Positions 1 to 62,152 of a stretch of DNA of 62,152 nt are shown piece after piece. The DNA is from a virus. The notes below the pieces were generated by a model. It was not told where the DNA came from, did no database searches, and saw only the letters and a list, made by a program, of their open reading frames with translations. Where the stretch lies: IMG/VR virus record IMGVR_UViG_3300023178_003128, positions 1 to 62,152 of that record; one strand, given 5' to 3'. How positions within the stretch are numbered: the first letter of the stretch is position 1; every line of letters starts with the position of its first letter. The translations under genes were made by a program, and so were the position numbers.

Positions 1-2
1 TG

Positions 3-83
3 CTCTTGTGGTTATACAGTTGGGTTCTGCTCCCTGTGATTGTTTTGATTGTGTTATGGGTTTATGACAGGTGGTTCAAATGA
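3..83 (+). CDS. C-terminal end of a membrane protein (partial)
   Basis: An open frame enters from the left edge and stops at TGA 81-83. The 26 visible residues form one strongly hydrophobic segment (WVLLPVIVLIVLWVY) followed by a short basic tail (DRWFK), as in a C-terminal membrane anchor. The stop overlaps the next start as ATGA, the coupling seen throughout this genome, which supports both frames. The start and most of the protein lie outside the window, so no family can be given. Confidence 0.5.
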   Translation, partial: LLWLYSWVLLPVIVLIVLWVYDRWFK

Positions 84-169
84 TGGCGAAAAAGCGTCCA
101 GGACAGTTGGAAGGAGTCCTCTACGAGCAGACCACAGTTGTTAAGGTTCACTTTGACACAAGCCCTTAA
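80..169 (+). CDS. 29-aa small protein of unknown function
   Basis: A short frame starts at ATG 80 (overlapping the previous stop as ATGA) and ends at TAA 167-169. The product begins MMAKKRPGQLEG and is hydrophilic and basic. No domain is recognisable. The only support is the four-base coupling with the upstream frame, so it could be chance. From 170 to the promoter at 253 I see no further gene. Confidence 0.35.
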   Translation: MMAKKRPGQLEGVLYEQTTVVKVHFDTSP

Positions 170-252
170 ACCTCTCCTCAAATTCGCCACCACCACAGAG
201 AATCCACAGAAATTTTTTTCCGGCCAAAATTCAGACTCCAGCGAAAAAACCC

Positions 253-281
253 TTGACTTTGACCTCTTTTTATGTTATCCT
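253..281 (+). promoter_or_regulatory. sigma70-type promoter P1
   Basis: The -35 box is TTGACT (253-258), the spacer 17 nt and the -10 box TATCCT (276-281), preceded by TGT (extended -10). Predicted start is near 288, giving a 20-nt leader with AAAGGAG before the ATG at 308. The same layout recurs five more times in the window. Confidence 0.65.
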
Positions 282-307
282 TCCATAAGATAGAGAAAGG
301 AGATTAT

Positions 308-565
308 ATGATACTTGATTACACAATACTGTTCTTTGCTTCATTTTCACTGGTCGGTTTATTAGGACTCCAGTCAAAGAATGTGCAAGGTTCAAAATAC
401 TTAGCGGCCGCAGTGACTTCTGTGGCCATATCCATTGCAAACTTCTTCTTTGTGAAGATAGTGGCATCGGGCAATTATGAGGCACTCGCTGTAGCCTCTG
501 TGGGAGGTGCGTTAGGGATTATGACCGCCATCTACATTTATGATAAAATAAACAAAAAGGTCTAA
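308..565 (+). CDS. 85-aa multi-pass membrane protein
   Basis: A small membrane protein with about three hydrophobic segments: residues 3-24, 32-54 (rich in A, V and I) and 60-77. I chose ATG 308 over an in-frame ATG at 272 because AAAGGAG sits at 296-302 and 272 falls inside promoter P1. Family not recognised. It is the first gene after P1 and the next gene starts 4 nt after its stop, so they probably share a transcript. Early expression and inner-membrane location are inferences. Confidence 0.7.
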   Translation: MILDYTILFFASFSLVGLLGLQSKNVQGSKYLAAAVTSVAISIANFFFVKIVASGNYEALAVASVGGALGIMTAIYIYDKINKKV

Positions 566-569
566 ATAT

Positions 570-1184
570 ATGTCTATGCACCTTTCAGATAAGATTGATA
601 AGGCCATTAAGTCCATATATCATCAATTCAATGGCCATATGGGATACCGAACCATAGATGGATTTTGTCGTATGGCTCTCAAACCCTTTGGTATAAGAAC
701 TACATTCTATTTCAGTGATGAGTTAGACCATGGTGACTTTACCATTGCAGGACAATATGATTCAGAGCGAAAACGACAGCCTATATTGATTACACTGGTA
801 TTCTCTCGCAACGATATTGGGCACGATTTCTTTTGGAATGAGGAGAAGCGTAAGAAGTTTTGTTTTGAGCTTTCTCAGGTCTCTCAGCACGAATTAATAC
901 ATAAACAACAGGCAGAGGCGAGGAATACAGAGGAAAGTGGTTATGTGGTTGAAAGAGACCCACAGAAGCAGTTAGAGTCCTATCTAGGCAACAAGGATGA
1001 AATTGAGGCGTATGCTCATGATATCGCATTAGAGATGAAGCATATGGGTTTATCGGTGTCGGAAAATCCTTGGAATTCTTTAAATTCTTACCAAATCTAT
1101 AAGACTGCGTTTGACGGGTCGGATTGGAAGAAAGTGCATGATAGGTTAATTAAAAAGGTAGTCTATTGGATGGAGAATCTATGA
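570..1184 (+). CDS. Zincin-like protein with HELIH motif
   Basis: A 204-aa soluble protein. Residues 107-111 read HELIH, matching the HExxH zinc-binding core of metallopeptidases. An acidic segment follows at 142-149 (DEIEAYAH) that could supply the third ligand, as in gluzincin-like folds. This suggests a small metallopeptidase, but only the motif and its helical setting are visible. The N-terminal half is Phe/Tyr-rich and unassigned. It lies between two small membrane-protein genes and overlaps the next start as ATGA, so they are co-translated. Confidence 0.6.
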   Translation: MSMHLSDKIDKAIKSIYHQFNGHMGYRTIDGFCRMALKPFGIRTTFYFSDELDHGDFTIAGQYDSERKRQPILITLVFSRNDIGHDFFWNEEKRKKFCFELSQVSQHELIHKQQAEARNTEESGYVVERDPQKQLESYLGNKDEIEAYAHDIALEMKHMGLSVSENPWNSLNSYQIYKTAFDGSDWKKVHDRLIKKVVYWMENL

Positions 1185-1375
1185 ACGATGCAAGTATATT
1201 AGGGTTAATTGTAACCATTGGGTTTTATGTGGCATATATGGTTGGTATGAGAACGGGTCGTAAAGATGGTGTGGCCGGTGCGTTAGAGCAGTTGGAAGAA
1301 CAAAAGATTATATCGATTGATGAAAAGGGTGATATTAAGCCCGGAACCTCGGAAAAATTCTTTTCTAAAAAATAG
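1181..1375 (+). CDS. 64-aa single-pass membrane protein
   Basis: Start chosen at ATG 1181, which overlaps the previous TGA as ATGA; an in-frame ATG at 1166 would give a longer overlap. One transmembrane segment (residues 5-22, ILGLIVTIGFYVAYMVGM) is followed by a basic turn and a hydrophilic tail ending in lysines. Family not recognised. Last gene of the P1 operon before a 115-nt non-coding leader. Confidence 0.6.
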   Translation: MNDASILGLIVTIGFYVAYMVGMRTGRKDGVAGALEQLEEQKIISIDEKGDIKPGTSEKFFSKK

Positions 1376-1437
1376 TTTGCCACAAAAAAATTAAAAAAGC
1401 ATATATAATATTGGATAGTTGAAAAACTATTCAACCG

Positions 1438-1459
1438 GTCTTGGTTTAACGACCAAGAC
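1438..1459 (+). promoter_or_regulatory. Hairpin in the leader of the ParB-like gene
   Basis: A perfect 8-bp stem (GTCTTGGT 1438-1445 with ACCAAGAC 1452-1459) closes a 6-nt loop. A second stem-loop lies just upstream (ATAGTT/AACTAT around 1414-1429). No T-run follows, so it is not an intrinsic terminator. It lies 31 nt before the ATG at 1491 and could act as a processing site, a stabiliser or a protein-binding site. TATAAT at 1404-1409 could be a -10 box, but its best -35 (TTGCCA 1377-1382) is 21 nt away. Confidence 0.4.
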
Positions 1460-1490
1460 ATTTAATTAACATTAAACAAGGAATACATTT

Positions 1491-2639
1491 ATGAAAAACT
1501 ACCCTTACGGTGTGGTTCCTCCACACGCAAAAAAATTCACAGAATTAGATTTATCTCTTTCACGGGCTTTATTCAGTTTACAACATCCAGTATATGTCAA
1601 TCTAACCAAAGGACTAAAGTTTGTTGAACGAACTATTAGACCTTTAAGTGATATCGATACATCTGATGTTGATTTAGCTGGTAAAACAAATGGTGCATAT
1701 ACACAATCAGCTCGTTCATCTGGCCGTGGCGAATATGCTGCTGATGTTCATGCTAGTATTGAACAACAAGGATATAAATTAGACAAAGAACCAATCTCTG
1801 TTGTTATTTGTCCAGATAAAAAAGAACACGCTTGTAATGGTCGAACACGATTAGAGAAATTACAACAATTAGGCTTTGAAAATGCCATTGTTGATGTTTT
1901 TGAAGCTGAAACTTGGAATGCGTTTCATGTCCACAGTTTAAAAACAAATCAATATGCTGATCCATATTCACCATTTTTAGCAATAGACCTTGAACAATAT
2001 GCTTTAAAGGCATGGAGAAGTGGAGACCTCAAAAGAACATTTGAGGGTGTTTATGAGGCTGTCAAAGAAATTGGCGGAACATCATTCAAAGATAAAACCT
2101 ATCACAATATTGCAAGTAATGTTGTTGGTTTCCATGATAGAGATTTACAGTTGTTTGCTCATACAGACGCTTCCGCTAAAGACTGGTTGAATAAAAATGG
2201 ATATATCAATAATTTGAATAACAATCAAATTTATTATTATCCTTATGCGAGTTCTTCATGGTCAAAGTGTTTTGTTAATGCAGCTTCTTTTTATAATGAA
2301 TTGATTAGTTCTGGAAAACCAGTAAAAGAAATTAGAGTAATTATTCAAACTGGCACCTTAAATGGCGCTGATGGTGAATATTGTTGGAAAAATAGAATTG
2401 ACAGATTCAGAAGAAATTGGGCTGATGTGTATAATTTAATTGAAAAAACATATTTCATAAATTCAGAAAGAAAATCGATTATTAAATTATATGGTGCAAT
2501 TCCGGCTGTAGCATCGATTGCTGACGAGTGGCCATTAGACAAATTGGTATTATTTAATAAAGGCGTGTTAGCTGACAAATATTTTCAAGACCTTGATGAT
2601 GATAATAACTTATCTAATTTTCTTGAGGATGCTGCTTAA
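1491..2639 (+). CDS. ParB/sulfiredoxin-fold domain protein
   Basis: A 382-aa protein. Residues about 83-140 fit the ParB N-terminal pattern: a helix with ASIEQQGY, a strand PISVVICPDK, then ACNGRTRL at 114-121 in place of the GxxR/GHRRL nucleotide-binding motif, then LQQLGFENAIVDVFEAE. ParB-type folds bind CTP or act as nucleases or DNA-binding proteins. The rest (about 140-382) is unassigned and mostly helical. A DNA-binding, host-takeover or nuclease role is possible but not shown. It stands alone between the P1 operon and the structured RNA. Confidence 0.55.
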   Translation: MKNYPYGVVPPHAKKFTELDLSLSRALFSLQHPVYVNLTKGLKFVERTIRPLSDIDTSDVDLAGKTNGAYTQSARSSGRGEYAADVHASIEQQGYKLDKEPISVVICPDKKEHACNGRTRLEKLQQLGFENAIVDVFEAETWNAFHVHSLKTNQYADPYSPFLAIDLEQYALKAWRSGDLKRTFEGVYEAVKEIGGTSFKDKTYHNIASNVVGFHDRDLQLFAHTDASAKDWLNKNGYINNLNNNQIYYYPYASSSWSKCFVNAASFYNELISSGKPVKEIRVIIQTGTLNGADGEYCWKNRIDRFRRNWADVYNLIEKTYFINSERKSIIKLYGAIPAVASIADEWPLDKLVLFNKGVLADKYFQDLDDDNNLSNFLEDAA

Positions 2640-2646
2640 TTTGGCC

Positions 2647-2675
2647 TTGACATTTGCCATTCTTTATGTTAGGAT
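2647..2675 (+). promoter_or_regulatory. sigma70-type promoter P2
   Basis: TTGACA (2647-2652, perfect consensus), 17-nt spacer, TAGGAT (2670-2675) with TGT extended -10. Expected start is about 2682. It begins eight bases after the stop of the ParB-like gene and drives the structured RNA and possibly the operon from 2955. Confidence 0.75.
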
Positions 2676-2681
2676 GGATAC

Positions 2682-2936
2682 ATAAAATACCTAATTGATG
2701 GTAGGTTAAGGCCATCAAGTTGAGTGAGCAACAACCGAGATAAACGGACCGTGGGCGCCTTACAAGAACCAATGATTTAGGCAAGCACTCACAAAATCGT
2801 TGGGAGAACCAATCAGAGAAGTTCGACTGGTATAAGGGCATTTGCGTCCGTGAGAGCCAGTATAATTAAATCTCTAAACTAGCCGCAAGTCTTTTAGGCA
2901 GTTCAGACTTACAAAAGATTAACTGCCTTTTTTTTT
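2682..2936 (+). ncRNA. Structured non-coding RNA or riboswitch-like leader (about 255 nt)
   Basis: A 315-nt stretch without a gene holds a complete transcription unit: promoter P2, a structured region and an intrinsic terminator. GC over 2701-2880 is about 45% by my count, against about a third in flanking genes. The 5' end can fold as an H-type pseudoknot: stem 1 is 2689-2693 with 2702-2706 (5 bp) and stem 2 is 2695-2701 with 2712-2718 (7 bp), with loops of 1 and 5 nt. Further helices: 2721-2726 with 2786-2791 (6 bp), 2757-2760 with 2779-2782, and 2826-2830 with 2857-2861. AGAACCAAT occurs twice (from 2765 and 2806). At the 3' end 2887-2892/2905-2910 (AAGTCT/AGACTT) competes with the terminator stem. 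It could be a stand-alone phage RNA or an attenuator leader for 2955-5968. I do not recognise an Rfam family. Confidence 0.65.
2896..2936 (+). terminator. Intrinsic terminator of the structured RNA
   Basis: AGGCAGTT (2896-2903) pairs with AACTGCCT (2921-2928), an 8-bp stem with a 17-nt loop, followed by T2929-2936. The alternative AAGTCT/AGACTT hairpin uses the terminator's loop and encloses its 5' arm, so the two either exclude each other or form a pseudoknot. Confidence 0.8.
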
Positions 2937-2954
2937 AATAATATAGGAATTGTT

Positions 2955-3206
2955 ATGGCTGAAATTGACAATAAAGAAGACCAAATAGTTGAAATATCAA
3001 ATGAAGTTGATGAACTATTAGTTGAACTATCAACCAAACATAAACAACATCCACTCAATCTAGCATCAATTATACTAGCCCGATTAATGGTTATGTGTAA
3101 TGCTACAAACTGTTTAGATGAATTTGTTAAGATTGTTGAACAGATTGAAGGTGATATTGATAATCTTACTGTTGGAGAAAAATCAAAAGATGAGGTCATA
3201 CATTAA
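2955..3206 (+). CDS. 83-aa acidic helical protein of unknown function
   Basis: An acidic protein with an N-terminal coiled-coil-like stretch (residues 4-30, rich in E, D and I) and a central helix with two Cys (around 48-55). Family not recognised. First gene after the structured RNA's terminator; no separate promoter is visible in the 18 nt between, so it depends on read-through from P2 or an unseen start. Weak ribosome site AGGAA; its TAA overlaps the next ATG by one base. Confidence 0.6.
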   Translation: MAEIDNKEDQIVEISNEVDELLVELSTKHKQHPLNLASIILARLMVMCNATNCLDEFVKIVEQIEGDIDNLTVGEKSKDEVIH

Positions 3207-3772
3207 TGGGTATGAAACTTAAATCATTATTTCACACAAATGTTGGTGCATATGAAATAGAAAATGTTGATTATGATTCAATGATTGATTATATCTACAA
3301 AAATATAAAGATTGATGATGGTGTAAAAGTATCAAATATTTTAGGTTGGCAAAGTCAACATTTTAAACAAGAAGACCATGAAATATTTAAACCTATTTTT
3401 GATGAAGTTAACGAAATGGCCAAATCAATGTATTTTCTTTATGGCATTGAACAAACTCCAGAACCATTAAGATGTTGGGTTAATGTTAATGGTAAAAATG
3501 CTTCTAATTCTAGCCATCATCATGCACCATGTTTTTTTTCAGTTGTTGTTTACTTAAAAGTTCCAGAAAATTCTGGAAGTATTGTTTTTGAAAGAGATGA
3601 TACCTTACTTCATGTAATTCATTACAATAAAATAACACATGATAATTTACCAGGTTATAGTGTTACACCTAAACAAGGAACAGCACTTATATTTCCTGCT
3701 AATTTGAAACATTCGGTTACACCAAATTTATCAGATGATGACCGAATATCAATTGCTATGAACTTTAGATAA
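3206..3772 (+). CDS. Fe(II)/2-oxoglutarate-dependent oxygenase
   Basis: A 188-aa double-stranded beta-helix oxygenase of the kind common in marine T4-like phages (TIGR02466-like). Visible features are the iron-ligand region SSHHHAPC (His 104-106), the strand SVVVYLKVPENSGSIVF, the distal ligand in FPANLKHSVTPN (His169), and the 2OG-binding Arg180 in DRISIAMNF. The expected length and both ends are intact. The family uses O2 and 2-oxoglutarate to hydroxylate an unknown substrate. It is co-translated with the gene before it and shares an operon with a second, unrelated-fold oxygenase at 4937. Confidence 0.8.
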   Translation: MGMKLKSLFHTNVGAYEIENVDYDSMIDYIYKNIKIDDGVKVSNILGWQSQHFKQEDHEIFKPIFDEVNEMAKSMYFLYGIEQTPEPLRCWVNVNGKNASNSSHHHAPCFFSVVVYLKVPENSGSIVFERDDTLLHVIHYNKITHDNLPGYSVTPKQGTALIFPANLKHSVTPNLSDDDRISIAMNFR

Positions 3773-3786
3773 GGAGTTATTATATT

Positions 3787-4029
3787 ATGAATACCGTGTA
3801 TGCTTTAATTCTTATTTCTTCATTAGGTGGTGTGCAAGAAGTTTATCGTTTTCCAAATATGGACGATTGCTTAGCAACCAAAACATCATATGAAGAAGTA
3901 TCAGGCAACAAAGCTCATTGTGTTTCTTTAACAGTGAGAAAAAAAGTGCAACCAAGTGAGATATTTGAGAAATTTGGTAATATGATTAAAGAGATAGAAG
4001 GTAAAGACGACTTTGAACCCACAATTTGA
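3787..4029 (+). CDS. Small two-cysteine protein of unknown function
   Basis: An 80-aa protein with a hydrophobic N-terminus (VYALILISSLGG) that may be a strand or weak export signal, then a FPNMDDC...AHC pattern and a basic/acidic tail. The protein at 23318 has the same layout (hydrophobic start, one Cys, then A-AHC about 20 residues later), suggesting a paralogous pair. Function unknown. A ribosome site AAGGAG lies at 3773-3778. The last 17 bases overlap the next gene. Confidence 0.6.
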   Translation: MNTVYALILISSLGGVQEVYRFPNMDDCLATKTSYEEVSGNKAHCVSLTVRKKVQPSEIFEKFGNMIKEIEGKDDFEPTI

Positions 4030-4429
4030 TGGCGTCTATTTCTATCCAGACAAAGATATACCAGATTATCTTAATATGGACTGGTTTCATTTTACAAAAA
4101 AGAAATATCAAAGCACCGAAAAACTAAACAACAATGCCATTGGCGACTGTTACTATGTTACTTTCATAGAAAAAGATAGAACAGGTATGCCAAAGTTAGC
4201 CGAAACATTTGAAGCTATCTTCGCAGATGTTGAAACCTACCTAGAAAATCTTGCCGGTTCTAATTCTATTGGCATCATTGTCAGAAAAACAACAAAATCA
4301 CATCTTTGGATGGAAGATTACCGCAATAATATTGAAAAGAATGTTAGGATGGCTAAATTATACAAGCTTGCAAAATCAATTTATGAGAACGAACTAAAAC
4401 CTAAACCTGAGGAGAACGAAGATGCCTAA
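4013..4429 (+). CDS. Conserved hypothetical protein (TTG start)
   Basis: 138 aa; the only plausible start in frame is TTG 4013, inside the end of the preceding gene. Starts NPQFDGVYFYPDKDIPDYLNMDW, then a mixed alpha/beta segment and a charged C-terminal helix. Family not recognised. It overlaps the next ATG by 8 bases, so it sits in a translationally coupled chain. Absence of a strong ribosome site makes the exact start uncertain. Confidence 0.6.
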   Translation: MNPQFDGVYFYPDKDIPDYLNMDWFHFTKKKYQSTEKLNNNAIGDCYYVTFIEKDRTGMPKLAETFEAIFADVETYLENLAGSNSIGIIVRKTTKSHLWMEDYRNNIEKNVRMAKLYKLAKSIYENELKPKPEENEDA

Positions 4430-4940
4430 CTGGTGTATGAATAATTGTGAAATCCATCACGAGGATAAAACTAAAATTGATGCGATTGATAGTTTTTTAA
4501 CAGAATATGATGCAAATGAAGACAAAGAAAAGACCGGTTTATTACAGTTTTTAGTTCCAAACCCAGCAAACGAATGGGATTATGGTTGGTGTGTTGAAAA
4601 TTGGGGCACAAAGTGGGATATTCAACTCTATGAATGGGATAGAATTGATGAAAACACCATTTCTCTCAATTTTGATAGTGCTTGGGCACCACCAACAGTA
4701 GCTTATGACACATTAACCGAAGAAGGATATGATATTAGTGGTCATTACCTTGAAGAAGGCATGGGTTTTGTCGGTGCTCATGTAGATGGTGTTGATAAAT
4801 CTTATGAATTTGACTATGAAGATATCACAAAATTAGATGATATACCAGAAGAAGTGTTGGAACATTGGAATTTGCGTGAAAGAGTTGAAGAAGAAATTGA
4901 ATATCAGAAAGAAATTGATGAAGGTGAAGAAGAAGAGTGA
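4422..4940 (+). CDS. DUF1281/YubB ferredoxin-like domain protein
   Basis: A 172-aa acidic protein. The start MPNWCMNNCEI matches the MPNWCxN signature of the DUF1281/YubB-like family carried by plasmids and phages, followed by WGTKWD (around 62-67) and a second aromatic-rich half (SAWAPPTVAYDTL) typical of its ferredoxin-like fold. The C-terminal 40 residues are very acidic (E/D repeats). Biochemical role unknown in the family. It overlaps both neighbours; the next gene starts as GTGA. Confidence 0.7.
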   Translation: MPNWCMNNCEIHHEDKTKIDAIDSFLTEYDANEDKEKTGLLQFLVPNPANEWDYGWCVENWGTKWDIQLYEWDRIDENTISLNFDSAWAPPTVAYDTLTEEGYDISGHYLEEGMGFVGAHVDGVDKSYEFDYEDITKLDDIPEEVLEHWNLRERVEEEIEYQKEIDEGEEEE

Positions 4941-5638
4941 TAGAAAATTTTCAGATATTTAAAGAAAATATCTTAGTTGATGATAAATCTTATTTTTTTG
5001 AAAATTTTGTAAATAATATCACTTCACTTATTTCATGGAGTGATGTTGAAAGATGTTTGAACAATCCAATATTATATAATATTGATATGATAGACAATCA
5101 AACACAAAAAAATATCAACATACCAAAATATAATACTGAATTTTATGGTCTAGTGACAAGCCATAAACATATTATTGACAGCTTTAATCAAGGTAATACA
5201 GCCATTATTCATAATTATGGTTTGTATAGTGAGAAAACAAACGACTTTTTAAGAATGTTTGAAGAAAACTTTGATGTTTGTAGTAGAATTGCTGTTTATT
5301 GTGGTTTAAAAGAATCAAAATCATTTAAAATTCACGCTGATGAACCTAGTAATTTTATTATACAGGTTGAAGGCGAATCTGAATGGGTAATTTATAAAGA
5401 AAAAACATCATCATTATACTCACCGTCAAAAATAAATGAAATATGTGTTGATGATAGAGCGTTAGAAATAGAAACTGAATGTAAACTGAAATCTGGAGAT
5501 ATGCTTTATATACCAGCTAGAAGTTTCCATCAAATGAAATCGAATACAAAGAGAATTTCATTGAGTGTTCCTTGTTTTCCAAGAGAACAATATAAACTTT
5601 TACCTTTGGATAGAAATTATTATTCGATAGGAGATTAA
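4937..5638 (+). CDS. JmjC/cupin-type 2OG oxygenase
   Basis: A 233-aa protein, GTG start overlapping the upstream TGA (GTGA). It carries the cupin/JmjC triad: His133 and Asp135 in FKIHADEPSNF and His198 in LYIPARSFHQM, with the usual QVEGESEWVIYK strand and LKSGDMLYIPA turn between. This resembles the Cupin_4 group that includes ribosome oxygenases (RoxA/YcfD), which hydroxylate ribosomal proteins. The N-terminal 80 residues are unassigned. The substrate is unknown; a link to translation is speculation, mildly encouraged by the bS21 gene 600 bases downstream. Confidence 0.7.
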   Translation: MIENFQIFKENILVDDKSYFFENFVNNITSLISWSDVERCLNNPILYNIDMIDNQTQKNINIPKYNTEFYGLVTSHKHIIDSFNQGNTAIIHNYGLYSEKTNDFLRMFEENFDVCSRIAVYCGLKESKSFKIHADEPSNFIIQVEGESEWVIYKEKTSSLYSPSKINEICVDDRALEIETECKLKSGDMLYIPARSFHQMKSNTKRISLSVPCFPREQYKLLPLDRNYYSIGD

Positions 5639-5641
5639 AAA

Positions 5642-5968
5642 ATGGCTGCTACATGGGATTACAAACAGGAGAAAATTATGATGAATGTTGATGCTACACA
5701 ATTAGGTGAATTTAAAGACCAAGCAAGTAAAAATATTCTCATCCGAGCGTTGAAAGAACAAGAAGTTGTTGTTTCATTCAAAAAAGTTGATGGAACAATC
5801 AGAGATATGAAATGCACATTAATGGAAAATCGAATTCCAGAAGACAAAAAACCAAAATCTGAAAATTCAAAGAAAAATGACAGTGTTTTGCCGGTGTTCG
5901 ATATCGAAAAAGATTCTTGGCGAAGTTTTCGATGGGATTCTATTCAAAAAATTTCATTTCCTATTTAA
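5642..5968 (+). CDS. DUF2693-like SH3-fold protein
   Basis: 108 aa, resembling the DUF2693 family common in T4-like cyanophages: a beta-rich core with VVVSFKKVDGTIRDMKCTLMENRIPEDKKPK, then VLPVFDIEKDSWRSFRWDSI at the C-terminus. Function unknown. ATG 5642 follows GGAGATTAAAA. It closes the operon; a late-promoter motif begins 6 nt after its stop. Confidence 0.65.
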   Translation: MAATWDYKQEKIMMNVDATQLGEFKDQASKNILIRALKEQEVVVSFKKVDGTIRDMKCTLMENRIPEDKKPKSENSKKNDSVLPVFDIEKDSWRSFRWDSIQKISFPI

Positions 5969-5973
5969 AAAGG

Positions 5974-5981
5974 CATAAATA
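5974..5981 (+). promoter_or_regulatory. T4-like late promoter motif
   Basis: CATAAATA, matching the T4 late -10 (TATAAATA) and the NATAAATA form described for marine T4-like phages. It lies 37 nt before ATG 6018, leaving room for a leader with GGAGG. Confidence 0.6.
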
Positions 5982-6017
5982 GACGACACTTTTTCAACTT
6001 TTTGGAGGAACTACATC

Positions 6018-6227
6018 ATGGCAAAACCAGGCGGACAACAAAGACTACATCCTAGCAAACGGCATCGAGATCCGTTAAAAACCAAGAACGAAAAACTAAG
6101 ATTGGGACCTCTAAACATTAAACAGCTTGAGGAACTTGTTGAAAAATCAAAAAGAAGACGAGACCGAGCAAAGTATTTAAAAGAACTTATTCGAAAACAA
6201 GCGATATTCGCTAAAAGGAGCAAATAA
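6018..6227 (+). CDS. 69-aa highly basic protein
   Basis: A small protein rich in Lys, Arg and Gln (MAKPGGQQRLHPSKRHR..., then a Lys/Arg-rich helix KSKRRRDRAKYLKELIRKQ). This suggests nucleic-acid or ribosome binding. Family not recognised. Strong ribosome site GGAGG upstream. It sits between a late promoter and bS21 and is probably co-transcribed with it. Confidence 0.65.
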   Translation: MAKPGGQQRLHPSKRHRDPLKTKNEKLRLGPLNIKQLEELVEKSKRRRDRAKYLKELIRKQAIFAKRSK

Positions 6228-6233
6228 TTCGTT

Positions 6234-6494
6234 ATGGCTGTTGTAAAAAAATTTAAAAACGCTAAACAAACTTTTGGAATGAAAGTTGTAATTGATGATA
6301 GAACTCCTTTTGACAAAGCTTTACGAATATTTAAAAGAAAAGTTGATAATTCAGGTCTTTTAAGAGAAATACGAGAAAGACAAGAATACGAAAAACCCTC
6401 CACCGAGAGAAAACTCGCAAAAAATCGTGCAAAAAAACGCTGGCAGAAAAAGTTTGAACAAACAATTGTTGCCGGTCGTGCCAAAAAATATTAG
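6234..6494 (+). CDS. rpsU: Ribosomal protein bS21
   Basis: 86 aa. The core VIDDRTPFDKALRIFKRKV, followed by SGLLREIRERQEYEKPS and a Lys/Arg-rich tail (RKLAKNRAKKRWQKK), is the bS21 pattern: a Phe/Lys helix, an ExxxRxxYEKP turn and a basic helix. bS21 sits on the 30S platform near the anti-Shine-Dalgarno end and helps initiation. Phage bS21 genes are known, including in SAR11 phages. Late-type motifs on both sides suggest late expression, when it might replace or top up host bS21 to favour phage mRNAs (inference). The N-terminus is about 15 residues longer than the usual bacterial protein. Confidence 0.9.
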   Translation: MAVVKKFKNAKQTFGMKVVIDDRTPFDKALRIFKRKVDNSGLLREIRERQEYEKPSTERKLAKNRAKKRWQKKFEQTIVAGRAKKY

Positions 6495-6502
6495 CATAAA
6501 TA
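6495..6502 (+). promoter_or_regulatory. T4-like late promoter motif of the curli operon
   Basis: CATAAATA directly after the bS21 stop, 68 nt before ATG 6570. The leader contains a 6-bp hairpin (TTACGC 6525-6530 with GCGTAA 6536-6541) and an ACAGGAAAA ribosome site. Confidence 0.55.
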
Positions 6503-6569
6503 ATAGTATTATTATTCTATATCTTTACGCTTAAAGCGTAATTGTCTTTGATAAATTACAGGAAAAACT

Positions 6570-7019
6570 ATGAAAACACCAATTTTATTGGGCGTTTTGT
6601 TATGGTCTTGTTTTGTGGTTTCAGCCCCGCTGGAAGATTTTGAATTTAAGAGTCCAGCCTTTAATGGTAATGGTTATTCTGCTCATGTTTTAACAATTGA
6701 GAATCAGGAACACTCTCGTAAGAAAGCTATTGCAGAAAAACTTGAAGCAAAACTCAAAGAAGCTGAAAGAGAAGCTAATAGCACCAATTTATCCAAATTT
6801 CTTAGCAACCTAGAATCAAGGATATATGCACAAATTAGCCAAGATTTGGCAACAGCAATGTTTGCTGATGATTCGTCATCTCCAACTTCTGGCACATTAA
6901 CATTTGAAGGAAATGTAATTTATTGGGATAAAAGTTCAGGTGATATAGAATTACAAGTTACTGATATAGCAGGCTCAACAACAACAATTACAATACCTTT
7001 GGGTGATTTTACTTTTTAA
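6570..7019 (+). CDS. csgF: Curli assembly factor CsgF homologue
   Basis: 149 aa with a Sec signal peptide (residues 1-19, ...FVVSA). The mature N-terminus FEFKSPAFNGNGYSAHVLTIENQEHSRK matches the CsgF segment that plugs into the CsgG pore. A charged helix follows (about 48-72), then a C-terminal beta region (TLTFEGNVIYWD...). In bacteria CsgF sits at the outer face of CsgG and presents the curlin nucleator. First gene of the operon; its last base is the first base of the csgG ATG, so translation is coupled. No truncation is apparent. Confidence 0.85.
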   Translation: MKTPILLGVLLWSCFVVSAPLEDFEFKSPAFNGNGYSAHVLTIENQEHSRKKAIAEKLEAKLKEAEREANSTNLSKFLSNLESRIYAQISQDLATAMFADDSSSPTSGTLTFEGNVIYWDKSSGDIELQVTDIAGSTTTITIPLGDFTF

Positions 7020-7819
7020 TGAAACACTTATTATTACTACTATTAGCTTTAGTGCTAGTTGGTTGTGCTACTGGTCAAGCGATGCGAGGCGAATACGACC
7101 CGCCAATGGCAGTAGAAAAATCGACTGTTAAAGAATTTGATTCAATAGCAAAACCAAAACTAGGCAAAATAACAGTAGCTGTTTATAATTTTATAGATAA
7201 AACAGGACAAAGACGACCAAGTCAGAATACATCCAGTTTTTCTACTGCTGTTACACAAGGCGCTGAAAGTTTTTTAATTAAAGCACTAAAAGATGTTGGT
7301 GAATGTGGTTGGTTTGATGTGGTTGAAAGAGTTGGATTAGCAAGTCTAACACAAGAAAGACAAATTATACGCCAGATGCGAGAAGCGTATGAAGGTGCTG
7401 ATGCAAAACCACTTATGCCAATGAAATTTGCAGGAATGTTAATTGAAGGTGGTATTACCGGTTATGACCAATCAACAAGAAGTGGCGGAAACGCTGCTAG
7501 ATTGCTTGGCATAGGACCATCAACAAAATATAGTGAAGATATTATTACAGTAAGTTTAAGAGCAGTCAGTGTCAATACTGGTGTGGTATTGGCTGCGGTT
7601 AATGTTCAAAAAACAGTTTATTCTACCGCTGATAGTTTAGCTGTTTTAAAATTTTATGACCAAGGCACACAAGTTTTTGAATTTGAATCTGGTCTTACTT
7701 TAAATGAGCCAGCAACAATGGCAGTTAAAGCTGCTGTTGATGCAGCTGTAGTTGAACTCATTAAAGAAGGCGAAAGGAAGAAAGTTTGGGAATTTGCTAA
7801 CAGTCAGGAGACAAAATGA
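7019..7819 (+). CDS. csgG: Curli secretion pore CsgG homologue (lipoprotein)
   Basis: 266 aa with lipoprotein signal LVGC (Cys16). Recognisable CsgG segments: KITVAVYNFIDKTGQRRPS (about 51-69), SSFSTAVTQGAESFLIKAL, GWFDVVERVGLASLTQERQIIRQ, KFAGMLIEGGITGYDQSTRSGGNAARLLGIGPS, and DIITVSLRAVSVNTGVVLAAVNVQKTVYS, the transmembrane beta-hairpin region. CsgG forms a nonameric outer-membrane channel that secretes unfolded curlin. Full family length, all blocks present. Overlaps csgF by one base and the curlin gene by four. Confidence 0.92.
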   Translation: MKHLLLLLLALVLVGCATGQAMRGEYDPPMAVEKSTVKEFDSIAKPKLGKITVAVYNFIDKTGQRRPSQNTSSFSTAVTQGAESFLIKALKDVGECGWFDVVERVGLASLTQERQIIRQMREAYEGADAKPLMPMKFAGMLIEGGITGYDQSTRSGGNAARLLGIGPSTKYSEDIITVSLRAVSVNTGVVLAAVNVQKTVYSTADSLAVLKFYDQGTQVFEFESGLTLNEPATMAVKAAVDAAVVELIKEGERKKVWEFANSQETK

Positions 7820-8586
7820 ATAAAATAGTAACAATGTTTTTTACATTATTACTGACAATGACGGTTGCGTTTGCAGCTGATAATAGCATTTATATTGACC
7901 AAGTGGGCGGAAGTTCTACAATTGATATTACACAAGATGGTAGTTCAAACAAAGTTTATGGAGTTGGAGATAGTGAAGGAACAGCCGCTACATTTACTGG
8001 TGATAGTCAGACAATTGATATAAGACAAGTTGGTTCAAGTAACTTATTAGGAATTGATTTAAATACTTCGGTTACTTCGGGTGTTGGTATTGATTTAACA
8101 TATTACATTACAGGTTCTAACTCTGTAGCAAGTATTGATGTTAATGGTGACGGTCAAGGTACCGCATCAAACAATACAATTGACATTCAAATGACTGGTG
8201 ATTATAATGACCTAACATTTGATTTACTTGGAACAGGTAATAGTTTAACTGCAACAGCAACTGGTGGTAATTATAACGATTTTGATTTTACCATTAATGC
8301 TGATTCAACCACTTCAAATGTAGCAATTAGTGGTGGCGGTGGTAATACAACAACACTTAATTTATCAAGTGATGATGCAACTGTTGATATTACAGCTGCT
8401 GGTGCAAGTAATACACTATCAGTAACACAAAGCGGTCTTGGTGGAACAAATGGTATGAACTTTGATTTAGATATTACTGGTTCATCTAACTCATTTACTT
8501 CAACACAAGCCGGCTCACAAGACAATGACATTGATGTGAATATTACTGGTTCAAGCAACACATGGACCATTTCACAAGATGACTAA
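7816..8586 (+). CDS. Curlin-like amyloid subunit (CsgA/B type)
   Basis: 256 aa, Sec signal peptide (cleavage after AFA, about residue 20). The rest is Asn/Gln/Ser/Thr/Asp/Gly-rich with imperfect repeats of about 20-25 residues carrying the strand-turn-strand pattern of curlin (such as YIDQVGGSSTIDITQDGSSN, DIRQVGSSNLLGIDL, DITGSSNSFTSTQAGSQDND). It lacks Cys and has almost no Lys or Arg. Longer than bacterial CsgA (about 150 aa). Expected to be exported by CsgG and to polymerise outside the cell. ATGA coupling to csgG and to the FecR gene ties it to the secretion system. Confidence 0.85.
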   Translation: MNKIVTMFFTLLLTMTVAFAADNSIYIDQVGGSSTIDITQDGSSNKVYGVGDSEGTAATFTGDSQTIDIRQVGSSNLLGIDLNTSVTSGVGIDLTYYITGSNSVASIDVNGDGQGTASNNTIDIQMTGDYNDLTFDLLGTGNSLTATATGGNYNDFDFTINADSTTSNVAISGGGGNTTTLNLSSDDATVDITAAGASNTLSVTQSGLGGTNGMNFDLDITGSSNSFTSTQAGSQDNDIDVNITGSSNTWTISQDD

Positions 8587-9683
8587 TGAAAAAGTTTCTA
8601 GCACTCTTATTGTTAATACCCCTATTAGCTGAGAGTGCTATAGGAACTATCACAGACCACAAACACGACCCTCTATCAATCAAAAGACAAGATAAGACAC
8701 TAGAAGGTATTATGGGTACCGGTGTCGAAATGCAAGATACATTACGCACAGGCCAAGGCACGGCTGAAATTACATTTGAAGACCAAACACAAGTTCAAAT
8801 GACACAATCAGCCAAACTTATCATTGATGAGTTTGTCTATGACCCAGCAAATAGTGATGCAAGTAAATTGGCATTAAAGATTGCATCTGGAACGGCTAGA
8901 TACGCTTCTGGACAAATAGCAAAGAATAATCCACAGAAAGTTAAAATTAAAACGCCTAGCGCAACGGTATCGGTCCGTGGTACTGATTTTACTGCAACTG
9001 TTGATGAGATAGGTGCAACAACAGTTATTCTATTACCAAGTTGCCCAGCAGGTTGGCTTGATATGGAAAGAGATTGTATTACAGGTGCAATTGAAGTTGA
9101 ATCCTTAGGTGGTGTTGTTTTTATGGATAAACCATTTGAAGCAACTCGTGTGCCTAACCTAGAAGCAAAACCAACCCCACCAGTTATTGTTGATTTAACA
9201 GAGGAGATGATTCGACAAATTATTATTGTTGGACCACCTAAAGAAATTAAAGAACAAGATGTTGCAGAAGCCTCAAATAATATATTAGATCAAAGTGAAT
9301 TAGATAAAGACTTACTAGAAAATGAACTTGATAAAGAAGATGAAAAACTTTATGAAAACAAACTGGCACAAAATCTATTAGATAGAGATTTTCTTAAAAA
9401 CATTTTAGATATATTAGATTTACAATTAAAACTAGCACAAGAAAGAACATTATCAACACAAGAAAAGAATGAGATACTTCCTGATTATATACCTGACCAA
9501 GGTGTAACAGCAACAGTTGATACAATCAATGTTGAACTTTGTATTGATACGACCGGTAGTGATATTGCTTGTGTCAGAGTTCCCACACACCAAGAAGCTA
9601 CCATAAGACAAATACAAGGCGCTGTTGATATAACAAATAGGGTGAATAGTGAAGGCACGACCATAATTACAACTAAACAATGA
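8586..9683 (+). CDS. Exported FecR-domain protein
   Basis: 365 aa, Sec signal peptide (1-18). The FecR domain spans about 40-145: VEMQDTLRTGQGTAEITFEDQTQVQM, LKIASGTARYASGQ, and KVKIKTPSATVSVRGTDFTATVD. Two Cys (153, 164) may form a disulfide. Residues about 225-285 are a long charged coiled coil (LDQSELDKDLLENELDKEDEK...), followed by a C-terminal domain with a second Cys pair. This is not a Fe-dicitrate sensor: it lacks the cytoplasmic tail and membrane helix of classic FecR. As an infrequently discussed partner of CHASE2 cyclases, it may act as a periplasmic ligand or scaffold (inference). Overlaps both neighbours. Confidence 0.75.
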   Translation: MKKFLALLLLIPLLAESAIGTITDHKHDPLSIKRQDKTLEGIMGTGVEMQDTLRTGQGTAEITFEDQTQVQMTQSAKLIIDEFVYDPANSDASKLALKIASGTARYASGQIAKNNPQKVKIKTPSATVSVRGTDFTATVDEIGATTVILLPSCPAGWLDMERDCITGAIEVESLGGVVFMDKPFEATRVPNLEAKPTPPVIVDLTEEMIRQIIIVGPPKEIKEQDVAEASNNILDQSELDKDLLENELDKEDEKLYENKLAQNLLDRDFLKNILDILDLQLKLAQERTLSTQEKNEILPDYIPDQGVTATVDTINVELCIDTTGSDIACVRVPTHQEATIRQIQGAVDITNRVNSEGTTIITTKQ

Positions 9684-9802
9684 AAACTATAATTCTTATT
9701 TGTGTATTTTTAATTGGTTGCACCACACCTGTGGAAGGCAAGTATCCTGTCAACGAATATTTGAGGCCAAATGGTTGGAACGACCATTTTTGGGTAGCAT
9801 GA
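9680..9802 (+). CDS. 40-aa lipoprotein
   Basis: A tiny frame in a different phase from its neighbours, starting at ATG 9680 (ATGA overlap with the FecR gene) and ending TGA 9800-9802 (overlapping the next ATG at 9799). It encodes MKTIILICVFLIGC, a lipobox with acylated Cys14, then TTPVEGKYPVNEYLRPNGWNDHFWVA, an aromatic tail of 26 residues. Coupling on both sides and a clean lipobox make it convincing despite its size. Perhaps a small partner of the CsgG channel or an anchor for the FecR protein (inference). Confidence 0.65.
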   Translation: MKTIILICVFLIGCTTPVEGKYPVNEYLRPNGWNDHFWVA

Positions 9803-11298
9803 GATACTTAATCACAATACTGTTATTTGTCTGTTCTAATGCGTTTGCTTTAGACATCCTAATTTATCACAACAACTATGCTTACACTGATTCAAAGTCT
9901 GGACTTGAAGGGCAAGGATACACTGTGACAGGCACAACATCAACAACAACTGATTCAGCATCAACTCTGGCAAACTATGATGTAGTATTTGACCAACTAT
10001 ACAACAATAACTGTGGATCAACTTGTCGTGGTAACTATGACACTTATGTTAAAGACGGTGGCACTCTAGTTATCGTGGGCGAGAACTCAAACTTTTCTGG
10101 TAGAAACTCAAACATTGTGAGTTTGATTGAAAACAAGTTTGGAGGCACATTAGATTTAGGTTCTGATGTTTATGGTGGAGAATATTACACGGGTGGCACG
10201 AACAACACAACCAATACATCAATTAGTGGCGCTGATGATGGCGGACAATATATTGCTGGATCAAGTATTGCCACAACATCAGACGGCACTTGGGTAGCAA
10301 AGACCTCTGGTGGCGCCATAATTTGGATGATGTGGCGTGGCAGTAGTTTGCCAAGTGGCTACACGGGTTCTGTTATAGTGACATTTGACATTAATCAGTT
10401 CCAAGCAAGTTATGATAGTGATGCTACCTGGGAATTCTTTGATGATGTTGTTTATTATGGTATCAATGGTGAAATGCAATCAAGTTCACCAACAACATCT
10501 ACCACAACAGGAACAAGTGGTGGTATAACATCAGCACAGTCAACATCTAAGAGCCAAGCAAGAACAAGAAGCGATAGTTACACAAATGGTAATACTGTTT
10601 ATATTGACCAGATTGGTAATAATAATACCGTAACAATCGAACAAGATGGCACAGCAACAAATACTATCAAAGGAATATATCTAAATGGTAATGATGCTGG
10701 TGTAATAAATGGAAGTTCAAATACAATTGAAATGAGACAAGGTGCTGACACAAGCACATCATCAAACTTAATTGAGTTTTCTATTATTGGTAGCACAAAC
10801 GATGTATTGTTATACCAAGATAGATTGAATACAGGATATGAAGACACACAAGCTGGTGGTGGCCATACAATACAATTAGATTTAGATGGTGATTTAAATG
10901 ACATTGATATTATTCAAAGAAATAACTATGATACCAATGGTGGTCATTTTGTAAATTTAGAAGTAACAGGTGATAGTAATGTTTTAGATTTAAAACAAAT
11001 TTCTGACTATGGTAAAAATATATTTGGTAAAGTAACAGGTGATTCAAATAATGTTACTGTTTATCAACACGATGATTCAAACAAATACCTAGATTTCAAT
11101 TTAACTGGTGATGGTCATACAATTGATGTTGAACAAACCGGTACAGGTGCTCATAATGCTGAGATTGATTTAACATATGGTTCAGCTTCATCAACAGTTA
11201 ATTTACTTCAACAAGGTTCAACCAACCAAAGTTACTCAATAGAACAAACTTGTTATACAACAGGTGGATGTTCAACCACCGTAACTCAAGGCCAATAA
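9799..11298 (+). CDS. Large curlin-repeat protein with N-terminal globular domain
   Basis: 499 aa from ATG 9799, chosen over the upstream in-frame start at 9700 because it begins a clear signal peptide (MRYLITILLFVCSNAFA) and couples to the lipoprotein. Residues 18-245 form a globular domain (ILIYHNNYAY..., YDVVFDQLYNN, GGTLVIVGENSNFSGRN, GGAIIWMMWRG) resembling ThuA/GATase-like alpha/beta domains. A Ser/Thr linker (about 230-265) follows, then about 230 residues of curlin-type repeats (VYIDQIGNNNTVTIEQDG; VTGDSNVLDLKQ; GDGHTIDVEQTGTG). It could be the nucleator (CsgB role) or an adhesive fibre tip. The final repeats carry two Cys. Confidence 0.8.
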   Translation: MRYLITILLFVCSNAFALDILIYHNNYAYTDSKSGLEGQGYTVTGTTSTTTDSASTLANYDVVFDQLYNNNCGSTCRGNYDTYVKDGGTLVIVGENSNFSGRNSNIVSLIENKFGGTLDLGSDVYGGEYYTGGTNNTTNTSISGADDGGQYIAGSSIATTSDGTWVAKTSGGAIIWMMWRGSSLPSGYTGSVIVTFDINQFQASYDSDATWEFFDDVVYYGINGEMQSSSPTTSTTTGTSGGITSAQSTSKSQARTRSDSYTNGNTVYIDQIGNNNTVTIEQDGTATNTIKGIYLNGNDAGVINGSSNTIEMRQGADTSTSSNLIEFSIIGSTNDVLLYQDRLNTGYEDTQAGGGHTIQLDLDGDLNDIDIIQRNNYDTNGGHFVNLEVTGDSNVLDLKQISDYGKNIFGKVTGDSNNVTVYQHDDSNKYLDFNLTGDGHTIDVEQTGTGAHNAEIDLTYGSASSTVNLLQQGSTNQSYSIEQTCYTTGGCSTTVTQGQ

Positions 11299-11308
11299 AT
11301 AAGAAACT

Positions 11309-13309
11309 ATGAATAAATTATTATCGCCTTGGTGGGCACTTTTATTACTTTTTATATTAATCCCGATTCGAGTAAATGATTATGCTTTTGTTGAATCATT
11401 ACGATTAAGATATTTTGATACACTGATAACATCAGTACCAGAAACAACAAACAATATACATCTGGTTAATATTGACGAATCAGCACTTGAAAAACATGGA
11501 CAGTTTCCATTTAATCGTGGTGTTTATGCTGACATCATTGAAGATTTATATAAAAGAAAAGCCGGTCTAGTTATATTTAATATAATGATGCCTGAGAAAG
11601 ATAGGTCAGGTGAAGATTTTAAATTAATAGAAACATTAAAAAATTATCCTATCATATTACCTAATGCTGGTTCAGATGTAACAAAAAATGAACCAAAAAA
11701 TCCAGGTGCAGTTTCAATTGGTATTAGTAGAGACAAAACAGTTGAATATCCTGGTATCATAGCCAACATAAAAGAATTAGAACAACTTGCTTCTGGTGTT
11801 GGCATTGTAAATACATTTCCTGAGATTGATGGTGTGACACGAAGAATGCCATTAGTCATTTCAAGTAATAATATTCTTTATCCTAGTTTATCACTTGAGA
11901 CTTTGAGAGTTATTGCTGGTGACCCAAGTTTTCAAATTAAATTTAATGAACTTGGTGTTCAAGCATTAAGAATACCACAGTTTGGTAAAATACAGACGGA
12001 TACCATTGGTCGTATATGGATTGATTGGCAACAAAAAGGTGTCGAACATAGTCTAACTAAACTTCCAGATTCTTTTGATGATGGTGTTGTAATCGTAGGT
12101 GTGACAGCGAAAGGATTATCAAATCCAATTTCTACAAGCATAGGCGAAGTATGGCCACATTATGCACAAGCTTCAGTTGTAGGAACTTTGTTCAATAATG
12201 TTAATATATCAAGGCCTGATTGGGCTGACGGTGCTGAATTACTCAGCATTGTTGTTTTATCAATCATACTACTTTTAATATCGAGGTGGAAATATGGAAT
12301 TATTCCTAACATTGGTATTATTTACGGTTTGTATTATACTTCGATGTATGTTTTCCAAAGAGAAAATATATTATTGGACGCTTCTTTTCCTATTGTCAGT
12401 GTGGTTATTGTTTATAGTATTGGTTATACGCTTAAATTTCTATCTGAATTAAGACAAAAACTACAAATTAAAAAACAATTTGGAACTTATCTATCACCAG
12501 CTCTTGTAGAAAAACTACAAAAGAATCCTGAGTTACTTAAACTCGGTGGTGAGACACGAGAATTATCAATTATGTTTTCAGATGTTCGTGGTTTCACAAC
12601 CATATCTGAACACTATGGAAAAGATGTTCAAGGTTTAACTCAAATTATGAACCGTTATATGACCGCTATGACACAAAAAATACTTGATAACAACGGAACA
12701 CTTGACAAGTATATTGGTGATGCTCAGATGGCATTTTGGAATGCCCCACTTGATGACAGAGACCATGCTAAAAATGCTGTTAAGACAGCTCTTCAAATGT
12801 TGGAAGACTTAAGGAGTTTTAACCATGAAATCTCAAAAGAAGGTATCCCGCCGTTCGGTATGGGATTGGGTATTAATTCTGGCGATGTGGTTGTGGGTAA
12901 TATGGGCAGTTCTCAGCGCTTTGACTATACTTGTTTGGGCGATAGCTGTAATCTCGCATCAAGGTTAGAGGGTCAAAGTAAAAATTATGGTGTTGAATTA
13001 ATCATTGGTAAAAGAACCGCAGATTTAATACAAGATGAATATGATGTTGTTGAATTAGATACAATTGCTGTAAAAGGTAAAACACTAGGTGTCAAAATAT
13101 ATACAGTGACACCTATGCCAGATAAAACAGAACATAAAAAGTTCTTAAGAGCATATTATGCTGGTGAATGGAAAACGGCTTTACTAATGACAGGTAAATT
13201 AAGAATACAAAATTCTCAACTAATTAAATATTATGATTTAATGGCAGAAAGATTAAAACAAGGTGTTCCTGCTAAATGGGATGGAGTATATCACGCTACT
13301 TCGAAGTAG
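11309..13309 (+). CDS. CHASE2-domain class III adenylate cyclase
   Basis: 666 aa. N-terminal signal anchor (6-22); periplasmic CHASE2 domain (about 30-300: RYFDTLI, VNIDESALEKHGQFPFNRGVYADII, GLVIFNIMMPE, DGVTRRMPLVI); three membrane segments (about 308-378); class III cyclase domain (415-590). Catalytic residues are present: metal Asp425 in FSDVRGFT, Asp471 in DKYIGDAQMAFW with Lys467, substrate-specifying Asp539 in FDYT, and Asn548/Arg552 in NLASRLEG. The Lys/Asp pair points to ATP over GTP. It should make cAMP in the cytoplasm in response to a periplasmic cue. Full bacterial length; same strand and 10 nt after the curlin-repeat gene. Confidence 0.9.
   Translation: MNKLLSPWWALLLLFILIPIRVNDYAFVESLRLRYFDTLITSVPETTNNIHLVNIDESALEKHGQFPFNRGVYADIIEDLYKRKAGLVIFNIMMPEKDRSGEDFKLIETLKNYPIILPNAGSDVTKNEPKNPGAVSIGISRDKTVEYPGIIANIKELEQLASGVGIVNTFPEIDGVTRRMPLVISSNNILYPSLSLETLRVIAGDPSFQIKFNELGVQALRIPQFGKIQTDTIGRIWIDWQQKGVEHSLTKLPDSFDDGVVIVGVTAKGLSNPISTSIGEVWPHYAQASVVGTLFNNVNISRPDWADGAELLSIVVLSIILLLISRWKYGIIPNIGIIYGLYYTSMYVFQRENILLDASFPIVSVVIVYSIGYTLKFLSELRQKLQIKKQFGTYLSPALVEKLQKNPELLKLGGETRELSIMFSDVRGFTTISEHYGKDVQGLTQIMNRYMTAMTQKILDNNGTLDKYIGDAQMAFWNAPLDDRDHAKNAVKTALQMLEDLRSFNHEISKEGIPPFGMGLGINSGDVVVGNMGSSQRFDYTCLGDSCNLASRLEGQSKNYGVELIIGKRTADLIQDEYDVVELDTIAVKGKTLGVKIYTVTPMPDKTEHKKFLRAYYAGEWKTALLMTGKLRIQNSQLIKYYDLMAERLKQGVPAKWDGVYHATSK
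13296..13309. terminator. Palindromic hairpin at convergent gene ends
   Basis: CTACTTCGAAGTAG is a perfect 14-nt palindrome ending the cyclase gene, followed on the plus strand by T-rich DNA (13311-13325). It may be a weak terminator for the plus operon. The T-richness is also Lys codons of the opposing gene, so this is tentative. Confidence 0.3.
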
Positions 13310-13565
13310 AATCTTTTCCTTTTTTTCTTTCTTCTTCTTCTCGTAATTGTAGGATTGTATTGAGTTTTTGATTAAGGCGAATAAGGTCATTATCTAACAT
13401 ACGAACTCTATCAATTAAATCAATTAATATCTTTTGTGCATCACCGATAACTGGTGCAACTTCCTCAGTTACCCATTTCCAAATAAAGTAAATGAAGTAA
13501 CCAAGGCCGAAGACTGCTATGATTGGAAAACCATAGTTTTGTATTAATTCTGCTATATTATCCAA
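13296..13565 (-). CDS. Holin-like membrane protein with coiled coil (copy 2)
   Basis: 89 aa: MDNIAELIQNYGFPIIAVFGLGYFIYFIWKW (one membrane segment about 12-30), then an amphipathic coiled coil (AQKILIDLIDRVRMLDNDLIRLNQKLNTIL) and a charged tail. It shares its layout and residues (GFPI-A, GYF, ND-IR) with the protein at 14320-14598, so the two are paralogues. Size, single N-terminal segment and charged tail fit small holins, but no family was identified. Last gene of the minus-strand cluster; its 3' end overlaps the convergent cyclase gene by 14 bases. Confidence 0.65.
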   Translation of the reverse strand: MDNIAELIQNYGFPIIAVFGLGYFIYFIWKWVTEEVAPVIGDAQKILIDLIDRVRMLDNDLIRLNQKLNTILQLREEEERKKGKDSTSK

Positions 13566-13666
13566 TTCAATAAAAATCCTATAATCAATCCAAGAGCGAA
13601 TGATATAAACATATCTTTATCATACCATAAAGGTGTTTTGGGTAATCTTTTTATTTGTTTTTTCAT
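13553..13666 (-). CDS. 37-aa single-pass membrane protein
   Basis: A micro-gene between two others: ATG at 13666-13664 (overlapping the upstream stop as ATGA) to TAG at 13555-13553. The product is MKKQIKRLPKTPLWYDKDMF followed by a hydrophobic helix ISFALGLIIGFLLNWII ending at the stop. A basic N-terminus and terminal helix suggest an N-in membrane peptide. Coupled overlaps on both sides support expression. Could be a lysis-cassette or envelope-modulating peptide (inference). Confidence 0.6.
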   Translation of the reverse strand: MKKQIKRLPKTPLWYDKDMFISFALGLIIGFLLNWII

Positions 13667-13959
13667 TGTAATTCTACTTGTTCAAATTTATCATATGGTA
13701 ATTCTGAAAAATCTCCATTATGCCAATCAATATGTATCATATTAGGATATTCTTTCATAAAATACCAACAGCCAGGAATATATAGTCCGTCTATTCTTTG
13801 TGCTGATGCTTTCATATATCCTTTTGGTTTATCTTCACATTCTGTTTCTTGTGATAGTACCACTCTTAAACCATCATATATGTACATTACTAGCAATGGT
13901 TCTAAAGCATTAACTGTAAGAGTCCAAAATAATAATATTAGTAAAGTTATCTTTTTCAT
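13663..13959 (-). CDS. Exported small cysteine protein A
   Basis: 98 aa, Sec signal peptide (MKKITLLILLFWTLTVNA). The mature part begins LEPLLVMYIYDGLRVVLSQETECEDKPKGYMKA, with a second Cys in IPGCWYF, then an acidic tail. It resembles its neighbour at 13956: a strand after the signal, ExC in the first half, PGxxx aromatic block, and IDxxxGD near the end. Probably a periplasmic paralogue pair with one disulfide. Family not recognised. ATGA coupling upstream and downstream. Confidence 0.65.
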   Translation of the reverse strand: MKKITLLILLFWTLTVNALEPLLVMYIYDGLRVVLSQETECEDKPKGYMKASAQRIDGLYIPGCWYFMKEYPNMIHIDWHNGDFSELPYDKFEQVELQ

Positions 13960-14315
13960 AATGTATAATCCTGATTATTTTCTTTTTCAGGTTTAAAAAT
14001 ATCCAATGGCCATTCTACTCTTAAACCATCACCATCAATAAAGTTTACCATAGGAAAAACTTTGTAACCTGGTATTTTAGGGGCATCAGCAACACTAGGA
14101 ACATCATAACAACCCTCATAAACAATATTTGCTTCATTTGTGGTTGCATAACCTCTGTATGGATATTCTTTACTATATTTTGATAATTGGCAAGATTCGT
14201 GGGTGAGAACAATATAACCTCCAGCATCATTGGCGGCGTAAACCTCAAGGGTTACTGGATCGGCTGCAGAATCTAGCGCTAACAATAGCGCCACTAAAAA
14301 CATTTGTATTTTCAT
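13956..14315 (-). CDS. Exported small cysteine protein B
   Basis: 119 aa from the internal Met at 14315, chosen because it starts a signal peptide (MKIQMFLVALLLALDSAA); the frame is open upstream to an ATG at 14384 inside the previous gene. Mature protein DPVTLEVYAANDAGGYIVLTHESCQL..., second Cys in YEGCYDVP, IPGYKVFPMVNFIDGDGLRVEWP near the end. Similar plan to the next gene. Likely periplasmic; function unknown. Confidence 0.65.
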   Translation of the reverse strand: MKIQMFLVALLLALDSAADPVTLEVYAANDAGGYIVLTHESCQLSKYSKEYPYRGYATTNEANIVYEGCYDVPSVADAPKIPGYKVFPMVNFIDGDGLRVEWPLDIFKPEKENNQDYTL

Positions 14316-14319
14316 GGGA

Positions 14320-14598
14320 TTAATCCTTCCGAGCGTCATTCTTTCCGTCAGCTCGAGCAATGCGATTGATATCTGGTTTAACACCTAGAGCGGACGACAT
14401 AAGAGTGTCTATGCGAATAACATCGTGATTCATAGTTTTTACACGATTGTCTAATGCTATAATAATGCCACTCAGACGCTTGACAGAATCAGTCACATCT
14501 GATAGAATAAATTTCAATGTTAAAAAAACAAAATAACCGGCAGCCATTGCAGCTGCAATTGGAAATCCTACATCGGTTACTAAACTTAAAAAGTCCAT
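14320..14598 (-). CDS. Holin-like membrane protein with coiled coil (copy 1)
   Basis: 92 aa: MDFLSLVTDVGFPIAAAMAAGYFVFLTLKFIL (one membrane segment) then VKRLSGIIIALDNRVKTMNHDVIRIDTLM (coiled coil) and a charged tail. Paralogue of the 89-aa protein at 13296. First gene of the minus cluster, 30 nt downstream of a late-promoter motif, with a GAGG ribosome site. The pair of one-helix proteins with exported partners could form a holin/antiholin or spanin-type lysis set, but this is inference from size and topology. Confidence 0.65.
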   Translation of the reverse strand: MDFLSLVTDVGFPIAAAMAAGYFVFLTLKFILSDVTDSVKRLSGIIIALDNRVKTMNHDVIRIDTLMSSALGVKPDINRIARADGKNDARKD

Positions 14599-14614
14599 GT
14601 TTGCCTCATTATGC

Positions 14615-14643
14615 TTGACTTTATGTCCTATTTATGTTAATAT
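14615..14643 (+). promoter_or_regulatory. sigma70-type promoter P3
   Basis: TTGACT (14615-14620), 17-nt spacer, TAATAT (14638-14643), TGT extended -10. Predicted start about 14650, 36 nt before ATG 14686. CTAAATA at 14646-14652 may add a late start on the same strand. Confidence 0.65.
14629..14636 (-). promoter_or_regulatory. T4-like late promoter motif for the minus cluster
   Basis: The minus strand reads CATAAATA here, 30 nt before the ATG at 14598. It lies entirely within the spacer of the plus-strand sigma70 promoter P3, so the two polymerases cannot use both at once. Confidence 0.55.
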
Positions 14644-14685
14644 GCCTAAATAATAGGTATATTACAATTATGAAACATTTAAATT

Positions 14686-15165
14686 ATGGCTACTAAAAAA
14701 CGCAGAAAACCAATGTCACCCGAACAACGAGAGGCTGCCGTTGAAAGATTAGCGGCTGCTCGTGAAAAACGACTTAAAGAAAATCCACCTGAATATAAAA
14801 ACATAGCTGATAAAGTTCAGAACTTACCAGAAGACCATCCTTTATCAATGAAAAATGTTAAAGAATGGATTAAAGTCACACAAGATAAACTTGGTGCTTT
14901 AAAGGTTGCAGTTCGTCAGAATGTTAAAGGTGCGGCTGCTGAAACAGCATCACTTGAAGGATATATTCGTAACATGAAAATGTATTTGGAGAGTGGCGAT
15001 TGGATTGATGATTTCTATGGCGAAAACATGGAAATGAAAATGGGTAGAAGATGTATTGCTATGGCCTATGATAAAGAAGGCAATCCAAAAAGAAGCATTG
15101 GTGTATTTTATGATGATATTGGATTGGAATGGACACAAGAACTTGACATTCAATCACGCACATAA
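14686..15165 (+). CDS. Conserved phage protein, basic N-terminus
   Basis: 159 aa. Residues 1-35 are basic and helical (MATKKRRKPMSPEQREAAVERLAAAREKRLK), followed by a helical core and a short beta end (GRRCIAMAYDKEGNPKRSIGVFYDDIGLEW). It stands in front of RNase H as in related marine T4-like phages, but I cannot name the family. The basic head suggests DNA or RNA binding. Expressed from P3. Confidence 0.6.
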   Translation: MATKKRRKPMSPEQREAAVERLAAAREKRLKENPPEYKNIADKVQNLPEDHPLSMKNVKEWIKVTQDKLGALKVAVRQNVKGAAAETASLEGYIRNMKMYLESGDWIDDFYGENMEMKMGRRCIAMAYDKEGNPKRSIGVFYDDIGLEWTQELDIQSRT

Positions 15166-15168
15166 ATA
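15161..15168 (+). promoter_or_regulatory. T4-like late promoter motif before rnh
   Basis: CATAAATA overlapping the end of the preceding gene and 39 nt before ATG 15208. TATAATA further on (15199-15205) is another AT-rich candidate but has no -35. Confidence 0.4.
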
Positions 15169-15207
15169 TTTGCCTCAATATAATTTTAAATTTGATATAA
15201 TAATACT

Positions 15208-16056
15208 ATGATAATTTTTGACTACAATCAGGTTGCAATCTCCAATCTGATGGAACATATTGGTTCTTCAAAAGGACCTGTCGATGAATCTATGGTTCGC
15301 CATATGATTCTTAATACAATCCGAACATATGTAAAAAAATACAAAGCGTCTCATGGTCCAGAAGTTGTTATCGCTTGTGATAATAAAAACTTTTGGCGTA
15401 GAGATTTGTTTCCTAACTACAAAGCGGGCCGTAAGAAAGCACGAGAAGCTTCAGGCCATGATTGGAATTCTATTTTTGATTGTTTGCATTTAATTAAAGA
15501 CGAAATCAAAAATAATTCACCATATAAAGTTGTAGAAGTTGAAACATGTGAAGCTGATGATGTTATTGCTGTATTAGCTATGAAATATTCAGCAACACAA
15601 AGAGTTATGATACTTTCATCTGATAAAGATTTTGCTCAATTACAGAAGTTTAAAAATGTAGAGCAATACTCACCTATTATGAAAAAAGCTTTGATTGAAC
15701 CATTACCAACGGTTCAACTCAAACAATTGATTATTCGTGGTGATAAATCAGATGGTATCCCAAATATTTTATCCAATGATGATGTTTTTGTTGAAGGTAT
15801 TCGCCAACGACCAATCACAGAAGCTAAAATTATTAAATGGTTAAATCAGGATCCAAAAGACTTCTGTACCGATGAAATGTATAGAAACTTTACAAGAAAT
15901 GAGATGTTAATTGATTTAACTAAAATACCCGAAGGATTAAAAGAACAAATCCTCGATGAATACGATAACGCTAAACCTAGTAATAGACAACAGTTTATGA
16001 ACTACATGATAGCTAATCGCTTGAAAAACTTACTGGAGGTCATTGACGAGTTCTAA
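15208..16056 (+). CDS. rnh: RNase H / 5'-3' flap exonuclease (T4 rnh-like)
   Basis: 282 aa of the FEN-1/T4 RNase H family, which removes RNA primers and flaps in lagging-strand replication. Acidic metal-site motifs are in order: Asp5 in IIFDYNQ, Asp58 in IACDNKNFWR, RRDLFPNYKAGRK (64-76), EADD at 115-118, SSDKDFAQL at 138-145, and RGDKSDGIPNI at 178-188, the helix-hairpin-helix entry. All catalytic acids are present and length is close to T4 (305 aa). In T4 rnh lies beside 33/59/32; here those are 12 kb away, separated by accessory genes. Confidence 0.9.
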   Translation: MIIFDYNQVAISNLMEHIGSSKGPVDESMVRHMILNTIRTYVKKYKASHGPEVVIACDNKNFWRRDLFPNYKAGRKKAREASGHDWNSIFDCLHLIKDEIKNNSPYKVVEVETCEADDVIAVLAMKYSATQRVMILSSDKDFAQLQKFKNVEQYSPIMKKALIEPLPTVQLKQLIIRGDKSDGIPNILSNDDVFVEGIRQRPITEAKIIKWLNQDPKDFCTDEMYRNFTRNEMLIDLTKIPEGLKEQILDEYDNAKPSNRQQFMNYMIANRLKNLLEVIDEF

Positions 16057-16058
16057 TT

Positions 16059-16466
16059 ATGTTACTATTTTCCGAAATATTTGAACAGATTGAAATAGCT
16101 GTTGATAAAAAAAGCCGTATTGAAATTTTACAAAAAAACGATTCTTTATCATTAAGAGAATTTTTTCGTTTATTGTATGATGATAATATTGAATTTGATG
16201 TAGAGATTCCTAAGTATAGACCAGCGATTGAACCAGCTGGACTTAACTTTACCTATCTTCATTCAGAAGTAAAGAAACTTTATCGTTTTATTAAAAATGA
16301 ACCTAGAGCAGTTATGCTAACACCAAAAAAGAAATCAGAAATATTGGTTGTTATTTTGGAATCATTGCATAAAGATGAAGCTAAACTACTGGTTGGATTA
16401 ATCAACAAAGATATAGGTGTAAGACACTTAAATGAAGCTTTAGTAAAAGAAGCTTATAGTTTATGA
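16059..16466 (+). CDS. DUF6433 family protein
   Basis: 135 aa matching the DUF6433 pattern of T4-like marine phages: an N-terminal MLLFSEIFEQIE helix, LSLREFFRLLYDDNIEFDVEIP, PAGLNFTYLHSEVKKLYRFIKN, and LHKDEAKLLVGLINKD with the end LNEALVKEAY. Function unknown. It starts 2 nt after the rnh stop and overlaps the glycosyltransferase start as ATGA, placing it in the replication-gene transcript. Confidence 0.7.
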   Translation: MLLFSEIFEQIEIAVDKKSRIEILQKNDSLSLREFFRLLYDDNIEFDVEIPKYRPAIEPAGLNFTYLHSEVKKLYRFIKNEPRAVMLTPKKKSEILVVILESLHKDEAKLLVGLINKDIGVRHLNEALVKEAYSL

Positions 16467-17167
16467 AAGTAGCGGTTGTTACACCGACCATTGGTTCTGA
16501 ACATTTGGAACAATGTGTTGAATCTGTAAGAAAACAAACCTACGAAAATCATATTCATTATGTTGTAAAAGATGGAATGAATGTTAAAGTTCCGTCATAC
16601 CTGAACCTTTTGCCTGATGTAAAGTTTATTACACTAGATGAAAATGTTGGTAAAGGTTGGTATGGTCATCGTGTTTATGCAGCTTGTTCTTTTTTAGTTA
16701 ATGCTGATGTTATTTGTTACTTGGATGAAGACAACTGGCTTGAACCAAACCATATTGAGGAAGTTGTAAAAACTTTAGAACAAGGTAATGATTGGTGCTA
16801 TTCGTTAAGAAATATTGTTGATAAAAATGGAGAATTTATTTGTGAAGACAACTGTGAATCTTTGGGTCATTGGCCAGTTTATTTTAATCCAGAAGTTCAT
16901 CATATTGACACATCATGTTTTGCCGTTCGCCGTGATATTGCTGTTAGAATTGGTCACGCTTGGTATGGACAATGGGGTGCAGATAGACAATTCTTTGCAA
17001 ACATAAAACATAACTTTGAAAAATGGACCTGCACAACAAAATATACAGTAAACTATCGTTTAGATGGAAATGAAGGCTCTGTAACAAAAGAATTTTTTGA
17101 TAAAGGCAATCAAGCCTCAAAGGAAAAATATAATAACAAATATCCTTGGACAGGAGAAAAACTTTGA
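16463..17167 (+). CDS. Family 2 glycosyltransferase
   Basis: 234 aa, GT-A fold. KVAVVTPTIGSEHLEQCVESVRKQTYEN is the usual nucleotide-sugar strand-helix; the DxD-type motif is DED at 88-90 in VICYLDEDNWLEPNH; WGADRQFF near 175 is the probable acceptor/base region. It would move a sugar from a nucleotide donor to an unknown acceptor, perhaps phage DNA, tail proteins or host surface glycan. Its 3' end overlaps a GalE-type epimerase gene by 4 bases, so sugar supply and transfer are co-translated. Confidence 0.8.
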   Translation: MKVAVVTPTIGSEHLEQCVESVRKQTYENHIHYVVKDGMNVKVPSYLNLLPDVKFITLDENVGKGWYGHRVYAACSFLVNADVICYLDEDNWLEPNHIEEVVKTLEQGNDWCYSLRNIVDKNGEFICEDNCESLGHWPVYFNPEVHHIDTSCFAVRRDIAVRIGHAWYGQWGADRQFFANIKHNFEKWTCTTKYTVNYRLDGNEGSVTKEFFDKGNQASKEKYNNKYPWTGEKL

Positions 17168-18132
17168 CTAAATCCGTTTTAATTACAGGTGTAACCGGTT
17201 ATCTTGGAAATCATGTAGCAAAAGCTTTCAAAAAGAAAGATTGGACAGTTCATGGTTTTGATAACAAACATACAACAAATCCATACCTTGATGTTTTTAC
17301 ACCAGGCGATGTAACAGACCCAGCTGCTTTAGATAGATTATTTGGAACATGGAAATTTGACATGGTTGTTCATTTAGCGGCTAGAATAGAAGCAGGAATA
17401 TCTGTTAAAGAACCACACACATTCTATCAAACAAACACAGGCGGAACCGCTAATGTTGTTAAAGCAATGATTGACCATGGTGTAGATAAAATTGTATTCT
17501 CATCAACCGCTGCTGTTTATAAAACAAAAGAAGAACCTATCAAAGAAACGGACCCTTTAGAATTTAATTCACCTTATGGACATTCTAAGCAAATGGCTGA
17601 AGAAATCATTCAGAGGTCTGGATTAAAATATACAATATTTCGTTTTTTCAATTTAACAGGCGCTGATCCTGATGGTGAATTTGGTGAAGCACATGAACCA
17701 GAAACACATTTAATACCAAGATTAATAATGAACCAAGAAAATGGCAAATTCATTATAAATGGTACAGATTATCCAACAGAAGACGGAACTAATGTAAGAG
17801 ATTATGTTCATGTTACAGATGTTGCTGAGGCTATCTATGATGGCGCTAGACATTTAAATTCAAGCGGACAATCTGATATATTTAATCTTGGATGTGGCAC
17901 AGGTTATGGTATCATGCAAATTATAGATGAACTAGAAATCTGTTCGGGTAAAAAAGTAAAATATAAAATTGGTCCTAGAAGACAAGGCGATGCCGTTAGT
18001 CTTATAGCTGACATAACAAAAGCGAAGGAGGTTTTAAACTATACTAGGAGATTTGATATCGTTTCTATCCTAAATACTGCATATAAATGGCATAATAGAG
18101 ATACAGATGAAGAAACGACCTCAAAAGTATAA
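17164..18132 (+). CDS. galE: UDP-glucose 4-epimerase (GalE-like)
   Basis: 322 aa, short-chain dehydrogenase fold. Start taken as TTG 17164 (TTGA overlap) because AGGAG lies 8 nt upstream at 17152-17156; a TTG at 17146 is in frame but less well placed. NAD motif GVTGYLG (9-15); catalytic set in VFSSTAAVY (112-119) and Tyr138/Lys142 in SPYGHSK; substrate block NVRDYVHVTDVAEA; FNLGCGTGYG. It interconverts UDP-Glc and UDP-Gal (or the GlcNAc/GalNAc pair). Expected length. Its last 26 bases overlap the ClpP gene. Confidence 0.85.
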   Translation: MTKSVLITGVTGYLGNHVAKAFKKKDWTVHGFDNKHTTNPYLDVFTPGDVTDPAALDRLFGTWKFDMVVHLAARIEAGISVKEPHTFYQTNTGGTANVVKAMIDHGVDKIVFSSTAAVYKTKEEPIKETDPLEFNSPYGHSKQMAEEIIQRSGLKYTIFRFFNLTGADPDGEFGEAHEPETHLIPRLIMNQENGKFIINGTDYPTEDGTNVRDYVHVTDVAEAIYDGARHLNSSGQSDIFNLGCGTGYGIMQIIDELEICSGKKVKYKIGPRRQGDAVSLIADITKAKEVLNYTRRFDIVSILNTAYKWHNRDTDEETTSKV

Positions 18133-18712
18133 ACCACCTAATGCTGTAGATAAAGATTTAGATGATTTTCTTTTATCATCTGAACGAATAAACACAGCAC
18201 TGTTAAATAATCACATTAATTTTTTAACAGGCGAAATTAACGAAGAAAATACAACAGAGATTATCCGTTGGATTGCTTATGAGAATACATTAGCAACCGA
18301 AGTGCCTTTGACATTGTTTATCAATTCAACAGGAGGAAGTTTGACTGATGCGTTTGCATTGATTGATATCATGCACAACTCACACCGTAAGATAAGAACT
18401 TTTGGAATTGGTAATATAATGAGTGCAGCTTTTCTAATCTTTACATCTGGAATGAAAGGTGAAAGATACATAGGAAAGAATACAAGTATAATGTGCCATC
18501 AATATACTGGTGAAATTTATGGAAAACACCACGACTTGACAGCACAATATAAAGAGACTGAATCTTTAAATCAAAGAATGGTTGAAGTATTAAAACAGGC
18601 TACATATTTGGATGAACGAACAATTAAAAAAAGATTGTTACCACCATCTGATGTTTGGCTTTCACCAGATGAAATTATTGATTTGGGTATTGCAGACCGC
18701 TTAATAAGTTAG
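18107..18712 (+). CDS. ClpP-family serine protease
   Basis: 201 aa. The ClpP fold is clear: LTLFINSTGGSLTDAFALIDIM (68-89), nucleophile Ser106 in GIGNIMSAAFLIFTSG, His131 in IMCHQYTG, Asp182 in PPSDVWLSPDEIIDLGIAD. The triad is intact; the Ser motif is NIMSAA rather than the usual QAASM. The N-terminal about 25 residues are basic and variable. In bacteria ClpP needs a ClpX/ClpA partner; none is in the window, so it may use the host ATPase or process phage proteins such as head proteins (inference). Similar genes occur in marine phages. Confidence 0.85.
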   Translation: MKKRPQKYKPPNAVDKDLDDFLLSSERINTALLNNHINFLTGEINEENTTEIIRWIAYENTLATEVPLTLFINSTGGSLTDAFALIDIMHNSHRKIRTFGIGNIMSAAFLIFTSGMKGERYIGKNTSIMCHQYTGEIYGKHHDLTAQYKETESLNQRMVEVLKQATYLDERTIKKRLLPPSDVWLSPDEIIDLGIADRLIS

Positions 18713-18721
18713 GGGTAAAAA

Positions 18722-18871
18722 ATGGAATCAGCTATAAGGTTTTTTCAAAGCAGAATAATCCAACTTACTTTTGAAATAGAAGAAAGAGAAACTGAAATTA
18801 AAAAGTATGAAGCGTTGATTAATGAGGTGGAAAAAGAAAATAGCAAAGAACAACAACTTACATTATTTTAA
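18722..18871 (+). CDS. 49-aa coiled-coil protein with C-terminal clamp-binding motif
   Basis: A short gene in a 160-nt gap: ATG 18722, TAA 18869-18871, next gene 3 nt later. AGGGG lies upstream at 18711-18715. It encodes one long charged helix (LTFEIEERETEIKKYEALINEVEKE) and ends exactly in QQLTLF. QLxLF/QxxLF is the peptide by which bacterial proteins dock on the DnaN sliding clamp, and a C-terminal position is typical. This suggests binding to a sliding clamp, host or phage. No family recognised. Confidence 0.6.
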   Translation: MESAIRFFQSRIIQLTFEIEERETEIKKYEALINEVEKENSKEQQLTLF

Positions 18872-18874
18872 ATT

Positions 18875-19120
18875 ATGAAAAATGAAAAACATGAAATTCT
18901 GACCATTTTAATGGAGGAATGTGCTGAGGCTTCAATTGAAGCATCAAAAATAATTAGATTTGATAATGGATATGATAGACTGGAATCTGAACTAGGAGAT
19001 ATCTATTGTATGATAGAAATCTTAATAGAACACGGCCTTATCAAAAAAGAGCATTTAGAAAGTTGTGCTCAAGCAAAACGCATGAAACTTCGTCAGTGGA
19101 GTGATATTAAAAATTTATAA
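18875..19120 (+). CDS. MazG-like nucleotide pyrophosphohydrolase
   Basis: 81 aa, all-alpha NTP pyrophosphatase. The metal motifs are visible: EECAE (14-18) and ESELGD (37-42), an ExxE...ExxD arrangement, with helices between. Short single-domain MazG proteins are common in marine T4-like phages and hydrolyse dNTPs or modified nucleotides; a role in lowering ppGpp has been proposed but is disputed. Ends one base into the methyltransferase ATG. Confidence 0.75.
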   Translation: MKNEKHEILTILMEECAEASIEASKIIRFDNGYDRLESELGDIYCMIEILIEHGLIKKEHLESCAQAKRMKLRQWSDIKNL

Positions 19121-19794
19121 TGGATTTAATAAATCAAGATTTTAAAAATCAAATTAGAAACCAATATCTTACGGAAAATGTTTCTTTATTTCTATATTCA
19201 CTAATTCAGACCTGTAGGCCAAAAAATATTATAGAATTTGGAACGGGTTATTCAACTCTTTTTATTTCACAAGCAATCAATGATATTAAAAATGAAAATC
19301 CTAAATTTATTGAATATTTAAGAGATAATGATTATTCAACAGATGATTATTTAAGTCATACAAAATTTTATAATCCAAAATTTACAGTCGTTGATAATTT
19401 TAGTGATGGATCTGCTATACACGAAACGGCCGATATTTTAAAAAATAATTCTTTAGATGATAACATCACATTTGTAAATCAAGATATATTTGATTTTATT
19501 AAAACAGATAATGAGCTTTATGATTTTGTTTGGCTTGATGCTGGTGGTGCTGAAGAATATATGAGAATCACTGAACATTTCTTACAAAAGCTTCCACCAA
19601 ATGGAATAATAATTATTCATAGTACCGTTGGAAATCTTATGGGTAAATTATTTGTAAGTGAGTTGAAAATGAATCATATGGGAAACCATAATATAGAAAT
19701 TATGACTTTTGAAGAACCGCATAAAAAAATTCAAAATAGTTTTACCGTTTTGAAAAGACAGGGGCACTATAAAGTGTATTCTGTGAATGCTTAA
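19120..19794 (+). CDS. Class I SAM-dependent methyltransferase-like protein
   Basis: 224 aa. Motif I is PKNIIEFGTGYSTLFIS (34-50), followed by the acidic strand end FTVVDNF (87-93), and motif IV YDFVWLDAGGAEEY (about 139-152). These fit a Rossmann methyltransferase. No DNA-methylase (N/D)PPY motif is seen, so a protein, sugar or small molecule target is more likely. Position near GT2, GalE and carbamoyltransferase would suit glycan decoration (inference). Confidence 0.65.
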   Translation: MDLINQDFKNQIRNQYLTENVSLFLYSLIQTCRPKNIIEFGTGYSTLFISQAINDIKNENPKFIEYLRDNDYSTDDYLSHTKFYNPKFTVVDNFSDGSAIHETADILKNNSLDDNITFVNQDIFDFIKTDNELYDFVWLDAGGAEEYMRITEHFLQKLPPNGIIIIHSTVGNLMGKLFVSELKMNHMGNHNIEIMTFEEPHKKIQNSFTVLKRQGHYKVYSVNA

Positions 19795-19812
19795 TTTTAT
19801 AATGGAGAAATT

Positions 19813-20376
19813 ATGACTTATATTTACTATAATATACAGCCGTTCAAATGTGATGCCTTCCATAACGGTGAAATGAAAACAATTACAGAAGAAAATCTAC
19901 AAGGCCAATGGTCTGTATTATTTTTCTATCCTGCTGATTTTACTTTTGTTTGTCCAACCGAACTAGGTGATTTAGCGGACAACTATGAAGAATTCCAAAA
20001 GATTGGTTGTGAGATTTATTCTATCTCAACCGATACAAACTTTACTCACATGGCGTGGCACGAAGCATCACCAACTGTGGGTAAAATTCAATATCCAATG
20101 TTAGGTGATCCTACTGGACATTTAGCAAAACAACTTGGTGTTTATATTGAGTCCAAAGGTCTTGCTGAACGAGCAACATTTGTGATTGACCCCAAAGGTC
20201 AAATTCAAATAGTTGAAATGACAGCCGGTCGTATTGGTCGAAGTGCAGAAGAACTGCTCAGAAAAGTAAAAGCCGCTCAATATGTTGAAGCAAATCCAAA
20301 CGAAGCTTGTCCTGCTAAATGGAAAGAAGGTGATACCACATTGACACCACATTTAGATTTAGTTGGCAAAATCTAA
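19813..20376 (+). CDS. ahpC: Peroxiredoxin AhpC
   Basis: 187 aa, the same length as E. coli AhpC and closely similar throughout. Peroxidatic Cys47 in FYPADFTFVCPTELGDLAD, STDTNFTHMAWHEASP, resolving Cys166 in ACPAKWKEG, and the conserved ending LDLVGKI. A typical 2-Cys peroxiredoxin reducing H2O2 and organic peroxides; it normally needs AhpF or a thioredoxin system for recycling, and none is seen here, so host reductant is implied. GGAG ribosome site before ATG 19813. The high similarity to bacterial enzymes points to acquisition from a host (inference). Confidence 0.93.
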   Translation: MTYIYYNIQPFKCDAFHNGEMKTITEENLQGQWSVLFFYPADFTFVCPTELGDLADNYEEFQKIGCEIYSISTDTNFTHMAWHEASPTVGKIQYPMLGDPTGHLAKQLGVYIESKGLAERATFVIDPKGQIQIVEMTAGRIGRSAEELLRKVKAAQYVEANPNEACPAKWKEGDTTLTPHLDLVGKI

Positions 20377-20444
20377 TATGACACTTTTATGACAAAACTT
20401 CATTTAGGTGCCAGGCTATGAAATATTTCCTTTAAATACCTTTT

Positions 20445-20564
20445 GTGGAAAACTTAAGCATAATTCAAATTATAGTGGCCTTCGCAGTAGGCTCATTAGT
20501 AATTGGTGCTATATTAAGTTGGATATATTTAATCTGGATTTTTATAAAGGAAAAATTTTCATGA
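20445..20564 (+). CDS. 39-aa single-pass membrane protein (GTG start)
   Basis: In the gap between ahpC and the barrel gene a frame runs from GTG 20445 to TGA 20562-20564, overlapping the next ATG (ATGA). It encodes MENLSIIQIIVAFAVGSLVIGAILSWIYLIW plus a basic tail IFIKEKFS, one clear membrane helix. No strong ribosome site, hence moderate confidence; the ATGA coupling is the main support. Confidence 0.45.
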   Translation: MENLSIIQIIVAFAVGSLVIGAILSWIYLIWIFIKEKFS

Positions 20565-21127
20565 AGAAAATTCTATTAGCAGTATTACTTGCAACATCTC
20601 TAACTGTTATGGCAGAAGAGCAAACTAAAAAAGGTTACTATGTTGGCCTTAAATTAACACATGAAGATAATAAAAATGGCAGTGATGCTGATAAATGGGG
20701 TATGACATTTGGTAAGCATTTATATAAATGGTTAGATGCTGAAATTTATACAAGAACAAAAGATAAAGACACCGGTAGTAATGATACCAAACTTGAAGGT
20801 GCCGTGATTGGTAAGTATAAATTAACCGATAGTCTATCCGCCTATACTCGTGCCGGTATTGGTAACAAATACACACGAGATGAAGACTATGGTTATTGGA
20901 CAATTGAACCAGGTTTAAAATATAAACTCAATGATGATTGGTCAGTTAAAACGGGTGTTCGTTTCCGTGACGCTTTTCAAACAGACCATAATGCTAATGA
21001 TACAACATATAAAACAAGTGTTGGATATAAACTTACAGACGATACTTCTATCGATATGGGTTATGCCCTTAAACGAGGCGATTCAAAAACAGAAGAATTT
21101 GGTTTAGGACTTAAGTTCGAATTTTAA
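20561..21127 (+). CDS. Small outer-membrane beta-barrel protein
   Basis: 188 aa from ATG 20561 (AAAGGA upstream), preferred over an in-frame start at 20408 because it begins a signal peptide (MKKILLAVLLATSLTVMA). The mature protein alternates hydrophobic/polar strands (GYYVGLKLTHED; WGMTFGKHLYKWLDAEIYTRTKD; LSAYTRAGIGNKY; YWTIEPGLKYKLNDDWSVKTGVRFRD; YKTSVGYKLTDDTSIDMGYALKRG) and ends EFGLGLKFEF, with the terminal Phe recognised by the Bam machinery. About eight strands, OmpA/OmpW-size. A phage-made barrel may block the receptor (superinfection exclusion) or alter permeability (inference). Confidence 0.8.
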   Translation: MKKILLAVLLATSLTVMAEEQTKKGYYVGLKLTHEDNKNGSDADKWGMTFGKHLYKWLDAEIYTRTKDKDTGSNDTKLEGAVIGKYKLTDSLSAYTRAGIGNKYTRDEDYGYWTIEPGLKYKLNDDWSVKTGVRFRDAFQTDHNANDTTYKTSVGYKLTDDTSIDMGYALKRGDSKTEEFGLGLKFEF

Positions 21128-21138
21128 CCAAAAAAAGC

Positions 21139-21167
21139 TTGACAAATCTCCATTTTTCTGATACCAT
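21139..21167 (+). promoter_or_regulatory. sigma70-type promoter P4 nested in a terminator
   Basis: TTGACA (21139-21144), 17-nt spacer, TACCAT (21162-21167). This copy has CTGA instead of TGT before the -10. Predicted start about 21174, after the 5' arm of the hairpin, so P4 transcripts cannot form it. Confidence 0.6.
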
Positions 21168-21197
21168 CCAGGTGTAAAGTGAAATGGAGATTTTTTT
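21146..21197 (+). terminator. Terminator hairpin for upstream read-through
   Basis: AATCTCCATTT (21146-21156) pairs with AAATGGAGATT (21182-21192), 11 bp, followed by T21193-21197. The 5' arm lies in the spacer of promoter P4 and the 3' arm contains the GGAG ribosome site of the gene at 21198. Confidence 0.6.
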
Positions 21198-21404
21198 ATG
21201 GGTAAAGTAAAAGAGTTATATACAGAATATACCGAATTACTTAAAAGTGCAGACTGGTATTTTGAATATTCAGATGACCATAGAGTATGGCAATCTGGTG
21301 TTAATCAATTTCAACAACTTGAAAAAATGGCACAAGAAATTGACCCAAAATACACAATCTGGAACGAGTATGCACCAGATGCTTTTAAAGTAACAATTGA
21401 TTAA
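21198..21404 (+). CDS. 68-aa soluble protein of unknown function
   Basis: MGKVKELYTEYTELLKSADWYFEYSDDHRVWQSGVNQFQQLEKMAQEID..., a helical, aromatic-rich small protein; family not recognised. GGAG at 21186-21189 before ATG 21198. Expressed from P4 and its stop lies inside the start region of the carbamoyltransferase. Confidence 0.65.
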   Translation: MGKVKELYTEYTELLKSADWYFEYSDDHRVWQSGVNQFQQLEKMAQEIDPKYTIWNEYAPDAFKVTID

Positions 21405-22971
21405 ATTAGGCATTCAAAAACATCATAACTGCTCTATCAGTTTGTTTGATGATAATAAACTTCTATTCTATATGGAAGAAGATAGATTATCAAAAACTAA
21501 ACATACCGGTGGAGTTCCTATAAATTCTTTAATAGAATTAAAAAAATTAAATTACAATATTGATAAAGTTTATTTAACTGGTTACAATCATAATTATGAT
21601 GAAGCTATTTTGGTGACGACTGCGGTTAGACAAATTTTAAAAATAGACCAAAAAATAGCAATTAATTGGGAAGAATATCAATACAGCCATCATACAACAC
21701 ACGCTTTTAAAGCATTTGAATCATCTGGTTTTAATGATGCAATAATTATTGTCAGCGATGGAAGAGGAAGTAGTTATGGTGTCATGGACAATGATACGAG
21801 AAACGGAATAAATTATGAATTATCTTCAATATTTTATTTTTCAAAACATATAAAAAGAACACTATTTAAACACTTATATACAGAAAACTTATCAAGATTC
21901 AAATTATTAAATATACCTTTTGAATATGAAACAAAGTTTACTGAACATTTGAGTGGTGGTAATTTATACGCTCAAGCTACAACAAAAATAGGATTAAATT
22001 CTAATGAAGAAGGTAAGTTTATGGGTTTGGCTGCGTATGGCAAATATGATAAACGATACGATAAAAATTTTAGATATGAAGAATTACAAAAACTTAAAAT
22101 TGATAATTTTGCTAACTTTGCTTTTACAATCCAATCTAATTTAGAAGAATATAGAAAAAATCTTTTACTTAAAGCTTTAGAACATAAAATGACAAATAAT
22201 ATTGTATTAACAGGTGGTGTAGCTTTAAATGTTGTTTCAAATTACAAACTTAAACAAACTTTCAATGAACTTAATTTTTATGTTGAACCCATGTGTGGTG
22301 ATGAAGGCAATTCAATTGGAATTGTTAATTTTTTAGGTGGAACAAATACAGGTAAGTTAAAAGATATTTACATTGTTGGAAATAATCCTATCTATCATAC
22401 CAATTTTGAAGGTTTCAATTTTATTGATGTGAAAGAAAAAGATATTGTTGATTTATTATGTAAAAAAAATATGGTTTGTATATTTCAAGGAAAAGCTGAA
22501 GCTGGCCCAAGAGGTTTAGGAAACAGAAGTATTTTATTTGACCCTAGAGTAAAAAACGGAAAAGACATAGTTAATAAAGTTAAAAAACGAGAAGAGTATA
22601 GGCCTTTTGCTTGTTCAATTATGCATGAATTCGCTAATGATTGGTTTGACATGGCCGGTTTAGATGAATCACCATTTATGATGTATGCTGTGCAAGCTAA
22701 AAAAGATATTAAGAAAAAAATACCATCAGTTATACATGAAGACAATACTTGTAGAGTTCAGACGGTTAAAAGTGAGCAGAATAAAGCTTTATATGATTTA
22801 TTAAAAGCTTTTAATGAAAAAACTGGTGTTCCAGTTTTGTTTAACACATCGTTTAATTTAGCAGGAGAAACAATAGTTCATACTTTAGAAGATGCAATAG
22901 ACACGCTCAGGCGCTCCAAACTAAAATATCTTTACTTACCCGAACTTAAAAAATTGGCAATAAAAGCTTGA
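21397..22971 (+). CDS. Carbamoyltransferase (NodU/TobZ family)
   Basis: 524 aa, TTG start at 21397 overlapping the previous gene by 8 bases. The N-terminal Kae1-like domain has the metal site YSHHTTHAFKAFE (about 96-108), IIIVSDGRGSSYG, GKFMGLAAYGKYD and NNIVLTGGVALNVVSNYKL. The C-terminal domain carries FQGKAEAGPRGLGNRSILFDPR, EYRPFACSIM and GVPVLFNTSFNLAGETIV. The family moves a carbamoyl group from carbamoyl phosphate (via carbamoyl-AMP) onto a sugar or antibiotic hydroxyl. Common in marine T4-like phages, substrate unknown. Slightly shorter than the bacterial enzymes (about 560-600 aa). Confidence 0.88.
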   Translation: MIKLGIQKHHNCSISLFDDNKLLFYMEEDRLSKTKHTGGVPINSLIELKKLNYNIDKVYLTGYNHNYDEAILVTTAVRQILKIDQKIAINWEEYQYSHHTTHAFKAFESSGFNDAIIIVSDGRGSSYGVMDNDTRNGINYELSSIFYFSKHIKRTLFKHLYTENLSRFKLLNIPFEYETKFTEHLSGGNLYAQATTKIGLNSNEEGKFMGLAAYGKYDKRYDKNFRYEELQKLKIDNFANFAFTIQSNLEEYRKNLLLKALEHKMTNNIVLTGGVALNVVSNYKLKQTFNELNFYVEPMCGDEGNSIGIVNFLGGTNTGKLKDIYIVGNNPIYHTNFEGFNFIDVKEKDIVDLLCKKNMVCIFQGKAEAGPRGLGNRSILFDPRVKNGKDIVNKVKKREEYRPFACSIMHEFANDWFDMAGLDESPFMMYAVQAKKDIKKKIPSVIHEDNTCRVQTVKSEQNKALYDLLKAFNEKTGVPVLFNTSFNLAGETIVHTLEDAIDTLRRSKLKYLYLPELKKLAIKA

Positions 22972-22996
22972 CATAAAAGACATTTTGTGTTAGGAT
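22968..22996 (+). promoter_or_regulatory. sigma70-type promoter P5
   Basis: TTGACA (22968-22973) overlaps the carbamoyltransferase stop; 17-nt spacer; TAGGAT (22991-22996) with TGT. Predicted start about 23003, so the ATG at 23004 would be leaderless. Confidence 0.65.
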
Positions 22997-23003
22997 TTAT
23001 ATT

Positions 23004-23315
23004 ATGATAATTTATGTTAAAAATACATATAAACCTATGCGTAAGTCCAAAAAGCGTGTAGATGTATCTAAACGACCATCAAAAGTCAAAATAGTTCCTA
23101 TGCAGACACATTTCAATCCAGTTGTAAGTGGTGTTTTACATAGAGAAACTCCAAACTATCCTAGTTTATCAACAAATGGTGGCTCAACAACCAAATCACA
23201 AAGAAATGTCTATACTGGTGATAATATGATTGGTATAGGCACATTACACAAATCTAATGCTGTTCCTATCTTCAAAAAAGAAGATATGGAAGACCAGGCT
23301 AAAATGAGGAGATAA
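23004..23315 (+). CDS. Conserved basic phage protein
   Basis: 103 aa from ATG 23004, or 92 aa from the in-frame ATG 23037 (MRKSKKRVDVSKRPSKVK). Because P5 is predicted to start transcription at about 23003, either the message is leaderless or the second ATG is used. Basic N-terminus, then a low-complexity middle (PNYPSLSTNGGSTTKSQRNVYTGDNMIGIGTLHKSNAVPIF). Likely unstructured; function unknown. GAGGAG at its end serves the next gene. Confidence 0.6.
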   Translation: MIIYVKNTYKPMRKSKKRVDVSKRPSKVKIVPMQTHFNPVVSGVLHRETPNYPSLSTNGGSTTKSQRNVYTGDNMIGIGTLHKSNAVPIFKKEDMEDQAKMRR

Positions 23316-23317
23316 TA

Positions 23318-23494
23318 TTGATTGAATTTATAGTATATGTATGGCTGAATACAGCTTATGATGGCAATCCTATTGTTGTGGGTAAGTTTGAGAACTGTGA
23401 ACAAGGTATGGTGATGGTGAAAAACACATATCCTAATGCCAAGGCCGCTCATTGCATACTGCCCGAATATACACCACCAGGTGGAAAAAAATAG
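23318..23494 (+). CDS. 58-aa two-cysteine protein (TTG start)
   Basis: TTG 23318 lies 6 nt after AGGAG (23307-23311); stop TAG 23492-23494. The product begins MIEFIVYVWLNTAYDGNPIVVGKFENCEQGM and continues YPNAKAAHCILPEYTPPGGKK. The Cys...A-AHC spacing and hydrophobic start parallel the 80-aa protein at 3787. Function unknown. Confidence 0.55.
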   Translation: MIEFIVYVWLNTAYDGNPIVVGKFENCEQGMVMVKNTYPNAKAAHCILPEYTPPGGKK

Positions 23495-23515
23495 GCAAAT
23501 ATAAGGTAATAATGC

Positions 23516-23544
23516 TTGACTTTTCGGTAATTTTGTGTTATCCT
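23516..23544 (+). promoter_or_regulatory. sigma70-type promoter P6
   Basis: TTGACT (23516-23521), 17-nt spacer, TATCCT (23539-23544) with TGT extended -10. Predicted start about 23551, 28 nt before ATG 23579, leader containing GAGGAA. Confidence 0.7.
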
Positions 23545-23578
23545 TGCCATTCACAATATAACTTTGAGGAAATATATT

Positions 23579-23938
23579 ATGAAAAAAGTGAAACTTAAAC
23601 CGTTTCAGAAATTGTTGACAGTTATGATTTCTGGAAATCCAGTAACAAAAGATGAAGTAAATACATTACTCGGCAACGAGATTTATATGTATCGTATTTC
23701 AACATACATTTGGCATATTAAAACTGTTGCAAATGGTATTGTTCGTATCATCAAAGACGGCCGAAAAGTAACATCATATCAATTGGTCAATGTTGATGAA
23801 GTTAAAGAATATATGCGTAGAGTTGGTATAATGAACACCAATTATACACCAGGCAATATCACTAAAAAACCTTCAATTTCTAAACTAGCACAATTAGATG
23901 CTGAACCGATTGTTGAAGAAAAATTACAGGTTGCCTAA
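23579..23938 (+). CDS. Winged-helix-like regulator
   Basis: 119 aa from ATG 23579, placed 8 nt after GAGGAA; a TTG at 23564 is in frame but inside that site. Residues about 5-75 read as a winged helix: FQKLLTVMISGNPVTKDEVNTLLG, then a helix MYRISTYIWHIKTV and a wing GIVRIIKDGRKVTSYQLV. The C-terminal third is low-complexity. A DNA-binding phage regulator is a reasonable reading, not proven. First gene of the P6 operon with the envelope pair behind it. Confidence 0.55.
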   Translation: MKKVKLKPFQKLLTVMISGNPVTKDEVNTLLGNEIYMYRISTYIWHIKTVANGIVRIIKDGRKVTSYQLVNVDEVKEYMRRVGIMNTNYTPGNITKKPSISKLAQLDAEPIVEEKLQVA

Positions 23939-24687
23939 TGAAAAAATTATTACTACCTTTATTAATCACATCAATGTTTGCTAACGCAGAAGTGGTTACG
24001 GCTGTTGGTGAATACAAATATGGTCCTGATACATCAGATGAAGTGGCTTGTGATATGGCAAGAATTATTGCAAAACAAAATGCAATATTAGATGTTGCTG
24101 GTGAAAACATCGGTGCAACTATTATTGAAAATTGCAGTAATGAAAAGTGCGATATTCAACGAGACATGATTGCTGACCAACAAGGCTATATTAAGAGTGT
24201 GGTTGAAGAAACATCACAAATAGGTAAATCGGTTGGTTATAAAAAATGCACATCAGTTATTCGTGCAGATGTTGAAAAGATTGATAATCCAATTCAATTC
24301 AGATTACAACAAACCGAGTTTAATTTTTATGAAGGTGATGAAGTTGTCATTAGTGGCACATCAAACAAACAAGGATTAGTTTTGGCGTTTGTTTATGATA
24401 ATGGTATATACCATTTCTTGGATGGCCAAATGATTACCACATCTCCAGGCAAATTTCTGTTACCATCTTCACAAGAAGATAGTTTGAAAGCTTATTTACC
24501 ACAGAATCAATTACAAAGTAAAGAGCTATTAACTGTATTGTTTATTGAGAATGATGATAGACAATATGATATCAAACCAATGTATAGTAAGATTGAGATG
24601 GAAAATCTCCTTGCAACTATACCGGTACAGAAGCGTAGAGTAATTAATGAGTTTGTTTATATTATGAAAAAAGGAAATATACTATGA
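23938..24687 (+). CDS. Exported DUF4384-like protein
   Basis: 249 aa, signal peptide (MKKLLLPLLITSMFANA). The N-terminal half (VVTAVGEYKYGPDTSDEVACDMARIIAKQNAILDVAGENIGATIIENC) resembles the repeat-type start of LPP20/FlgT-like envelope proteins, with Cys pairs at about 38, 65 and 70. The C-terminal half (FYEGDEVVISGTSNKQGLVLAFVYDNGIYHFL) resembles DUF4384. Such domains occur next to CsgG/FlgO-type outer-membrane systems. Coupled to the lipoprotein gene after it by a 4-base overlap. Confidence 0.6.
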   Translation: MKKLLLPLLITSMFANAEVVTAVGEYKYGPDTSDEVACDMARIIAKQNAILDVAGENIGATIIENCSNEKCDIQRDMIADQQGYIKSVVEETSQIGKSVGYKKCTSVIRADVEKIDNPIQFRLQQTEFNFYEGDEVVISGTSNKQGLVLAFVYDNGIYHFLDGQMITTSPGKFLLPSSQEDSLKAYLPQNQLQSKELLTVLFIENDDRQYDIKPMYSKIEMENLLATIPVQKRRVINEFVYIMKKGNIL

Positions 24688-25364
24688 AAAACAAAAGTCT
24701 GATTGCCATTCTTGTTGCTTCTTTATTTGCAACAGGTTGTGGCTCGGTCAAATATACGACCGGTTTTGAGTTAGATACCAAATCTGACCCCGAAGTAGCG
24801 GAATCTGGTGTTGAAGTATCTTATCCAGAGTGGTATAATGCTGAATTAGAACAAGACGATGGTAATCTATATGCAGTTGCTACTGAATATTCAAAAGATA
24901 TGCAATTTGCTCTTGATAAAGCTACACTATCTGCTAAACGAGACCTAGCTTCTAATTTCTCATCTCATGTTAGTTCAATGATGAAAGATTATGCTACAGA
25001 GATTGGTGATTTAGATGCGGCTGTTATCCGTGAAATCGACAGAACAACAAAATTGGTTGTTGCTCAGGTTAATATGATTGGTGTTCAACGAACACATATG
25101 TCTATGATTTATGCAAAAGATGGTTATCGTGCATATGTAAAACTTAGATATGTTCCTGACCAAGCTAATCGTGTTTTATTACAAGAAGTTTGGCAAAACG
25201 AAAAACTTAAAGCTAAGTTCCAAGGTTCTAAACGATTTAAAGAACTGGAAGATTCGGTGCAAAACATTAAACAAAATGAAATAAATGAAATTCATGCAAT
25301 AACAGGAAGTCCTGATGTTGAAGTTATTCCTTATACACCAGAACCACCTGTTCAAGTTCAATAA
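24684..25364 (+). CDS. LPP20-family outer-membrane lipoprotein
   Basis: 226 aa, lipobox LFATGC (Cys19). The core PEWYNAELEQDDGNLYAVATEYSKDMQFALDKATLSAKRDLASNF (about 47-92) is the LPP20 pattern seen in FlgP and related lipoproteins: W-x-N near the start, GxxYAVG-like strand, then A-x-x-A-x-x-RxxLA helix. C-terminal coiled coil and Pro-rich tail. Probably tethered to the outer membrane, paired with the DUF4384-like protein. Could contribute to an outer-membrane ring or to the curli exporter (inference). Confidence 0.7.
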   Translation: MKNKSLIAILVASLFATGCGSVKYTTGFELDTKSDPEVAESGVEVSYPEWYNAELEQDDGNLYAVATEYSKDMQFALDKATLSAKRDLASNFSSHVSSMMKDYATEIGDLDAAVIREIDRTTKLVVAQVNMIGVQRTHMSMIYAKDGYRAYVKLRYVPDQANRVLLQEVWQNEKLKAKFQGSKRFKELEDSVQNIKQNEINEIHAITGSPDVEVIPYTPEPPVQVQ

Positions 25365-25921
25365 TGAATATCTTTTATTTACATAACGATACAAAAAAAT
25401 GTGCAGAAATGCACCTTGATAAACATTCTACCAAAATGTGTATCGAGTATGCTCAATTATTATCTACCGCTCATCGTGTATTAGATGGCACAGAGTATTA
25501 CGGCAAAACAGCAAACAATCGTAATATTAAACGATGGCGGTTAGATGATGAGCGAGAACAACAGTTGATGAAAGCCTCTCATGTCAATCATCCAAGTGGT
25601 GTTTGGACGAGAGCAAATCAAAAGAACTACAAGTGGCTGTTTTCACTGTGGAAGAACCTACTGCAAGAATATACTTTTCGGTATGGAAAACAGCACGCTT
25701 GTAGCCGTTTATTGGAGTTATTAGAATCACCACCAAATAATATACCTGATGGTGATTTCTATCCTCCTACACCGGCTATGCCTGATGAGTGTAAAGTTCC
25801 TGGTAATGTCTTGGAATCGTACCATAAATATTACAACGAAAGAAAAAGACATATTGCAAAATGGACCAAAAGGAGCGTACCATCTTGGTATGAAATAGAT
25901 TATGCCGGTTTATCAGTTTAG
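25364..25921 (+). CDS. Conserved viral protein (DKHxxKM family)
   Basis: 185 aa. MNIFYLHNDTKKCAEMHLDKHSTKMCIEYAQLLSTAHRVLDG is a start I recognise from a family found in many phages and large viruses, with later blocks HVNHPSGVWTRANQKNYKWLFSLW and PPTPAMPDECKV. The conserved Asp, His, Lys and Cys suggest an enzyme, but no activity is known to me. One-base overlap with the previous stop. Confidence 0.65.
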   Translation: MNIFYLHNDTKKCAEMHLDKHSTKMCIEYAQLLSTAHRVLDGTEYYGKTANNRNIKRWRLDDEREQQLMKASHVNHPSGVWTRANQKNYKWLFSLWKNLLQEYTFRYGKQHACSRLLELLESPPNNIPDGDFYPPTPAMPDECKVPGNVLESYHKYYNERKRHIAKWTKRSVPSWYEIDYAGLSV

Positions 25922-26207
25922 AAATACAGAAACGGGTGAAGTATTTGAAGACTTCATCTCAATTGCAACCAAAGAAGAACTACTTCAAAAGAATCCACAC
26001 ATTCAACAAGTACCAACAGGATTTGCTATTGTGGGCGGTGTTGGAGACAACATGGACGCAAAAACAGATGACACCTTTAAAGAAGTTATGGCCAAAATTG
26101 CAGAAAAGAATCCAGGTAGTCCTCTTGCAGATAGGTTTGCAAAAAATAAAACATTGAAGCGTTCAAAGACAGAACAAATTGTAAATAAACATTGGAAGAA
26201 TAGATAG
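25902..26207 (+). CDS. Conserved T4-like phage protein, FmdB-like start
   Basis: 101 aa: MPVYQFRNTETGEVFEDFISIATKEELLQKNPHIQQVPTGFAIVGGVGD. The first 35 residues resemble the beta-hairpin of FmdB-type zinc ribbons but without the cysteines; the rest is helical and basic. Common in marine T4-like phages next to the nuclease that follows. Overlaps both neighbours. Confidence 0.6.
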   Translation: MPVYQFRNTETGEVFEDFISIATKEELLQKNPHIQQVPTGFAIVGGVGDNMDAKTDDTFKEVMAKIAEKNPGSPLADRFAKNKTLKRSKTEQIVNKHWKNR

Positions 26208-26878
26208 TGGCGTTTTCATTTATAACATTACCCGAATTAGATTTTGATTTAAAAGCAGAAACAACACCAGAAGGTCGGAGATATATTACACCCGAAGGTG
26301 AATCATATGCTTCAGTAACAACCGTTCTCACAGAATATAATAAGAAAGCTATTATGGAATGGAGAGAACGAGTTGGTGAAGAAGAAGCAAACAAAGTATC
26401 CGCTCAAGCATCCAGCCGAGGCACAAGAGTTCATTCATTATGTGAAACTTATCTAAAGAATGAATTGTCACCTATGAAAATATCAACAATGATGCCTGAT
26501 GCAAAAGAATTATTTTATAAGATAAAACCTTTTTTAGACACACACATTGGCAGAGTTTATGCTTTAGAACAAGCACTCTATTCTGATAAATTGAGAATAG
26601 CTGGTCGTGTAGATTGTATTGCTGAATGGGACGATAAATTATCAGTGATTGATTTTAAGACAGCATCAAAAGAAAAGAATGAAGACTGGATTGAAAACTA
26701 TTTTATGCAGTGTTCAGCTTATGCTGAGATGTTTGAAGAGAGAACAGGAAAACCAATTGACCAAATAGTTGTTGCTATTGCTGTTGCAAATGGTAATCCT
26801 CAAATCTTTGTGAAAGAAAAACAAGACTATTTAAGAGGTCTTAATTACTTTATTGATGAGTATTATTCTACACTATGA
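26207..26878 (+). CDS. PD-(D/E)XK nuclease (RecB/Cas4-like)
   Basis: 223 aa, GTG start at 26207 overlapping the previous TAG. The nuclease core is visible: SRGTRVHSLCETYL (70-83), Glu121, GRVDCIAEWDDKLSVIDFKTASKEK with Asp136, Asp149 and Lys151, and the QCSAYAEMF helix (168-176) that marks RecB-family exonucleases. Probably a DNA exonuclease in recombination or host DNA breakdown. All metal ligands are present. Confidence 0.8.
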   Translation: MAFSFITLPELDFDLKAETTPEGRRYITPEGESYASVTTVLTEYNKKAIMEWRERVGEEEANKVSAQASSRGTRVHSLCETYLKNELSPMKISTMMPDAKELFYKIKPFLDTHIGRVYALEQALYSDKLRIAGRVDCIAEWDDKLSVIDFKTASKEKNEDWIENYFMQCSAYAEMFEERTGKPIDQIVVAIAVANGNPQIFVKEKQDYLRGLNYFIDEYYSTL

Positions 26879-26889
26879 GGAAATAAATT

Positions 26890-27114
26890 ATGCCAATTTT
26901 AAGAGAAGAAACAAAGGTTCAGGAATATATTGAACAACTACCAAAAGAACTAACACAAGCTGATATTAATGATGTTTGGTTAGTAATTGCTTTGGCTGTT
27001 GCTGTGTATGTGGGCAGTAATTTTATTTCAGTTATACTTAAGTTTTTGGCTGCTATAATTGTTATATTAGGACTTGTTACAATTCTTGACCAGAACGGAT
27101 TATGGCAGATTTAA
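26890..27114 (+). CDS. 74-aa membrane protein
   Basis: MPILREETKVQEYIEQLPKELTQADINDVWLVIALAVAVYVGSNFISVILKFLAAIIVILGLVTIL: a soluble head and two membrane segments (about 29-47 and 50-66). Preceded by GAGGAAATAAATT. Similar small proteins accompany the replication genes of marine T4-like phages; function unknown. Its stop abuts the next ATG. Confidence 0.65.
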   Translation: MPILREETKVQEYIEQLPKELTQADINDVWLVIALAVAVYVGSNFISVILKFLAAIIVILGLVTILDQNGLWQI

Positions 27115-27378
27115 ATGGCTTCAAAAAACGATATTACAGGTGATTCTATACAAACCAAAACATCAACTAAAGCTTATGAAGATGGATGGGACCGTATTTT
27201 TGGTAAAAAAGAAGAAGAATTTGATGCCGACCAAGCCATGAAAAATCATGTAGATGGATGGCCAAACGACAAAATGTTTGGTATTTTATGTCAAAATTGT
27301 GGGTTTAAGCAACAAAATCCTAATCCGGTCTTGTGTGAATCATGTGGCCAACTGGTTTCTACGACCTCTGGCACATAA
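27115..27378 (+). CDS. Zinc-ribbon protein
   Basis: 87 aa. Two CxxC knuckles, LCQNCGFKQ (59-62) and LCESCGQLV (74-77), separated by 11 residues, form a C-terminal zinc ribbon. The N-terminus is acidic and includes AYEDGWDRIFGKKEEEFDADQAMKNHVDGWPNDK with repeated DGW. Small zinc ribbons often contact RNA polymerase or DNA; role unknown here. Starts directly after the previous stop. Confidence 0.7.
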   Translation: MASKNDITGDSIQTKTSTKAYEDGWDRIFGKKEEEFDADQAMKNHVDGWPNDKMFGILCQNCGFKQQNPNPVLCESCGQLVSTTSGT

Positions 27379-27381
27379 ATA
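27374..27381 (+). promoter_or_regulatory. T4-like late promoter motif before the lysis hydrolase
   Basis: CATAAATA across the stop of the zinc-ribbon gene, 28 nt before ATG 27410, leader with AGGAGA. Confidence 0.6.
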
Positions 27382-27409
27382 ATAAAACATTTTCCAAATA
27401 GGAGATGGT

Positions 27410-27967
27410 ATGCGTTATTTTACAGCGACATTTTTGTTATTAATATTACTAGGTTTTATTTCAGTAATAATAGGTGAAAGCTTAAAACCCAACAACAACC
27501 ACCTTGAAGTGAAATATGTATCACCTAAATTATTAACATTCAATGAACTAACACCACACCAACAAAAACAGGTGATGTGTTTAGCAGAAAATATTTTTCA
27601 CGAAGCCTCTTTAGAACCCCATGATGGTAAGGTTGCGGTGGCATTCGTTACATTAAATCGTATGTATTCAGAGGACTTTCCTAATAATATATGTGATGTC
27701 GTAACTCAAATCAAACACAGAGGTGTTTGTCAATTTTCTTGGTATTGCCAAGGTAAAGATTCATTTCAAAGCTTGACAAAGCAATATCAAATGAAGTATA
27801 ATGAGATATTAAAAATAGCTACTAATGTTTATTTAAATTATCATCAAATGCATGACCCGTCAAACGGTGCTATGTTCTACCATGCAATTTATGTCAGACC
27901 TATCTGGCGAAAAGATATGACTAAAGTAGCAAAAATTGGAAAACACATCTTCTACGAAGGAAAGTAA
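27410..27967 (+). CDS. SleB-like cell-wall hydrolase (endolysin candidate)
   Basis: 185 aa. N-terminal hydrophobic segment (5-23, a signal anchor), then the Hydrolase_2/SleB domain: MCLAENIFHEASLEPHDGKVAVAFVTLNRMYSEDFPNNICDVVTQIKHRGVCQFSWYCQGK (about 56-119), with catalytic Glu in the AENIFHEA segment, and YHAIYVRPIW near 160. The family cleaves peptidoglycan glycan strands. The signal anchor suggests a SAR-type endolysin that is exported without a canonical holin (inference). Late motif upstream fits a lysis role. Confidence 0.82.
   Translation: MRYFTATFLLLILLGFISVIIGESLKPNNNHLEVKYVSPKLLTFNELTPHQQKQVMCLAENIFHEASLEPHDGKVAVAFVTLNRMYSEDFPNNICDVVTQIKHRGVCQFSWYCQGKDSFQSLTKQYQMKYNEILKIATNVYLNYHQMHDPSNGAMFYHAIYVRPIWRKDMTKVAKIGKHIFYEGK
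27773..27802 (+). promoter_or_regulatory. Possible intragenic promoter
   Basis: TTGACA (27773-27778), 18-nt spacer, TATAAT (27797-27802): two perfect boxes inside the hydrolase gene, 165 nt before the gp33-like gene. The spacing and lack of TG differ from P1-P6, and the sequence is also coding, so chance is possible. Confidence 0.35.
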
Positions 27968-28191
27968 TGCCAACAAAATCTGAAATGGCGGAATTCGCCA
28001 AACAAATACATGAACTCGTAGCACGAACAGATTATAATTACATTGAAGCTATTGTAGCCCATTGTAAAGAAACAGGATTAGAATTGGAGGTAGCGGCAAC
28101 ACTTTGTAACGCCAATCTCAAAGCTCGTTTAGAGAGCGATGCGATGGATAACAATATGTTGAAGGAGAAGGGGAACCGCTTACCAATATGA
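27967..28191 (+). CDS. 33: gp33-like late transcription coactivator
   Basis: 74 aa: MPTKSEMAEFAKQIHELVARTDYNYIEAIVAHCKETGLELEVAATLCNANLKARLESDAMDNNML. The YIEAIxxHCxxTGLExEVAA block is that of the short gp33 proteins annotated in marine T4-like phages. gp33 bridges RNA polymerase with gp55 and the sliding clamp at late promoters. Position just before gp59 and gp32 matches T4 order (33-59-32), which supports the call. It is shorter than T4 gp33 (112 aa). Confidence 0.65.
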   Translation: MPTKSEMAEFAKQIHELVARTDYNYIEAIVAHCKETGLELEVAATLCNANLKARLESDAMDNNMLKEKGNRLPI

Positions 28192-28246
28192 GTTCCGTTG
28201 TTATCTCACAAAAATAACGACCCAAAACTATAATAGGAGAACTATT

Positions 28247-28336
28247 ATGCCTAGTTTAGATTGGCACTTAGTGCTTAACGCTGCTGTGGCTGTTGTCGTG
28301 GTAGAGCTAGTCGGCAAAGTAACTGGCTGGTGGTAA
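28247..28336 (+). CDS. 29-aa membrane peptide
   Basis: ATG 28247 follows a strong AGGAG (28235-28239); stop TAA 28334-28336. It encodes MPSLDWHLVLNAAVAVVVVELVGKVTGWW: one short membrane helix with Trp at the ends. The ribosome site and terminator right after it favour a real gene despite the size. Function unknown. Confidence 0.55.
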   Translation: MPSLDWHLVLNAAVAVVVVELVGKVTGWW

Positions 28337-28352
28337 ATTTATTATAGAGTTT

Positions 28353-28379
28353 GGGAGACCTCTAAAAAACTCCCTTTTT
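28353..28379 (+). terminator. Intrinsic terminator after the membrane peptide
   Basis: GGGAG (28353-28357) pairs with CTCCC (28370-28374), loop of 12 nt, followed by five T. A short stem, so probably leaky. Confidence 0.5.
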
Positions 28380-28384
28380 ATTTT

Positions 28385-28987
28385 ATGACAGGTTACGAAA
28401 CTTACATTTTATATAATGCTCTTAAATTCCACTTTACCAGAGAAAAGTTTGATTTCTTCAAATACAATGGTAAAGTAAAAACTACACCAGAACAATTTGA
28501 AAATCGTAAAGACAAATATCACTTCTATAAACTCTCCAGAAAATATACAGACAGAGATGACATGATACAATTTCTTACCTATAACTTCCTAGAAAAAGAT
28601 GGATTATGGGTTGGTGATTTACTTACAGATGAGGGTCATAAAAGATATTTAAAACATAAAAAGATTCTACAATCACTATCATATACATTTGAGAATGATT
28701 GTAAAAAGTTATTTGGCGAAACACAAAACCCAAATGACTTAATTAAAACAAATGGTGACTATCCAAAACTTTTGACTATGGCATTACAGCGTGATATTGA
28801 GATAGAAACCCTTTGTATTTTGAACGCCATTTTAAACTTTGTGCCAATGTGGAATGAAAAGATTCAGGACACAATTCGTTGGCCTGAGTTTAGATTGAAA
28901 GTTCAAAAGTTTGCCACATTTCTTCCGAGAGATGTAGTAAAATACAAAATGCTACTCAAAAAGATTATTGGAGAGAAGCATAAATAA
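28385..28987 (+). CDS. 59: gp59-like helicase loader
   Basis: 200 aa, similar in length and pattern to T4 gp59 (217 aa): an N-terminal segment YILYNALKFHFTREKFDFFKYNGKVKTTPEQFENRKDKYHFYKLSRKY, then ISNL-like NFLEKDGLWVGDLL, and a helical C-terminal half rich in Lys. gp59 loads the gp41 helicase onto gp32-covered forks. Located directly before gp32, as in T4. A late motif overlaps its final codons. Confidence 0.8.
   Translation: MTGYETYILYNALKFHFTREKFDFFKYNGKVKTTPEQFENRKDKYHFYKLSRKYTDRDDMIQFLTYNFLEKDGLWVGDLLTDEGHKRYLKHKKILQSLSYTFENDCKKLFGETQNPNDLIKTNGDYPKLLTMALQRDIEIETLCILNAILNFVPMWNEKIQDTIRWPEFRLKVQKFATFLPRDVVKYKMLLKKIIGEKHK
28979..28986 (+). promoter_or_regulatory. T4-like late promoter motif before gp32
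   Basis: CATAAATA in the last codons of gp59, 60 nt before ATG 29047; the leader ends in AAGGAAAA. Confidence 0.5.
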
Positions 28988-29046
28988 CTTATATATTATG
29001 AATACTGTGGATAAGATAAACATACAATTTATACAAGGAAAATACG

Positions 29047-29958
29047 ATGACAAGCTTTGCAAATCTCAAACGCAATCGTTCAAGTTTAGAAAAACTAACT
29101 AAAGCGATTGAATCAACCACAAATCAATCCGAAAACAGTAACAGTTCAGAAGATACCCGTTTCTGGAAACCAGAAGTTGATAAAGCAGGTAACGGTATGG
29201 CCGTTATTCGTTTTTTACCAGCTCCTGCTGTTGATGGTGATGATGCCCTTCCATGGGTTCGTTACTTTGACCACGGTTTTCAAGGACCTGGTGGTTGGTA
29301 TATTGAAAACTCTCTGACTACATTGGGTCAAAAAGATCCTGTTTCAGAATACAACTCAACACTGTGGAATTCTGGTATTGAAGCAAACAAAGATATTGCT
29401 CGTAAGCAAAAAAGACGCTTACACTATATTGCAAATATCTATGTTGTTTCTGACCCAGCACATCCAGAAAATGAAGGACAAATTCGTTTATTTAAATTTG
29501 GTAAGAAAATCTTTGATAAGATTTCTGAAGCAATGAATCCTGAGTTTGCTGATGAGACACCTGTAAATCCATTTGACTTATGGGAAGGTGCTAACTTCAA
29601 ACTTAAGATTAGAAATGTAGAAGGTTACCGTAACTATGATAAATCTGAGTTTGCTGACAAAGAAGCGCTTCTTGGTGGTGATGACCAAAAACTTGAAAAC
29701 TTATGGCAACAAGAATACTCTTTAAAAGAATTCTTAGATGCTAAAAACTTCAAGTCATATGACCAACTTAAAGCTAGACTTGATAAAGTATTAGGTTTTG
29801 ATGGTGGTGATGCTACACCAAAAACAACAGCAGAGGATGCTGTAATTGATAATACACCTGATATCTCAGAAGATGTATCAAGTGGTTTAAATCAAGTTGA
29901 TGCCGCTATTGCTGAAGATGATGATTTAGATTATTTCAAAAATCTCGCTGAAGGATAA
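29047..29958 (+). CDS. 32: gp32-like single-stranded DNA-binding protein
   Basis: 303 aa. T4 gp32 plan: basic N-terminal cooperativity segment SFANLKRNRSSLEKLTKAI (LAST-type), core with RFWKPEVDKAGNGMAVIRFLP, RYFDHGFQGPGGWYIENSLTTLGQKDPVSEYNSTLW and KIFDKISEAMNPEF, and an acidic C-terminus (about 265-303) for partner binding. It coats ssDNA in replication and repair. The protein has no Cys, so the His/Cys zinc site of T4 gp32 (Cys77, 87, 90) is absent. Strong terminator follows. Confidence 0.92.
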   Translation: MTSFANLKRNRSSLEKLTKAIESTTNQSENSNSSEDTRFWKPEVDKAGNGMAVIRFLPAPAVDGDDALPWVRYFDHGFQGPGGWYIENSLTTLGQKDPVSEYNSTLWNSGIEANKDIARKQKRRLHYIANIYVVSDPAHPENEGQIRLFKFGKKIFDKISEAMNPEFADETPVNPFDLWEGANFKLKIRNVEGYRNYDKSEFADKEALLGGDDQKLENLWQQEYSLKEFLDAKNFKSYDQLKARLDKVLGFDGGDATPKTTAEDAVIDNTPDISEDVSSGLNQVDAAIAEDDDLDYFKNLAEG

Positions 29959-29975
29959 GATTTAAATCTTAGAAG

Positions 29976-30002
29976 AATACCCGCTCAGGCGGGTATTTTT
30001 TT
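29976..30002 (+). terminator. Strong intrinsic terminator after gp32
   Basis: AATACCCGC (29976-29984) pairs with GCGGGTATT (29989-29997), a 9-bp stem with TCAG loop, then T-run to 30002. It separates gp32 from the opposing tail genes and may work in both directions. Confidence 0.85.
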
Positions 30003-31743
30003 ATGCCGTTCTTGCGACTAATTGTCCGCTATCTCGTTTTTCTCTTTGAATAGTAACATCTTTACTTACAATGTTTGTATTTGTTGTTGTTGGTGCATTA
30101 ATAATTGTTGGATTTTCCGCTTTCATCATACTTCTTTTACCCACAGCGATATCATTTGAAGCCATAGAAATTGAAGAACCTTGTTCATCACCAGCCTGTG
30201 CAATTAAACCAACAATTTTAGGTCCTCTGACACCAACCTGAGAAAACCATTTACTATCTTTTAGATTTTCAGATGCTAGTGTAAAGTTTCCTTGTTCTAA
30301 TGCAGCTTTTGTGTTTGGCCATTTAGGCCACCATTTGCCCATATTAAATGCAAGGTCAATCATTGCACCTTTACCTGCTTCGTTTGCTTGAGCATAACCA
30401 GGTGTTTGTTCTGCTATTTTTTTGTGATGTTCAAAATCTTTTTCAAACATACTTGCAACTTCTTCATCACTAAATCTTCTATCCATAGAAGACGGTAATG
30501 TATTACCTATCAAGTGACCAACACCAACAGTCCAAAGTCCTTCCGTGTCTTTGTAAGGAGTATTTTCCCAACCCTCGTGTTGTATTATCATTGATTTGGT
30601 ATCATCAAAGGACATACTTGGAACAGCTTCTGGAGTAGTTTCTGCTGATGGTGGTTCAGTAATAGTTGTTTCTGGCGTTACAGTTGGAGTTGCTCCTTCT
30701 TCTACCGCATCTTGTTTTTCTCCCTCTCCACCAGGTTGATTAAATTCTTTCCACAGTTGATATATTTCATATGCAGACCAAACTGATAAACCTATATTAA
30801 CAATAGCAGCTATCCAACCAACAACAGGTATGGCTGCTAAACCAGCAGCTGTTGCTAGTCTTACTCCAACTTTTGCCATAAGTTTTGGTGATTTTCTTTT
30901 TGCAAAATTTAAAAAGCGAGTCCATTTTGAATTTGAACCTTTTAAAGCTTTCATTTGTTTTTGTTTTGTTAAGGCTTCTTTTTTATCAAGTTCAGCAAAT
31001 TTTCTCGCTTGTCTATTTTTTAATCCAACTTTCGCTTTGTTTTTTAATTTATTAATGACCGCTTTGCCGACTTTGTATTGAACAACCGCACCGGCTGTTG
31101 CAGCTGCAGCTGCTTGATTTTGTTGTAATTCTTTATCAATGTTTAAAGTGGCGTTTGGTTTTGGTGCAGGAAGTTGTTGTCCTGTAATAAAAGATAAAAT
31201 ATTGTTTAGACCAATAGCAATCATATCACCAATTCTTAAAAAGAAGTCTTTAACTTTATCAAAGAAGCCTGCGTTTTCTATTGTTTTTCCTACTGTTGAT
31301 TCTTCACTTGAAAATATATCTTTTATAAAGCCTGAAAAATCACTCCACTTCTCTTTGAAAAATTTAGGTAATTCTTCTGAAAACATTTTTTTAAATGTTT
31401 CAACTAATGCTTCACCTATACCTTTTAATTGGGGTTCAAATTCTTTGTATAATTTTGGTAGGGCATATAAAGCACCCATAGCCAAAATCACACCTTTAAT
31501 TATTTTAGAAAATAAACTTTCTTTTTTCTTTTCTTTTTCTTCAACAGTAACTTCAACTTCTGGAGTTGGAGATATTTCACTACCTTTTGGAATTTCAATA
31601 GCTGTAGAAACATTTCGACCGGTTCTAAGTTTTACATATTCAACAAAGTCTTTTGCTATAGCAGAAAAGCTTTCAGTAATAACTGAATAAACATCTAAGC
31701 TTATTGTTCTTTGTCTTTCTAAGGTTGGTGAAGTATCTGCCAT
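30001..31743 (-). CDS. Tail structural protein with C-terminal T4-type lysozyme
   Basis: 580 aa. Residues 1-75 are variable; 78-98 a hydrophobic helix (IIKGVILAMGALYALPKLY); about 100-190 amphipathic helices; 200-340 Ala/Lys-rich with a second hydrophobic block (LAAIPVVGWIAAIVNIGLSVWSAY). After a Pro/Thr linker, residues 378-535 are a GH24 lysozyme: IIQHEGWENTPYKDTEGLWTVGVGHLIG with Glu390, Asp399 and Thr405, then LAFNMGKWWPKWPNTKAAL. The hydrophobic/helical front resembles a tape measure, so this is probably ejected from the tail to cut peptidoglycan at entry. Starts 2 nt after the 656-aa gene's stop. Confidence 0.75.
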   Translation of the reverse strand: MADTSPTLERQRTISLDVYSVITESFSAIAKDFVEYVKLRTGRNVSTAIEIPKGSEISPTPEVEVTVEEKEKKKESLFSKIIKGVILAMGALYALPKLYKEFEPQLKGIGEALVETFKKMFSEELPKFFKEKWSDFSGFIKDIFSSEESTVGKTIENAGFFDKVKDFFLRIGDMIAIGLNNILSFITGQQLPAPKPNATLNIDKELQQNQAAAAATAGAVVQYKVGKAVINKLKNKAKVGLKNRQARKFAELDKKEALTKQKQMKALKGSNSKWTRFLNFAKRKSPKLMAKVGVRLATAAGLAAIPVVGWIAAIVNIGLSVWSAYEIYQLWKEFNQPGGEGEKQDAVEEGATPTVTPETTITEPPSAETTPEAVPSMSFDDTKSMIIQHEGWENTPYKDTEGLWTVGVGHLIGNTLPSSMDRRFSDEEVASMFEKDFEHHKKIAEQTPGYAQANEAGKGAMIDLAFNMGKWWPKWPNTKAALEQGNFTLASENLKDSKWFSQVGVRGPKIVGLIAQAGDEQGSSISMASNDIAVGKRSMMKAENPTIINAPTTTNTNIVSKDVTIQREKRDSGQLVARTA

Positions 31744-31744
31744 A

Positions 31745-33715
31745 TTATGTGCTCATAAGTGCATCAGCAAAGTCAAAGTTTAATACTTCTGCTGGTGGCG
31801 GAGACTTACTTGAATTTGTTGATTGATTTTTTATTTGTGGTGCATTAATTAAACTTCCAGAATCTTGCATCATTTCTGCTCTTTGGCCACTTTCCACTTC
31901 TGTTGAACCAGCTGAAATTGTTTGGCCTGATGTAGCTGCACCAAATGGTGTAACTGGTTCAGGTGTAACGCCACCAGCATTAATTTTATTTGATAATGTT
32001 GATTGAGCACCTTCTAATGAACCAGAAGCATCTTTACTTCTTTCTCCCATTTGACCAAAAGCTGCTTCTAAACCACCACCTTTCATAAAAGCATCAGCCT
32101 TACCCATGTCTGATTGCATACCTTTATTCATAGCGTCTCTATCAACTTTTTCACCAAAAAAGTTTTCAGCTAAACTAGCTGCACCGCCAAATCCTTCAGG
32201 TGACAATTTACCCATATTATCACCCATGAAGTTGCTTAAATTGCTTTGCATATCACCACTTTTTGCCATACCCATATTCAATGGACTTGTTTTAGCAGCA
32301 CTATTGTCTGAAACTTTTTGTGGTGTTACACTTGCAGCTTCATTATTTGATGTGGCTGGCGCTTCTGTTGTTGATGATTTTTCATCTTTAACAGACGGCA
32401 TAGCTCCAGATTCAACACCTGAAACAGTTGGTTCAGCCGATTCGGCCTGAGCAGCTGGCGCTTCAGGCATAGGATCTGGTGCAGGCCTTTCACTTTTTTC
32501 AGCCTCAGCACTTGATGGATTATCTTTAAATGGATACCAAGGACCAAATCCATATGTTTCACCACCAACAGTAAATAAATCAACTCTAGGTATTCCAATA
32601 TTATTAATCATCCAGTCTTTCATATCATAAAACTTGCCAACAATTGCATTTTTTATTTCTGTATATTTTGATTCTATACTAAATTTAACACCATCTAATG
32701 TTTCTTTTGATAAAAGTCCAAGAGTTAAAAAGTTTAATACAGCAGTAAGACCTTCTGCTAATGCTTTTCCTAAACTTCCCGATTTACTGAATTCTTCAAA
32801 CCCAGCTTTAAATCCAACAAAAATTGAACCAACAACAGCAGCAAAAGCGAATAATTTTTTGAATATTGAGAATAAGAATTTTGGACTAAACAATAAACCA
32901 AATGCTTTACCTATACCATTAAAAACCAATGAAGTTATGTTTTTAAGAAAACCCATAATACCGCCACCAGATTTTTTAGTTTCACCACCACCCTCAGCTG
33001 TGACTTGAATGGGTGCTACATTTTTAGCTTCGAGAGCGGCTTCTCTAGCATCCTGTTCTTGTAAAAATCTAGTTTGTTCAGCACGCTTTCCTTGTTCTTT
33101 ACCTTCTTTTTCAAAATCAAGTAGAGTAGATATTGCATTACGAATAATTATAATATCTTTTGCAACACCGGCTAGATTACCTAATCCTTCAGTTTTTCCT
33201 CCAACGGGTGTGGGTGATAGCGCTGTTAGTTTTGTTAGACCATATTTTCGTTGTTGAGCCCACTGTTCTTCTTCTGTGAGTTTAGTAAATCGTCCTGTTT
33301 TTTCATCACGACCCACTAACTTTTTATCATAAGATTCCATAAACTCCATTTTTGGAGTTTCAGCTGGCTTTGCAACTTCTTTAGGTTGTTCTTTAGGCTT
33401 AGGCATAGCTTTTGGTTTTTTAGCCAATCTGCCACGCATATATGCAGAAAAGATATCATCACCGGAGAAGAAATTCATATAAGCTTTTTTAGCAATGTTT
33501 TTAGGATTCATTGCTGTTTTAATGCCTTTTGCTCCTTCTCCTATACCGCCAGCAAACGCTTCTCCAAAACCAGCACCTTGTTCAAGGCGTTGTTTTATGC
33601 CACCAGAATATCCTTTTTTATTTGCTTGTTGATATTCTTTGTAGTTACTATAACCTAGGTCTTTAGCAAGACTTTCTTTATAGTCAGAAACAGCGGTATT
33701 AAATGTGTTAGCCAT
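31745..33715 (-). CDS. Probable tape-measure / hub protein (gp29-like position)
   Basis: 656 aa. N-terminal helical, Lys-rich region; middle hydrophobic segments (GGGIMGFLKNITSLVFNGIGKAFGLLFSPKFLFSIFKKLFAFAAVVGSIFVGF, about 255-305, and LAEGLTAVLNFLTLGLL, about 325-341); Pro/Ala/Glu-rich low-complexity tail. Hydrophobic stretches in an otherwise polar, helical protein are typical of tape measures. It begins with TAATG overlap right after the gp26 frameshift extension, the standard place of the tape measure behind tail-assembly chaperones. Shares its plan with the lysozyme protein after it. No sequence match to T4 gp29 is visible to me. Confidence 0.6.
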   Translation of the reverse strand: MANTFNTAVSDYKESLAKDLGYSNYKEYQQANKKGYSGGIKQRLEQGAGFGEAFAGGIGEGAKGIKTAMNPKNIAKKAYMNFFSGDDIFSAYMRGRLAKKPKAMPKPKEQPKEVAKPAETPKMEFMESYDKKLVGRDEKTGRFTKLTEEEQWAQQRKYGLTKLTALSPTPVGGKTEGLGNLAGVAKDIIIIRNAISTLLDFEKEGKEQGKRAEQTRFLQEQDAREAALEAKNVAPIQVTAEGGGETKKSGGGIMGFLKNITSLVFNGIGKAFGLLFSPKFLFSIFKKLFAFAAVVGSIFVGFKAGFEEFSKSGSLGKALAEGLTAVLNFLTLGLLSKETLDGVKFSIESKYTEIKNAIVGKFYDMKDWMINNIGIPRVDLFTVGGETYGFGPWYPFKDNPSSAEAEKSERPAPDPMPEAPAAQAESAEPTVSGVESGAMPSVKDEKSSTTEAPATSNNEAASVTPQKVSDNSAAKTSPLNMGMAKSGDMQSNLSNFMGDNMGKLSPEGFGGAASLAENFFGEKVDRDAMNKGMQSDMGKADAFMKGGGLEAAFGQMGERSKDASGSLEGAQSTLSNKINAGGVTPEPVTPFGAATSGQTISAGSTEVESGQRAEMMQDSGSLINAPQIKNQSTNSSKSPPPAEVLNFDFADALMST

Positions 33716-33924
33716 TACCTATTTTTTCTCTGTAATTGTTGTAATCGAATTCTTTCTTTTTCTTCTTCCAAATACTTAATTAACATATTAACATAGATAG
33801 TTCTTTCCCAAGGAATCATTTGTTCAAGCTCAGTCAAACTATATTTGTGATGTTGCATTAATGCAAAGTTTGTCTGATAGTAGTTCCCTAGTGTATCATA
33901 ACGAAAAATTAGACGAAAAAATTT
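33715..33924 (-). CDS. Frameshift extension of gp26 (tail-assembly chaperone C-part)
   Basis: A frame open in the -1 phase relative to gp26 continues past the gp26 stop for about 60 codons to TAA 33717-33715. After the shift it reads KFFRLIFRYDTLGNYYQTNFALMQHHKYSLTELE..., then IPWERTIYVNMLIKYLEEEKERIRLQQ. No ATG occurs before 33858, which would give only the last 47 aa and drop the Tyr-rich part. The overlap, the slippery site inside it and its place just before the tape measure match the G/GT arrangement of tail chaperones. An independent 47-aa protein from ATG 33858 is the alternative. Confidence 0.6.
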   Translation of the reverse strand, partial: KFFRLIFRYDTLGNYYQTNFALMQHHKYSLTELEQMIPWERTIYVNMLIKYLEEEKERIRLQQLQRKNR

Positions 33925-34640
33925 TGAATTCCTTGTATTGCGATGTCTTCTTTATATTTGCAACGAGGACATTCAAAAGTCACATCTTTTTTAATTTTTG
34001 GAACAGTGTCAAAAAACACTTTAATCTTCTCTAAATCTTTTTGTTGAAGATTATCCACAAAGTCTGTTAATTCTTCTTTGGTTGTATCTTTTGCATAATA
34101 CATTTGTTCATTGTCGTAAATGTAATCAATACAATCAACTAAAACATTAGTGATAACATCTTCACCTTCAGCTGATTCAAATTTTTCAACCATTTCAAAT
34201 GTAGGATATTTTAATACTAATCCTAACTTATCACTTAACTGTATTTTGTTTGTATGATTGGGATCTTTACTCGGTTCAATCTCAAGTAAATTAACATCAA
34301 TCTCTACAACGCCATTACATTTAGCATCTTTACCTTCTTCGTCTTTGACATTGTTATTACATTTATAATTTAAATGAACAACTTCCTCAACAGACCTTGC
34401 TCGTAGTTGAATAAACAACCATTCTAAATCAAATGTTGGTAAAGAATCAACATCAATATCATCAATAATACAATTTCTTAAAACTTGTTTTATAACATTA
34501 ATTGTTTCTTTTGGGTCTTCTGATTCTGAAGCCATCAAAAACAATTTCTGTTCTTTGACCAAGAATGGGCGATATCGTATGGTTTGTCCCGTTGATATCA
34601 AGCTCACTTCAAAGGTCGGTACATCTAACTTTGGTAACAT
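33909..34640 (-). CDS. 26: gp26-like baseplate hub / tail-assembly chaperone
   Basis: 243 aa: MLPKLDVPTFEVSLISTGQTIRYRPFLVKEQKLFLMASES... is the T4 gp26 (T4_baseplate, PF12322-type) start. SLPTFDLEWLFIQLRARSVEEVVHLNYKC follows, and four cysteines (KCNNN...AKC, and ECPRCKY near the end) could bind zinc. gp26 acts in baseplate hub assembly. It lies two genes ahead of lysozyme and one ahead of the tape-measure candidate. The C-terminus IQNFFV overlaps the slippery heptamer. Ribosome site GAGG 10 nt upstream. Confidence 0.8.
   Translation of the reverse strand: MLPKLDVPTFEVSLISTGQTIRYRPFLVKEQKLFLMASESEDPKETINVIKQVLRNCIIDDIDVDSLPTFDLEWLFIQLRARSVEEVVHLNYKCNNNVKDEEGKDAKCNGVVEIDVNLLEIEPSKDPNHTNKIQLSDKLGLVLKYPTFEMVEKFESAEGEDVITNVLVDCIDYIYDNEQMYYAKDTTKEELTDFVDNLQQKDLEKIKVFFDTVPKIKKDVTFECPRCKYKEDIAIQGIQNFFV
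33918..33924 (-). other. Candidate -1 ribosomal slippery heptamer
   Basis: On the minus strand the gp26 codons CAA AAT TTT TTC contain A AAT TTT, an X XXY YYZ heptamer in the correct phase, 7 nt before the gp26 stop TAA (33911-33909). Slipping one base back gives AAA TTT and continues into the extension frame. I see no strong downstream stem-loop. Confidence 0.55.
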
Positions 34641-34659
34641 AATAACCTCGCTTTAAATA

Positions 34660-35424
34660 TTAAAATGGCAAGTTTGTCACAGCCTTACCAAATGGTAAAA
34701 GTCTTGCACCAGCAGCACCAAATAGTGCTGAAGCTGCTTGACCTAAATCATAACTACCATCATAAGTCACTCTGTATTTTTGATAAGCAAATTGAACAGA
34801 TAACCTATGAAAATTATCATCTGACCAATTGAGTGTTTGAGGTGCGATGCCAACAGGAAACGCATCTAGTAACTCAACGGCAAATATTTTCTTAATAAAC
34901 TCATCATATTGTATAACTTTAATGTTACACATATAACGAGATGTTTCTCCTTTTGGAAATCTTAAATTATTTGTATCAGACGGCATAATTGCTTCCATCC
35001 ATTTGTCAAATAATTTTCTTTCGTAAAAATCGTTTGTGCATAGAAATGTTAAATTCATATCAGCATACATTGACTGATAAGGTACCTTAAATGTTGGACC
35101 ATAGATTTTAACATCCGCTGTTTGTAATGTTCTACCTGGCAATTCAGCAGCTTCACATTGAAGTGAAAGATAACGAGATAAAGATGAATTACCTGAGCGA
35201 GAAAACTCGTCTTGGCCACTAGAACCACCTATAGCTGAATTGATAGCATCTGACACATCATTGAATACTGAATTTGGAAAATTAAGTATTTTTTCAATGA
35301 TTGAATTGCCAACAGAATTACTTACAGCTGGTGGAATAGGTAATATAACTTCAAATCGTGATGGTCTTGCTAGACCGCTTTTGCCACGAATATTAGATAA
35401 AAATATGTTAGGTGAGAATGACAT
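34660..35424 (-). CDS. Tail-tube-fold baseplate protein (gp54-like)
   Basis: 254 aa. ARPSRFEVILPIPP at the start, LSLQCEAAELPGRTLQTADVKIYGPTFKVPYQ, DMNLTFLCTNDFYERKLFDKWMEAI, and a C-terminal NWSDDNFHRLSVQFAYQKYRV are features of the phage tail-tube fold shared by gp19, gp48 and gp54. Its place in the hub cluster suggests the tube initiator gp54; a second tube-cap is possible. One-base overlap with the gene upstream. Confidence 0.6.
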   Translation of the reverse strand: MSFSPNIFLSNIRGKSGLARPSRFEVILPIPPAVSNSVGNSIIEKILNFPNSVFNDVSDAINSAIGGSSGQDEFSRSGNSSLSRYLSLQCEAAELPGRTLQTADVKIYGPTFKVPYQSMYADMNLTFLCTNDFYERKLFDKWMEAIMPSDTNNLRFPKGETSRYMCNIKVIQYDEFIKKIFAVELLDAFPVGIAPQTLNWSDDNFHRLSVQFAYQKYRVTYDGSYDLGQAASALFGAAGARLLPFGKAVTNLPF

Positions 35425-35997
35425 TTAAAATTTCTTCCTTGATTCGCTATGAACTTGACTTGTTGTTGCACCAGTAAAGTTTTCTGCTGGTAACAACGCA
35501 GCTATGTCCCATTCATCAGCTTTAATTTCTAAAAAACTTGAACGCACTTGATTATACAAATATCTTTTAATACATGGAGTTGCTTCAAAAATGTTTGATG
35601 CAGCTTTTAAATAATCATATGTGATTCTAAATTTTGTTCTTTCATCATAGTTATCATTTGTTAGCGTCTCACTTAACTTATCTAACAAATTCATTCTAAA
35701 TTTAGGGTGAATATAGTGTAAATTCAAACCTAAAAATCCATCTTTATATTCTTCTACGGGTATAACTAAAGGAAAGTTATCATAATATCTCAATTTGTCT
35801 TTAGTTTTTGGGTCATAGAAGTAAAAATACATTTTACCAATAATTGTAGTATCTTTGTCAGCATATCTCATTAAAGATTTATTACTAACTCGCATTTCTT
35901 CAACTTTAGATAATAACCATTCACGAGCTTCACGAGTTCGTGGTGTTAAACCTTCTTTTGCTAAAGATTCTTTGATTCTATCAATTAAGTATGGCAT
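35425..35997 (-). CDS. Conserved T4-like virion-cluster protein
   Basis: 190 aa. YADKDTTIIGKMYFYFYDPKTKDKLRYYDNFPLVIPVEEYKDGFLGLNLHYIHPKFRMNLLDKL (about 43-107) is a conserved block I associate with marine T4-like phages beside gp4, but I cannot assign a T4 number. Beta-rich, soluble, likely a structural or assembly factor. It ends next to the tube-like gene. A perfect TATAAATA occurs on its strand at 36010-36003, but only 5 nt before the ATG. Confidence 0.5.
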   Translation of the reverse strand: MPYLIDRIKESLAKEGLTPRTREAREWLLSKVEEMRVSNKSLMRYADKDTTIIGKMYFYFYDPKTKDKLRYYDNFPLVIPVEEYKDGFLGLNLHYIHPKFRMNLLDKLSETLTNDNYDERTKFRITYDYLKAASNIFEATPCIKRYLYNQVRSSFLEIKADEWDIAALLPAENFTGATTSQVHSESRKKF

Positions 35998-36010
35998 TTA
36001 TCTATTTATA

Positions 36011-36442
36011 CTAGATACCTAACTCTTTTTCAGTAATTAACATAAACTGCCAACCGTGTTCTTTGCAAAACAGGTCAGCTGCACGCCATTTCTCCTGATT
36101 GATAGCATATGCGATTGTTTCGTTGAGGAATGTTCTTGTTCTTCTTTTTTGGGTGGGTTTCTTTGTTTGTTTCTCTGGTTTAACTTCTAACATTAAAGTT
36201 TGTTCTTTACCTTCTTTTGTAAGAACTTTTGCAATAAAATCTGGAAAGTAACGATGTTTTTTATTATCAACAGGCGACACATATGGTATGGGCATCTCTT
36301 CACTCGCCCACCATATACAGTTTTTGTTTTCATCCAAATACTTCATAACACGGCGTTCCCAATTTGAACGATAAATAATGTTGAATGGGTCACCTTTATA
36401 TTTACTTGGATTTTTAGGAGTAAATTTTCCAGAATAAGGCAT
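36011..36442 (-). CDS. 4: gp4-like head completion protein
   Basis: 143 aa, matching T4 gp4: MPYSGKFTPKNPSKYKGDPFNIIYRSNWERRVMKYLDENKNCIWWASEEMPIPYVSPVDNKKHRYFPDF, then MLEVKPEKQTKKP and KWRAADLFCKEHGWQFMLITEKELG. The E...D...ExK spacing resembles an endonuclease fold. gp4 joins the filled head before tail attachment. First gene of the minus block; its ATG overlaps the late motif of the opposite strand. Confidence 0.85.
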   Translation of the reverse strand: MPYSGKFTPKNPSKYKGDPFNIIYRSNWERRVMKYLDENKNCIWWASEEMPIPYVSPVDNKKHRYFPDFIAKVLTKEGKEQTLMLEVKPEKQTKKPTQKRRTRTFLNETIAYAINQEKWRAADLFCKEHGWQFMLITEKELGI

Positions 36443-36447
36443 AAATA
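36440..36447 (+). promoter_or_regulatory. T4-like late promoter motif for the baseplate operon
   Basis: CATAAATA 37 nt before ATG 36485, overlapping the start codon of divergent gp4. Best-placed late motif of the virion block on the plus strand. Confidence 0.6.
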
Positions 36448-36484
36448 CTACTTATGCTAGATTTAATTACTCACGGATAAAAAT

Positions 36485-37882
36485 ATGTCACTTTTTGGCT
36501 TCGGCGATATCAAATTTAACAGTAGCGAACAATCAGGTTTTGGTCCTTTATCTGCTTTAGAAGGAACACAATATAAAAGAGATAGCTTTAGATATCCTAT
36601 TGATGTTGGTGCTTTTGATAAAGGACATTATATGGTCTTTTATATTCGTGAGCAAGATAAGTCAAGCGCTGTTGCTCCAGGCACAGGTAATGCAAAATCA
36701 ACAGATACGCCTGGTGGTATTCCAAGTAGTTTAGCAAGTTTTCAAAACATATCAACTGGTAGTGAAATAACCAATAAACTTGTTAGTGGTGTTAATCAAA
36801 TCAAATCTTCTGTTGGTAATTTAGGATTAGATAATATTGGTTCAAAATTAACAAATATGTCTTCCGGTGTTGGTGGTGGAATTCAAGGCAACTTAAATTC
36901 ACTGTTAAACAAAACAGGTTCAAGTGTTAAAAGTGGCCTTCAAAATATATTTGGCCAATCTCAAAATCTCTTAAAAGGTAGCGCACAATCAACAAACAAA
37001 ATAATTGAAGAGAATATCAAAGAAATAACAAACACAAAACTTATCAACACAACAAGATTAACAAAAGAATCTGTAGCACTGTATATGCCAGATACTTTAA
37101 TGTATAATCACACACAAAATTATGACCAAGCATCTTTAGGTTTAGCTGGTGGTATTGCAACAGCTGCTAAATCTATACTTGATGAATACCAAAAAAGTAA
37201 TCCAACTGATGCTGAATCGAAAAAAAATGCAGCTAATAAAGCTGCTATGAAAGGTTTATCAGAACTTGCTGGCGCTGGAGCTGTTAAAGGTGCAGGAGTG
37301 GCTGCTAGTTTATTAGGTGGTGATGCAGCTACAGGTCGTGCAGCTGCTATTGCTGCTGTTGGTATGATTGCTAATCCTATGTTAGAAATGGTTTATCAAT
37401 CTCCAAATTTCAGAACATTTCAATTTGATTTTATGTTTTATCCAAGAGATGAACAAGAAGCTATTCAAGTTCAAAATATTATTGATAGATTTAAATATCA
37501 CCAAGCACCAGAATATGGAGGTGATGGTGAAGGTCGTTCTTTAACATTAAGACCACCATCAGAATTTGATATTAAATTTTATTATGGTGCAGGAGAAAAC
37601 CCAAACATTCCTGCAATTGCACCTGGTTCAGTATTAACAACAATTGATGTCAATTATGCACCTAATGGTTGGTCAGCATATGAAGTTCCCGGTGAAAATA
37701 TTGCTTCTCTAGGTAGAACTGGTATGCCAACAGCTATTCAATTAACATTACAATTTACAGAAACAATGATTCTTACAAAAAGTGATTTACGAAATCCTAA
37801 CGGCAAAAAGAAATCAATTGGAAATGATGTTCCGGGCCAAAGAGCAATTACTCCTTCGGGCACAATAGGACCAAAATTTTAG
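36485..37882 (+). CDS. 48: gp48-like baseplate tail-tube cap
   Basis: 465 aa. SLFGFGDIKFNSSEQSGFGPLSALEGTQYKRDSFRYPIDVGAFDKGHYMVFYIREQ is the start of the cap protein in marine T4-like phages. A long Gly/Ser/Asn-rich insert (about 70-190) follows, then TKESVALYMPDTLMYNHTQNYDQASLG, and tube-fold strands QFDFMFYPRDEQEAIQVQNIIDRFKYHQAPEY. It caps the baseplate and starts the tail tube. First gene after the late motif. Confidence 0.75.
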   Translation: MSLFGFGDIKFNSSEQSGFGPLSALEGTQYKRDSFRYPIDVGAFDKGHYMVFYIREQDKSSAVAPGTGNAKSTDTPGGIPSSLASFQNISTGSEITNKLVSGVNQIKSSVGNLGLDNIGSKLTNMSSGVGGGIQGNLNSLLNKTGSSVKSGLQNIFGQSQNLLKGSAQSTNKIIEENIKEITNTKLINTTRLTKESVALYMPDTLMYNHTQNYDQASLGLAGGIATAAKSILDEYQKSNPTDAESKKNAANKAAMKGLSELAGAGAVKGAGVAASLLGGDAATGRAAAIAAVGMIANPMLEMVYQSPNFRTFQFDFMFYPRDEQEAIQVQNIIDRFKYHQAPEYGGDGEGRSLTLRPPSEFDIKFYYGAGENPNIPAIAPGSVLTTIDVNYAPNGWSAYEVPGENIASLGRTGMPTAIQLTLQFTETMILTKSDLRNPNGKKKSIGNDVPGQRAITPSGTIGPKF

Positions 37883-37890
37883 GATAAAAA

Positions 37891-38541
37891 ATGGCTAGAT
37901 ATTTTAATTACTTTCCAAAAACACCATATACAAGTAATACACAAACCGGTGGTGTAGAAACTGTAACTAATGTTATTACACGATTTGGATTTGAAAAAGA
38001 ACTCAAAGAAAATCAAAACGCTTTCTACAAATACACAATTAAAGATAGTGATACTCCTGAAATTATTGCACACAAGTATTATGGTCATTCAGAAAGACAT
38101 TGGATAGTTTTATTATTTAATGACATTATAGACCCACAATACGACTGGCCATTAAAGTATGATGAATTTATAGATTATGTAACAGAAAAGTATTCAGCTA
38201 ATGGTGCAGCTAATACAACAGTTCAAACTGGATTAGAATGGTGCCAAGATGTAAATAATATCCATTCATATTATAAGATTGTTACTAGAACAGCATCAGA
38301 CGGAACAACAATAACAGAAAAACTTGAAGTTGATGCTAACACATATGCTAATGTGGGTGCATCAGAAACATCATATACATTGTCAGATAGTTCGACAATT
38401 ACCGAAACAATTTCAACTGAAACAAAAACATATTACACATATGAACAAGAAGAAAATGAAGCAAAACGAGAAATTAATTTGTTGAAGAGTAATTTTGTTT
38501 CAGCTGTTGAAGATGAATTTAAAAGAGTTGTGAAAACATAA
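37891..38541 (+). CDS. 53: gp53-like baseplate wedge protein
   Basis: 216 aa. The LysM-like block YTIKDSDTPEIIAHKYYGHSERHWIVLLFNDIIDPQYDWPLKYDEFIDYVTEKY (about 48-100) is the hallmark of gp53, which joins wedges to the hub. N-terminus MARYFNYFPKTPYTS. C-terminal half is Thr/Ser/Glu-rich with strands. Last base overlaps the next ATG. Confidence 0.82.
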   Translation: MARYFNYFPKTPYTSNTQTGGVETVTNVITRFGFEKELKENQNAFYKYTIKDSDTPEIIAHKYYGHSERHWIVLLFNDIIDPQYDWPLKYDEFIDYVTEKYSANGAANTTVQTGLEWCQDVNNIHSYYKIVTRTASDGTTITEKLEVDANTYANVGASETSYTLSDSSTITETISTETKTYYTYEQEENEAKREINLLKSNFVSAVEDEFKRVVKT

Positions 38542-39878
38542 TGAGTGAATTGTCTGTTAGTCAATCGACCGACTTTTATCTTGAGCAAGTTGCAATAGTT
38601 ACAAAATCGGGAACAATTGACATTAAAGAAATCTTTGAGGAAATAAGTGTGTTTGATTCTTTATTTCTTCCTGTAATCAATGGTCAAATTATGATTACAG
38701 ATTCTCTTGGTTTATCAAATAAACTTCTTTTTGATGGTTCAGAAACATTATTAATTACAATTAAAAAAGATATAAATTCGGATGTAGCTTCATTCAGAAA
38801 AGCATTTCGCATTTACAAACAAACCAATAGAAGAAATCTAAATCAAGGAACAGAATCATACATTCTTCATTTTGTTTCAGATGAACTTTTATTTTCAGAC
38901 CAACAAAGAGTTAATCAAAGCTATACAGGAAAATATTCAGAAATAGTTGAGCGAATTATGCTTGATTATTTAAAAATACCAAAAAATAACTTAACGGGTT
39001 TATACCAAGACACAGCTGGTGTTAGAAAAGTTGTTATACCTAATCTTAGACCAATAGAAGCAATTGAATGGTGTTCAAAAAGAGCCGTTGATTTAGAAAG
39101 CTCACCAAATTATGTTTTCTTTCAAAATATTTCTGGTTATAATTTTGTTTCATTATCAAAATTGCTAACTTTACCTGAAATATTGGATGTGAAGTTTCAA
39201 CCAAAAAACACATCAAACGAAAATAGTTTATCTGAAATATCTTCTGCTAGAAGTTTTGAGGTTGTTAGTCAAAATGATTCTATGGAGAAAATAAGAAGTG
39301 GTGTTAATGCTGGTAAATTTATAGGATTTGATCCATTAACAAGAACGGTCAGTTCAAGAGGTATAAGTTTTTTAGATGTTTATAGTTCAATGAAACATGG
39401 AAATGATAAACCCAATGCTTCAGATGTAAAAAATAGAGCGGGTGAAAGTATATACCAAGCTTTTGATTCACACAAAGTTGTTAATATTGTTGGTACAGCA
39501 AGAAAATATAGTGAGTATATCAAAGCAAAAGACCCAACTTCTTTAACTTATGTTGAAGATTATGAGAATCAAATACTACAACGAAAAGCTATACTAAAAC
39601 ATTTAATGTCTAAAAGATTAAAGTTTGTTATGCCTGGTAATTTTCAATTATCATCCGGTTTTAATGTCAATGTTATGATTCCAGAATTAGGATTACAAGA
39701 ATCAAATGTATCAGAAGAAGATAAAACACTGAGTGGTCGCCATTTGATTGTTAATTCAAGGCAAATTATTACATTTGATAAACACGAAACAATTATTGAA
39801 GTAGCATCAACATCAACAAATCAAGAATTTATTGCATCTGATAATCCAAATCAAACAGCTGCAATACAAGAATATTAA
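38541..39878 (+). CDS. gp27-like baseplate hub protein
   Basis: 445 aa. Beta-rich start (LEQVAIVTKSGTIDIKEIFEEISVFDSLFLPVINGQIMITDSLGLSNKLLFDGSETLLI) typical of the gp27/gpD hub barrel, a central helical domain, and LRPIEAIEWCSKRAV. The gene order gp53, hub, gp5-like, and the following OB-fold spike protein support gp27. Similarity to T4 gp27 itself is low by eye. Confidence 0.65.
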   Translation: MSELSVSQSTDFYLEQVAIVTKSGTIDIKEIFEEISVFDSLFLPVINGQIMITDSLGLSNKLLFDGSETLLITIKKDINSDVASFRKAFRIYKQTNRRNLNQGTESYILHFVSDELLFSDQQRVNQSYTGKYSEIVERIMLDYLKIPKNNLTGLYQDTAGVRKVVIPNLRPIEAIEWCSKRAVDLESSPNYVFFQNISGYNFVSLSKLLTLPEILDVKFQPKNTSNENSLSEISSARSFEVVSQNDSMEKIRSGVNAGKFIGFDPLTRTVSSRGISFLDVYSSMKHGNDKPNASDVKNRAGESIYQAFDSHKVVNIVGTARKYSEYIKAKDPTSLTYVEDYENQILQRKAILKHLMSKRLKFVMPGNFQLSSGFNVNVMIPELGLQESNVSEEDKTLSGRHLIVNSRQIITFDKHETIIEVASTSTNQEFIASDNPNQTAAIQEY

Positions 39879-39879
39879 T

Positions 39880-40869
39880 ATGGAAAACCAAGATAAAAAG
39901 AACTTTGCTGGTAAAAACGGATTCACTTGGTGGGTTGGTATTGTAGAAGATAGAAAAGACCCAATCAAACTTGGCCGTTGTCGTGTTCGTTGTGTTGGTT
40001 GGCACGCTGATGATAAGATGAGATTGCCAACAAAAGATTTGCCATGGGCAACTCCTTCTTTTCCTGTAAATGATAACAACACATTTGTACCAAAAGAAGG
40101 TGATATGGTTTTTGGTTTTTTTGTTGATGGAGAAAATGCACAAGAACCAGTAATGTTAGGTGTGTTGCCTAATATTCCATTGTTTGCAGCTGATAGACAA
40201 AAAGCTTACAATGACCCACGAACAGATGCTGAGTTAGCTAATGCACCTAGACCGCCACAATCAAAGTCATATGTAAAAGATGGTTCAGGTATTGTTATAA
40301 CAGAACAAAGTCAAGCAACTTTAAATCCAAATATACTTGATGAGCCAACAACATCTCGTATTGCAAGAAATGATAGCGATACAATTACAAAGACTTATAT
40401 ACAAGAAAGAAAAGATGAGATTGTAACAGGCGTTCCAACATATAACTCAACATGGTCTGAACCCGAAACAAAGTATGATGCACAATATCCTTATAATCGT
40501 GTAACAGAAACGGAATCAGGTCATGTATTTGAAGTTGATGATACACCAGGTAAAGAAAGAATACATCAAGCACACCGTAATGGTTCATTTCAGGAATGGT
40601 TTCCTGATGGTGACAAAGTAGAGAAAGTCACAAAAGATAACTATGAGATTGTTTATGGTGATGATAATGTTTATATTATGGGAAAATGTAATGTGACTGT
40701 TCAAGGTGATGCTGAAGTTTATGTAAAAGAAAATGCTTATCTAAAAGTGGATAAAAATGTTGAAGTAACCGTTGGTGGAAACTATAATGAAAAAGTTAGT
40801 GGAACTTATACAGTAACATCGGGTGGCAATATGAAGTTTGTTGCACCAAGAATTGACTTTAACCCATGA
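39880..40869 (+). CDS. gp5-like spike/hub protein without lysozyme
   Basis: 329 aa from ATG 39880, just after the previous stop. N-terminal OB fold (WWVGIVEDRKDPIKLGRCRVRCVGWHADDK...LPWATPSFP, GDMVFGFFVDGENAQEPVMLGVLP; about 12-105). A linker follows, then HVFEVDDTPGKERIHQAHRNGSFQEWFPDG and beta-helix repeats (VYIMGKCNVTVQGDAEVYVKENAYLKVDKNVEVTVGGNYNEKVSG) forming the needle. T4 gp5 has a lysozyme between these parts; none is here, so the lytic domain lies in the tail protein at 30001. A PAAR protein for the tip is encoded at 43043. Confidence 0.82.
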   Translation: MENQDKKNFAGKNGFTWWVGIVEDRKDPIKLGRCRVRCVGWHADDKMRLPTKDLPWATPSFPVNDNNTFVPKEGDMVFGFFVDGENAQEPVMLGVLPNIPLFAADRQKAYNDPRTDAELANAPRPPQSKSYVKDGSGIVITEQSQATLNPNILDEPTTSRIARNDSDTITKTYIQERKDEIVTGVPTYNSTWSEPETKYDAQYPYNRVTETESGHVFEVDDTPGKERIHQAHRNGSFQEWFPDGDKVEKVTKDNYEIVYGDDNVYIMGKCNVTVQGDAEVYVKENAYLKVDKNVEVTVGGNYNEKVSGTYTVTSGGNMKFVAPRIDFNP

Positions 40870-41075
40870 GAAACGAATTTGTAGTATTGGTTGATGGTGA
40901 AATAAAAACTTATCGTAGGTTTGAAGATATTCCAGAAAAAATTGATAATGTAATTAAGTTCTCACCTAAAGTACCAAAAGCGCCACACAATCAACATCAA
41001 CATGATGAGATGTCGGTGTGGAATGAAAAATTAAAAGAGTTATTGGCAAGAGAAACAAATGGCAACAATACTTGA
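40866..41075 (+). CDS. 69-aa protein in the baseplate operon
   Basis: MRNEFVVLVDGEIKTYRRFEDIPEKIDNVIKFSPKVPKAPHNQHQHDEMSVWNEKLKELLARE. Small, charged, with His-rich centre. ATGA overlap with the gp5-like gene and a 17-base overlap with the next. Function unknown; possibly an assembly factor. Confidence 0.6.
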   Translation: MRNEFVVLVDGEIKTYRRFEDIPEKIDNVIKFSPKVPKAPHNQHQHDEMSVWNEKLKELLARETNGNNT

Positions 41076-41640
41076 ACCAAATCAATTGAGTTCGGTTGTA
41101 AGAGAAACTAATTTTACAGCAACAATTACTGCTAATGCCAATGGTTCTTCGATTACATCTGTAACAGCAACTTTAGATGTTGACGATCCTGGAATTATTA
41201 TAACTTCTGGACCAGGAACAGATAATGTAACAATATCTGGTCAACACACATCAGCGTTTACTGATACAGCTACATATGTTGTAAAAGGCAGTAGTGATAA
41301 ATTATCTACGCCAATTACAATTACTGGTGATTTAAATAATGATTTACCTGAACAACAAGATGTGTATGTTTATAAACCGGATCCAAGAGGTAGTATAACA
41401 CGAACTTTCAATGTTGTTGTTACAACAGCGGGTTCAACAGAAACAATACCAATCACACAAGTGGTTGAGAATAATATACAAGGTTTTACAACATTCATAC
41501 ACAATTATTTTGCATATGAAAGAGGACAACCAACAGGAAATATTGAAACGGATGCTTACATAGAATGGACTAATCAATACAATGAAATTATTGATTGGAA
41601 AACAAATGATAATAAAACAACTTTGTGGACACAAAACTGA
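41059..41640 (+). CDS. Ig-like virion protein
   Basis: 193 aa. Beta-rich and Thr-rich first half (FTATITANANGSSITSVTATLDVDDPGIIITSGPGTDNVTISGQ...ATYVVKGSSDK) suggests an Ig-like or fibronectin-like domain. Then a distinct C-terminal part (FIHNYFAYERGQPTGNIETDAYIEWTNQYNEIIDW). Probably a baseplate or fibre attachment piece. Stop overlaps the next ATG by one base. Confidence 0.55.
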   Translation: MATILEPNQLSSVVRETNFTATITANANGSSITSVTATLDVDDPGIIITSGPGTDNVTISGQHTSAFTDTATYVVKGSSDKLSTPITITGDLNNDLPEQQDVYVYKPDPRGSITRTFNVVVTTAGSTETIPITQVVENNIQGFTTFIHNYFAYERGQPTGNIETDAYIEWTNQYNEIIDWKTNDNKTTLWTQN

Positions 41641-42779
41641 TGGCTATAAACAATACATTTACAGATAGATATCCTTCAATACCATTATCGGAGTTGGATG
41701 AAAATTTTGAACAGGTTGATTTAGCTTTCAATCACGCTAATGGTTCATTTACTCATGCCAATTCAGCTTTTGCCACAGCAAATACAAAACTAGCAAGCGC
41801 CGGTGGAACTTTAACGGGTAATTTGATATTTGGTGATAATGTTAAGATACAATTAGGAAATCAACCAGATTTACAAATATATCATGATGGCACTAATAGT
41901 TATATTGAAGATACTGGTGCAGGATACTTAATATTAGGTGGCCAAGATACAGGCGTAATTATTCAATCTAATAGTGGTGGTAATTTACTTTTAACAAGTG
42001 GATATGATGTTGCTTTAAATTACAATGGAGGCCAAAGATTAATTACAACTTCAACTGGTATACAAGTTGATAAAAGTATTCACATTAAAAGCACTGATGC
42101 AACCAACGATGAAACATTTATTTTAATAGAACAAGATAATGGATCTGGTGATTTAGATTCAGAAAAATCCTATATTGATTTTAGTTTTGTTGATGGTAAT
42201 GCTAATTTTACTCCTCAGGTTCGAATTGGTGCAGAAGTTGGAAGTGGAGATGGAAACGCTAGTGATCTTGGAGAAGAGGGATCTGGAGCTTTTGTTGTTG
42301 AAACCGCACTAGGTATAACAGATGGTACAGGAGCATTAAATCAAAACTTTAGAGTTAATCATACAGGAAATGTAACCAAACCAAATCATTGTGCATTTAA
42401 GGTTTATGGTGACACTAATAATACAGCACTAACCGGTACAATTACTTGGGATCAAGTAAGTATTGACAGAGGTAATGATTTTGATTTAACAAATAATAGG
42501 TTTGTAGCTCCAGTAGATGGTGTTTACTTCTTTGAACACCATAATCTAGCGGGTAATAATGGTAATGTAGCAAATGATATTGGGTTTTATAAAAACGGCG
42601 CTTTTCTTGCTGGTACCAGAGTAAGACAACACGAAGACGGAACAGGCTGGAATACATACAATATTGCAAGCGTATTAGACATGAGCGCTGGTGATACATT
42701 AGAAGTTAGAGTGATTACAGGAGCGGTGTATCATAACAGTAACTCATGGACTGTATTTCAAGGATTTTTAATAGGATAA
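41640..42779 (+). CDS. Tail fibre protein with C1q-like tip
   Basis: 379 aa from ATG 41640. N-terminal attachment segment MAINNTFTDRYPSIPLSELDENFEQVDLAFNHANGSF (coiled, with ANxxF/HANxxF repeats), beta-prism shaft (IYHDGTNSYIEDTGAGYLILGG...), and a C-terminal C1q/TNF-like globular head (about 250-379: CAFKVYGDTNNTALTGTITWDQVSIDRGNDFDLTNNRFVAPVDGVYFFEHHNL). C1q heads form trimers and bind receptors or mark fibre tips. Likely a short tail fibre; the assembly-type gene behind it fits. Confidence 0.75.
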   Translation: MAINNTFTDRYPSIPLSELDENFEQVDLAFNHANGSFTHANSAFATANTKLASAGGTLTGNLIFGDNVKIQLGNQPDLQIYHDGTNSYIEDTGAGYLILGGQDTGVIIQSNSGGNLLLTSGYDVALNYNGGQRLITTSTGIQVDKSIHIKSTDATNDETFILIEQDNGSGDLDSEKSYIDFSFVDGNANFTPQVRIGAEVGSGDGNASDLGEEGSGAFVVETALGITDGTGALNQNFRVNHTGNVTKPNHCAFKVYGDTNNTALTGTITWDQVSIDRGNDFDLTNNRFVAPVDGVYFFEHHNLAGNNGNVANDIGFYKNGAFLAGTRVRQHEDGTGWNTYNIASVLDMSAGDTLEVRVITGAVYHNSNSWTVFQGFLIG

Positions 42780-42782
42780 AAA

Positions 42783-43043
42783 ATGACAGATATAACAATA
42801 ACATTAACGGATACGGAATATAAATCTTTAGAATATGTATCTATTTCTCCACAACAATGGTCAGAAAATGCTGTAAAAAATAGAGCAAGAAAAGCTAAAG
42901 ATGAAATTATAAAACAACTTATTGCTCATTGTAATGCTAATTCAATTGCTCTTGCTGTTGGAGAAGATGCTCAAGTTCAACAAGCATATGATTTAGAAAT
43001 CATTGAAACGGCTGCACAAAGAAATACAATACAGGATCCATAA
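42783..43043 (+). CDS. Small fibre-associated protein
   Basis: 86 aa: MTDITITLTDTEYKSLEYVSISPQQWSENAVKNRARKAKDEIIKQLIAHCNANSIALAVGEDAQVQQAY. A strand followed by helices; such proteins commonly follow tail fibre genes in marine phages and may be fibre chaperones. Function unproven. Stop overlaps the PAAR start by one base. Confidence 0.6.
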   Translation: MTDITITLTDTEYKSLEYVSISPQQWSENAVKNRARKAKDEIIKQLIAHCNANSIALAVGEDAQVQQAYDLEIIETAAQRNTIQDP

Positions 43044-43333
43044 TGCCAGCAGCCACAAGAATTGGAGATTTAGATATAACACACTGTTCAACACCAGCAC
43101 GAGCCGTTGGTTCTGGTAATGTTTTTGTTAATAGTATTCCTTGGTCAAGACAAGGTGATATCAATACTCCTCATTTATTACCTGGCAGTCCTTGTCCTAC
43201 CCATGTAGCTCCAATTGCAACAGGTTCATCAACAGTTTTTGTAAATAGTAAAGGCGCAGGAAGAGTGGGTGATGCTGTATCAGGATGTACCTCAGTTGCA
43301 CAAGGATCACCTAATGTTTTTGCAGGCGGATGA
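43043..43333 (+). CDS. PAAR-motif spike tip protein
   Basis: 96 aa: MPAATRIGDLDITHCSTPARAVGSGNVFVNSIPWSRQGDINTPHLLPGSPCPTHVAPIATGSSTVFVNSKGAGRVGDAVSG. PAAR repeats with His/Cys residues (HC, H, C-x-TH, C) that bind a metal, forming the cone that sharpens the gp5 needle (as T4 gp5.4). Full length for the family. Placed between fibre and wedge genes. Confidence 0.88.
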   Translation: MPAATRIGDLDITHCSTPARAVGSGNVFVNSIPWSRQGDINTPHLLPGSPCPTHVAPIATGSSTVFVNSKGAGRVGDAVSGCTSVAQGSPNVFAGG

Positions 43334-43341
43334 GATAAATA
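43334..43341 (+). promoter_or_regulatory. Late-type motif before gp25
   Basis: GATAAATA directly after the PAAR stop. It ends only 4 nt before ATG 43346, so a transcript from it would be nearly leaderless; more likely a weak or chance match. Confidence 0.25.
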
Positions 43342-43345
43342 GAAC

Positions 43346-43750
43346 ATGGCAACCGTAAACATAGACACAAATAGAACCTTTAAAGACTTGGATTTGAATT
43401 TCAATATTCATCCAGTGAAGAAGGATATTAATACTCATAGCAATGAATATGCTATTATCAATTCTATTAAAAATCTTGTATTAACAAACCACTATGAAAG
43501 ACCATTTCAACCAAACATTGGAAGTAATATAAGACAATTATTGTTTGATAATTTAGATGCAGTAACAGCAGCTAGTATTCAGAGAGAAATAGAAGAAACA
43601 ATTAATAACTTTGAGCCTCGTGCAGGTATATCAAATGTGAATGTAGTAGCTTCACCTGATGAGAACGGATATAAAGTAGAACTAGAGTTTTTTGTATTGA
43701 ACAATACTTCACCGGTTACAATTAACTTTTTCTTAGAGAGAATTAGATAA
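43346..43750 (+). CDS. 25: gp25-like baseplate wedge protein
   Basis: 134 aa: FKDLDLNFNIHPVKKDINTHSNEYAIINSIKNLVLTNHYERPFQPNIGSNIRQLLFDNL, the conserved gp25/sheath-initiator fold with the EPR-like FEPRAGI segment (Glu114-Pro-Arg) near 114-116. It links the wedge to the first sheath ring. Normal length. Confidence 0.92.
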   Translation: MATVNIDTNRTFKDLDLNFNIHPVKKDINTHSNEYAIINSIKNLVLTNHYERPFQPNIGSNIRQLLFDNLDAVTAASIQREIEETINNFEPRAGISNVNVVASPDENGYKVELEFFVLNNTSPVTINFFLERIR

Positions 43751-43752
43751 AA

Positions 43753-45813
43753 ATGGCAGACAGACTAAGAATAACGGAACTTGATTTTGATACCATCAAA
43801 GCCAATTTAAAGGGCTTTTTAAATCAACAATCAACATTTACAGATTATGACTTTGATGGTTCAGGTCTTTCAATATTATTAGATATTTTAGCATATAATA
43901 CACACTATAATGCTTACTATCTAAACATGGTAGCTAATGAAGCGTTTTTAGATACCGCTTTGTTAAGAGATTCTGCCGTTTCTCACGCAAAGACTTTAGG
44001 TTATACACCTTATTCTAATCGCTCATCTGTTGCAACTATTAATTTTGAAGCTACATCAACTAATAATAATTCGGGAACATTAACATTACCCGCTGGTTTT
44101 TCATTCTTATCAGAATCAATTGATAATAAATCATATAACTTTATTGTTTTGGATGATACAACGGTTACAAAGGCTAATTCAAGTTATTTGTTTGAAAACC
44201 TTTCTTTATATGAAGGTCAATATGTAACTTATGTTTTTAACTATAATGAATCATCTAATCCAAAAGCAGTATTTACTATACCAGATAATAGCATTGATAC
44301 AACAACTATTAGTGTTACTGTTCAACAATCATCAAGTAATACATCAGCAACAACATATAATAAAGTAACCGAAGTTTTAGATATTGGACCAAACTCAGAT
44401 GTATTCTTTTTACAAGAAGAAAGAAATGGTCGTTATCAAATTTATTTTGGCAATGGGGCTGTTGGTAAAAAATTACCAGATGGTGCAGTTATTAATGTAA
44501 ATTATGTTGTTACGAATGGTTCAATTGCAAATAAAGCCAATAATTTTGTAGCAACATCGTCAGTATCCGATTCACTATCAGAATCACTATCATCTTTTGT
44601 GGTTACACCAATTAGTGCAGCTGCTGGTGGTGCAGAAAGAGAGAGTGTTGACAATATTAAATATTCTTCTTCAGCTCAATTTTCATCACAAAATCGTTTA
44701 GTATCATATAAAGACTATGAAACATATATTTTAGCTAACTACCCAAACATCTCATCAATTTCGGTTTGGGGTGGAGAAGAAAATGAACCACCAGTTTATG
44801 GTAAAGTTTTTGTCTCAATGAAACCTAGAGACAATTATTATATATCAGAAACAGAAAAACAAAGAATTATTGACGAAATTATTTCACCAAAAGCTATTGT
44901 AGCTGTTTCAACGCAAATATTGGATCCAGAATATCTATACTTAATTGTAGAAGCTGATGTTGAATATGATCCTAAGAAAACAACACTTACTGAAACTGCT
45001 TTAAAAACAGCAATTAGAAATGCCTTATTAAATTATAAGGCAACATATTTAAATAAATTTGAATCGAGATATGCTCATTCTAAAGTAGAACAAGATATTG
45101 ATGCTGTTCAAAGAAATGCAATCATTGGATGTGAAACCATTGTTCGAGCACAAAAAAGATTTACACCATCATTATTATCACAGACAAGTTATACGATTGA
45201 TTTTAATATTCCTTTACATAGAGGAACAATTACAAATAAATTAACATCAACAACTTTTGACATTTATGATTCAAATGGCACCAGACGGACTGTATTTTTA
45301 GAAGAAGTTCCACAATCATATTCTGGTGTTGCTTCAATTGAAATTACAAATCCTGGTACAGGATACACATCAGCGCCAACCGTAACCATCACCGGTGATG
45401 GTACAGGCGCTACGGCTGAAGCTGTTATTGTTAATGGTTCAATACAATCAATAAACATTACAAATAGAGGTATTGACTATACTCGAGCTATTGTATCAAT
45501 ATCTGGTGGCAATGGTTATGGTGGTGCAGGTAACGCTGTCATTGACGCTAGAACTGGTGTTTTAAGAACATCTTACTATGATGCTACAGCACAGAGACAG
45601 ATTGTAAATTCAACAGCTGGTGAAATAAATTATGATACAGGAAGAATTACAATTAATGATGTTAATATTTTATCTGTTTCCGACACAAATGGCCAAATAA
45701 GGTTAACAATTGAATCGGAAGAGGGAATTATTGAGACACAAAAAAATACAATTATTACAATCGATGAAACTGACCCAACATCAATTGTTACTAACCTAAC
45801 TAAACTAGATTAA
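43753..45813 (+). CDS. 6: gp6-like baseplate wedge protein
   Basis: 686 aa, baseplate J/gp6 type. ITELDFDTIKANLKGFLNQQSTFTDYDFDGSGLSILLDILAYNTHYNAYYLNMVANEAFLDTA is the classic start, followed by gp6 core YKDYETYILANYPNISSISVWGGEENEPPVYGKVFVSMKP and DVEYDPKKT. Residues about 520-590 form a Gly-rich GTGYTSAPTVTITGDG repeat inserted near the C-terminus. gp6 rings form the inner baseplate iris. TAATG overlap with gp7. Confidence 0.92.
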   Translation: MADRLRITELDFDTIKANLKGFLNQQSTFTDYDFDGSGLSILLDILAYNTHYNAYYLNMVANEAFLDTALLRDSAVSHAKTLGYTPYSNRSSVATINFEATSTNNNSGTLTLPAGFSFLSESIDNKSYNFIVLDDTTVTKANSSYLFENLSLYEGQYVTYVFNYNESSNPKAVFTIPDNSIDTTTISVTVQQSSSNTSATTYNKVTEVLDIGPNSDVFFLQEERNGRYQIYFGNGAVGKKLPDGAVINVNYVVTNGSIANKANNFVATSSVSDSLSESLSSFVVTPISAAAGGAERESVDNIKYSSSAQFSSQNRLVSYKDYETYILANYPNISSISVWGGEENEPPVYGKVFVSMKPRDNYYISETEKQRIIDEIISPKAIVAVSTQILDPEYLYLIVEADVEYDPKKTTLTETALKTAIRNALLNYKATYLNKFESRYAHSKVEQDIDAVQRNAIIGCETIVRAQKRFTPSLLSQTSYTIDFNIPLHRGTITNKLTSTTFDIYDSNGTRRTVFLEEVPQSYSGVASIEITNPGTGYTSAPTVTITGDGTGATAEAVIVNGSIQSINITNRGIDYTRAIVSISGGNGYGGAGNAVIDARTGVLRTSYYDATAQRQIVNSTAGEINYDTGRITINDVNILSVSDTNGQIRLTIESEEGIIETQKNTIITIDETDPTSIVTNLTKLD

Positions 45814-48341
45814 TGGCACATTCTGATAATTTAACATCTCTATTAGTTAATAGACAGGTTCCCGAATTTGTTCGAGAAGAATATCCTGTCTTTATTACTT
45901 TCCTAGAAGCATATTATGAATACCTTGAGACAAAACAAGGTAGCCAACTTAATGATTTAACAACCCAATCAAAAACATTAAGATATTTGGCTGATATTGA
46001 CCATTCTATTGATGATTTTGAAAATAGTTTTTTCAACACATATGCAGATTTATTGCCTAGAGATGTTTCGGTTAATAAAGAGTTTTTAATTAAAAATGTT
46101 TTACCTGTTTATCTTGCAAAAGGTAATGAGAAAGCTTTTAAACTTCTTTTTAGAATGTTGTATAATGATGAGGTTGAAATTAAACTTCCAAAAACAAATG
46201 TTCTTAGGCCTTCTGATGGTCAATGGACAATTGACAATGAATTAAAAATCGAAACGGATATAAGAAGTGTCTATACAGGTAATGGTTCAGAAACCACATT
46301 TTATTTAGCTGAAGAAGTTGATTCCAGTGGTGTTACGGTTTATATTGATGATGTTGAACAAACATTAAATACCGATTATTACATTCGTAAAGAATCATTA
46401 AAAATTGTATTTTTATCAGCACCTTCTAATGGTGCAAGTATTAAGGTTGAATACTCAAACTTTACACCTACTCTATTAGCAAACAGAAAAGTTACTGGCT
46501 TAACATCAGGCGCAACAGCAATTATTGAACGAGCTGTAAAAAGAATTATTACTGATACTTTTAACCTTGGTTTTCCATATGAATTATTCATCAACCCAAA
46601 AACACTAAATGGCTCGTTTGAAACTGGTGAGATTGTTCAAACGGATATAATCAATTCATTAGGCCAACTTGTTACCTTACAAGCAGATTCGTTTGCTATT
46701 GTAACACAAATTAATATTATTGATGGTGGTGCAAGTTATAATGTTGGTGATCCAGTTTTAGTTGTTGGTGGTGGTGCAACCACTCCTGCAACAGCAGAAG
46801 TTTTAACGGTTGTTTCTGGTCTCGTCAATGGTGCAAATATTGTATATGGCGGTGCAGGATTTAGTGACAGCGCTTTAATAGAATCTATTGATACAGCACC
46901 AGAAGTATTACAAATGGCGGCTGATATAGTTGATACAACGGGAGTTGCTAATTCAACCATAAACACATATACAGTTTACAATGATGTCATATCACCATAT
47001 GCTAATGTTAATATATCAGCAACTGATTATGGTTTTGCAAGTGATATTACGGAAAATGTTAGTACCGTTATTGCAGATGCTTTGACACCTTTAACTTTGC
47101 AAGATTTGGGTCCAATTACAAATGTTATTGTTTTATTTTCAAATACAGACATATCATCTTCGCCAACATTAGATAGTGAAGGTGCAACATATCCAGCTGG
47201 AAATGTTTATTACAGTATTAAAACATTTGAATCGGTCGGTAGAATACAAATTAATGATGGTGGTGATGGTTATGTTCCTGGTGATGAAGTTGTTTTTACA
47301 AATCCCTCAGGAACTTACGGTCAAGGAGCTGCAGCTGCTGTTAAAGAGGTTGATGTTGATGGTGCAATTACTCAAGTAGAAATACAACCTTGGAGAGTTC
47401 AAGGAACAGTTAATATTGCCAATACAAATGAAATTGTTGGAACAGATACATATTTTGGAACAGAAATTAGACCGGGTGATAAAGTCATTGTAAATAATGA
47501 AATTCGTTTTATTAATACTGTTGCTAATACAACACACGCAACAGTAAATGTTAATTTTGCAACAACAGCTACTGGTAAAAAAATGGGCCGTTTTGATGTT
47601 TTCCCGATTGGTGGTCAAAGATATGTTCAGTCGAATCTTCCTACACTTACTGTAACATCAGATGCTGGTGCAAATGCAAATTTACAAGTTACTGCATTGA
47701 CAAGTGATGGTGAAAATATTTTAGCAACAATTAGTGGTGTAAATGCTGGACAAATTACCGCAATTAAAGTTTTAAGTGGTGGTTCAAGATATCAATATAT
47801 TCCTCAAATTGATTTAACGGGTTATGGAGACGGATTAGCTATAGCTAATGTTCCAGGCATTGATCCATCTTATGCAACATTCCCAGGTAGATGGACTTCA
47901 TCAGATTCTATTTTATCATCAAGTGAAAGAAAAATACAAGGTGAAGATTATTATATTGACTATTCTTATGTGACATCATCATTAACCGAATTTACAAAAT
48001 ATAAAAAAGTATTAAAAGATTTATTACATCCAGCTGGTTTTGTAAATTATGCTGATTTGAATAGAACATCAATTGGAACTGTTGATGTGATAGATGTTGC
48101 TGGTTCAAATTCAACAACAATTTCTGGTGTGGTTAATGTTACTTCATCATCAATATACATGACCGGACTAAACACATTCTTTGAATTAGCAAATACAAAT
48201 GGAATCTTAAGTGTGGGTTCTAATGTTTCTGTAAATGGAGAAATAAGAACAATTGCAAGTTTTGTAAGTAACAGTAATATCTCTGTAACTTCAGCATTTA
48301 CAAATACAGCAAATCTACAAACTTTAATAATTCTCGACTAA
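45813..48341 (+). CDS. 7: gp7-like baseplate wedge protein
   Basis: 842 aa. LVNRQVPEFVREEYPVFITFLEAYYEYLETKQGS and LPRDVSVNKEFLIKNVLPVYLAKGNEKAFKLLFRMLYNDEVEIKLPKTNVLRPSDG form the conserved start of gp7 in marine T4-like phages. Several G-x-G/SY beta repeats follow (IIDGGASYNVGDPVLVVGG; INDGGDGYVPGDEVVF; VLSGGSRYQYIPQIDLTG). FTKYKKVLKDLLHPAGFVNYADL is a second conserved block near 725. Assigned by sequence and by order between gp6 and gp8. Confidence 0.8.
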   Translation: MAHSDNLTSLLVNRQVPEFVREEYPVFITFLEAYYEYLETKQGSQLNDLTTQSKTLRYLADIDHSIDDFENSFFNTYADLLPRDVSVNKEFLIKNVLPVYLAKGNEKAFKLLFRMLYNDEVEIKLPKTNVLRPSDGQWTIDNELKIETDIRSVYTGNGSETTFYLAEEVDSSGVTVYIDDVEQTLNTDYYIRKESLKIVFLSAPSNGASIKVEYSNFTPTLLANRKVTGLTSGATAIIERAVKRIITDTFNLGFPYELFINPKTLNGSFETGEIVQTDIINSLGQLVTLQADSFAIVTQINIIDGGASYNVGDPVLVVGGGATTPATAEVLTVVSGLVNGANIVYGGAGFSDSALIESIDTAPEVLQMAADIVDTTGVANSTINTYTVYNDVISPYANVNISATDYGFASDITENVSTVIADALTPLTLQDLGPITNVIVLFSNTDISSSPTLDSEGATYPAGNVYYSIKTFESVGRIQINDGGDGYVPGDEVVFTNPSGTYGQGAAAAVKEVDVDGAITQVEIQPWRVQGTVNIANTNEIVGTDTYFGTEIRPGDKVIVNNEIRFINTVANTTHATVNVNFATTATGKKMGRFDVFPIGGQRYVQSNLPTLTVTSDAGANANLQVTALTSDGENILATISGVNAGQITAIKVLSGGSRYQYIPQIDLTGYGDGLAIANVPGIDPSYATFPGRWTSSDSILSSSERKIQGEDYYIDYSYVTSSLTEFTKYKKVLKDLLHPAGFVNYADLNRTSIGTVDVIDVAGSNSTTISGVVNVTSSSIYMTGLNTFFELANTNGILSVGSNVSVNGEIRTIASFVSNSNISVTSAFTNTANLQTLIILD

Positions 48342-48344
48342 ATA
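48338..48344 (+). promoter_or_regulatory. Late-type motif before gp8
   Basis: CTAAATA across the gp7 stop, ending 7 nt before ATG 48352. Matches the CTAAATA form reported in cyanophages, but the short distance makes it doubtful. Confidence 0.25.
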
Positions 48345-48351
48345 GAAGACT

Positions 48352-49899
48352 ATGACAACAATTATAAAAGAAAAATTAGGTTATCAAAACGCAAAACTTT
48401 GGCGTGATTCACAATCAACTGCAAACGAAAATGATCCTGTCGTTTATGTGTTTGTTGGTAATCATGTTCCTTATGCAAACGAAGCCTCACCGGATTCTAT
48501 TGTTGATACTATTGTAGAAGAAAAAGGCATATATGACAATATATTTGCTGCCAAAAAAATAACAGGTAATGATGTTGAGTTAGTTGTTCCAAGATTTAAT
48601 TGGTCAACAAATACAGTCTATCAACACTATGATGACACGGTCGATGCTAATACACAAATTACAGCAAATACGACAAGTGGAGTTCAACCAATTTATGTAA
48701 TTACATCTGATAGAAATGTTTACAAATGTATGTCAAATAATTCTTCAGCAAATTCAACAGTTGAACCAACAGGTGACTATACAACATCAAATGGAAATAT
48801 TGGTACCTCTGATGGTTACATTTGGAAATATATGTATAATGTCAAACCATCAAATAAATTTTTAAATTCAGATTGGATTCCATCACCACATAGCACAACA
48901 CAACTAGATTATGGTATGAGTAATACGGGTGTTGTTGATGGAGAACTCACAACAATTATTGTTACGAATGGTGGTTCCAATTATTATCATAGTATTGTAA
49001 CAGTTGATGCTTTTGCAAATAGTTGCACAACTTTAACATTAGCCAATACAACAAATATTTCAGCTAATATGAAAGTGGCAGGAACAGGTGTTTTATCTGG
49101 TTCATACATTACAAATATTGATACACCAAATAATAAAATTACACTATCATCCGCTACAACAGCTAATGGTGGTGGTTCAGGAAATAATTTAACAATTACA
49201 ACAAGAGTTTATATTGAAGGTGATGGAACAGGCGCTGAAGCCACAGCTGATGTGTCTGGCGGTAATGTTACAAAAGTTACAGTATCAACAATTGGTACTG
49301 GATATGCAAGAGCAAATGCAATTATATTCGGCTCAGGCACAAATGCAACAGCACGAGTTATTAAATCGCCAAAATTGGGCCATGCTTATAATCCAGCTAA
49401 AGATTTAAATGCAACTAATGTTATGTTTACCTCAAGAGTTGGTGAAATAGATTCAACGGAAAATGGATTAATTTCTACGGATACTTCAATAAGACAGTAT
49501 GGATTATTGGTTGGACCGCATAAATACGGTAATAGTTCTGTAATAACACATAGCACAGCTAATTCGGTTATTTCACAGACACATGATATAACAATGGTTG
49601 CTGGTTCTTCATTTACATTGAATGAATATGTTTATCAAGGAGACCCAAACAATGCAGTCTTTTCAGGTTTTGTAAATGCTCAAAGCACAAACTTGGTTAG
49701 ATTGACAAAAGTTTTAGGAACATTCCAAGGTGGTCTTGATTTGGTTGGCGCAACATCGGGTGTAACAAGAACACCAACAGGTGTAAATTATCCAGAATTT
49801 ACTCCTTATACTGGTGACATTGTATATACAGAAAATATAACAAAGATTGATCGTTCTCAAGGTCAAGCAGAAAATTTAAAAATAGTTTTAAAATTTTAG
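48352..49899 (+). CDS. 8: gp8-like baseplate wedge protein
   Basis: 515 aa. The start resembles gp8: KEKLGYQNAKLWRDSQSTANENDPVVYVFVGNHVPYANEASPDSIVDTIVEEKGIYDNIFAAKKITGNDVELVVPRFNWSTNTVYQHYDD, plus DGYIWKYMYNVKPSNKFLNSDWIP. Middle and C-terminal parts carry GGSNYYHS and GTGYARANAIIFGSG repeats of the type in gp6 and gp7. Wedge subunit. Ends 9 nt before the DUF4815 gene, with GAGGAA between. Confidence 0.82.
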   Translation: MTTIIKEKLGYQNAKLWRDSQSTANENDPVVYVFVGNHVPYANEASPDSIVDTIVEEKGIYDNIFAAKKITGNDVELVVPRFNWSTNTVYQHYDDTVDANTQITANTTSGVQPIYVITSDRNVYKCMSNNSSANSTVEPTGDYTTSNGNIGTSDGYIWKYMYNVKPSNKFLNSDWIPSPHSTTQLDYGMSNTGVVDGELTTIIVTNGGSNYYHSIVTVDAFANSCTTLTLANTTNISANMKVAGTGVLSGSYITNIDTPNNKITLSSATTANGGGSGNNLTITTRVYIEGDGTGAEATADVSGGNVTKVTVSTIGTGYARANAIIFGSGTNATARVIKSPKLGHAYNPAKDLNATNVMFTSRVGEIDSTENGLISTDTSIRQYGLLVGPHKYGNSSVITHSTANSVISQTHDITMVAGSSFTLNEYVYQGDPNNAVFSGFVNAQSTNLVRLTKVLGTFQGGLDLVGATSGVTRTPTGVNYPEFTPYTGDIVYTENITKIDRSQGQAENLKIVLKF

Positions 49900-49908
49900 A
49901 GGAACTAA

Positions 49909-52900
49909 ATGAGTATTGATACCAATTTTAATGTAAATCCTTATTACGATGATTATAATGAGGATAAAAAGTTTCTTCGAATGTTATTCAAACCTGGCTA
50001 TGCTGTTCAGGCTCGTGAATTAACCCAAGCACAAACCATATTACAAAAACAAATTGAAAGATTTGGTAATCATGTATTTAAAAATGGTTCTGTTGTTACT
50101 GGTGGCGCAACATTCTTACAAGAAGTAACTTATCTTAAATTAGATTCTGATTATGCAGGTTCTTCTGTTACTGCAAATAATTTTGTTGGTGAAACTATTG
50201 TTGATAGTGTTAATGATCCTCAAAAACGAGCTACTGTTATTAAAGTATTTGATGCTGACGCTGGTACTGGAGACCCAAAAACATTATTGGTTCGTCAAAT
50301 ATATGGTGATCCATTTGTTGATGGTGAAACAATCACAACAAATTTAGCGTCAGGTGCTACACTTGCTAATGTAGCCACATCTGGTGTTGGAACAGGTCAA
50401 GTGTTTTCTGTTGATGAGGGTGTTTATTATTATGATGGATTTTTTATTAAAAATGATGCACAAACAGTCGCAACATCAAAATACAGCACAACAACAGCTA
50501 ACGCAAAAATTGGTTTTGAAATTACCGAATCAACTGTCACATCAAGCACAGATACATCATTATTAGACCCAGCACAGTCTGCTTCAAACTATCAGGCACC
50601 AGGCTCTGATCGTTTTAAAATCAATTTAGTCCTTTCTACTCGTTCATTAACATCAACCGATACAACACAATTTATTGAGTTAGCCCGAGTTGAAGAAGGT
50701 AAATTGACCAGAAATTATAGAACACCAATTTATTCGGTGCTAGAAGAAACAATGGCCAGAAGAACATATGATGAATCTGGTAATTATACAGTTAGACCAT
50801 TTAAAATTTCTTTAGAAACCAACACAGCTAATACAGCTAATCTTGATGTAATATTATCTCCAGGAAAAGCCTATGTTTATGGTTATGAATACGAAACAAT
50901 TGCACCAACAATATTAACTGTTCCAAAACCAAGAGATACCGATTCTATTCAAAATAGAAGATTGACTGGTGATTATGGTAACTATCTATATACAACAAAT
51001 CACACAGGAACACAAGCAATTAATGATTTATCTACTTTAGATTTACATTGTGTTGATGTAGCTTCAATTAATACAACATCAGCAGCAACAATAGCAAATA
51101 CAAAAATTGGTACCGCTAGAGTTATCTCAACACTATATGATACTTCATCAAATACTTCTGATTCTTCAACTTATACATATAAATCATTTTTATTTGATGT
51201 TCTGGTTAATAATTCAATTACCGGAAATGTTAGAACATATTCTGGAACAACTTTAACAATTGGTAATACAGGTTCTGGCCAAATATTTTCTGGCGTTAAT
51301 GACGCTTATGTTGGCGCTACATTTAAAATTATTGCTGGTCCTGGTGTTGATGAAGAACCAAAACGAATTACTGATTTTGTAGCTTCTACACAAACAATCA
51401 CACTTTCAGAAGCGTTTGTAGCTACTTTAACCACAGCATCAGAATTTTCTATTGATTTTGAAGTAAGTGAAATTGAAAGTTTAGCCGTTCACTCTGGAAC
51501 AACAGTTGTTCATACATCAGATGTTGAAACGAGGTCAAAAGATTTAGCGTCAACTTATAATGATACATATCTTACTGATACCGATTTTCAACCACCTATT
51601 ATTTCACTAGGTGAAAGATTTGTTGCTGACGGAACAATTTCTGACTTTTCATATTCATATAAGCGATTATATGAAGACCAAGCTTTTTCCGCTGGTGTTT
51701 CTCCAGCTTTATCTTTAGGTTCGGGTGAATCTTTAACAACAGCTGGCTCTACATCGGCAATATTACAAAATTATCAAGTTGTTGTTACTAGCGCTGGAAC
51801 CTCTCCATATTCTGTTGGTGAAGTTATTTCAGCTGATAATATTACAGATGTTGACACAGGAACTAAAAAAATAACAATTGCAAGTGCAGGTAATATGACC
51901 GCAAATATTATTACTACTGTTAATTTTACATTAGCATCTGGTAGTCCTGCAAAAACAAAAACTCTCGTTTCAGCTAACTCAACAGTTCAAGTTTCTGGTG
52001 GCGAATCTATTAATACAAATGGTGTCATTGTTTATGCTAATCAAGGTCAAACAACAATTCAAGCAAACAATGTAATTAAAGTTCCATCTACAGCTCAGTC
52101 ACTTTATGTTTCAGATGTTACTGAACTGATTTCCGTTTATGACTTTAATGGTTCTTCTGTTGCAAATACTGGTTATTCAGATGTAACAGCCAGATATACA
52201 TTGGATAACGGCCAAAGAGATTCTTTTTATAATCATGCAAATATTAAATTAAGACCTGGCTATTCAGCGCCAAATGGTCCTTTAGTTGTGAGATATAATA
52301 AGTATTCGTCTTCTGGCGCAGGCTTCTTTACCGTTGATTCTTATCCAACCTATTCTACAATTCCAGATTATACATCACCAACAACCGGTGAAATATATAA
52401 TTTGAGAGATTCTATTGACTTTAGGCCAGTTCGTAAAGATGCTACAGCATCTATTGGTACCGCTGTTCAGTTTGATGTTGATTCAGGAACAACCGGTCCA
52501 AAAGTTGTTGAAAATGGTTCAGATATTATTTTAGATTTTAGTTATTATTTGCCTAGAATTGATAAGGTTGTTTTAAATAAAAGTAGGTCTTTTGAAATTA
52601 TACAAGGAACTTCTTCTAAGAATCCTGTTCCTCCAAGAAATAAAGAAGATTCAATGAATCTTTATGTCTTATATGAATCAGCTTATTTAGCTAATGCTGA
52701 CGATATTGAAACACAATATATAAACAATCGCAGATATACAATGCGTGACATTGGTAATTTAGATAGAAGAATTGGTAATTTAGAGTATTACACATCACTA
52801 TCATTACTTGAACAAGAAACTGTTACAAAACAAGACTTAAGTATTTTAGATTCTACAAATTTACCTAGATTTAAAAATGGTATTATCGTTGATTCATTTG

Positions 52901-55900
52901 TAGGACACTCTGTAGCTGATGTAACAAACAGAGATTACTTTGCTGCTATTGATCCAATCAACAAAGAGCTAAGACCATCATGTAATATATCATCATATGG
53001 TTTAAGTTTTGATTCAGCAAATTCATCAAACTTTACGCAAGATGGACCTTTCATCACCTTAACATCTTCATCTACAAGTTTTGTTCAACAAGATTTAGCT
53101 TCAAAAGCTATGAATATTAATCCATTTAATATGGTTAATTACATAGGTAAAATTAAACTTGACCCACCTTCTGACATTTGGGTCGACACAAGTACAAAAC
53201 CTGATGTATTAGTAAACTTGGGTGGTGATAAAGACGCTTGGGATTTATTAATGTCGCAAGTAGAACCATTTGGCGTTGAGTGGGGAAGCTGGCAAACCAT
53301 TTGGTCAGGAACAGAGATTATCTCCGAAGAAGTTGAACTCAAGTCTGGTCATTGGATTGGTGGGCCTAGACACGGTCGTGGAAATAGATTCACCTCAAAT
53401 GCTGGTACTGTTACAAGAACAATTCAAACATCTGAAGCACAAACTCGTTCAGGTATAGGGTTGGGCTTTAGTGCTGAATCAATAACACAATCTTTAGGTG
53501 ATAGGATTGTTGATGTTTCAGTTATTCCTTATATGAGAGCAAAAAGTGTTTTATTTACCGCATCCGATTTTAAACCAGATACCGTTTTATATACATTTTT
53601 TGATAATACAGCTGTAGAACAATATGTAGCTCGAGCAAACAAATTTGTATTAACAAATAATAATTTATCATACAGGACGGCCGTTGCTAATACTGAACCT
53701 GTTACTGTTTATGACAACGGAACTGCTACAACAAATGGTAGCGCTGTTGTTGTTCAAACATCAAACAACTCGGTTTTTGTTGTTAATGTAAGTCCAACAA
53801 CAAAATTTGATATTACAAGTGCTAATTTAATTGGTTCTGTATCAGGAACAACATCTAGGATTTCTGAATATCATCATTATTCTGGATTTGCAAATGCAGC
53901 TACATCAACAACTATTACTTTAGCAATTGATGCTGAAGGTGCTGATAATTCTGGTTATTATGCAAACACAGCTAACAGTAACACCATCTTTATTGTAAGT
54001 GGAACTGGTGCAGGTCAAACAGCAACAATGACAAGTTATAATGCAACAACAAGAGTTGCGACTATTTCTGGTTCTTGGGCAATAACACCAGACACAACAT
54101 CAGTTTATTCGATTGGTAGATTGACAACAACAAGAGGTGGTGATGTTGCAGGTATTTACAATATACCATCAGGAACATTTAGAACAGGTGAAAAAGCATT
54201 TAGATTAATTGATGTAGCATCTGGAGATATTCCAAGTTCAACAACAAACGGTGATGCTTCATTCTTTGCTCAAGGTTTGTTGCAAACATCCGAAGAGGTT
54301 ATTGTTTCAACAATCCAACCAACAACACAAAGAACAACAGTTATAGATGATAGAATCACATCAACAACTTCTACACAACAAGAAACTGTGGCTGGTTGGT
54401 ACGACCCATTAGCGCAAACATTCCTAGTAGCACCCGACCAACATCCTCAAGGTATGTTCTTGGATAGAGTTCGTGTGTGCTTTAAATCAAAAGATGATAC
54501 CGTGCCCGTAACCTTACAATTGAGACCAACTGTCAATGGTTATCCATCATCAACAACAGTTTATCCATATGGTTCAGTTACATTAACACCAGATAAAGTT
54601 AAAACAACCGATGCTCCAAGTTTTACTGATTCTACAAAATATACAGACTTTGTTTTTGATACACCAATTTATCTATTACCAGGTGAACATTGTTTCGTTC
54701 TTCTTTCAAACTGTAATAGTTATGAAGCTTATGTAGCAGAGGTTGGTAAATTAGACATTGTTTCCGGTGTTCAAATATCTGAACAACCTTATGGCGGCTC
54801 ATTCTTTATGTCTCAAAATGGATCCACATGGCAGGCAGACCAGAATTTAGATATTTCATTTAGATTATTCCGTAAAACATTTAGTTCATCTTCAGCAACA
54901 GCTATGTTTACTGTTGATGCACCTTCTTCAAATGTTTCTTATGATTTGGTAAACTTTATAACATCACAAGTTTCTATGGCAAATACAGCAATATCTTATC
55001 AATTCTTGTCAGAAAAGTCAACTGGTGGATTTACTGGTTATAAAACAATTGTGCCGTCTAATGATTATCCTATGACTGATGGTGATGGCCGAAGAGTTTT
55101 AAATTCAACCACCGGAAACACAACATTACAATTCAAAGCAACAATGTCAACATTAAATACTGATGTGTCTCCTATCCTTGATATTACAAGATTTGGCGGA
55201 ATATTTGTTGATAATAGGATTGATAATTTACCTTTGAAATCGGAAGATTTTGTGATTGAAGCGGCTGGTTCAGGTTACGCTAACTCAGCTGATGTCACTG
55301 TTACAATTACTGGTGGAGGAGGTTCTGGTGCTGTAGCAACAGCAAATGTTGTATCTGGTAGTATTGTTAGTTTTGATGTAACTAATGGTGGTTCAGGTTA
55401 TACAACATCACCAACAATCACATTGACACCTGGTTCTGGTGGTGGTTCTGGTGCGGTTGTATCTTATAACGGTGAAGATAATAAATCTGGCGGTAATTCA
55501 AAAGTGAGATACATCACAAGAAAAGTAACTCTCGCTGACGGCTTTGATTCTGGTGACCTTCGTGTTTATGTCACTGGATATAAACCTAGTGGTTCAAATA
55601 TTCATGTATATTATAAACCATTATCTTCTTCTGATAGTGATAATTTTGATGATAAAGAATATACACTTATGACCGAACTAGGCAATGCTAATTTTGTATC
55701 TGCTAACGAAAGAGATTATAGAGAACTTACATTTGCACCAGGTTCAGATACAACAGCAACAAATTCTGTTACTTATACAAGCGGTTCAACAACATATAAT
55801 TCATTTAAAACATTCTCAATTAAAATTGTAATGTCTAGTGATAACACAGTTGATGTTCCAAAAGTTAGAGACTTTAGAGCGGTTGCTTTACCAGCAGAGG

Positions 55901-55905
55901 TGTAA
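49909..55905 (+). CDS. Giant DUF4815 structural protein (gp10-like position)
   Basis: 1998 aa, the longest gene here. MSIDTNFNVNPYYDDYNEDKKFLRMLFKPGYAVQARELTQAQTILQKQIERFGNHVFKNGSVVTGG is the DUF4815 start found after gp8 in marine T4-like phages, where it occupies the place of gp9/gp10 and fibre-linking proteins. Long beta-rich Thr/Ser/Asn repeats follow, a coiled coil near 930-960 (IGNLDRRIGNLEYYTSLSLLEQE), DPLAQTFLV (about 1505), and a pair of SGYxxxxxVTITGGG repeats near 1785-1845. Likely the outer baseplate and long-fibre socket. Confidence 0.78.
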   Translation: MSIDTNFNVNPYYDDYNEDKKFLRMLFKPGYAVQARELTQAQTILQKQIERFGNHVFKNGSVVTGGATFLQEVTYLKLDSDYAGSSVTANNFVGETIVDSVNDPQKRATVIKVFDADAGTGDPKTLLVRQIYGDPFVDGETITTNLASGATLANVATSGVGTGQVFSVDEGVYYYDGFFIKNDAQTVATSKYSTTTANAKIGFEITESTVTSSTDTSLLDPAQSASNYQAPGSDRFKINLVLSTRSLTSTDTTQFIELARVEEGKLTRNYRTPIYSVLEETMARRTYDESGNYTVRPFKISLETNTANTANLDVILSPGKAYVYGYEYETIAPTILTVPKPRDTDSIQNRRLTGDYGNYLYTTNHTGTQAINDLSTLDLHCVDVASINTTSAATIANTKIGTARVISTLYDTSSNTSDSSTYTYKSFLFDVLVNNSITGNVRTYSGTTLTIGNTGSGQIFSGVNDAYVGATFKIIAGPGVDEEPKRITDFVASTQTITLSEAFVATLTTASEFSIDFEVSEIESLAVHSGTTVVHTSDVETRSKDLASTYNDTYLTDTDFQPPIISLGERFVADGTISDFSYSYKRLYEDQAFSAGVSPALSLGSGESLTTAGSTSAILQNYQVVVTSAGTSPYSVGEVISADNITDVDTGTKKITIASAGNMTANIITTVNFTLASGSPAKTKTLVSANSTVQVSGGESINTNGVIVYANQGQTTIQANNVIKVPSTAQSLYVSDVTELISVYDFNGSSVANTGYSDVTARYTLDNGQRDSFYNHANIKLRPGYSAPNGPLVVRYNKYSSSGAGFFTVDSYPTYSTIPDYTSPTTGEIYNLRDSIDFRPVRKDATASIGTAVQFDVDSGTTGPKVVENGSDIILDFSYYLPRIDKVVLNKSRSFEIIQGTSSKNPVPPRNKEDSMNLYVLYESAYLANADDIETQYINNRRYTMRDIGNLDRRIGNLEYYTSLSLLEQETVTKQDLSILDSTNLPRFKNGIIVDSFVGHSVADVTNRDYFAAIDPINKELRPSCNISSYGLSFDSANSSNFTQDGPFITLTSSSTSFVQQDLASKAMNINPFNMVNYIGKIKLDPPSDIWVDTSTKPDVLVNLGGDKDAWDLLMSQVEPFGVEWGSWQTIWSGTEIISEEVELKSGHWIGGPRHGRGNRFTSNAGTVTRTIQTSEAQTRSGIGLGFSAESITQSLGDRIVDVSVIPYMRAKSVLFTASDFKPDTVLYTFFDNTAVEQYVARANKFVLTNNNLSYRTAVANTEPVTVYDNGTATTNGSAVVVQTSNNSVFVVNVSPTTKFDITSANLIGSVSGTTSRISEYHHYSGFANAATSTTITLAIDAEGADNSGYYANTANSNTIFIVSGTGAGQTATMTSYNATTRVATISGSWAITPDTTSVYSIGRLTTTRGGDVAGIYNIPSGTFRTGEKAFRLIDVASGDIPSSTTNGDASFFAQGLLQTSEEVIVSTIQPTTQRTTVIDDRITSTTSTQQETVAGWYDPLAQTFLVAPDQHPQGMFLDRVRVCFKSKDDTVPVTLQLRPTVNGYPSSTTVYPYGSVTLTPDKVKTTDAPSFTDSTKYTDFVFDTPIYLLPGEHCFVLLSNCNSYEAYVAEVGKLDIVSGVQISEQPYGGSFFMSQNGSTWQADQNLDISFRLFRKTFSSSSATAMFTVDAPSSNVSYDLVNFITSQVSMANTAISYQFLSEKSTGGFTGYKTIVPSNDYPMTDGDGRRVLNSTTGNTTLQFKATMSTLNTDVSPILDITRFGGIFVDNRIDNLPLKSEDFVIEAAGSGYANSADVTVTITGGGGSGAVATANVVSGSIVSFDVTNGGSGYTTSPTITLTPGSGGGSGAVVSYNGEDNKSGGNSKVRYITRKVTLADGFDSGDLRVYVTGYKPSGSNIHVYYKPLSSSDSDNFDDKEYTLMTELGNANFVSANERDYRELTFAPGSDTTATNSVTYTSGSTTYNSFKTFSIKIVMSSDNTVDVPKVRDFRAVALPAEV

Positions 55906-55906
55906 T

Positions 55907-56137
55907 ATGGCATATGTAAAAATTAAAGATAATGATAAGTTAATTAGAGATACTCATTCTAAAGCCATTCTAAATACCGATAGAATAGCATTAGAACAGT
56001 ATTATGCTAAGCGAGCTGTAGCTAAAAAGCAACAACAAGAACAATATGAGACTAAACAAAAAATAGCACAACTAGAGAAAGATATGTCTGAAATTAAAGA
56101 TTTACTTAAACAAATTGCATTAGCAAGGAAATCATAA
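55907..56137 (+). CDS. 76-aa coiled-coil protein
   Basis: MAYVKIKDNDKLIRDTHSKAILNTDRIALEQYYAKRAVAKKQQQEQYETKQKIAQLEKDMSEIKDLLKQIA, start at ATG 55907 just after the DUF4815 stop. N-terminal strand, then a Gln/Lys/Glu coiled coil (about 38-70). Common small partner of the DUF4815 gene in marine phages; probably helps assembly. Stop overlaps the next ATG by one base. Confidence 0.65.
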   Translation: MAYVKIKDNDKLIRDTHSKAILNTDRIALEQYYAKRAVAKKQQQEQYETKQKIAQLEKDMSEIKDLLKQIALARKS

Positions 56138-56550
56138 TGGCAATAACTTATATAACCACAGCAAACACCTTTCAACAATGGGTTGTTGCAACACAAGACT
56201 TAATTACTGTTGCTAATAACTTAACAGATGGTGGTTATTCTCAAACATTTTATGCTAATACAAACTTAAGCATTGGTGGTGATTTAACAGTCACCGGTAA
56301 TCTTACTTTAGATTCTGTTGGCTATGATGACTTATCTGTAGCTGGTAATGCTACAATTACTTTAGATACAACAATTGGTGGTACACTCGATGTAACGGGA
56401 GATGCAACATTACAAAATGTGACTGTTAATTCAGCAGCTACATTAAATGTCACACATGGTGGTTTTATTGGTACTGCAAACACTAACATTTATTCCGAAA
56501 TGGAAAGAATAGAAAACCAGTCTCTTGCATACGCAATTGCTTTAGGATAG
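56137..56550 (+). CDS. Beta-helical fibre protein
   Basis: 137 aa. MAITYITTANTFQQWVVATQDLITVANNLTDGGYSQTFYANTNLSIGGDLTVTGNLTLDSVGYDDLSVAGNATITLDTTIGGTLDVTGDATLQNVTVNSAATLNV: the GDLTVTGNLTL/GTLDVTGDATL repeats are those of trimeric beta-helix fibre shafts. N-terminal helix (TFQQWVVATQDLI) is typical of marine phage fibre attachment domains. Confidence 0.7.
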   Translation: MAITYITTANTFQQWVVATQDLITVANNLTDGGYSQTFYANTNLSIGGDLTVTGNLTLDSVGYDDLSVAGNATITLDTTIGGTLDVTGDATLQNVTVNSAATLNVTHGGFIGTANTNIYSEMERIENQSLAYAIALG

Positions 56551-56558
56551 AATAAATA
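56551..56558 (+). promoter_or_regulatory. T4-like late promoter motif in the fibre region
   Basis: AATAAATA directly after the beta-helical fibre gene, 23 nt before ATG 56582, with AAGGAAAT between. Confidence 0.45.
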
Positions 56559-56581
56559 GATTATTAAGGAAATAAAAACAA

Positions 56582-56908
56582 ATGGCAAATACTTTTAAAT
56601 CATATGTAGCTGCAAATGTATTGACAGGTGGTACTGTTGTCTATACTGTTCCTAGTTCTACAACAGGCACAGTTATAGGTTTATCACTTTCAAATAAAGG
56701 CACAGCTACTGTTACGGCAAATGTATTTTTGACGAGGTCCTCTGTTGACTATTCAATTATATCTAATGTGCCAATTACATCCGGCTCTACTTTGGTTCCT
56801 GTTGGTGCTGAACAGAAACTTGTTATGCAAGATGCCGATGAATTAAAAATAACAGTAAGTGCTAATAGTGTAGTTGATTGTATTGCTTCACTTTTAGAAA
56901 CAACATAA
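56582..56908 (+). CDS. Conserved fibre-region protein
   Basis: 108 aa. MANTFKSYVAANVLTGGTVVYTVPSSTTGTVIGLSLSNKGTATVTANVFLTRSSVDYSIISNVPITSGSTLVPVGAEQKLVMQDADELKITVSANSVVDCIASLLE, a single beta-sandwich. Such proteins accompany tail fibre genes in marine T4-like phages. Likely a virion decoration or fibre joint. Confidence 0.65.
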   Translation: MANTFKSYVAANVLTGGTVVYTVPSSTTGTVIGLSLSNKGTATVTANVFLTRSSVDYSIISNVPITSGSTLVPVGAEQKLVMQDADELKITVSANSVVDCIASLLETT

Positions 56909-56920
56909 TAGGAGTTTTTT

Positions 56921-57772
56921 GTGGGATACTTAGGTGCCGTAAATCCTTTATTTGATGCTGCTAGAGCTTTAGTTGGTAGAGAAGATGTAGATCGTTTTAA
57001 TGGCGATAGCTCAAATACATCATTCACCCTAACAAAATCAGTATTATACGCAACAGATGTTGATGTATGGGTTGACAATGTTCATCAAGAACCAAGAACA
57101 GATTATGATGTTGCTGGAAATGTATTAACTTTTGCTTCACCGCCAGCAACAGGATCAAACAACATATATGTAAATATTAGAGGTTCAGCTTATAACAATT
57201 ATGCTGTTGTTCCTGATGGTTCAATTACAGTTAATAAACTCGCAGATGAATTGAGGATTTTTGTTGATGACCAATTCACCGCTAATGGTACAGGAACAAC
57301 ATTTGAACTATCACAAGAACCTTTAAATGCTACAACATTAGTTGTTTCGATTGATGGTGTATTTCAATCACCAACAACAAATTACACACTTTCTGGAACA
57401 ACTTTGGAATTTACAGCTGCACCACATAATAATGCACAAGTATCTGTTAGACATTTAGGATTTAGAACAACAACAACTACATATCCACCTATAGCATCAA
57501 ATACAATTACAACTTTGATGTTACAGGATAATATTGTAACAGGAGATAAGTTAGATTTAGCTTCTGAATATTCTTCAACAACCGAAACCGCTAATGGTTC
57601 AGGACAAACATTCACTGTTACATCCGGATATAATGCAAACTCTGTTATTGTATTTTATAATGGAATTGCTCTTGTTCCTGTTGAGGATTATGATATATCA
57701 GGAACAACATTAACGACAACATTTACTCCAACCGCAAACTCGGTTGTAAGTATTAGATATTTACCAATATAG
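56921..57772 (+). CDS. Repeat-domain tail fibre protein, copy 1
   Basis: 283 aa, GTG start at 56921 after AGGAG. MGYLGAVNPLFDAARALV..., then three repeats of about 80 residues, each with xxFxGDGxxxxFTL...VxVxVDxVxQxPxxDYxxxGxxLxF...PPxxxxxxVxxxxxG (near 26-85, 110-175 and 215-283). The last repeat is nearly copied in the gene at 60018. Probably a fibre shaft or adaptor carrying the glycine-rich tip protein that follows 9 nt later. Confidence 0.7.
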   Translation: MGYLGAVNPLFDAARALVGREDVDRFNGDSSNTSFTLTKSVLYATDVDVWVDNVHQEPRTDYDVAGNVLTFASPPATGSNNIYVNIRGSAYNNYAVVPDGSITVNKLADELRIFVDDQFTANGTGTTFELSQEPLNATTLVVSIDGVFQSPTTNYTLSGTTLEFTAAPHNNAQVSVRHLGFRTTTTTYPPIASNTITTLMLQDNIVTGDKLDLASEYSSTTETANGSGQTFTVTSGYNANSVIVFYNGIALVPVEDYDISGTTLTTTFTPTANSVVSIRYLPI

Positions 57773-57781
57773 AGGAAATAA

Positions 57782-59236
57782 ATGGCTTCAACATCAAAAA
57801 CGATAGGCGATTTAATAGGTGCAGATGGTGCTGTAACAATACCTGGTGATGGTATTATATTAGCATCCGATTTAGCTGATAATTCAGTTACTACATCTAA
57901 AATTGTTGACGCTAATGTTACAAACGAAAAAATTGATTCTGTAGCTGCAAGTAAAATCACAGGAACATTAGATATAGCCTATGGTGGTACAGGTGCAACC
58001 AGTTCAACATCAGCACTAGACAATCTTTTGCCCGGCGGAGAAGTTTCCGGCTATGTCCTTAAAACTGGCGGTTCAGGCTCTTATTATTGGGGTTCCGCTA
58101 ATGCTGTTTCTGGTAATAGTGTTGGCACTATTATTAATTCAACTAGAATAGTAAATACAGCTAATGCTTCTCAAACGGTGTTTTCTTCTCCAACTTATAC
58201 ACAAGGCGCCAATCAATTAAGAGTTTACATTGATGGTGTAAGACAATTCCCAAGTGCTTACACCGAAACAAGTAACACCTCGTTCACTTTAGGTGAAGCT
58301 CAAGATGCAGGCACTATCGTTTTAGCTGAAGTTGATGGATATGTGGACTATACAGTCAACGCTTCAGATGTTGTATTTTCACCAACGAGCGATATAACAT
58401 CAAACAATGCTCAAGATGCTATTGCTGAAGTAGCAAGTGATTTATCTAATCTAGTCGTCCAAACATCTGGAATTGCTGATTCTGCTGTTACAACAGCTAA
58501 GATTGCTAATGCTAATGTTACTGTCGCAAAAATATCAGCAACAGGCACGGCTTCATCATCAACCTTCTTAAGAGGTGATGGTGCTTGGCAAGCTGTTGGC
58601 GGATTCTCTAATATGCAAGTATTTTCAACACCAGGAACATGGACCAATCCAGGCCAAGTTACAAAGGTTAAAGTGACTGTTCTTGCTGGCGGTGGCGGCG
58701 GTTGTGGTGGTAGAACACCCGGTAACTGGTCCAACAGTGGTGGTGGCACTTATCTAACACAGTCTGCTGCTGGTGGCGGAGCTGCTATTGAAGTTACAAA
58801 TATACCAACCTCACCTGTTCCTGTTACAGTTGGATCTGGAGGTGCTGGGGGTGCATTTCCTGGGTCAAACGGTACAACTTCAGCAGGAACACCTGGTGGC
58901 ACATCATCTTTTGGTTCTTATTGTTCAGCATCTGGTGGTGAGGGTGGCAAAGGACAAGTACCACAATATTCTAATTATCAATTAAGTGTTGGAGGTATTG
59001 GTTCTGGAGGTAATTATAATATTAGAGGTAGCGATGGTAGCTATAATACATCTGGCGCAGGAGCTTTGGGCTCAGGAGCAAAAATATTAAGTTTATATAA
59101 CGGTTTTAACAACACAAATGGTTGGAGTGCTGAATCTGGTTCTGGTGCAGGAGGAACTGGCATGACTTCAAGCGGTAACGGCACTGGTGGTGCCGGTGGT
59201 AGTGGTGGCTCAGGCGTGGTCATTGTAGAATGGTAA
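57782..59236 (+). CDS. Glycine-rich tail fibre tip, copy 1
   Basis: 484 aa. MASTSKTIGDLIGADGAVTIPGD; NSVTTSKIVDANVTNEKIDSVAASKITGT (fibre repeat KI/KL pattern); YGGTGATS; SGYVLKTGGSGSYYWGSANAVSG; VSSDLSNLVVQTSGIADSAVTTAKI; FLRGDGAW; then from about 300 a glycine-rich domain (LAGGGGGCGG..., GSGGAGGAFPG, SGAGGTGMTSSGNGTGGAGGSGGSGVVIVEW). Gly-rich ends of this kind form polyglycine-II sandwiches that bind receptors in T-even adhesins. Ends in VVIVEW like its paralogue at 60564 (VVIVEY). Confidence 0.78.
   Translation: MASTSKTIGDLIGADGAVTIPGDGIILASDLADNSVTTSKIVDANVTNEKIDSVAASKITGTLDIAYGGTGATSSTSALDNLLPGGEVSGYVLKTGGSGSYYWGSANAVSGNSVGTIINSTRIVNTANASQTVFSSPTYTQGANQLRVYIDGVRQFPSAYTETSNTSFTLGEAQDAGTIVLAEVDGYVDYTVNASDVVFSPTSDITSNNAQDAIAEVASDLSNLVVQTSGIADSAVTTAKIANANVTVAKISATGTASSSTFLRGDGAWQAVGGFSNMQVFSTPGTWTNPGQVTKVKVTVLAGGGGGCGGRTPGNWSNSGGGTYLTQSAAGGGAAIEVTNIPTSPVPVTVGSGGAGGAFPGSNGTTSAGTPGGTSSFGSYCSASGGEGGKGQVPQYSNYQLSVGGIGSGGNYNIRGSDGSYNTSGAGALGSGAKILSLYNGFNNTNGWSAESGSGAGGTGMTSSGNGTGGAGGSGGSGVVIVEW
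58533..58582 (+). repeat. 50-nt exact direct repeat, copy A
   Basis: Identical at all 50 positions to 62051-62100; codes for LSATGTASSSTFLRGDG-type residues. The equivalent place in the second fibre gene (61259-61308) is diverged. Points to recent exchange between fibre genes. Confidence 0.85.
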
Positions 59237-59264
59237 TTAATTTTTTAACAAAGGAAATAAAAAA

Positions 59265-59573
59265 ATGGCAAAGAAAGCATTAGTATCAACAATAGAAACA
59301 TCAGGTAATCCGGCTGATTTGGGTAACCGAGTTTTAGAGGTTGTTGAAGCTGGCCAAGAGTTTGAAACTCATTCTAGCCTTCAATGGAAAGATTGTGATG
59401 ATACAGTAGAATCTTTTAACTACTGGTGGAAAGATGGTGAATTTAAAAAATTACCACAAGCAGTTGATCCTGTTGAAGAAGCTGGTGAATTATCTCTGGA
59501 TGCAGATGGTAATCCTACCGAACAGCATGTATGGGATTGGGATTCAGAAACTTGGACTAAAGAATCAATTTAA
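59265..59573 (+). CDS. Putative tail fibre chaperone
   Basis: 102 aa: MAKKALVSTIETSGNPADLGNRVLEVVEAGQEFETHSSLQWKDCDDTVESFNYWWKDGEFKKLPQAVDPVEE..., acidic, Trp-rich. It has the size and setting of tail fibre assembly proteins that follow fibre genes, but the family is not certain. AAGGAAAT ribosome site. Confidence 0.55.
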   Translation: MAKKALVSTIETSGNPADLGNRVLEVVEAGQEFETHSSLQWKDCDDTVESFNYWWKDGEFKKLPQAVDPVEEAGELSLDADGNPTEQHVWDWDSETWTKESI

Positions 59574-59583
59574 GGAATAAAAA

Positions 59584-59964
59584 TTGGCGAACACTAAAGT
59601 CACAACCAAAACAATACAGGATGGTGCAATTACCAATTCTAAATTGGCAGGTAGTATTACCAACGATAAAATTACATCACTATCAGCATCTAAATTAACG
59701 GGTGCATTACCTGCAATTGATGGTTCAAATTTAACTGGTATTGCGCCACCTACAACATTAAATGCAGTCGGAACATATAGATTGATTGCTACTACGACTT
59801 CTAATAATAATAGCTCACCATATGGTGCAATAGGTAGTATTGCAGTAAATCCTGGATCATTAACAGGATCTTGGAGAGTTATGGACTTTATAACTACCAG
59901 CGCAATTTCAGGTCCGGTTCAGACCACTTATACCGTTGTAACATTATTAGTAAGGATATCATAA
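59584..59964 (+). CDS. Short fibre-type protein, possibly truncated
   Basis: 126 aa, TTG start at 59584. MANTKVTTKTIQDGAITNSKLAGSITNDKITSLSASKLTGALPAIDGSNLTGI has the fibre KL/KI repeat of the long fibre proteins, but it ends after 126 residues with no glycine-rich domain. It may be a remnant of a fibre gene or a short fibre in its own right. The unusual start and 15-codon frame right after it (59964) suggest erosion. Confidence 0.5.
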   Translation: MANTKVTTKTIQDGAITNSKLAGSITNDKITSLSASKLTGALPAIDGSNLTGIAPPTTLNAVGTYRLIATTTSNNNSSPYGAIGSIAVNPGSLTGSWRVMDFITTSAISGPVQTTYTVVTLLVRIS

Positions 59965-60011
59965 TGGCAACAGAAGCTGATATTAAAGGGTTAGTAATTA
60001 AAAGAGGATAA
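59964..60011 (+). pseudogene. 15-codon remnant frame in the fibre region
   Basis: ATG 59964 overlaps the previous TAA and runs MATEADIKGLVIKRG to TAA 60009-60011, directly ahead of the GTG at 60018. Too short to judge; could be a coupling leader or the broken end of a fibre gene. Confidence 0.25.
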
Positions 60012-60017
60012 CATAGA

Positions 60018-60554
60018 GTGTCATATTTAGGATCACAAGTAATTAGTTCAGGAACCATAAGGTCTGAAAGATTTTCTGGCAATAGTTCAGATACAGACTT
60101 TGTATTGTCACACGCTCATTCAAATGAAGCCTCATTATTAATATTTGTTTCTGGAACAAAACAAGATGCTTCAACTTATACAATTAGTAGTGGATTATTA
60201 CAATTTAGTTCACCACCAGCAGCAGGTACAAATAATATTGAAGTTATCTATTTAAATGGTCCCATATTACAATACTATGTGACTGATGGAAGTATTGGTA
60301 CTGCTCAGTTAGCAAACAATTCCGTCACCAATGATAAAGTAGAATTTACATATTCATCATCAACACAAACAGCTAATGGTTCAGGACAAACATTTACTGT
60401 AACTGATGGAACAACAGCCAATTCTGCTATCGTTACATATAACGGTATTATTTTATTACCCGTTACTGACTATGACATATCAGGAACAACATTAACAACA
60501 ACATTTACTCCAGTGGCTGGTTCAGAAATATCAGTTCGCTACTTACCAGTATAG
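60018..60554 (+). CDS. Repeat-domain tail fibre protein, copy 2
   Basis: 178 aa, GTG start at 60018 (MSYLGSQVISSGTIRSERFSGNSSDTDFVLS). Two of the repeats of the 283-aa paralogue are present: the middle repeat is missing. The C-terminal repeat (SSSTQTANGSGQTFTVTDGTTANSAIVTYNGIILLPVTDYDISGTTLTTTFTPVAGSEISVRYLPV) is very like 57550-57772 at DNA level. Followed after 9 nt by a glycine-rich tip gene, the same order as copy 1. Confidence 0.7.
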   Translation: MSYLGSQVISSGTIRSERFSGNSSDTDFVLSHAHSNEASLLIFVSGTKQDASTYTISSGLLQFSSPPAAGTNNIEVIYLNGPILQYYVTDGSIGTAQLANNSVTNDKVEFTYSSSTQTANGSGQTFTVTDGTTANSAIVTYNGIILLPVTDYDISGTTLTTTFTPVAGSEISVRYLPV

Positions 60555-60563
60555 AGGAAATAA

Positions 60564-61901
60564 ATGGCTTCGAATTCAAAAAATATTGCAGAACTTTTAA
60601 ACAGTGATACCCAAATAGCTCTTGCTGATATAGCTGATGGTTCAATTTCAGATGATAAAATTAGTGATGTATCAGCAACAAAATTAACTGGAACAGTTAG
60701 TGTCAACAACGGTGGTACCGGTGCTAGTGATGCTGGTTCTGCTATAAACAATCTTTTAGGTAGTGGCACATCTGGATATGTCCTTAAAACCGGTGGTGCT
60801 GGTTCATATTATTGGGGTTCTGCTAATGCTGTTTCTGGTAATAGTGTTGGCACCATTATTAACTCAACTAGACTTGTTCACACAGCTACTGCTAGTCAAA
60901 CGGTATTTGCTGCTCCAACTTATACAACTGGAGCTGGTCAGTTAAGAGTTTATATTGATGGTGTAAGGCAATTTCCAAGTGCTGTTACTGAAACATCTAA
61001 TACTTCATTTACACTTGATACAGGCGTAAGTTCTGGTACAGTTGTGATGGCAGAAGTTGATGCCTACACAGATTACACTGTTAATGCTTCAGATGTTGTA
61101 TTTTCACCCACAAGTGATGTAACATCAAACAATGCTCAAGATGCTATTGCTGAAGTAGCAAGTGATTTATCAAATTTGGTTGTTCAAACATCTGGAATTG
61201 CTGATTCGGCTGTTACAACAGCTAAGATTGCTGATGCTAATGTTACTATGGCTAAACTATCAGCAACAGGTTCAGCTTCATCATCAACATTCTTACGAGG
61301 CGATGGTGCTTGGCAGGCAGCAGGCGGCTTTGCCAATATGGAAGTATTTTCAATAGCTGGACCAGCTACTTGGACCAATCCAGGCCAAGTTACAAAAGTT
61401 AAAGTGACTGTTGTGGGTGCCGGTGGTGCTGGTGGAGGTACTACGGTATCGCCATCTCCAACAAATGGAAATGCAGGTGGAACATCTAGTTTTGGTACTT
61501 ATATGTCTGCTACTGGAGGTGGCGGTGGTGGTAATACAAGAGGCGCTGCAGGTGGTGCCAGCGGTGGAAATTTTGTTGTATATGGTAAAACTGGTAGTTT
61601 AACTCCCTCAACTGCTAACGTACCTGTTCATGGAGGTGATTCTCTATTAGGCTTTGGAGGACATCCAAGTACACCAGGCTCAGGATTTGGTTCAGGAGGA
61701 GGAGTAACATCATATGGACCAATAAATTTATATTCTGGTTCGGCTGGAGGCGCCACTGTTGGAATAATAAGTATTCCTACGAGTCCAGTTCCAATTACGG
61801 TTGGTGCTGGCGGAACAGCAGGCCCTGGTACTTGGCCTGGTCCATCTGGTCAATATGTTCCAGGTTTAGGCGCTGATGGTGTTGTAATAGTTGAATATTA
61901 A
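60564..61901 (+). CDS. Glycine-rich tail fibre tip, copy 2
   Basis: 445 aa, paralogue of 57782-59236. Shared: SGYVLKTGGAGSYYWGSANAVSGNSVGTIINSTRLV, QLRVYIDGVRQFPSAVTETSNTSFTLD, VVFSPTSDVTSNNAQDAIAEVASDLSNLVVQTSGIADSAVTTAKIADANV, FLRGDGAWQAAGGF, WTNPGQVTKVKVTV. From about 290 the glycine-rich part differs (GAGGAGGGTTVSPSPTNGNAGG..., ending GLGADGVVIVEY). A conserved stem with variable tip is expected of receptor-binding proteins under host pressure. Confidence 0.78.
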   Translation: MASNSKNIAELLNSDTQIALADIADGSISDDKISDVSATKLTGTVSVNNGGTGASDAGSAINNLLGSGTSGYVLKTGGAGSYYWGSANAVSGNSVGTIINSTRLVHTATASQTVFAAPTYTTGAGQLRVYIDGVRQFPSAVTETSNTSFTLDTGVSSGTVVMAEVDAYTDYTVNASDVVFSPTSDVTSNNAQDAIAEVASDLSNLVVQTSGIADSAVTTAKIADANVTMAKLSATGSASSSTFLRGDGAWQAAGGFANMEVFSIAGPATWTNPGQVTKVKVTVVGAGGAGGGTTVSPSPTNGNAGGTSSFGTYMSATGGGGGGNTRGAAGGASGGNFVVYGKTGSLTPSTANVPVHGGDSLLGFGGHPSTPGSGFGSGGGVTSYGPINLYSGSAGGATVGIISIPTSPVPITVGAGGTAGPGTWPGPSGQYVPGLGADGVVIVEY

Positions 61902-61909
61902 AATAAATA
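61902..61909 (+). promoter_or_regulatory. T4-like late promoter motif before fibre copy 3
   Basis: AATAAATA right after the stop of copy 2, 26 nt before ATG 61936, but in a general A-rich stretch. Confidence 0.35.
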
Positions 61910-61935
61910 AAAAAGTAAAATAACAAGGCATAAAA

Positions 61936-62152
61936 ATGGCAAATACTTTAGCTACGACAGAAGTTTTAAAAAATGCTTCAGTAACAAACGACAAACTTGC
62001 TGGAAGTATATCGCAAGATAAACTCGCTGGAGCTATTCCTATATCAAAGCTATCAGCAACAGGCACGGCTTCATCATCAACCTTCTTAAGAGGTGATGGT
62101 TCTTGGCAAGGTGCTGGAGGTCCAGGTTCATTCAATGTTGATTATTATACTT
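61936..62152 (+). CDS. Tail fibre tip, copy 3 (partial, runs off the window)
   Basis: The first 72 codons of another fibre gene: MANTLATTEVLKNASVTNDKLAGSISQDKLAGAIPISKLSATGTASSSTFLRGDGSWQGAGGPGSF. It has the KL repeat and FLRGDG block of copies 1 and 2 but with a shorter stem. The right edge cuts it. Confidence 0.75.
   Translation, partial: MANTLATTEVLKNASVTNDKLAGSISQDKLAGAIPISKLSATGTASSSTFLRGDGSWQGAGGPGSFNVDYYT
62051..62100 (+). repeat. 50-nt exact direct repeat, copy B
   Basis: Second copy of the repeat at 58533-58582, in the third fibre gene, 3.5 kb apart on the same strand. Confidence 0.85.

Follow-up and report, generated by a model that had tools for sequence, protein, structure and literature searches.

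Background

Type III toxin-antitoxin (ToxIN) loci are laid out as a promoter, a pseudoknotted RNA, a terminator and then a gene. In the T-even phages T4, T2 and RB69 an H-type pseudoknot (PDB 2TPK) lies at the 5' side of the gene 32 mRNA leader, and the T4 gene 32 operator acts at translation (PMC3014915, PMC535899). T4-like marine phages carry structured 5' leaders before metabolic genes, namely the manA, wcaG and PhotoRC-II leader RNAs of cyanophages (PMC2864571). The curli-carrying T4-like methylophage Melnitz has a tmRNA directly behind an early promoter, glutamine riboswitches are present in Melnitz-like phages, and six terminators in total are predicted in the Melnitz genome (PMC9004378).

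The DNA analyzed here (62,152 nt, hereafter the window) is the IMG/VR record IMGVR_UViG_3300023178_003128, from a T4-like myovirus that carries a cluster of curli genes. Judged from its sequence it is a virus of bacteria with a distant kinship to Melnitz, the nearest named phage by flap endonuclease (49% identity). At 6570-13309 of the window the curli cluster (CsgF, CsgG, curlin repeats) is followed by a FecR-domain protein and then by a CHASE2 plus adenylate/guanylate cyclase protein, which together appear to be phage cargo of an unusual type. The genome also encodes ribosomal protein bS21 (PF01165, 6234-6494) and a carbamoyltransferase (PF02543/PF16861, 21397-22971).

Organization of the locus

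The features of the locus are listed below in window coordinates. L240 is the related record IMGVR_UViG_3300031695_001027.

1491..2639, + strand: orphan gene of 382 aa, directly upstream of promoter P2; missing from L240
2647..2675, + strand: promoter P2, sigma70-type by sequence, TTGACA - 17 nt - TAGGAT, with TG one base 5' of the -10
2682..2936, + strand: predicted transcript of ~255 nt with no protein gene; start placed from the promoter
2689..2718, + strand: pseudoknot 1, H-type by sequence geometry; S1 5 bp, L1 1 nt, S2 7 bp, L2 0, L3 5 nt
2721..2791, + strand: possible long-range pairing, by sequence complementarity, between UGAGUG (2721-2726) and CACUCA (2786-2791), the latter within the loop of hairpin 2769-2803
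2744..2851, + strand: predicted central domain (2740-2856, z -2.43); closing helix 2744-2761/2835-2851, hairpins 2769-2803 and 2808-2831
2887..2928, + strand: pseudoknot 2, by sequence pairing; AAGUCU/AGACUU (2887-2892/2905-2910) interleaved with the terminator stem
2896..2937, + strand: intrinsic terminator from a terminator scan; 8-bp stem, 17-nt loop, 9 T
2955..3206, + strand: first operon gene, 83 aa, function unassigned; ortholog in L240 (47%)
3206..3772, + strand: 2OG-Fe(II) oxygenase, PF13759 and phrog_81, by profile match

A sequence-only reading of the region had described promoter P2, about 255 nt without a gene at about 45% GC in an AT-rich genome, a 5' pseudoknot, a strong terminator and a 2OG-oxygenase operon from 2955. 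P2 was recovered at 2647-2675 with the hexamers and spacing given, and the + strand of the RNA region held no coding ORF. No decayed gene was found when six frames were compared with PHROGs, four with Pfam and one, by tblastn, with phages. The GC enrichment held and the figure did not: GC is 41% over the 255 nt and 46% over 2686-2862, compared with 34% for the contig, and the enrichment is mild, since 5.7% of all 255-nt windows are equally rich. An operon does start at 2955; its first gene encodes the 83-aa protein, which has no credible match in Pfam or PHROGs, and the oxygenase comes second. The 382-aa orphan product has no homologue in Pfam, PHROGs, PDB or the viral, genome, phage or plasmid collections. 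The orphan gene was considered as a partner of the RNA and set aside, as it has no homologue and its structure model was useless.

Predicted structure of the RNA

The 5' pseudoknot was found exactly as first described, with S1 ACCUA/UAGGU at 2689-2693/2702-2706, S2 UUGAUGG/CCAUCAA at 2695-2701/2712-2718, an L1 of 1 nt and an L3 of 5 nt. It begins 13 nt past the -10 of P2. Counting both strands, the contig has three compact pseudoknots of this class, and two of them fall within genes, leaving pseudoknot 1 as the sole intergenic one. A scan of 130 promoter matches found a full-size knot of this type at most 90 nt downstream of P2 alone, with weaker ones at two others.

The terminator, too, was found as described, with the stem AGGCAGTT/AACTGCCT at 2896-2903/2921-2928 followed by 9 T; its loop of 17 nt is longer than usual. 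It is one of two strong terminators in 62 kb. The second lies at 29975-30001, between gp32 and the convergent gene 30001-31743. The AAGTCT/AGACTT pairing had been read as a hairpin that competes or pseudoknots with the terminator stem. The pairing stands, while competition is not required, since an H-type pseudoknot with the terminator stem fits (S1 6, L1 3, S2 8, L2 1, L3 10). Alternative pairings exist in the RNA, none of them decisive, and no partner of the 5' arm of the terminator is prominent as an antiterminator. The best competitor pairs AAGGGCA (2834-2840) with the terminator's 3' arm and sits inside the central helix.

Compared with dinucleotide shuffles the whole RNA is not more stable (z -1.17). 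Subdomains are modestly so (2682-2720, z -2.36; 2740-2856, z -2.43; 2884-2936, z -2.12), with boundaries picked after inspection. At least one H-type pseudoknot was present in 53 of 500 shuffles and two in 1 of 500; these counts are a guide and not a p-value, because the limits on loops and stems were fixed with the feature already in view. The central domain may alternatively be closed by a helix at 2750-2758/2844-2852. A direct repeat, AGAACCAAT, occurs at 2765-2773 and 2805-2813; in both places it overlaps a predicted hairpin on the 5' arm.

Promoter class and the syntenic relative

The pattern TTGAC-N-TG-N-TA...T was searched outside long ORFs in the window and in 60 fetched stretches of related phages. 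It gave 67 intergenic copies, 52 of them with an ORF start at most 50 nt away, and P2 belongs to this promoter class, which is used across the phage group. Among the 40 longest promoter-to-ORF gaps listed, P2 alone has a script-found terminator ahead of the next ORF. The longest gap (L257:2131) holds the tRNA cluster of the relative L257 and is the one other real long gap checked. The gap at L256:13369 was rejected as an artefact of the ORF filter, a short gene lying immediately downstream of the promoter. The earlier observation that the operon from 2955 has no other visible promoter was confirmed for the class of P2, the scan covering sigma70-type promoters. A T4-type late promoter ahead of 2955 was considered and rejected: the motif TAATAATA at 2936 carries no meaning because it is found 21 times in the window.

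L240, whose endonuclease is 85% identical, served as the one relative in the syntenic comparison, a small sample. Its gene order is the same, with orthologs of g272, g570, g2955, g3787, g4013, g5642, g6018, g6234, CsgF and CsgG. From the g1166-like gene to the g2955 ortholog it holds only a TTGACA-17-TAGGAT promoter (L240:4877, - strand), 30 nt ahead of the next gene. Neither the RNA nor the terminator nor the 382-aa orphan gene is present at the syntenic place, and L240 gave no 2OG-oxygenase match. Because L240 has the promoter without the insert, the RNA appears to sit between the operon and its apparent promoter as a lineage-specific insertion; loss in L240 is the less simple alternative. 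P2 and the L240 promoter probably share descent, which falls short of proof because the whole promoter class is alike.

Searches for homologues

The sequence-only reading had recognized no Rfam family, and Rfam release 15 agreed, with no match at gathering score and none credible at E≤10. No match to the RNA was obtained by blastn against phages and plasmids. Exact 14- to 18-mers of the RNA, searched in viral and genome collections, led only to a contig of the same strain among the matches listed, and the remaining k-mer matches had no BLAST or model extension where examined. The sole other copy found, IMGVR_UViG_3300017986_002361, is of the same strain and identical in the RNA. A single-sequence covariance model (R1), of limited reach and with itself recovered as positive control, found no homologue in 100 related virus records plus Melnitz (101 in all), giving one chance-level match (E 2.9), and on the fetched loci it found itself alone.

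Several known identities were rejected. A tmRNA, one-piece or permuted (RF04321), was excluded by ARAGORN and Rfam, both negative on the window and positive on relatives. Permuted tmRNA genes occur in the related phages L235, L237, L243, L247, L263, L269, L272, L277, L280 and L283, with tag peptides that vary (e.g. ANDAFYGEERLAA and ANESVYKLAA). No group I intron was matched in the window by Rfam. A type III toxin-antitoxin system was set aside, there being two 9-nt copies only, no tandem repeat array, and no ToxN-like match for the first downstream gene. Antisense complementarity of the RNA to the rest of the window is at chance level (12-mers: 1 found, 1.6 expected).

Interpretation

Promoter, RNA and terminator form a real unit that looks like an insertion, contains two plausible pseudoknots and has no relatives found; its function, like the three-dimensional fold of the RNA, we infer. 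The sequence-only reading had offered an independent ncRNA or a leader. The leader has gained from the L240 synteny, and the L257 tRNA genes and the Melnitz tmRNA, as parallels, keep the ncRNA nearly as likely. We tentatively take the region to be the 5' leader of the operon from 2955, acting as a terminated leader (attenuator), at somewhat less than an even chance. This leader is preferred, only modestly, to a stand-alone RNA on account of the syntenic L240 and because no second promoter was seen. The layout of an attenuator is present, with promoter, RNA and intrinsic terminator 5' of the operon and no other sigma70-type promoter detected. The lack of homologues in Rfam, phages, plasmids and the 101 records fits a lineage-specific regulatory insertion and not a widespread riboswitch. 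Against the leader count the unremarkable whole fold (z -1.17), the lack of a standout antiterminator, and the L240 operon, which does without the RNA, so that regulation by it would not be essential.

As a terminated leader the RNA would be transcribed from P2 with a start near 2682. Its 5' end would fold into the compact pseudoknot, shielding that end, and the branched central domain would follow. Polymerase would stop mostly at 2937 and free a stable RNA of ~255 nt, while a fraction, regulated or constant, would read through. Alternatively, read-through may occur on a presumed signal, termination being blocked by a trans factor or by the pseudoknotted terminator folding in another way. Either way, read-through would carry transcription into the 83-aa gene, then the 2OG-Fe(II) oxygenase and the genes after it. 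A bolder form of the leader, distinctly improbable, would make it a novel type of phage leader RNA: the terminator would itself form an H-type pseudoknot, another one would cap the 5' end, and knotting would decide between release of a stable RNA and read-through into the 2OG-Fe(II)-oxygenase gene set.

A stand-alone structured phage ncRNA, with a protein or RNA of host or phage as its target in trans, is possible and nearly as likely as the terminated leader; the genes from 2955 would then be expressed otherwise, for example from an unrecognized late promoter. It comes so close because the promoter class also serves tRNA genes, as ahead of the L257 cluster, and because a T4-like relative, Melnitz, keeps its tmRNA directly behind an early promoter (PMC9004378). 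Together the structured RNA, its promoter and its terminator make up a complete gene, a stable RNA would need the 5' pseudoknot and the terminator that are both present, and a free RNA accounts for its dispensability in L240. A trans-acting RNA is harder to reconcile with the position exactly between the operon and the apparent operon promoter, with complementarity at chance to the rest of the window, and with the absence of a homologue from every collection searched. Rather unlikely is a 'moron'-like insertion of ~1.5 kb (1376-2937) comprising the orphan gene and its 3' end, in which the terminator insulates and the RNA is mostly 3'-UTR with no sequence-specific job. The orphan gene and the RNA are indeed both missing from L240 at the syntenic place, the terminator also stops transcription arriving from the orphan gene, and the fold of the RNA as a whole does not stand out. 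Yet a strong promoter between the orphan gene and the RNA would be superfluous for a plain 3'-UTR, two H-type pseudoknots are rare in the shuffles (1/500), and the promoter-to-gene gap is exceptional within its class.

The control by 2-oxoglutarate, SAM or preQ1 suggested earlier found no support: there was no Rfam riboswitch match, and L240 keeps the operon while showing no 2OG-oxygenase match. More generally, control of the 2OG-oxygenase operon by a metabolite riboswitch, whether for one of these ligands, for glutamine or of a new class, is very improbable. Aptamers usually recur, and the RNA at 2682-2936 does not: the 101 related phage records gave no homologue, and neither did the pattern scans of the viral and genome collections among the matches listed. 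The best Rfam riboswitch score, for SAM_alpha, was 12.3 bits, where the gathering score is 36. What speaks for a riboswitch is the position, promoter and terminator, which are riboswitch-like, and the glutamine riboswitches of Melnitz-like phages (PMC9004378).

Should the proposed role of the terminated leader be true, the locus illustrates how a small RNA module can come to separate a phage operon from its promoter by insertion. Until relatives or expression data emerge, this orphan RNA without homologues is of no more than local interest.

Comparison with known systems

One close likeness in structure is to the T-even gene 32 leader. Both phages are T4-like, and in both an H-type pseudoknot with a short L1, here by sequence geometry, stands on the 5' side of an mRNA leader, here a proposed one. 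The T2 gene 32 knot reportedly has an L1 of 1 nt and an S2 of 7 bp, a compact geometry like that of pseudoknot 1. The RNA differs in its position, which is not ahead of gene 32 (gp32, PF08804, is encoded at 29047-29958), and in the central domain and terminator that follow the pseudoknot. Pseudoknot 1 seems like the gene 32 leader knot in shape and place; membership among gene 32 operators is not claimed because gp32 is encoded elsewhere and the likeness is one of geometry.

The order of elements is the same as in ToxIN loci, from which the locus differs in having no tandem repeat array and in its first downstream gene, whose ortholog occurs in L240, a phage that lacks the RNA. With the cyanophage manA, wcaG and PhotoRC-II leaders it would have in common a structured 5' leader in a T4-like phage; it does not match those Rfam families. 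Compared with the Melnitz tmRNA and glutamine riboswitch, it matches neither tmRNA nor glnA models and has a different operon behind it. All are structured RNAs behind an early promoter in curli-carrying T4-like phages of the same broad group, and the proposed role, if true, would mean one more leader RNA in a group of phages whose tmRNA and riboswitches are already known.

Follow-up and report, generated by a model that had tools for sequence, protein, structure and literature searches.

A phage curli (type VIII secretion) operon with a modular second curlin that may display exchangeable binding domains

Introduction

What would a phage gain from carrying a curli operon? A partial operon of this kind was reported in pelagimyophages in 2020 (PMC7029224), and a complete module of CsgF, CsgG, curlin, FecR, second curlin and adenylate cyclase was described in podo- and myo-type pelagiphages in 2022 (PMC9599517). 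The module is expressed in metatranscriptomes, and sibling capture, superinfection defence and import were proposed as its roles (PMC9599517). Phage Melnitz was said to be without csgA/B and its pore was recast as a lysis regulator; no clumping was seen in that study (PMC9004378).

The sequence analysed here, referred to as the window, is IMG/VR virus record IMGVR_UViG_3300023178_003128 (62,152 nucleotides), in which an earlier note had described a complete curli operon. As PMC9599517 already gives all of the components, including the FecR protein and the adenylate cyclase, the operon of the window is not new in kind.

Results and Discussion

Operon layout and conservation

Judged by its core genes, which are closest to those of HTVC008M, Mosig and Melnitz, the window appears to come from a pelagimyophage or Kyanoviridae-like T4-type phage; the same three phages gave the best matches to its baseplate wedge (36-39% identity). 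Seven ORFs, all on the + strand, span positions 6570-13309 and encode CsgF, CsgG, CurA, a FecR-domain protein, a lipoprotein, CurB and a cyclase. Successive ORFs overlap by 1, 4, 1, 4 and 4 bases, and CurB and the cyclase are separated by a 10-base gap. The description of seven same-strand genes with these identities was confirmed by the ORF coordinates and, for six of them, by Pfam families, and nearly all junctions do overlap by 1-4 bases, the gap before the cyclase being the exception. The features are as follows:

6495..6502, + strand: promoter-like element CATAAATA, T4-late-like, 75 bases upstream of csgF
6570..7019, + strand: CsgF, 149 aa, signal peptide (Pfam PF10614, 1.9e-13; place kept in relatives)
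7019..7819, + strand: CsgG, 266-aa lipoprotein, predicted outer-membrane secretion channel (Pfam PF03783, 2.9e-49; phmmer to E. coli CsgG structures 1.4e-45, residues 1-264)
7816..8586, + strand: CurA, 256-aa curlin, presumed main fibre subunit (Curlin_rpt 1.6e-4; CsgA model 6.5e-6; without Cys tail)
8586..9683, + strand: exported FecR-domain protein, 365 aa (FecR 4.6e-11; AlphaFold barrel with pLDDT about 80-90; Foldseek)
9680..9802, + strand: lipoprotein of 40 aa with lipobox LIGC, a private insertion lying between the FecR gene and CurB (seen in the window and the near-identical contig L005 but nowhere else)
9799..11298, + strand: CurB, 499-aa modular curlin (Curlin_rpt 7.4e-5; Cys...Cys tail)
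9850..10476, + strand: exchangeable N-terminal domain of CurB, ~210 aa, termed Ndom (without Pfam or PDB match; replaced in relatives)
10588..11295, + strand: curlin-repeat region of CurB with C-terminal CYTTGGC motif (short strands in AlphaFold; alignment)
11309..13309, + strand: CHASE2 class III adenylate cyclase (IIIb-type Lys/Thr), 666 aa (CHASE2 5.5e-34; Guanylate_cyc 2.4e-20; catalytic residues by motif)

Viral loci were gathered by scans for CsgG, FecR or the CurB domains, the FecR scan yielding at least 600 stretches, and the comparison covered more than 80 relatives of the window operon. The order CsgF-CsgG-CurA-FecR-(CurB)-cyclase was kept in nearly all complete IMG/VR loci examined, and both curlins were present in nearly all. 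Genes were missing mostly at contig ends; several contigs ran past FecR without a recognised CurB. In pairs of close relatives, dN/dS was 0.05-0.27 for all six conserved genes, the one exception being a CurB pair (0.53) in which the protein looks replaced. All six, including CurA, FecR, CurB and CsgG, are under purifying selection. The genes are thus neither degraded nor scattered across relatives, and the operon is probably functional and kept intact by selection.

The 40-aa lipoprotein stands apart from these six genes. It was found only in the window and contig L005, and other lineages have unrelated small ORFs in this slot or none, so it was rejected as a conserved component. The claim of a complete phage curli operon is upheld by gene order, dN/dS and the curlin-repeat model described below, with this lipoprotein left outside the conserved system. 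A weak match of the lipoprotein to EexN (E 0.14) was treated as chance.

Secretion machinery

CsgG aligns over its full length with the solved E. coli CsgG (1.4e-45), which is ring-forming, and the window protein may likewise form a ring, the absence of which would have told against the earlier note. A CsgG homologue (PF03783), CsgF (PF10614) and curlin-repeat substrates (PF07012, two genes) were all detected. CsgE, the periplasmic gate of curli systems, is dispensable for some secretion. Neither the CsgE (PF10627) nor the CsgC family had a match in the 62-kb window record or in complete HTVC008M and Melnitz, as the first inspection of the window had suggested. The absence of CsgE does not exclude the operon from the type VIII systems, since the window is a fragment and alphaproteobacterial curli systems are also said to have no CsgE (PMC9599517).

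Compared with the E. coli system (csgBAC, csgDEFG), the window has the CsgG channel, CsgF and curlin repeats in common; it differs in being without CsgE and CsgC, in having FecR and a CHASE2 cyclase in the operon, and in a second curlin with a Cys tail and an extra N-terminal domain, which in relatives is of a binding type. The published pelagiphage modules have the same genes in the same order, and no CsgE, CsgC or CsgD is reported there (PMC9599517; PMC7029224). The window differs from them in having ribosomal protein S21 upstream, no histidine kinase and the private 40-aa lipoprotein, and in the extra N-terminal domain of its CurB; the PA14 form of this domain is not named in the main text of either paper. 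The same six conserved genes are present as gp014-gp019 of HTVC008M and gp99-gp104 of Melnitz, with CsgG 46-48% identical to that of the window. The N-terminus of CurB is a PA14 domain in HTVC008M, where the protein is annotated as hypothetical, and is absent in Melnitz. Two curlin-repeat proteins are annotated in the Melnitz record and Curlin_rpt scored above cut-off in both phages; the statement that Melnitz is without curlin subunits does not stand, as the full gene order and curlin repeats are present in Melnitz and HTVC008M.

Relatives and origin

In 80 genome loci carrying the closest csgG genes, FecR and cyclase were neighbours in three settings alone: short contigs whose gene order is the viral one, L061 (a longer contig from the same metagenomic bin) and a Hyphomonas chromosome. 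In the latter, Hyphomonas sp. TMED17, CsgF, CsgG, a curlin, FecR and a CHASE2 cyclase follow one another on a contig of 705 kb flanked by bacterial sequence; CurB is absent, and the operon is represented by a single MAG on a long branch. In the CsgG tree, all phages together with Hyphomonas fell on one side of a strongly supported branch and 63 other bacterial sequences on the other. With the Hyphomonas branch as long as it is, transfer may have gone in either direction. As Hyphomonas has FecR and cyclase without CurB, these two genes may be older than the phage operon, with CurB seemingly added in phages.

Several copies of csgG in MAGs labelled Flavobacteriaceae, Rhodobacteraceae, Pirellulales and Pelagibacter were set aside as mis-binned phage DNA, being on short contigs with viral gene order. 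A 'Salmonella phage' csgG was rejected as evidence of curli in Salmonella phages, as it lies on a 1.5-kb, low-coverage, unverified contig.

CurB is a modular curlin

A Cys...Cys tail was present in 82 of 83 non-redundant viral CurB proteins compared with none of 107 viral CurA and none of 48 bacterial curlins from csgG loci; the CurB set was partly collected with a model of the tail, which slightly favours the 82/83, and the zeros in the other two sets are unaffected. On these sequence features CurB is a distinct, phage-specific modular curlin, and no published description of a CurB with exchangeable N-domain and Cys tail was found. AlphaFold modelled residues 264-499 of CurB as regular short strands (pLDDT mostly 70-95), a strand array in line with the beta-solenoid that the earlier note had asked for; Foldseek with this model returned nothing significant, so a solenoid is plausible only. 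The spacing of Q/N residues in the repeats was no more periodic than in shuffles, and the CurA repeats are degenerate, with no significant periodicity. The earlier note had named a candidate nucleator. A second curlin is indeed present, but a better name for it is modular display curlin, with an N-terminal domain that phages exchange among themselves.

Upstream of the CurB repeats were found PA14 (in L006, L007 and HTVC008M), F5/F8C (discoidin; in L181, L220 and L225), the ~210-aa Ndom of the window (also in L011, L053, L055, L154, L211, L213, L218 and others), other long regions, or no domain. Ndom is 81-83% identical in L011, L053 and L055. The N-terminal part of CurB is 75% identical between the window and L053, as against 34-51% in all other modules, and the reverse is seen with L007, to which the window is 55-77% identical everywhere except in this part (28%). 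On a CsgG tree of 81 operons at least 27 changes of N-domain type were counted, with PA14 changing 14 times and Ndom 9 times, which is near random and hardly below the numbers obtained by shuffling; targeted scans raised the share of PA14 and Ndom in the sample, so type frequencies do not reflect nature, and some 'short' types may be CurB cut at contig ends. The N-domain thus appears to turn over between phages at a much higher pace than the other parts of the operon, a pattern expected of a part that binds a target. Swapping of an outer domain, with known binding domains among the types, suggests that the fibres display adhesins. Approximately half of the sampled CurB proteins have no N-terminal domain, however, so display cannot be the sole role.

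Ndom itself had no Pfam match and no significant PDB sequence match. AlphaFold gave a pLDDT below 50 over it, probably because the alignment mixed unrelated N-domains. A likeness can be drawn to engineered curlin fusions with binding domains, such as CsgA-nanobody display, which work on curli fibres (PMC9477280). Both place a binding domain on a curlin fibre; the engineered protein is a man-made CsgA fusion, whereas the CurB domain is natural, N-terminal and fused to the second curlin, and its display is predicted.

FecR-domain protein and cyclase

The FecR-domain protein has a barrel (residues 20-200 in AlphaFold) followed by a variable region, and its C-terminal stretch looks like a curlin strand. 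By Foldseek the barrel resembles periplasmic FecR/PupR-type domains, and over 62 columns it matched 5ix9, a domain by which an adhesin is anchored at the cell surface (E 0.057). Its N-terminal signal peptide leads directly into the barrel. As there is no cytoplasmic anti-sigma part and no adjacent sigma gene, the identification as a FecR-type sigma regulator was rejected.

The cyclase retains the class III catalytic residues, assigned by motif as metal-binding Asp425 and Asp471 with Lys467, Thr541, Asn548 and Arg552, and the closest solved catalytic domains are those of bacterial adenylate cyclases. A second catalytic-domain type, with Ser at the Asn position, occurs among relatives, and the Melnitz cyclase is of a different type from that of the window. 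This domain also swaps; between L007 and L006 CHASE2 is 81% identical and the catalytic domain 47%. The cyclase is absent from some operons. Among the 118 genomes of the family to which the Pelagibacter-labelled genome behind L089 belongs, only 5 have a cNMP-binding domain and 3 a class III cyclase, two of the latter also carrying csgG, probably on phage contigs. The window record codes for no cNMP-binding domain. Should the host be SAR11, cAMP would have no obvious receptor, and an intact-looking adenylate cyclase set against a host family nearly without recognised cAMP-binding domains makes a sharp puzzle of its target. A PADLOC hit (5.9e-28) was not taken as Pycsar, since it reflects the generic class III catalytic domain, and a Pycsar effector was not encountered.

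Promoter-like motif upstream of csgF

The element CATAAATA differs from the T4 late consensus by one base. It is not over-abundant in the window (9 copies, 8.0 expected), and the consensus TATAAATA itself is scarce (1 copy, 9.7 expected). Eight of the nine CATAAATA copies lie 36-79 bases upstream of a same-strand gene start, where the zone 30-80 bases upstream of starts, chosen after inspection, covers ~2.6% of strand positions. Given this placement, CATAAATA is very probably a promoter element of the phage. Close relatives have GATAAATA or TATAAATA 24-28 bases upstream of csgF. The late motif of the earlier note therefore stands as a very probable promoter, but its lateness is only suggested, because a cell-wall hydrolase and a baseplate-region gene stand downstream of copies along with gp32 and RNase H.

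What the operon may do

The explanation we favour, with slightly better than even confidence, is that an intact phage type VIII operon exports curli-like fibres on which CurB displays exchangeable binding domains near the lysing cell. CsgG and CsgF would form an outer-membrane channel with an extracellular cap, through which the infected cell would export CurA and CurB. CurA, as the main amyloid subunit, would build the fibre; the CurB repeats would join it, and CurB would cap, anchor or decorate it with the N-domain shown outside the cell. The FecR-domain protein could act in the periplasm or at the channel as gate, plug or anchor, and the CHASE2 cyclase may sense the envelope. The likely pay-off would be that new host cells, debris or progeny virions are held near the lysing cell. 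Binding-type domains and rapid exchange on a conserved export machine recall phage receptor-binding modules. Melnitz cultures showed no clumping, which speaks against aggregation as a general role, although the CurB of Melnitz is without an N-domain. The missing CsgE, the degenerate CurA repeats, the lack of an assignable fold for Ndom and the many CurB proteins without N-domain also weigh against the favoured explanation. A bolder and rather doubtful version sees a naturally decorated amyloid which makes the lysing cell a host trap, with FecR replacing CsgE as plug or retention device, as the 5ix9 match of its barrel hints, the cyclase working in hosts nearly without cAMP effectors, and the CurB domain as the fibre-borne counterpart of a tail-fibre receptor-binding module.

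Fibres could instead form a coat on the infected cell that blocks or traps competing phages, the variable domain being adapted to competitors nearby. This superinfection exclusion, proposed in PMC9599517, fits an arms race in which outer domains are exchanged fast, and the expression in infected cells that it needs is expected of any phage operon; the PA14 and F5/F8C binding domains suit adhesion at least as well as shielding, and we consider it unlikely. Improbable, in our view, is a CsgG-CsgF gated pore put to a new use in timing lysis or taking up nutrients, in which the curlins would be incidental or degenerate. It was proposed for Melnitz (PMC9004378) and agrees with the absent CsgE gate, but it rests on missing curlin genes, and Melnitz and HTVC008M both have curlin-repeat proteins; moreover, purifying selection acts on CurA, FecR and CurB as it does on CsgG, and nearly all complete loci have both curlins. 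Least probable of all is a cAMP or envelope-stress module in which host signalling is reprogrammed by the cyclase and FecR, the curli genes being passengers. The catalytic residues are present, and CHASE2-FecR neighbours occur with a histidine kinase in a bacterial biofilm operon (PMC5192318); against this are the few cNMP-binding and class III cyclase genomes in the L089-linked family, the window record without a cNMP-binding domain and the operons without a cyclase.

Implications

The presence of curlin genes in Melnitz and HTVC008M corrects the claim of curlin-less pelagimyophages on which the pore and lysis idea was based. Three reports of phage curli operons have left them without a function, and the modular CurB offers a testable one, namely the surface bound by each N-domain. 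Should the fibres prove adhesive, they would influence encounter rates, aggregation and debris in the surroundings of ocean bacteria that are abundant and lack curli themselves.

Genes flanking the curli operon and promoter-like elements

The curli operon is bordered on both sides by genes of other kinds:

6234-6494, + strand, ribosomal protein S21 gene, directly 5' of csgF
13296-14598, - strand, block of small genes 3' of the operon, with two PHROG 18771 copies and two small exported proteins

The S21 gene occupies the position upstream of csgF where a histidine kinase has been reported in the podo-type pelagiphages. PHROG 18771, of unknown function, is a single-TM protein of ~90 aa, and one of its two copies has a very weak match to a holin family. 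The minus-strand block has its own copy of the promoter-like element CATAAATA, at 14636. Across the window, same-strand starts lie 36-79 bases downstream of this element in eight of its nine copies, and the T4 late consensus TATAAATA is strongly under-represented (1 copy against 9.7 expected); the promoter consensus has possibly shifted in this phage lineage.

Other envelope-related genes

20558-21127, + strand, outer-membrane beta-barrel protein encoded by the phage (matches to OMP_b-brl, 1.2e-10, and to Phage_OMP)
23938-25364, + strand, two adjoining genes whose products are exported; that of the second gene is a lipoprotein weakly matching LPP20 (E 0.0056)

The beta-barrel protein is a candidate for another way of changing the host surface, and the exported pair could be another envelope module.

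Variation and range of the operon

Between the FecR-domain and CurB genes, where the window encodes a lipoprotein, four of the compared loci (L023, L033, L039, L042) instead encode a conserved single-TM protein of ~50 aa (WHEDL...Y...LLLxWIF). A second type of cyclase catalytic domain (RHSYDVLGDAVSTAARIES), in which the transition-state Asn of class III enzymes is replaced by Ser, is found in L006 (15720-17756), L003 (11574-13622), L018, L044 and L047; it has been exchanged between operons independently of CHASE2, and its cyclase activity may be different. The curli operon is also carried by viral contigs of 289-349 kb (L173, L199, L201, L203), and is therefore not confined to the ~140-kb pelagimyophages and small podophages.

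Follow-up and report, generated by a model that had tools for sequence, protein, structure and literature searches.

We consider it moderately probable that the last gene of a curli cassette, located in the window (the complete 62,152-nucleotide record IMGVR_UViG_3300023178_003128 of an aquatic phage, from IMG/VR), encodes a phage membrane adenylate cyclase of class IIIb through which a trans-envelope sensor delivers its output. The gene is a divergent further case of a known arrangement. Passages of Wittmers et al. (2022, PMC9599517) describe a pelagiphage type VIII secretion (T8SS)/curli cluster with FecR and adenylate cyclase and argue for its alphaproteobacterial origin, and the curli part in phages is described in passages of Zaragoza-Solas (2020, PMC7029224) and Buchholz (2022, PMC9004378). 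The term CHASE2 does not occur in the main text of PMC9599517, and the CHASE2 domain, the active-site residue types and the receptor gap are absent from the passages found in these three papers. The present analysis adds three points: FecR and the CHASE2 cyclase are a recurrent bacterial pair without csgG, the viral cyclases show three types of active site, and a receptor gap appears in the sampled SAR11-family genomes and in 21 phage records.

A previous sequence-only reading had assigned to this reading frame a CHASE2 sensor, three membrane spans and a class III cyclase. Its coordinates and strand proved exact, and both domains are confirmed by Pfam and by the AlphaFold2 (AF2) fold (Table 1). 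The matches to PF05226 and PF00211 both lie far above the curated cut-offs (for Guanylate_cyc PF00211, 73.3 bits against 21.9), and phrog_35576 covers the protein over its full length. The AF2 model, built on an 84-sequence alignment, has a mean pLDDT of 90 and places the CHASE2 fold at about residues 46-304 and the cyclase fold at about residues 413-604. The three spans do follow the CHASE2 domain, and the model adds a further span at the N-terminus. CHASE2 is placed between this first helix and the three later ones and is periplasmic by predicted topology; both termini would be cytoplasmic, because the number of spans is even. The helix of residues 359-391 is long enough to include the signalling helix. 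The modelled cyclase domain superimposes on CyaB of P. aeruginosa (3r5g; Z 23.8, rmsd 1.8 A over 188 residues) and on CyaC of Spirulina (1wc1; Z 23.1). The VIA-align list contained no experimental structure matching the CHASE2 part, but matches to the cyclase domain dominated this list, which was uninformative on the CHASE2 fold.

Table 1. Features of the curli cassette and of the cyclase in the window
Feature	Positions	Strand	Basis
csgF, curli pore-associated chaperone	6570..7019	+	PF10614 E 1.9e-13
csgG, curli outer-membrane pore	7019..7819	+	PF03783 E 2.9e-49; phrog_20175
Curlin-repeat fibre protein 1	7816..8586	+	PF07012 E 1.6e-4
FecR-domain protein, probable periplasmic partner of CHASE2	8586..9683	+	PF04773 E 4.6e-11; phrog_37870 E 1.2e-107; AF2 pLDDT 73
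Curlin-repeat fibre protein 2	9700..11298	+	PF07012 E 7.9e-5
CHASE2 class IIIb adenylate cyclase, 666 aa	11309..13309	+	ATG start; Pfam, PHROGs, alignments, AF2
Cyclase N-terminal transmembrane helix, aa 8-23	11330..11377	+	AF2 secondary structure
CHASE2 domain, aa 15-322 (Pfam bounds take in flanking helices)	11351..12274	+	PF05226 E 5.5e-34
Three membrane spans, helices aa 305-324, 331-352, 359-391	12221..12481	+	AF2
Class III cyclase domain, aa 417-599	12557..13105	+	PF00211 E 2.4e-20; Asp425, Lys467, Asp471, Thr541, Asn548, Arg552
C-terminal helices and tail, WDGVYHATSK at end, aa 607-666	13127..13306	+	AF2; HTVC008M cyclase without tail

Asp425, Asp471, Lys467, Asn548 and Arg552 are present and invariant or nearly so in an alignment of 83 sequences (the first viral scan and two isolates), as had been claimed for the two metal-binding aspartates and for Asn548/Arg552. 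The claimed ATP-selecting pair Lys467/Asp539 holds for the lysine and needs correction for the aspartate. The segment RFDYTCLG aligns residue by residue with RMDYTIIG of P. aeruginosa CyaB (PaCyaB) and RSDFTAIG of CyaC, and the partner of Lys467 is therefore Thr541, which also has the appropriate spacing, seven residues before Asn548. Lys467 and Thr541 match the corresponding residues of CyaC and PaCyaB, which is the class IIIb pattern. The catalytic domains of these two enzymes resemble that of the window cyclase in fold (Z 23), in the Lys/Thr residues and in the metal Asp pair; their sensor domains differ from its own. Threonine or serine instead of aspartate for adenine selection is a mark of class IIIb, described in part in PMC3383692. 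On the evidence of an intact ATP-selective class III site, the product of the window cyclase is very probably cAMP.

The PADLOC models of the pyrimidine cyclase PycC also match the catalytic domain (best E 5.9e-28), which raises the question of a Pycsar-like cyclase or of a decoy against Pycsar defence. We regard this as very improbable, because the match spans only the core shared by class III enzymes. The determinants for UTP (Tyr50, Asp94, Arg97) and for CTP (Phe100, Arg142, Gln144) reported in PMC11224242 differ from Lys467/Thr541; judged only by the spacing from the second metal Asp, Lys467 and Ile469 stand where EaPycC has Arg142 and Gln144. Moreover, PycTIR is described as having a cNMP-binding domain as its receptor part, and no such domain is encoded in the window. 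Identity as a Pycsar cyclase was rejected.

Threonine at the class IIIb partner position is also said to predict bicarbonate sensitivity in cyclases similar to soluble adenylate cyclase (PMC3383692), and Thr541 occupies this position in the alignment with CyaC. The main input could then be bicarbonate/CO2 or pH instead of an envelope cue, and the cyclase would report how the infected cell stands in inorganic carbon or in energy. This appears improbable to us, since serine takes this position in the HTVC008M-type cyclases and in most bacterial members (Ser in 30/32 bacterial relatives, Thr in 2/32), and since the full CHASE2 sensor and the membrane topology are kept under constraint, with a dN/dS of ~0.06-0.29 for CHASE2 in close viral pairs. 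Over the whole cyclase gene, dN/dS in such pairs is ~0.08-0.18, usually with lower values for the catalytic domain, which argues that the protein is selected as an enzyme in most lineages.

Three types of active site are found among the viral cyclases, as defined by positions 541 and 548 in 115 sequences, two of which end before the site. The Thr/Asn type, to which the window cyclase belongs, accounts for 85; the Ser/Asn type of HTVC008M accounts for 16, plus one in which Asp425 is changed to Tyr; and the Asp/Ser type of Melnitz, in which the transition-state Asn is lost, accounts for 11. The Melnitz-type sequences, with Asp at 541 and Ser for Asn548, are L082, L165, L177-L179 and L203-L208. 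These enzymes may be inactive or altered within a conserved cassette.

The cassette in the window has the order csgF-csgG-curlin-FecR-curlin2-cyclase. The true start of the second curlin-repeat protein is probably the ATG at 9799, because a signal-peptide-like sequence begins there in the translation. That the cyclase is phage-encoded, as previously stated, is well founded: the window carries T4-type genes for RNase H, gp59 and gp32 as well as baseplate and tail genes, and on this gene content it is a T4-like phage. An identical cassette is present in a separately listed contig (L002). By one baseplate protein, the nearest isolates are Melnitz and HTVC008M, with only 37-39% identity. A misassembly with bacterial DNA is excluded by the T4-like genes, the copy in L002, the viral group in the cyclase tree and the occurrence of the cassette in cultured phages.

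Several neighbouring genes deserve mention in their own right. A phage ribosomal protein bS21 (6234-6494, +; PF01165 E 8.2e-16) is encoded directly upstream of the cassette. Just downstream of the cyclase, on the opposite strand, lie two short paralogues (13296-13565, - and 14320-14598, -), both assigned to phrog_18771. They look holin-like; each has a single hydrophobic helix at the N-terminus, and the tail is charged. The stretch 16463-22971 (+) contains surface and auxiliary genes: a glycosyltransferase, an epimerase, ClpP, a methyltransferase, a peroxiredoxin, an outer-membrane beta-barrel and a carbamoyltransferase. The sequence CATAAATA occurs in the window 74 nt before csgF, and a baseplate gene and a cell-wall hydrolase gene are preceded by sites like it. 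Late-promoter timing of the cassette was nevertheless dropped as an explanation, because the motif was found upstream of csgF in 15/73 relatives versus 10 expected, which is near chance.

The association of the cyclase with csgG is general among the phages surveyed. It was found in 27/27 phage contigs that could be judged, although these include near-copies of one phage and are not 27 independent cases. In the csgG-anchored scan, the cyclase was found directly in 26/27 contigs with >6.5 kb after csgG; in the remaining contig, listed both as L170 and as L075, it lies ~13 kb further along. Conversely, the cyclase-anchored scan yielded at least 598 candidate stretches, of which at least 597 encode a relative. 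The isolates HTVC008M and Melnitz carry the cassette in the same order. In L026, L055 and L056, the curli genes are on the strand opposite to the cyclase, and co-transcription is therefore not essential. A podophage contig that is binned inside a SAR11-family genome assembly (L220, contig C1 of genome G396) has endolysin, terminase and portal genes downstream of the cassette. In HTVC008M, the second curlin gene (L083, 8604-9929) encodes a PA14 domain before the repeats, which is possibly a glycan-binding part.

The best bacterial relatives of the window cyclase are CHASE2 cyclases with 32-37% identity, almost only from alphaproteobacteria. In the phylogeny called for by the sequence-only reading, an unrooted tree of 29 viral sequences and 32 bacterial sequences picked by similarity, a branch with full support separates all viral members from the bacterial ones. 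FecR is encoded directly upstream of the CHASE2 cyclase in at least 27/75 evaluable bacterial loci, a lower bound because of long upstream genes and many loci that end early. A profile search of 80 bacterial CHASE2-cyclase loci found no csgG. The bacterial FecR partners often contain cadherin, laminin-G or RTX repeats. FecR-CHASE2 clusters with cAMP cyclases have been described in Campylobacterota (PMC9239204), and FecR accompanies a CHASE2 histidine kinase in a Burkholderia biofilm operon (PMC5192318). We infer that FecR-CHASE2 is a recurrent bacterial envelope-sensing pair, which phages adopted and connected with the secretion of curli.

A role of the phage FecR protein as an iron regulator is not supported by its sequence, because Pfam gives the FecR domain only, with no anti-sigma domain, and because the N-terminus is signal-peptide-like by eye. 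Pairwise FecR distances track those of csgG (partial r 0.74) and, after control for csgG, those of the CHASE2 half of the cyclase (partial r 0.58), each with 0/999 permutations, and there is no positive link between csgG and CHASE2 distances when FecR is held fixed. Together with the conserved synteny, this correlated divergence supports the earlier suggestion that the cyclase is linked to curli and FecR. The pattern fits FecR as the link between secretion pore and sensor. However, FecR sits between csgG and the cyclase, and gene order and recombination, or even the order by itself, could produce this correlation in the absence of contact. Residues 307-365 of the phage FecR protein form a series of short strands in which a conserved Q.QG...I.N pattern looks, by eye, like curlin repeats. 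Such C-terminal strands might contact the curli fibre.

In the mechanism that we propose, the secreted FecR-domain protein would inform the periplasmic CHASE2 domain about the condition of the outer envelope, be it the CsgG pore, the curli fibre or a peptidoglycan contact. From CHASE2, the three membrane helices and then the signalling helix would relay the signal to the dimeric cyclase, which would convert ATP to cAMP. The FecR/CHASE2-cyclase pair would have been acquired as a ready-made envelope sensor from alphaproteobacteria-like cells and coupled to curli secretion in the phage. A related idea is that the module times lysis, with the opening of the CsgG pore being sensed and cAMP helping to trigger or delay lysis. 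Passages of PMC9004378 propose that phage CsgGF pores regulate lysis, and in the podophage contig an endolysin follows the cassette. However, the word cyclase is absent from the text of PMC9004378, whose proposal left the enzyme aside; no lysin was found beside the cassette in the window, whose closest recognised cell-wall hydrolase lies at 27410-27967; and a conserved late-promoter motif was not found upstream of csgF. A function in lysis timing has, in our estimate, a small probability, and we retain the envelope sensor with a cAMP output as the preferred reading.

The sequence-only reading had further proposed that the phage may raise host cAMP, which would act through a CRP-like transcription factor and reprogram host genes. 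Such a circuit has precedent in bacteria: according to passages of PMC13001267, the CRP-type regulator Clr of S. meliloti receives its input from CHASE2 cyclases. The search for a CRP-like receptor was run on the SAR11 family, which includes the host of HTVC008M but not necessarily that of the window phage. This family was recognised with four 16S probe sequences presumed to be specific for SAR11; two genomes match 4/4 probes, and their family comprises the 41 genomes surveyed. The SAR11 441R probe was not found in a literature search. An attempt to type the host by similarity to the Melnitz tmRNA was uninformative, because short matches occur in SAR11 and non-SAR11 genomes alike.

HTH_Crp_2 was above the cut-off in 0/41 SAR11-family genomes and PF00027 in 1/41 (G396), where it occurs in two places, the one examined being part of an ABC exporter. 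None of the 41 genomes contains a class III cyclase of the host's own; the one in G396 was rejected as a host gene, since it lies on the phage contig with the curli cassette, endolysin, terminase and portal genes. The completeness of these genomes is unstated, so that single absences mean little, and the overall pattern is consistent. The phages themselves do not appear to supply a known receptor either, as the cNMP-binding domain PF00027 is above the cut-off in 0/21 phage records, including the complete genomes of Melnitz and HTVC008M. A weak PF00027 match in phage contig G441 (14.6 bits, below the cut-off) begins ~70 bases past csgG, at the place of the curlin gene (L170/L075), and was discounted.

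The absence of CRP-type regulators from the 41 genomes makes a classical cAMP-CRP circuit unlikely for SAR11-type hosts, and phages of this group, such as HTVC008M, still keep the cyclase. The window phage may have another host that possesses CRP, and for such a host the survey is no refutation. Overall, transcriptional reprogramming through a host CRP-like protein is unlikely, and the earlier proposal is unsupported by the SAR11 survey. In SAR11-type hosts, the cAMP receptor is probably not a CRP/FNR protein; cAMP might have a target of another fold, or the target might be absent and the enzyme serve another role. As a tentative extension of the envelope-sensor reading, which we hold with low confidence, the phage may carry a self-contained circuit: FecR and CHASE2 would sense curli/CsgG secretion and signal it by way of cAMP to hosts with neither CRP/FNR nor a class III cyclase. 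In such hosts, cAMP would be a foreign messenger with a receptor of an unrecognised kind.

Known phage and bacterial systems can be compared with the window cyclase. With HTVC008M (KC465899) and the cluster of Wittmers et al. it shares the order csgF-csgG-curlin-FecR-curlin-cyclase, the combination of CHASE2 and class III cyclase and the alphaproteobacterial affinity. In contrast, the HTVC008M and Melnitz cyclases are only 38-39% identical to it and have Ser or Asp at position 541 instead of Thr, and the HTVC008M cyclase lacks the C-terminal tail. The FecR-adjacent CHASE2 cyclases of Bradyrhizobium, Thalassospira and other bacteria, including the Campylobacterota described in PMC9239204, resemble it in the CHASE2-TM-cyclase architecture, the FecR neighbour, the conserved catalytic residues and the WDG..ATSK tail, but their FecR protein is often of a large surface type and no csgG is present in the flanks examined. 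In S. meliloti, passages of PMC13001267 report that the outer-membrane barrel NsrA feeds the CHASE2 cyclases CyaD1, CyaD2 and CyaK together with the CRP-family regulator Clr. Activation of CHASE2 cyclases through an outer-membrane barrel protein is a further parallel to the phage module; the S. meliloti system differs in having a clear CRP-family receptor, and curli or FecR are not mentioned in these passages.

Little is understood about second-messenger enzymes of lytic phages, and the enzyme described here goes together with a cassette for amyloid secretion, the purpose of which is disputed. Phage cyclases of this curli-linked kind are widespread in aquatic viromes. The SAR11 survey sharpens the general idea that phage cAMP alters host transcription into a more specific question: what binds cAMP where no CRP-type protein is available? 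In addition, the view of FecR as a secreted partner of CHASE2, and not as an iron regulator, provides a testable model.

Follow-up and report, generated by a model that had tools for sequence, protein, structure and literature searches.

Among the long-tailed phages, one of the closest described counterparts of the locus studied here is the gpG/gpGT pair of phage lambda, in which a short form and a -1 frameshifted long form are encoded after the tail tube gene and before the tape measure gene (here a tape-measure-like one). A review treats this G-T frameshifting as a conserved trait of long-tailed phages, with T4 as the exception (PMC5009743). The contractile-tailed phage P2 has a related arrangement, E/E+E', in which ribosomes move to the -1 frame on a poly-T stretch (GGTTTTTTG in the P2 record) and the tape measure gene follows directly; gpE is, however, far smaller than the protein that we consider. 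In T4 itself, gp26 and gp51 are described as chaperones of hub assembly (PMC3004832), while the gp51 of cyanophages and vibriophages is described as being without its first ~200 residues (Sullivan et al. 2010, PMC3037559). To judge from the title and from papers that cite it, the work of Vladimirov, Gautam and Davidson (2022, Virology 566:9-15) identifies tail chaperones in T4-like phages. One citing paper (PMC10885494) refers to it for separate short and long chaperone genes in some T4-like phages, and another (PMC12846349) credits it with the poly-T slip sites of such chaperone genes. As far as this title and the citing papers tell, these are the same genes as the ones examined here; a frameshifted chaperone in T4 relatives was probably already published in 2022, and the surprise of the present result is therefore limited.

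The DNA under study is the record of a T4-like marine virus, 62,152 nucleotides long (IMGVR_UViG_3300023178_003128), which we call the window. Its features of interest are collected in Table 1. The family T4_baseplate (PF12322) matches residues 8-242 of the short form (E=9e-61; 205.8 bits, cut-off 24.5), and a profile search matches it to phrog_150, which holds T4 gp26 and gp51 (E=7e-67). This is the single PF12322 domain in the whole 62-kb record, which may itself be a fragment. The gene order is tail tube, chaperone, long open reading frame. The place and the length of this last gene agree with an earlier reading of the letters alone (the sequence-only reading), which called it tape-measure-like, but profile searches, tape-measure families included, match it to no family.

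Table 1. Features of the gp26 region in the window, with the evidence for each.
Feature	Position	Strand	Size	Evidence
Tail tube protein, gene upstream of gp26	34660..35424	-		phrog_45 tail tube, E=5e-40
gp26-like predicted tail assembly chaperone, short form, 0 frame	33909..34640	-	243 aa, 28.2 kDa	PF12322, phrog_150, predicted fold
AAGGA, Shine-Dalgarno-like, 8 nt upstream of the heptamer, possible stimulator	33930..33934	-		anti-SD pairing
A AAT TTT, in phase, heptamer of the sequence-only reading, at most an aid	33918..33924	-		40/94 relatives
T TTT TTC, in phase, proposed -1 shift site	33915..33921	-		conserved across relatives
-1 frame extension, gp51-like C-terminal domain	33715..33915	-	66 codons + TAA	phrog_634, -1 frame conservation
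Next gene, tape-measure-like	31745..33715	-	656 aa	place, length, hydrophobic stretches

We propose that gp26 and its -1 extension very probably constitute a tail chaperone pair of the lambda G/GT type, made by a programmed -1 frameshift. The sequence-only reading had suggested the same, and the comparative data lend it support: the in-phase slip site is conserved, the -1 frame is under selection, the fusion is homologous to T4 gp51 over its whole length, the predicted fold is chaperone-like, and T4 has short and extended paralogues. The gp26 gene ends CAA AAT TTT TTC GTC TAA. Most ribosomes would terminate at this stop codon and release the short form. In a fraction of them, the tRNAs on TTT and TTC at T TTT TTC would re-pair one base back on TTT TTT, and the shifted ribosomes would go on with CGT CTA ATT... 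to give a long form of 308 aa (predicted 36.5 kDa). On the model of lambda, both forms would coat the tape-measure protein with the N-terminal part that they have in common, the less abundant long form would bring in tail-tube subunits with its extension, and both would be gone by the time the virion is complete. In this scheme we infer the occurrence of the shift, its rate and the roles of the two products.

The question is then which letters of the junction serve as the slip site. We compared 169 loci besides the window, taken from two viral-contig searches and from annotated phages. T4, Mineola and IME13, which are of the split-gene type, were left out of the slip-site scoring, as were five further loci whose junction was incomplete or not correctly scored. 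The 162 usable sequences, the window included, reduce to 94 when near-duplicates are removed. In this set the heptamer TTTTTTC is found in 91 and TTTTTTT in the other 3, 10 bases ahead of the gp26 stop or a codon further upstream. The sequence-only reading had pointed to A AAT TTT, which overlaps T TTT TTC by four bases. It is in phase as claimed, but with an occurrence of 40 in 94 we rule it out as the functional site; the relatives that do not have it mostly read AGT or GAT TTT TTC. An alignment of gp26 3' ends, which that reading had put forward as a check, thus confirms a conserved heptamer and a conserved -1 frame, with the heptamer being one that it had not named.

To control for relatedness, we compare the 31 gp26 codon columns, those of the site included, whose third base is T or C almost without exception (NNY). 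The third-base T of the codon before TTT and the third-base T of TTT itself are each present in 94/94 and are the top two of the 31 columns; the C ending TTC is kept in 91/94, the other NNY columns range from 0.54 to 0.93, and the median of all is 0.78. The residue before the two phenylalanines varies (N, S, D, A, T) although its third-base T is invariant. The C of TTC doubles as the start of the Arg codon in the -1 frame, so only the two T's count as independent evidence for slipping. The slip site of lambda is G GGA AAG. The T TTT TTC site is unlike it, and the likeness to gpG/gpGT is one of described arrangement.

We turn our attention to the -1 frame itself. A shift at either heptamer leaves it open for 66 codons, up to a TAA (33717-33715) whose last base is the first of the ATG of the next gene (TAATG, a 1-base overlap), and its first ATG lies at 33858. 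The open frame of about 60 codons, the late ATG and the TAATG end described from the letters alone are all borne out, with 66 codons as the exact count. For random codons at 31% G+C, the chance of a frame staying open this long is about 0.005; what places it well beyond chance is its conservation, with the extension lying in the -1 frame in all 94 non-redundant relatives. In 89/94 the first -1 codon after the slip encodes Arg, whereas the 0-frame codon that it overlaps is not constant (Val, Gly, Ala, Glu, Thr, Ile). Residues that precede the first ATG are also kept (for example L11 in 94/94, N13 in 89, T17 in 91, N18 in 92 and F19 in 93), and the entropy between the slip and the first ATG resides mostly at -1 third positions. 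This substitution pattern shows that the -1 frame has been selected as protein beginning at the slip site, which in most relatives precedes every ATG. The family phrog_634 ('baseplate hub assembly catalyst'), that of the T4 gp51 C-terminus, matches the extension with E=4e-27 and T4 gp51 with E=1e-23; by these profile matches the extension is a homologue of the gp51 C-terminus. Its structure model is all helical, at a modest confidence (pLDDT 73.6). A comparison by hhalign with the E' extension of P2 gives a probability of 1.5% over 10 columns, where a SLTEL...W likeness is non-significant.

Could the extension instead be a separate small gene, the one annotated as gp51 in cyanophages, with a start of its own or coupled to the gp26 stop? 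Many records do annotate such a start, and in 12/94 relatives the first ATG falls at -1 or +2, overlapping or just past the gp26 stop. The annotated starts, however, disagree among records, and there is no ATG before +53 in 64/94 and none before +50 in 13 more. In 89/94 we find no ATG, GTG or TTG with a Shine-Dalgarno (SD)-like match up to +60, whereas the start of gp26, our positive control, has such a match in 84/90. The first ATG of the next gene passes the same SD criterion in 27/94 only, so the absence of an SD match is not decisive by itself. In addition, conservation already begins at the slip site, before an ATG appears in most relatives, and a separate gene leaves the invariant T's of the heptamer unexplained. 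A separate gene is for these reasons very unlikely. The outcome that would have spoken against a shift according to the sequence-only reading, a heptamer lost in relatives while the downstream frame gains its own ATG and ribosome site, is also not what the 94 relatives present, with the slip heptamer being kept and the SD-matched start missing in all except five.

A slip of RNA polymerase on the T run, giving mixed mRNAs, would draw on a run of six T's that nearly all relatives possess. Transcriptional slippage generally wants longer runs, and this one is just six long, nearly always ended by a C, and set in the codon phase of a ribosomal heptamer; we give this explanation scarcely any weight. 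The idea that a gp26-gp51 fusion has decayed into two frames, or that a sequencing error separates them, takes its appeal from T4, which carries the fused form as one open reading frame. Yet the frame relation, the stop position and the heptamer are the same in 94 non-redundant loci from many assemblies, and the -1 frame is conserved as protein, so that decay or error is already refuted by the comparative data and has practically no chance of being right. The programmed ribosomal shift explains these data best.

We looked for stimulators of such a shift on both sides of the heptamer. The AGG-rich stretch upstream of it (AAGGA in the window) pairs with the anti-SD at -5.9, the strongest value among the sampled points of gp26. 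Synonymous shuffles of it give -4.8, and pairing at no other sampled point is stronger than -2.8; the match is strong partly because the Gly codon there is invariant. A hairpin or pseudoknot shared downstream is rejected: the mean z is -0.71 downstream versus -0.70 in the upstream control, with no consensus structure. A few single phages do have a strong downstream hairpin that most relatives do not share, above all the Synechococcus phage S-WAM1 (L001:1510-1580), where a very stable hairpin follows directly after the slip (z -6.7, or -9 in another computation).

The structure model of gp26 (pLDDT 86.7) provides a further view of the short form. Its best match by VIA-align is HK97 gp13 (2ob9), with a middling Z of 7.4 and an rmsd of 3.6 over 83 residues, confined to about residues 1-90 of gp26. 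Two similar small proteins share the top rank with HK97 gp13 (Z 7.4-7.2); the fourth match stands at 5.8 and the next, to unrelated chains, at 2.6. The other matches are YqbN, RBSTP2171 and a protein of a Vibrio PICI-like element. YqbN and RBSTP2171 we take to be of the same fold family as HK97 gp13, which is the only fold match with 'tail assembly chaperone' as its entry name. A Foldseek search of the model against the PDB returns nothing under E 0.001, with HK97 gp13 ranked fourth and moving to first place on realignment by VIA-align, and a sequence search of solved structures with the gp26 and extension profiles finds nothing relevant. The modeled fold thus points to a chaperone fold in the N-terminal part of the short form.

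How does T4 relate to this arrangement? Both T4 gp26 and T4 gp51 belong to PF12322, as does the gp26 of the window, and gp51 consists of the gp26 domain plus the extension. In T4 the two forms come from separate, divergently transcribed paralogous genes, gp26 for the short and gp51 for the long one (249 aa, a single open reading frame), whereas here one gene and its -1 frame would supply both. The two T4 proteins align weakly (20% identity, E=3e-6). T4 gp26 ends in GLKEFFELL, and the gp26 of T4, Mineola and IT22 keep GLKEFF near the end, coded by TTC TTT, which is not slippery, so that the slip site is absent there.

Outside this lineage, T TTT TTC (or TTTTTTT, TTTTTTG) recurs at the corresponding position or no more than one codon away from it, followed by a -1 frame extension. 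This holds for phages of Prochlorococcus and Synechococcus and for Aeromonas CC2, Vibrio PG216, Stenotrophomonas Bhz51, Acidovorax ACP17, Sinorhizobium phiM12, Agrobacterium OLIVR5 and Rhizobium P10VF. The groups that have it include Ceceduovirus, Schizotequatrovirus, Menderavirus, Busanvirus, Emdodecavirus and Pootjesviridae. The four Ackermannviridae examined (L171, L172, L174, L180) keep a gp51-like -1 extension and are without a canonical X XXY YYZ heptamer; gp26 ends there include ATT TTC ATT TAA, GTT TTC ATC TGA and CTT TTT CGG TAA, and the shift may perhaps take place on a single tRNA. In the cyanophages, gp26 and a short 'gp51' have the same arrangement and heptamer as here, and a frameshift fusion would supply from gp26 the ~200 residues that cyanophage gp51 is missing.

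Combining this information, we tentatively consider a wider scenario, to which we give slightly less than an even chance. The -1 shift would be a general and perhaps ancestral route to gp26 and gp51 in T4-related phages, using a bare T TTT TTC and an upstream SD-like stretch without a conserved downstream RNA structure; in the T4 lineage a duplication would have been followed by fusion of the extension to one of the copies, while the second copy would have lost its slip site through a synonymous change of TTT TTC to TTC TTT. In a tree of 27 chaperone domains, the Tevenvirinae-type gp26 and gp51 each group cleanly. A single gp26/gp51 duplication in the Tevenvirinae lineage is not proven, as the tree joins the groups weakly (65/58). 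The frameshift arrangement is retained in most of the T4 relatives that we examined, with T4 itself having the two forms as separate genes, and the data thereby account both for the 'except T4' of the review (PMC5009743) and for the reduced gp51 of cyanophages (PMC3037559). If the ancestral route is true, it would explain why T4 appears as an exception and why cyanophage gp51 looks truncated.

The sequence-only reading knew of no annotation of such a shift in T4-like phages. For the gp26 records inspected this stands: a joined gp26 coding sequence is annotated in none of them, and several have no gene over the extension. As a claim of novelty it probably does not, with Vladimirov et al. (2022), as judged from the title and citing papers, having probably described the system. 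In six records (L001, L170, L171, L175, L180, L181) the public annotation leaves the extension without a gene, and in P-HM2 (L182) gp51 is annotated from an internal ATG that retains only 30 extension residues.

Elsewhere in the window, a second long open reading frame past the chaperone (30001-31743, minus strand) contains a phage lysozyme domain (PF00959, E=6e-12). A gp5-like hub protein of 345 aa (39832-40869, plus strand) is matched by hub profiles, and no lysozyme part is apparent in it, as though the tail lysozyme had changed place.
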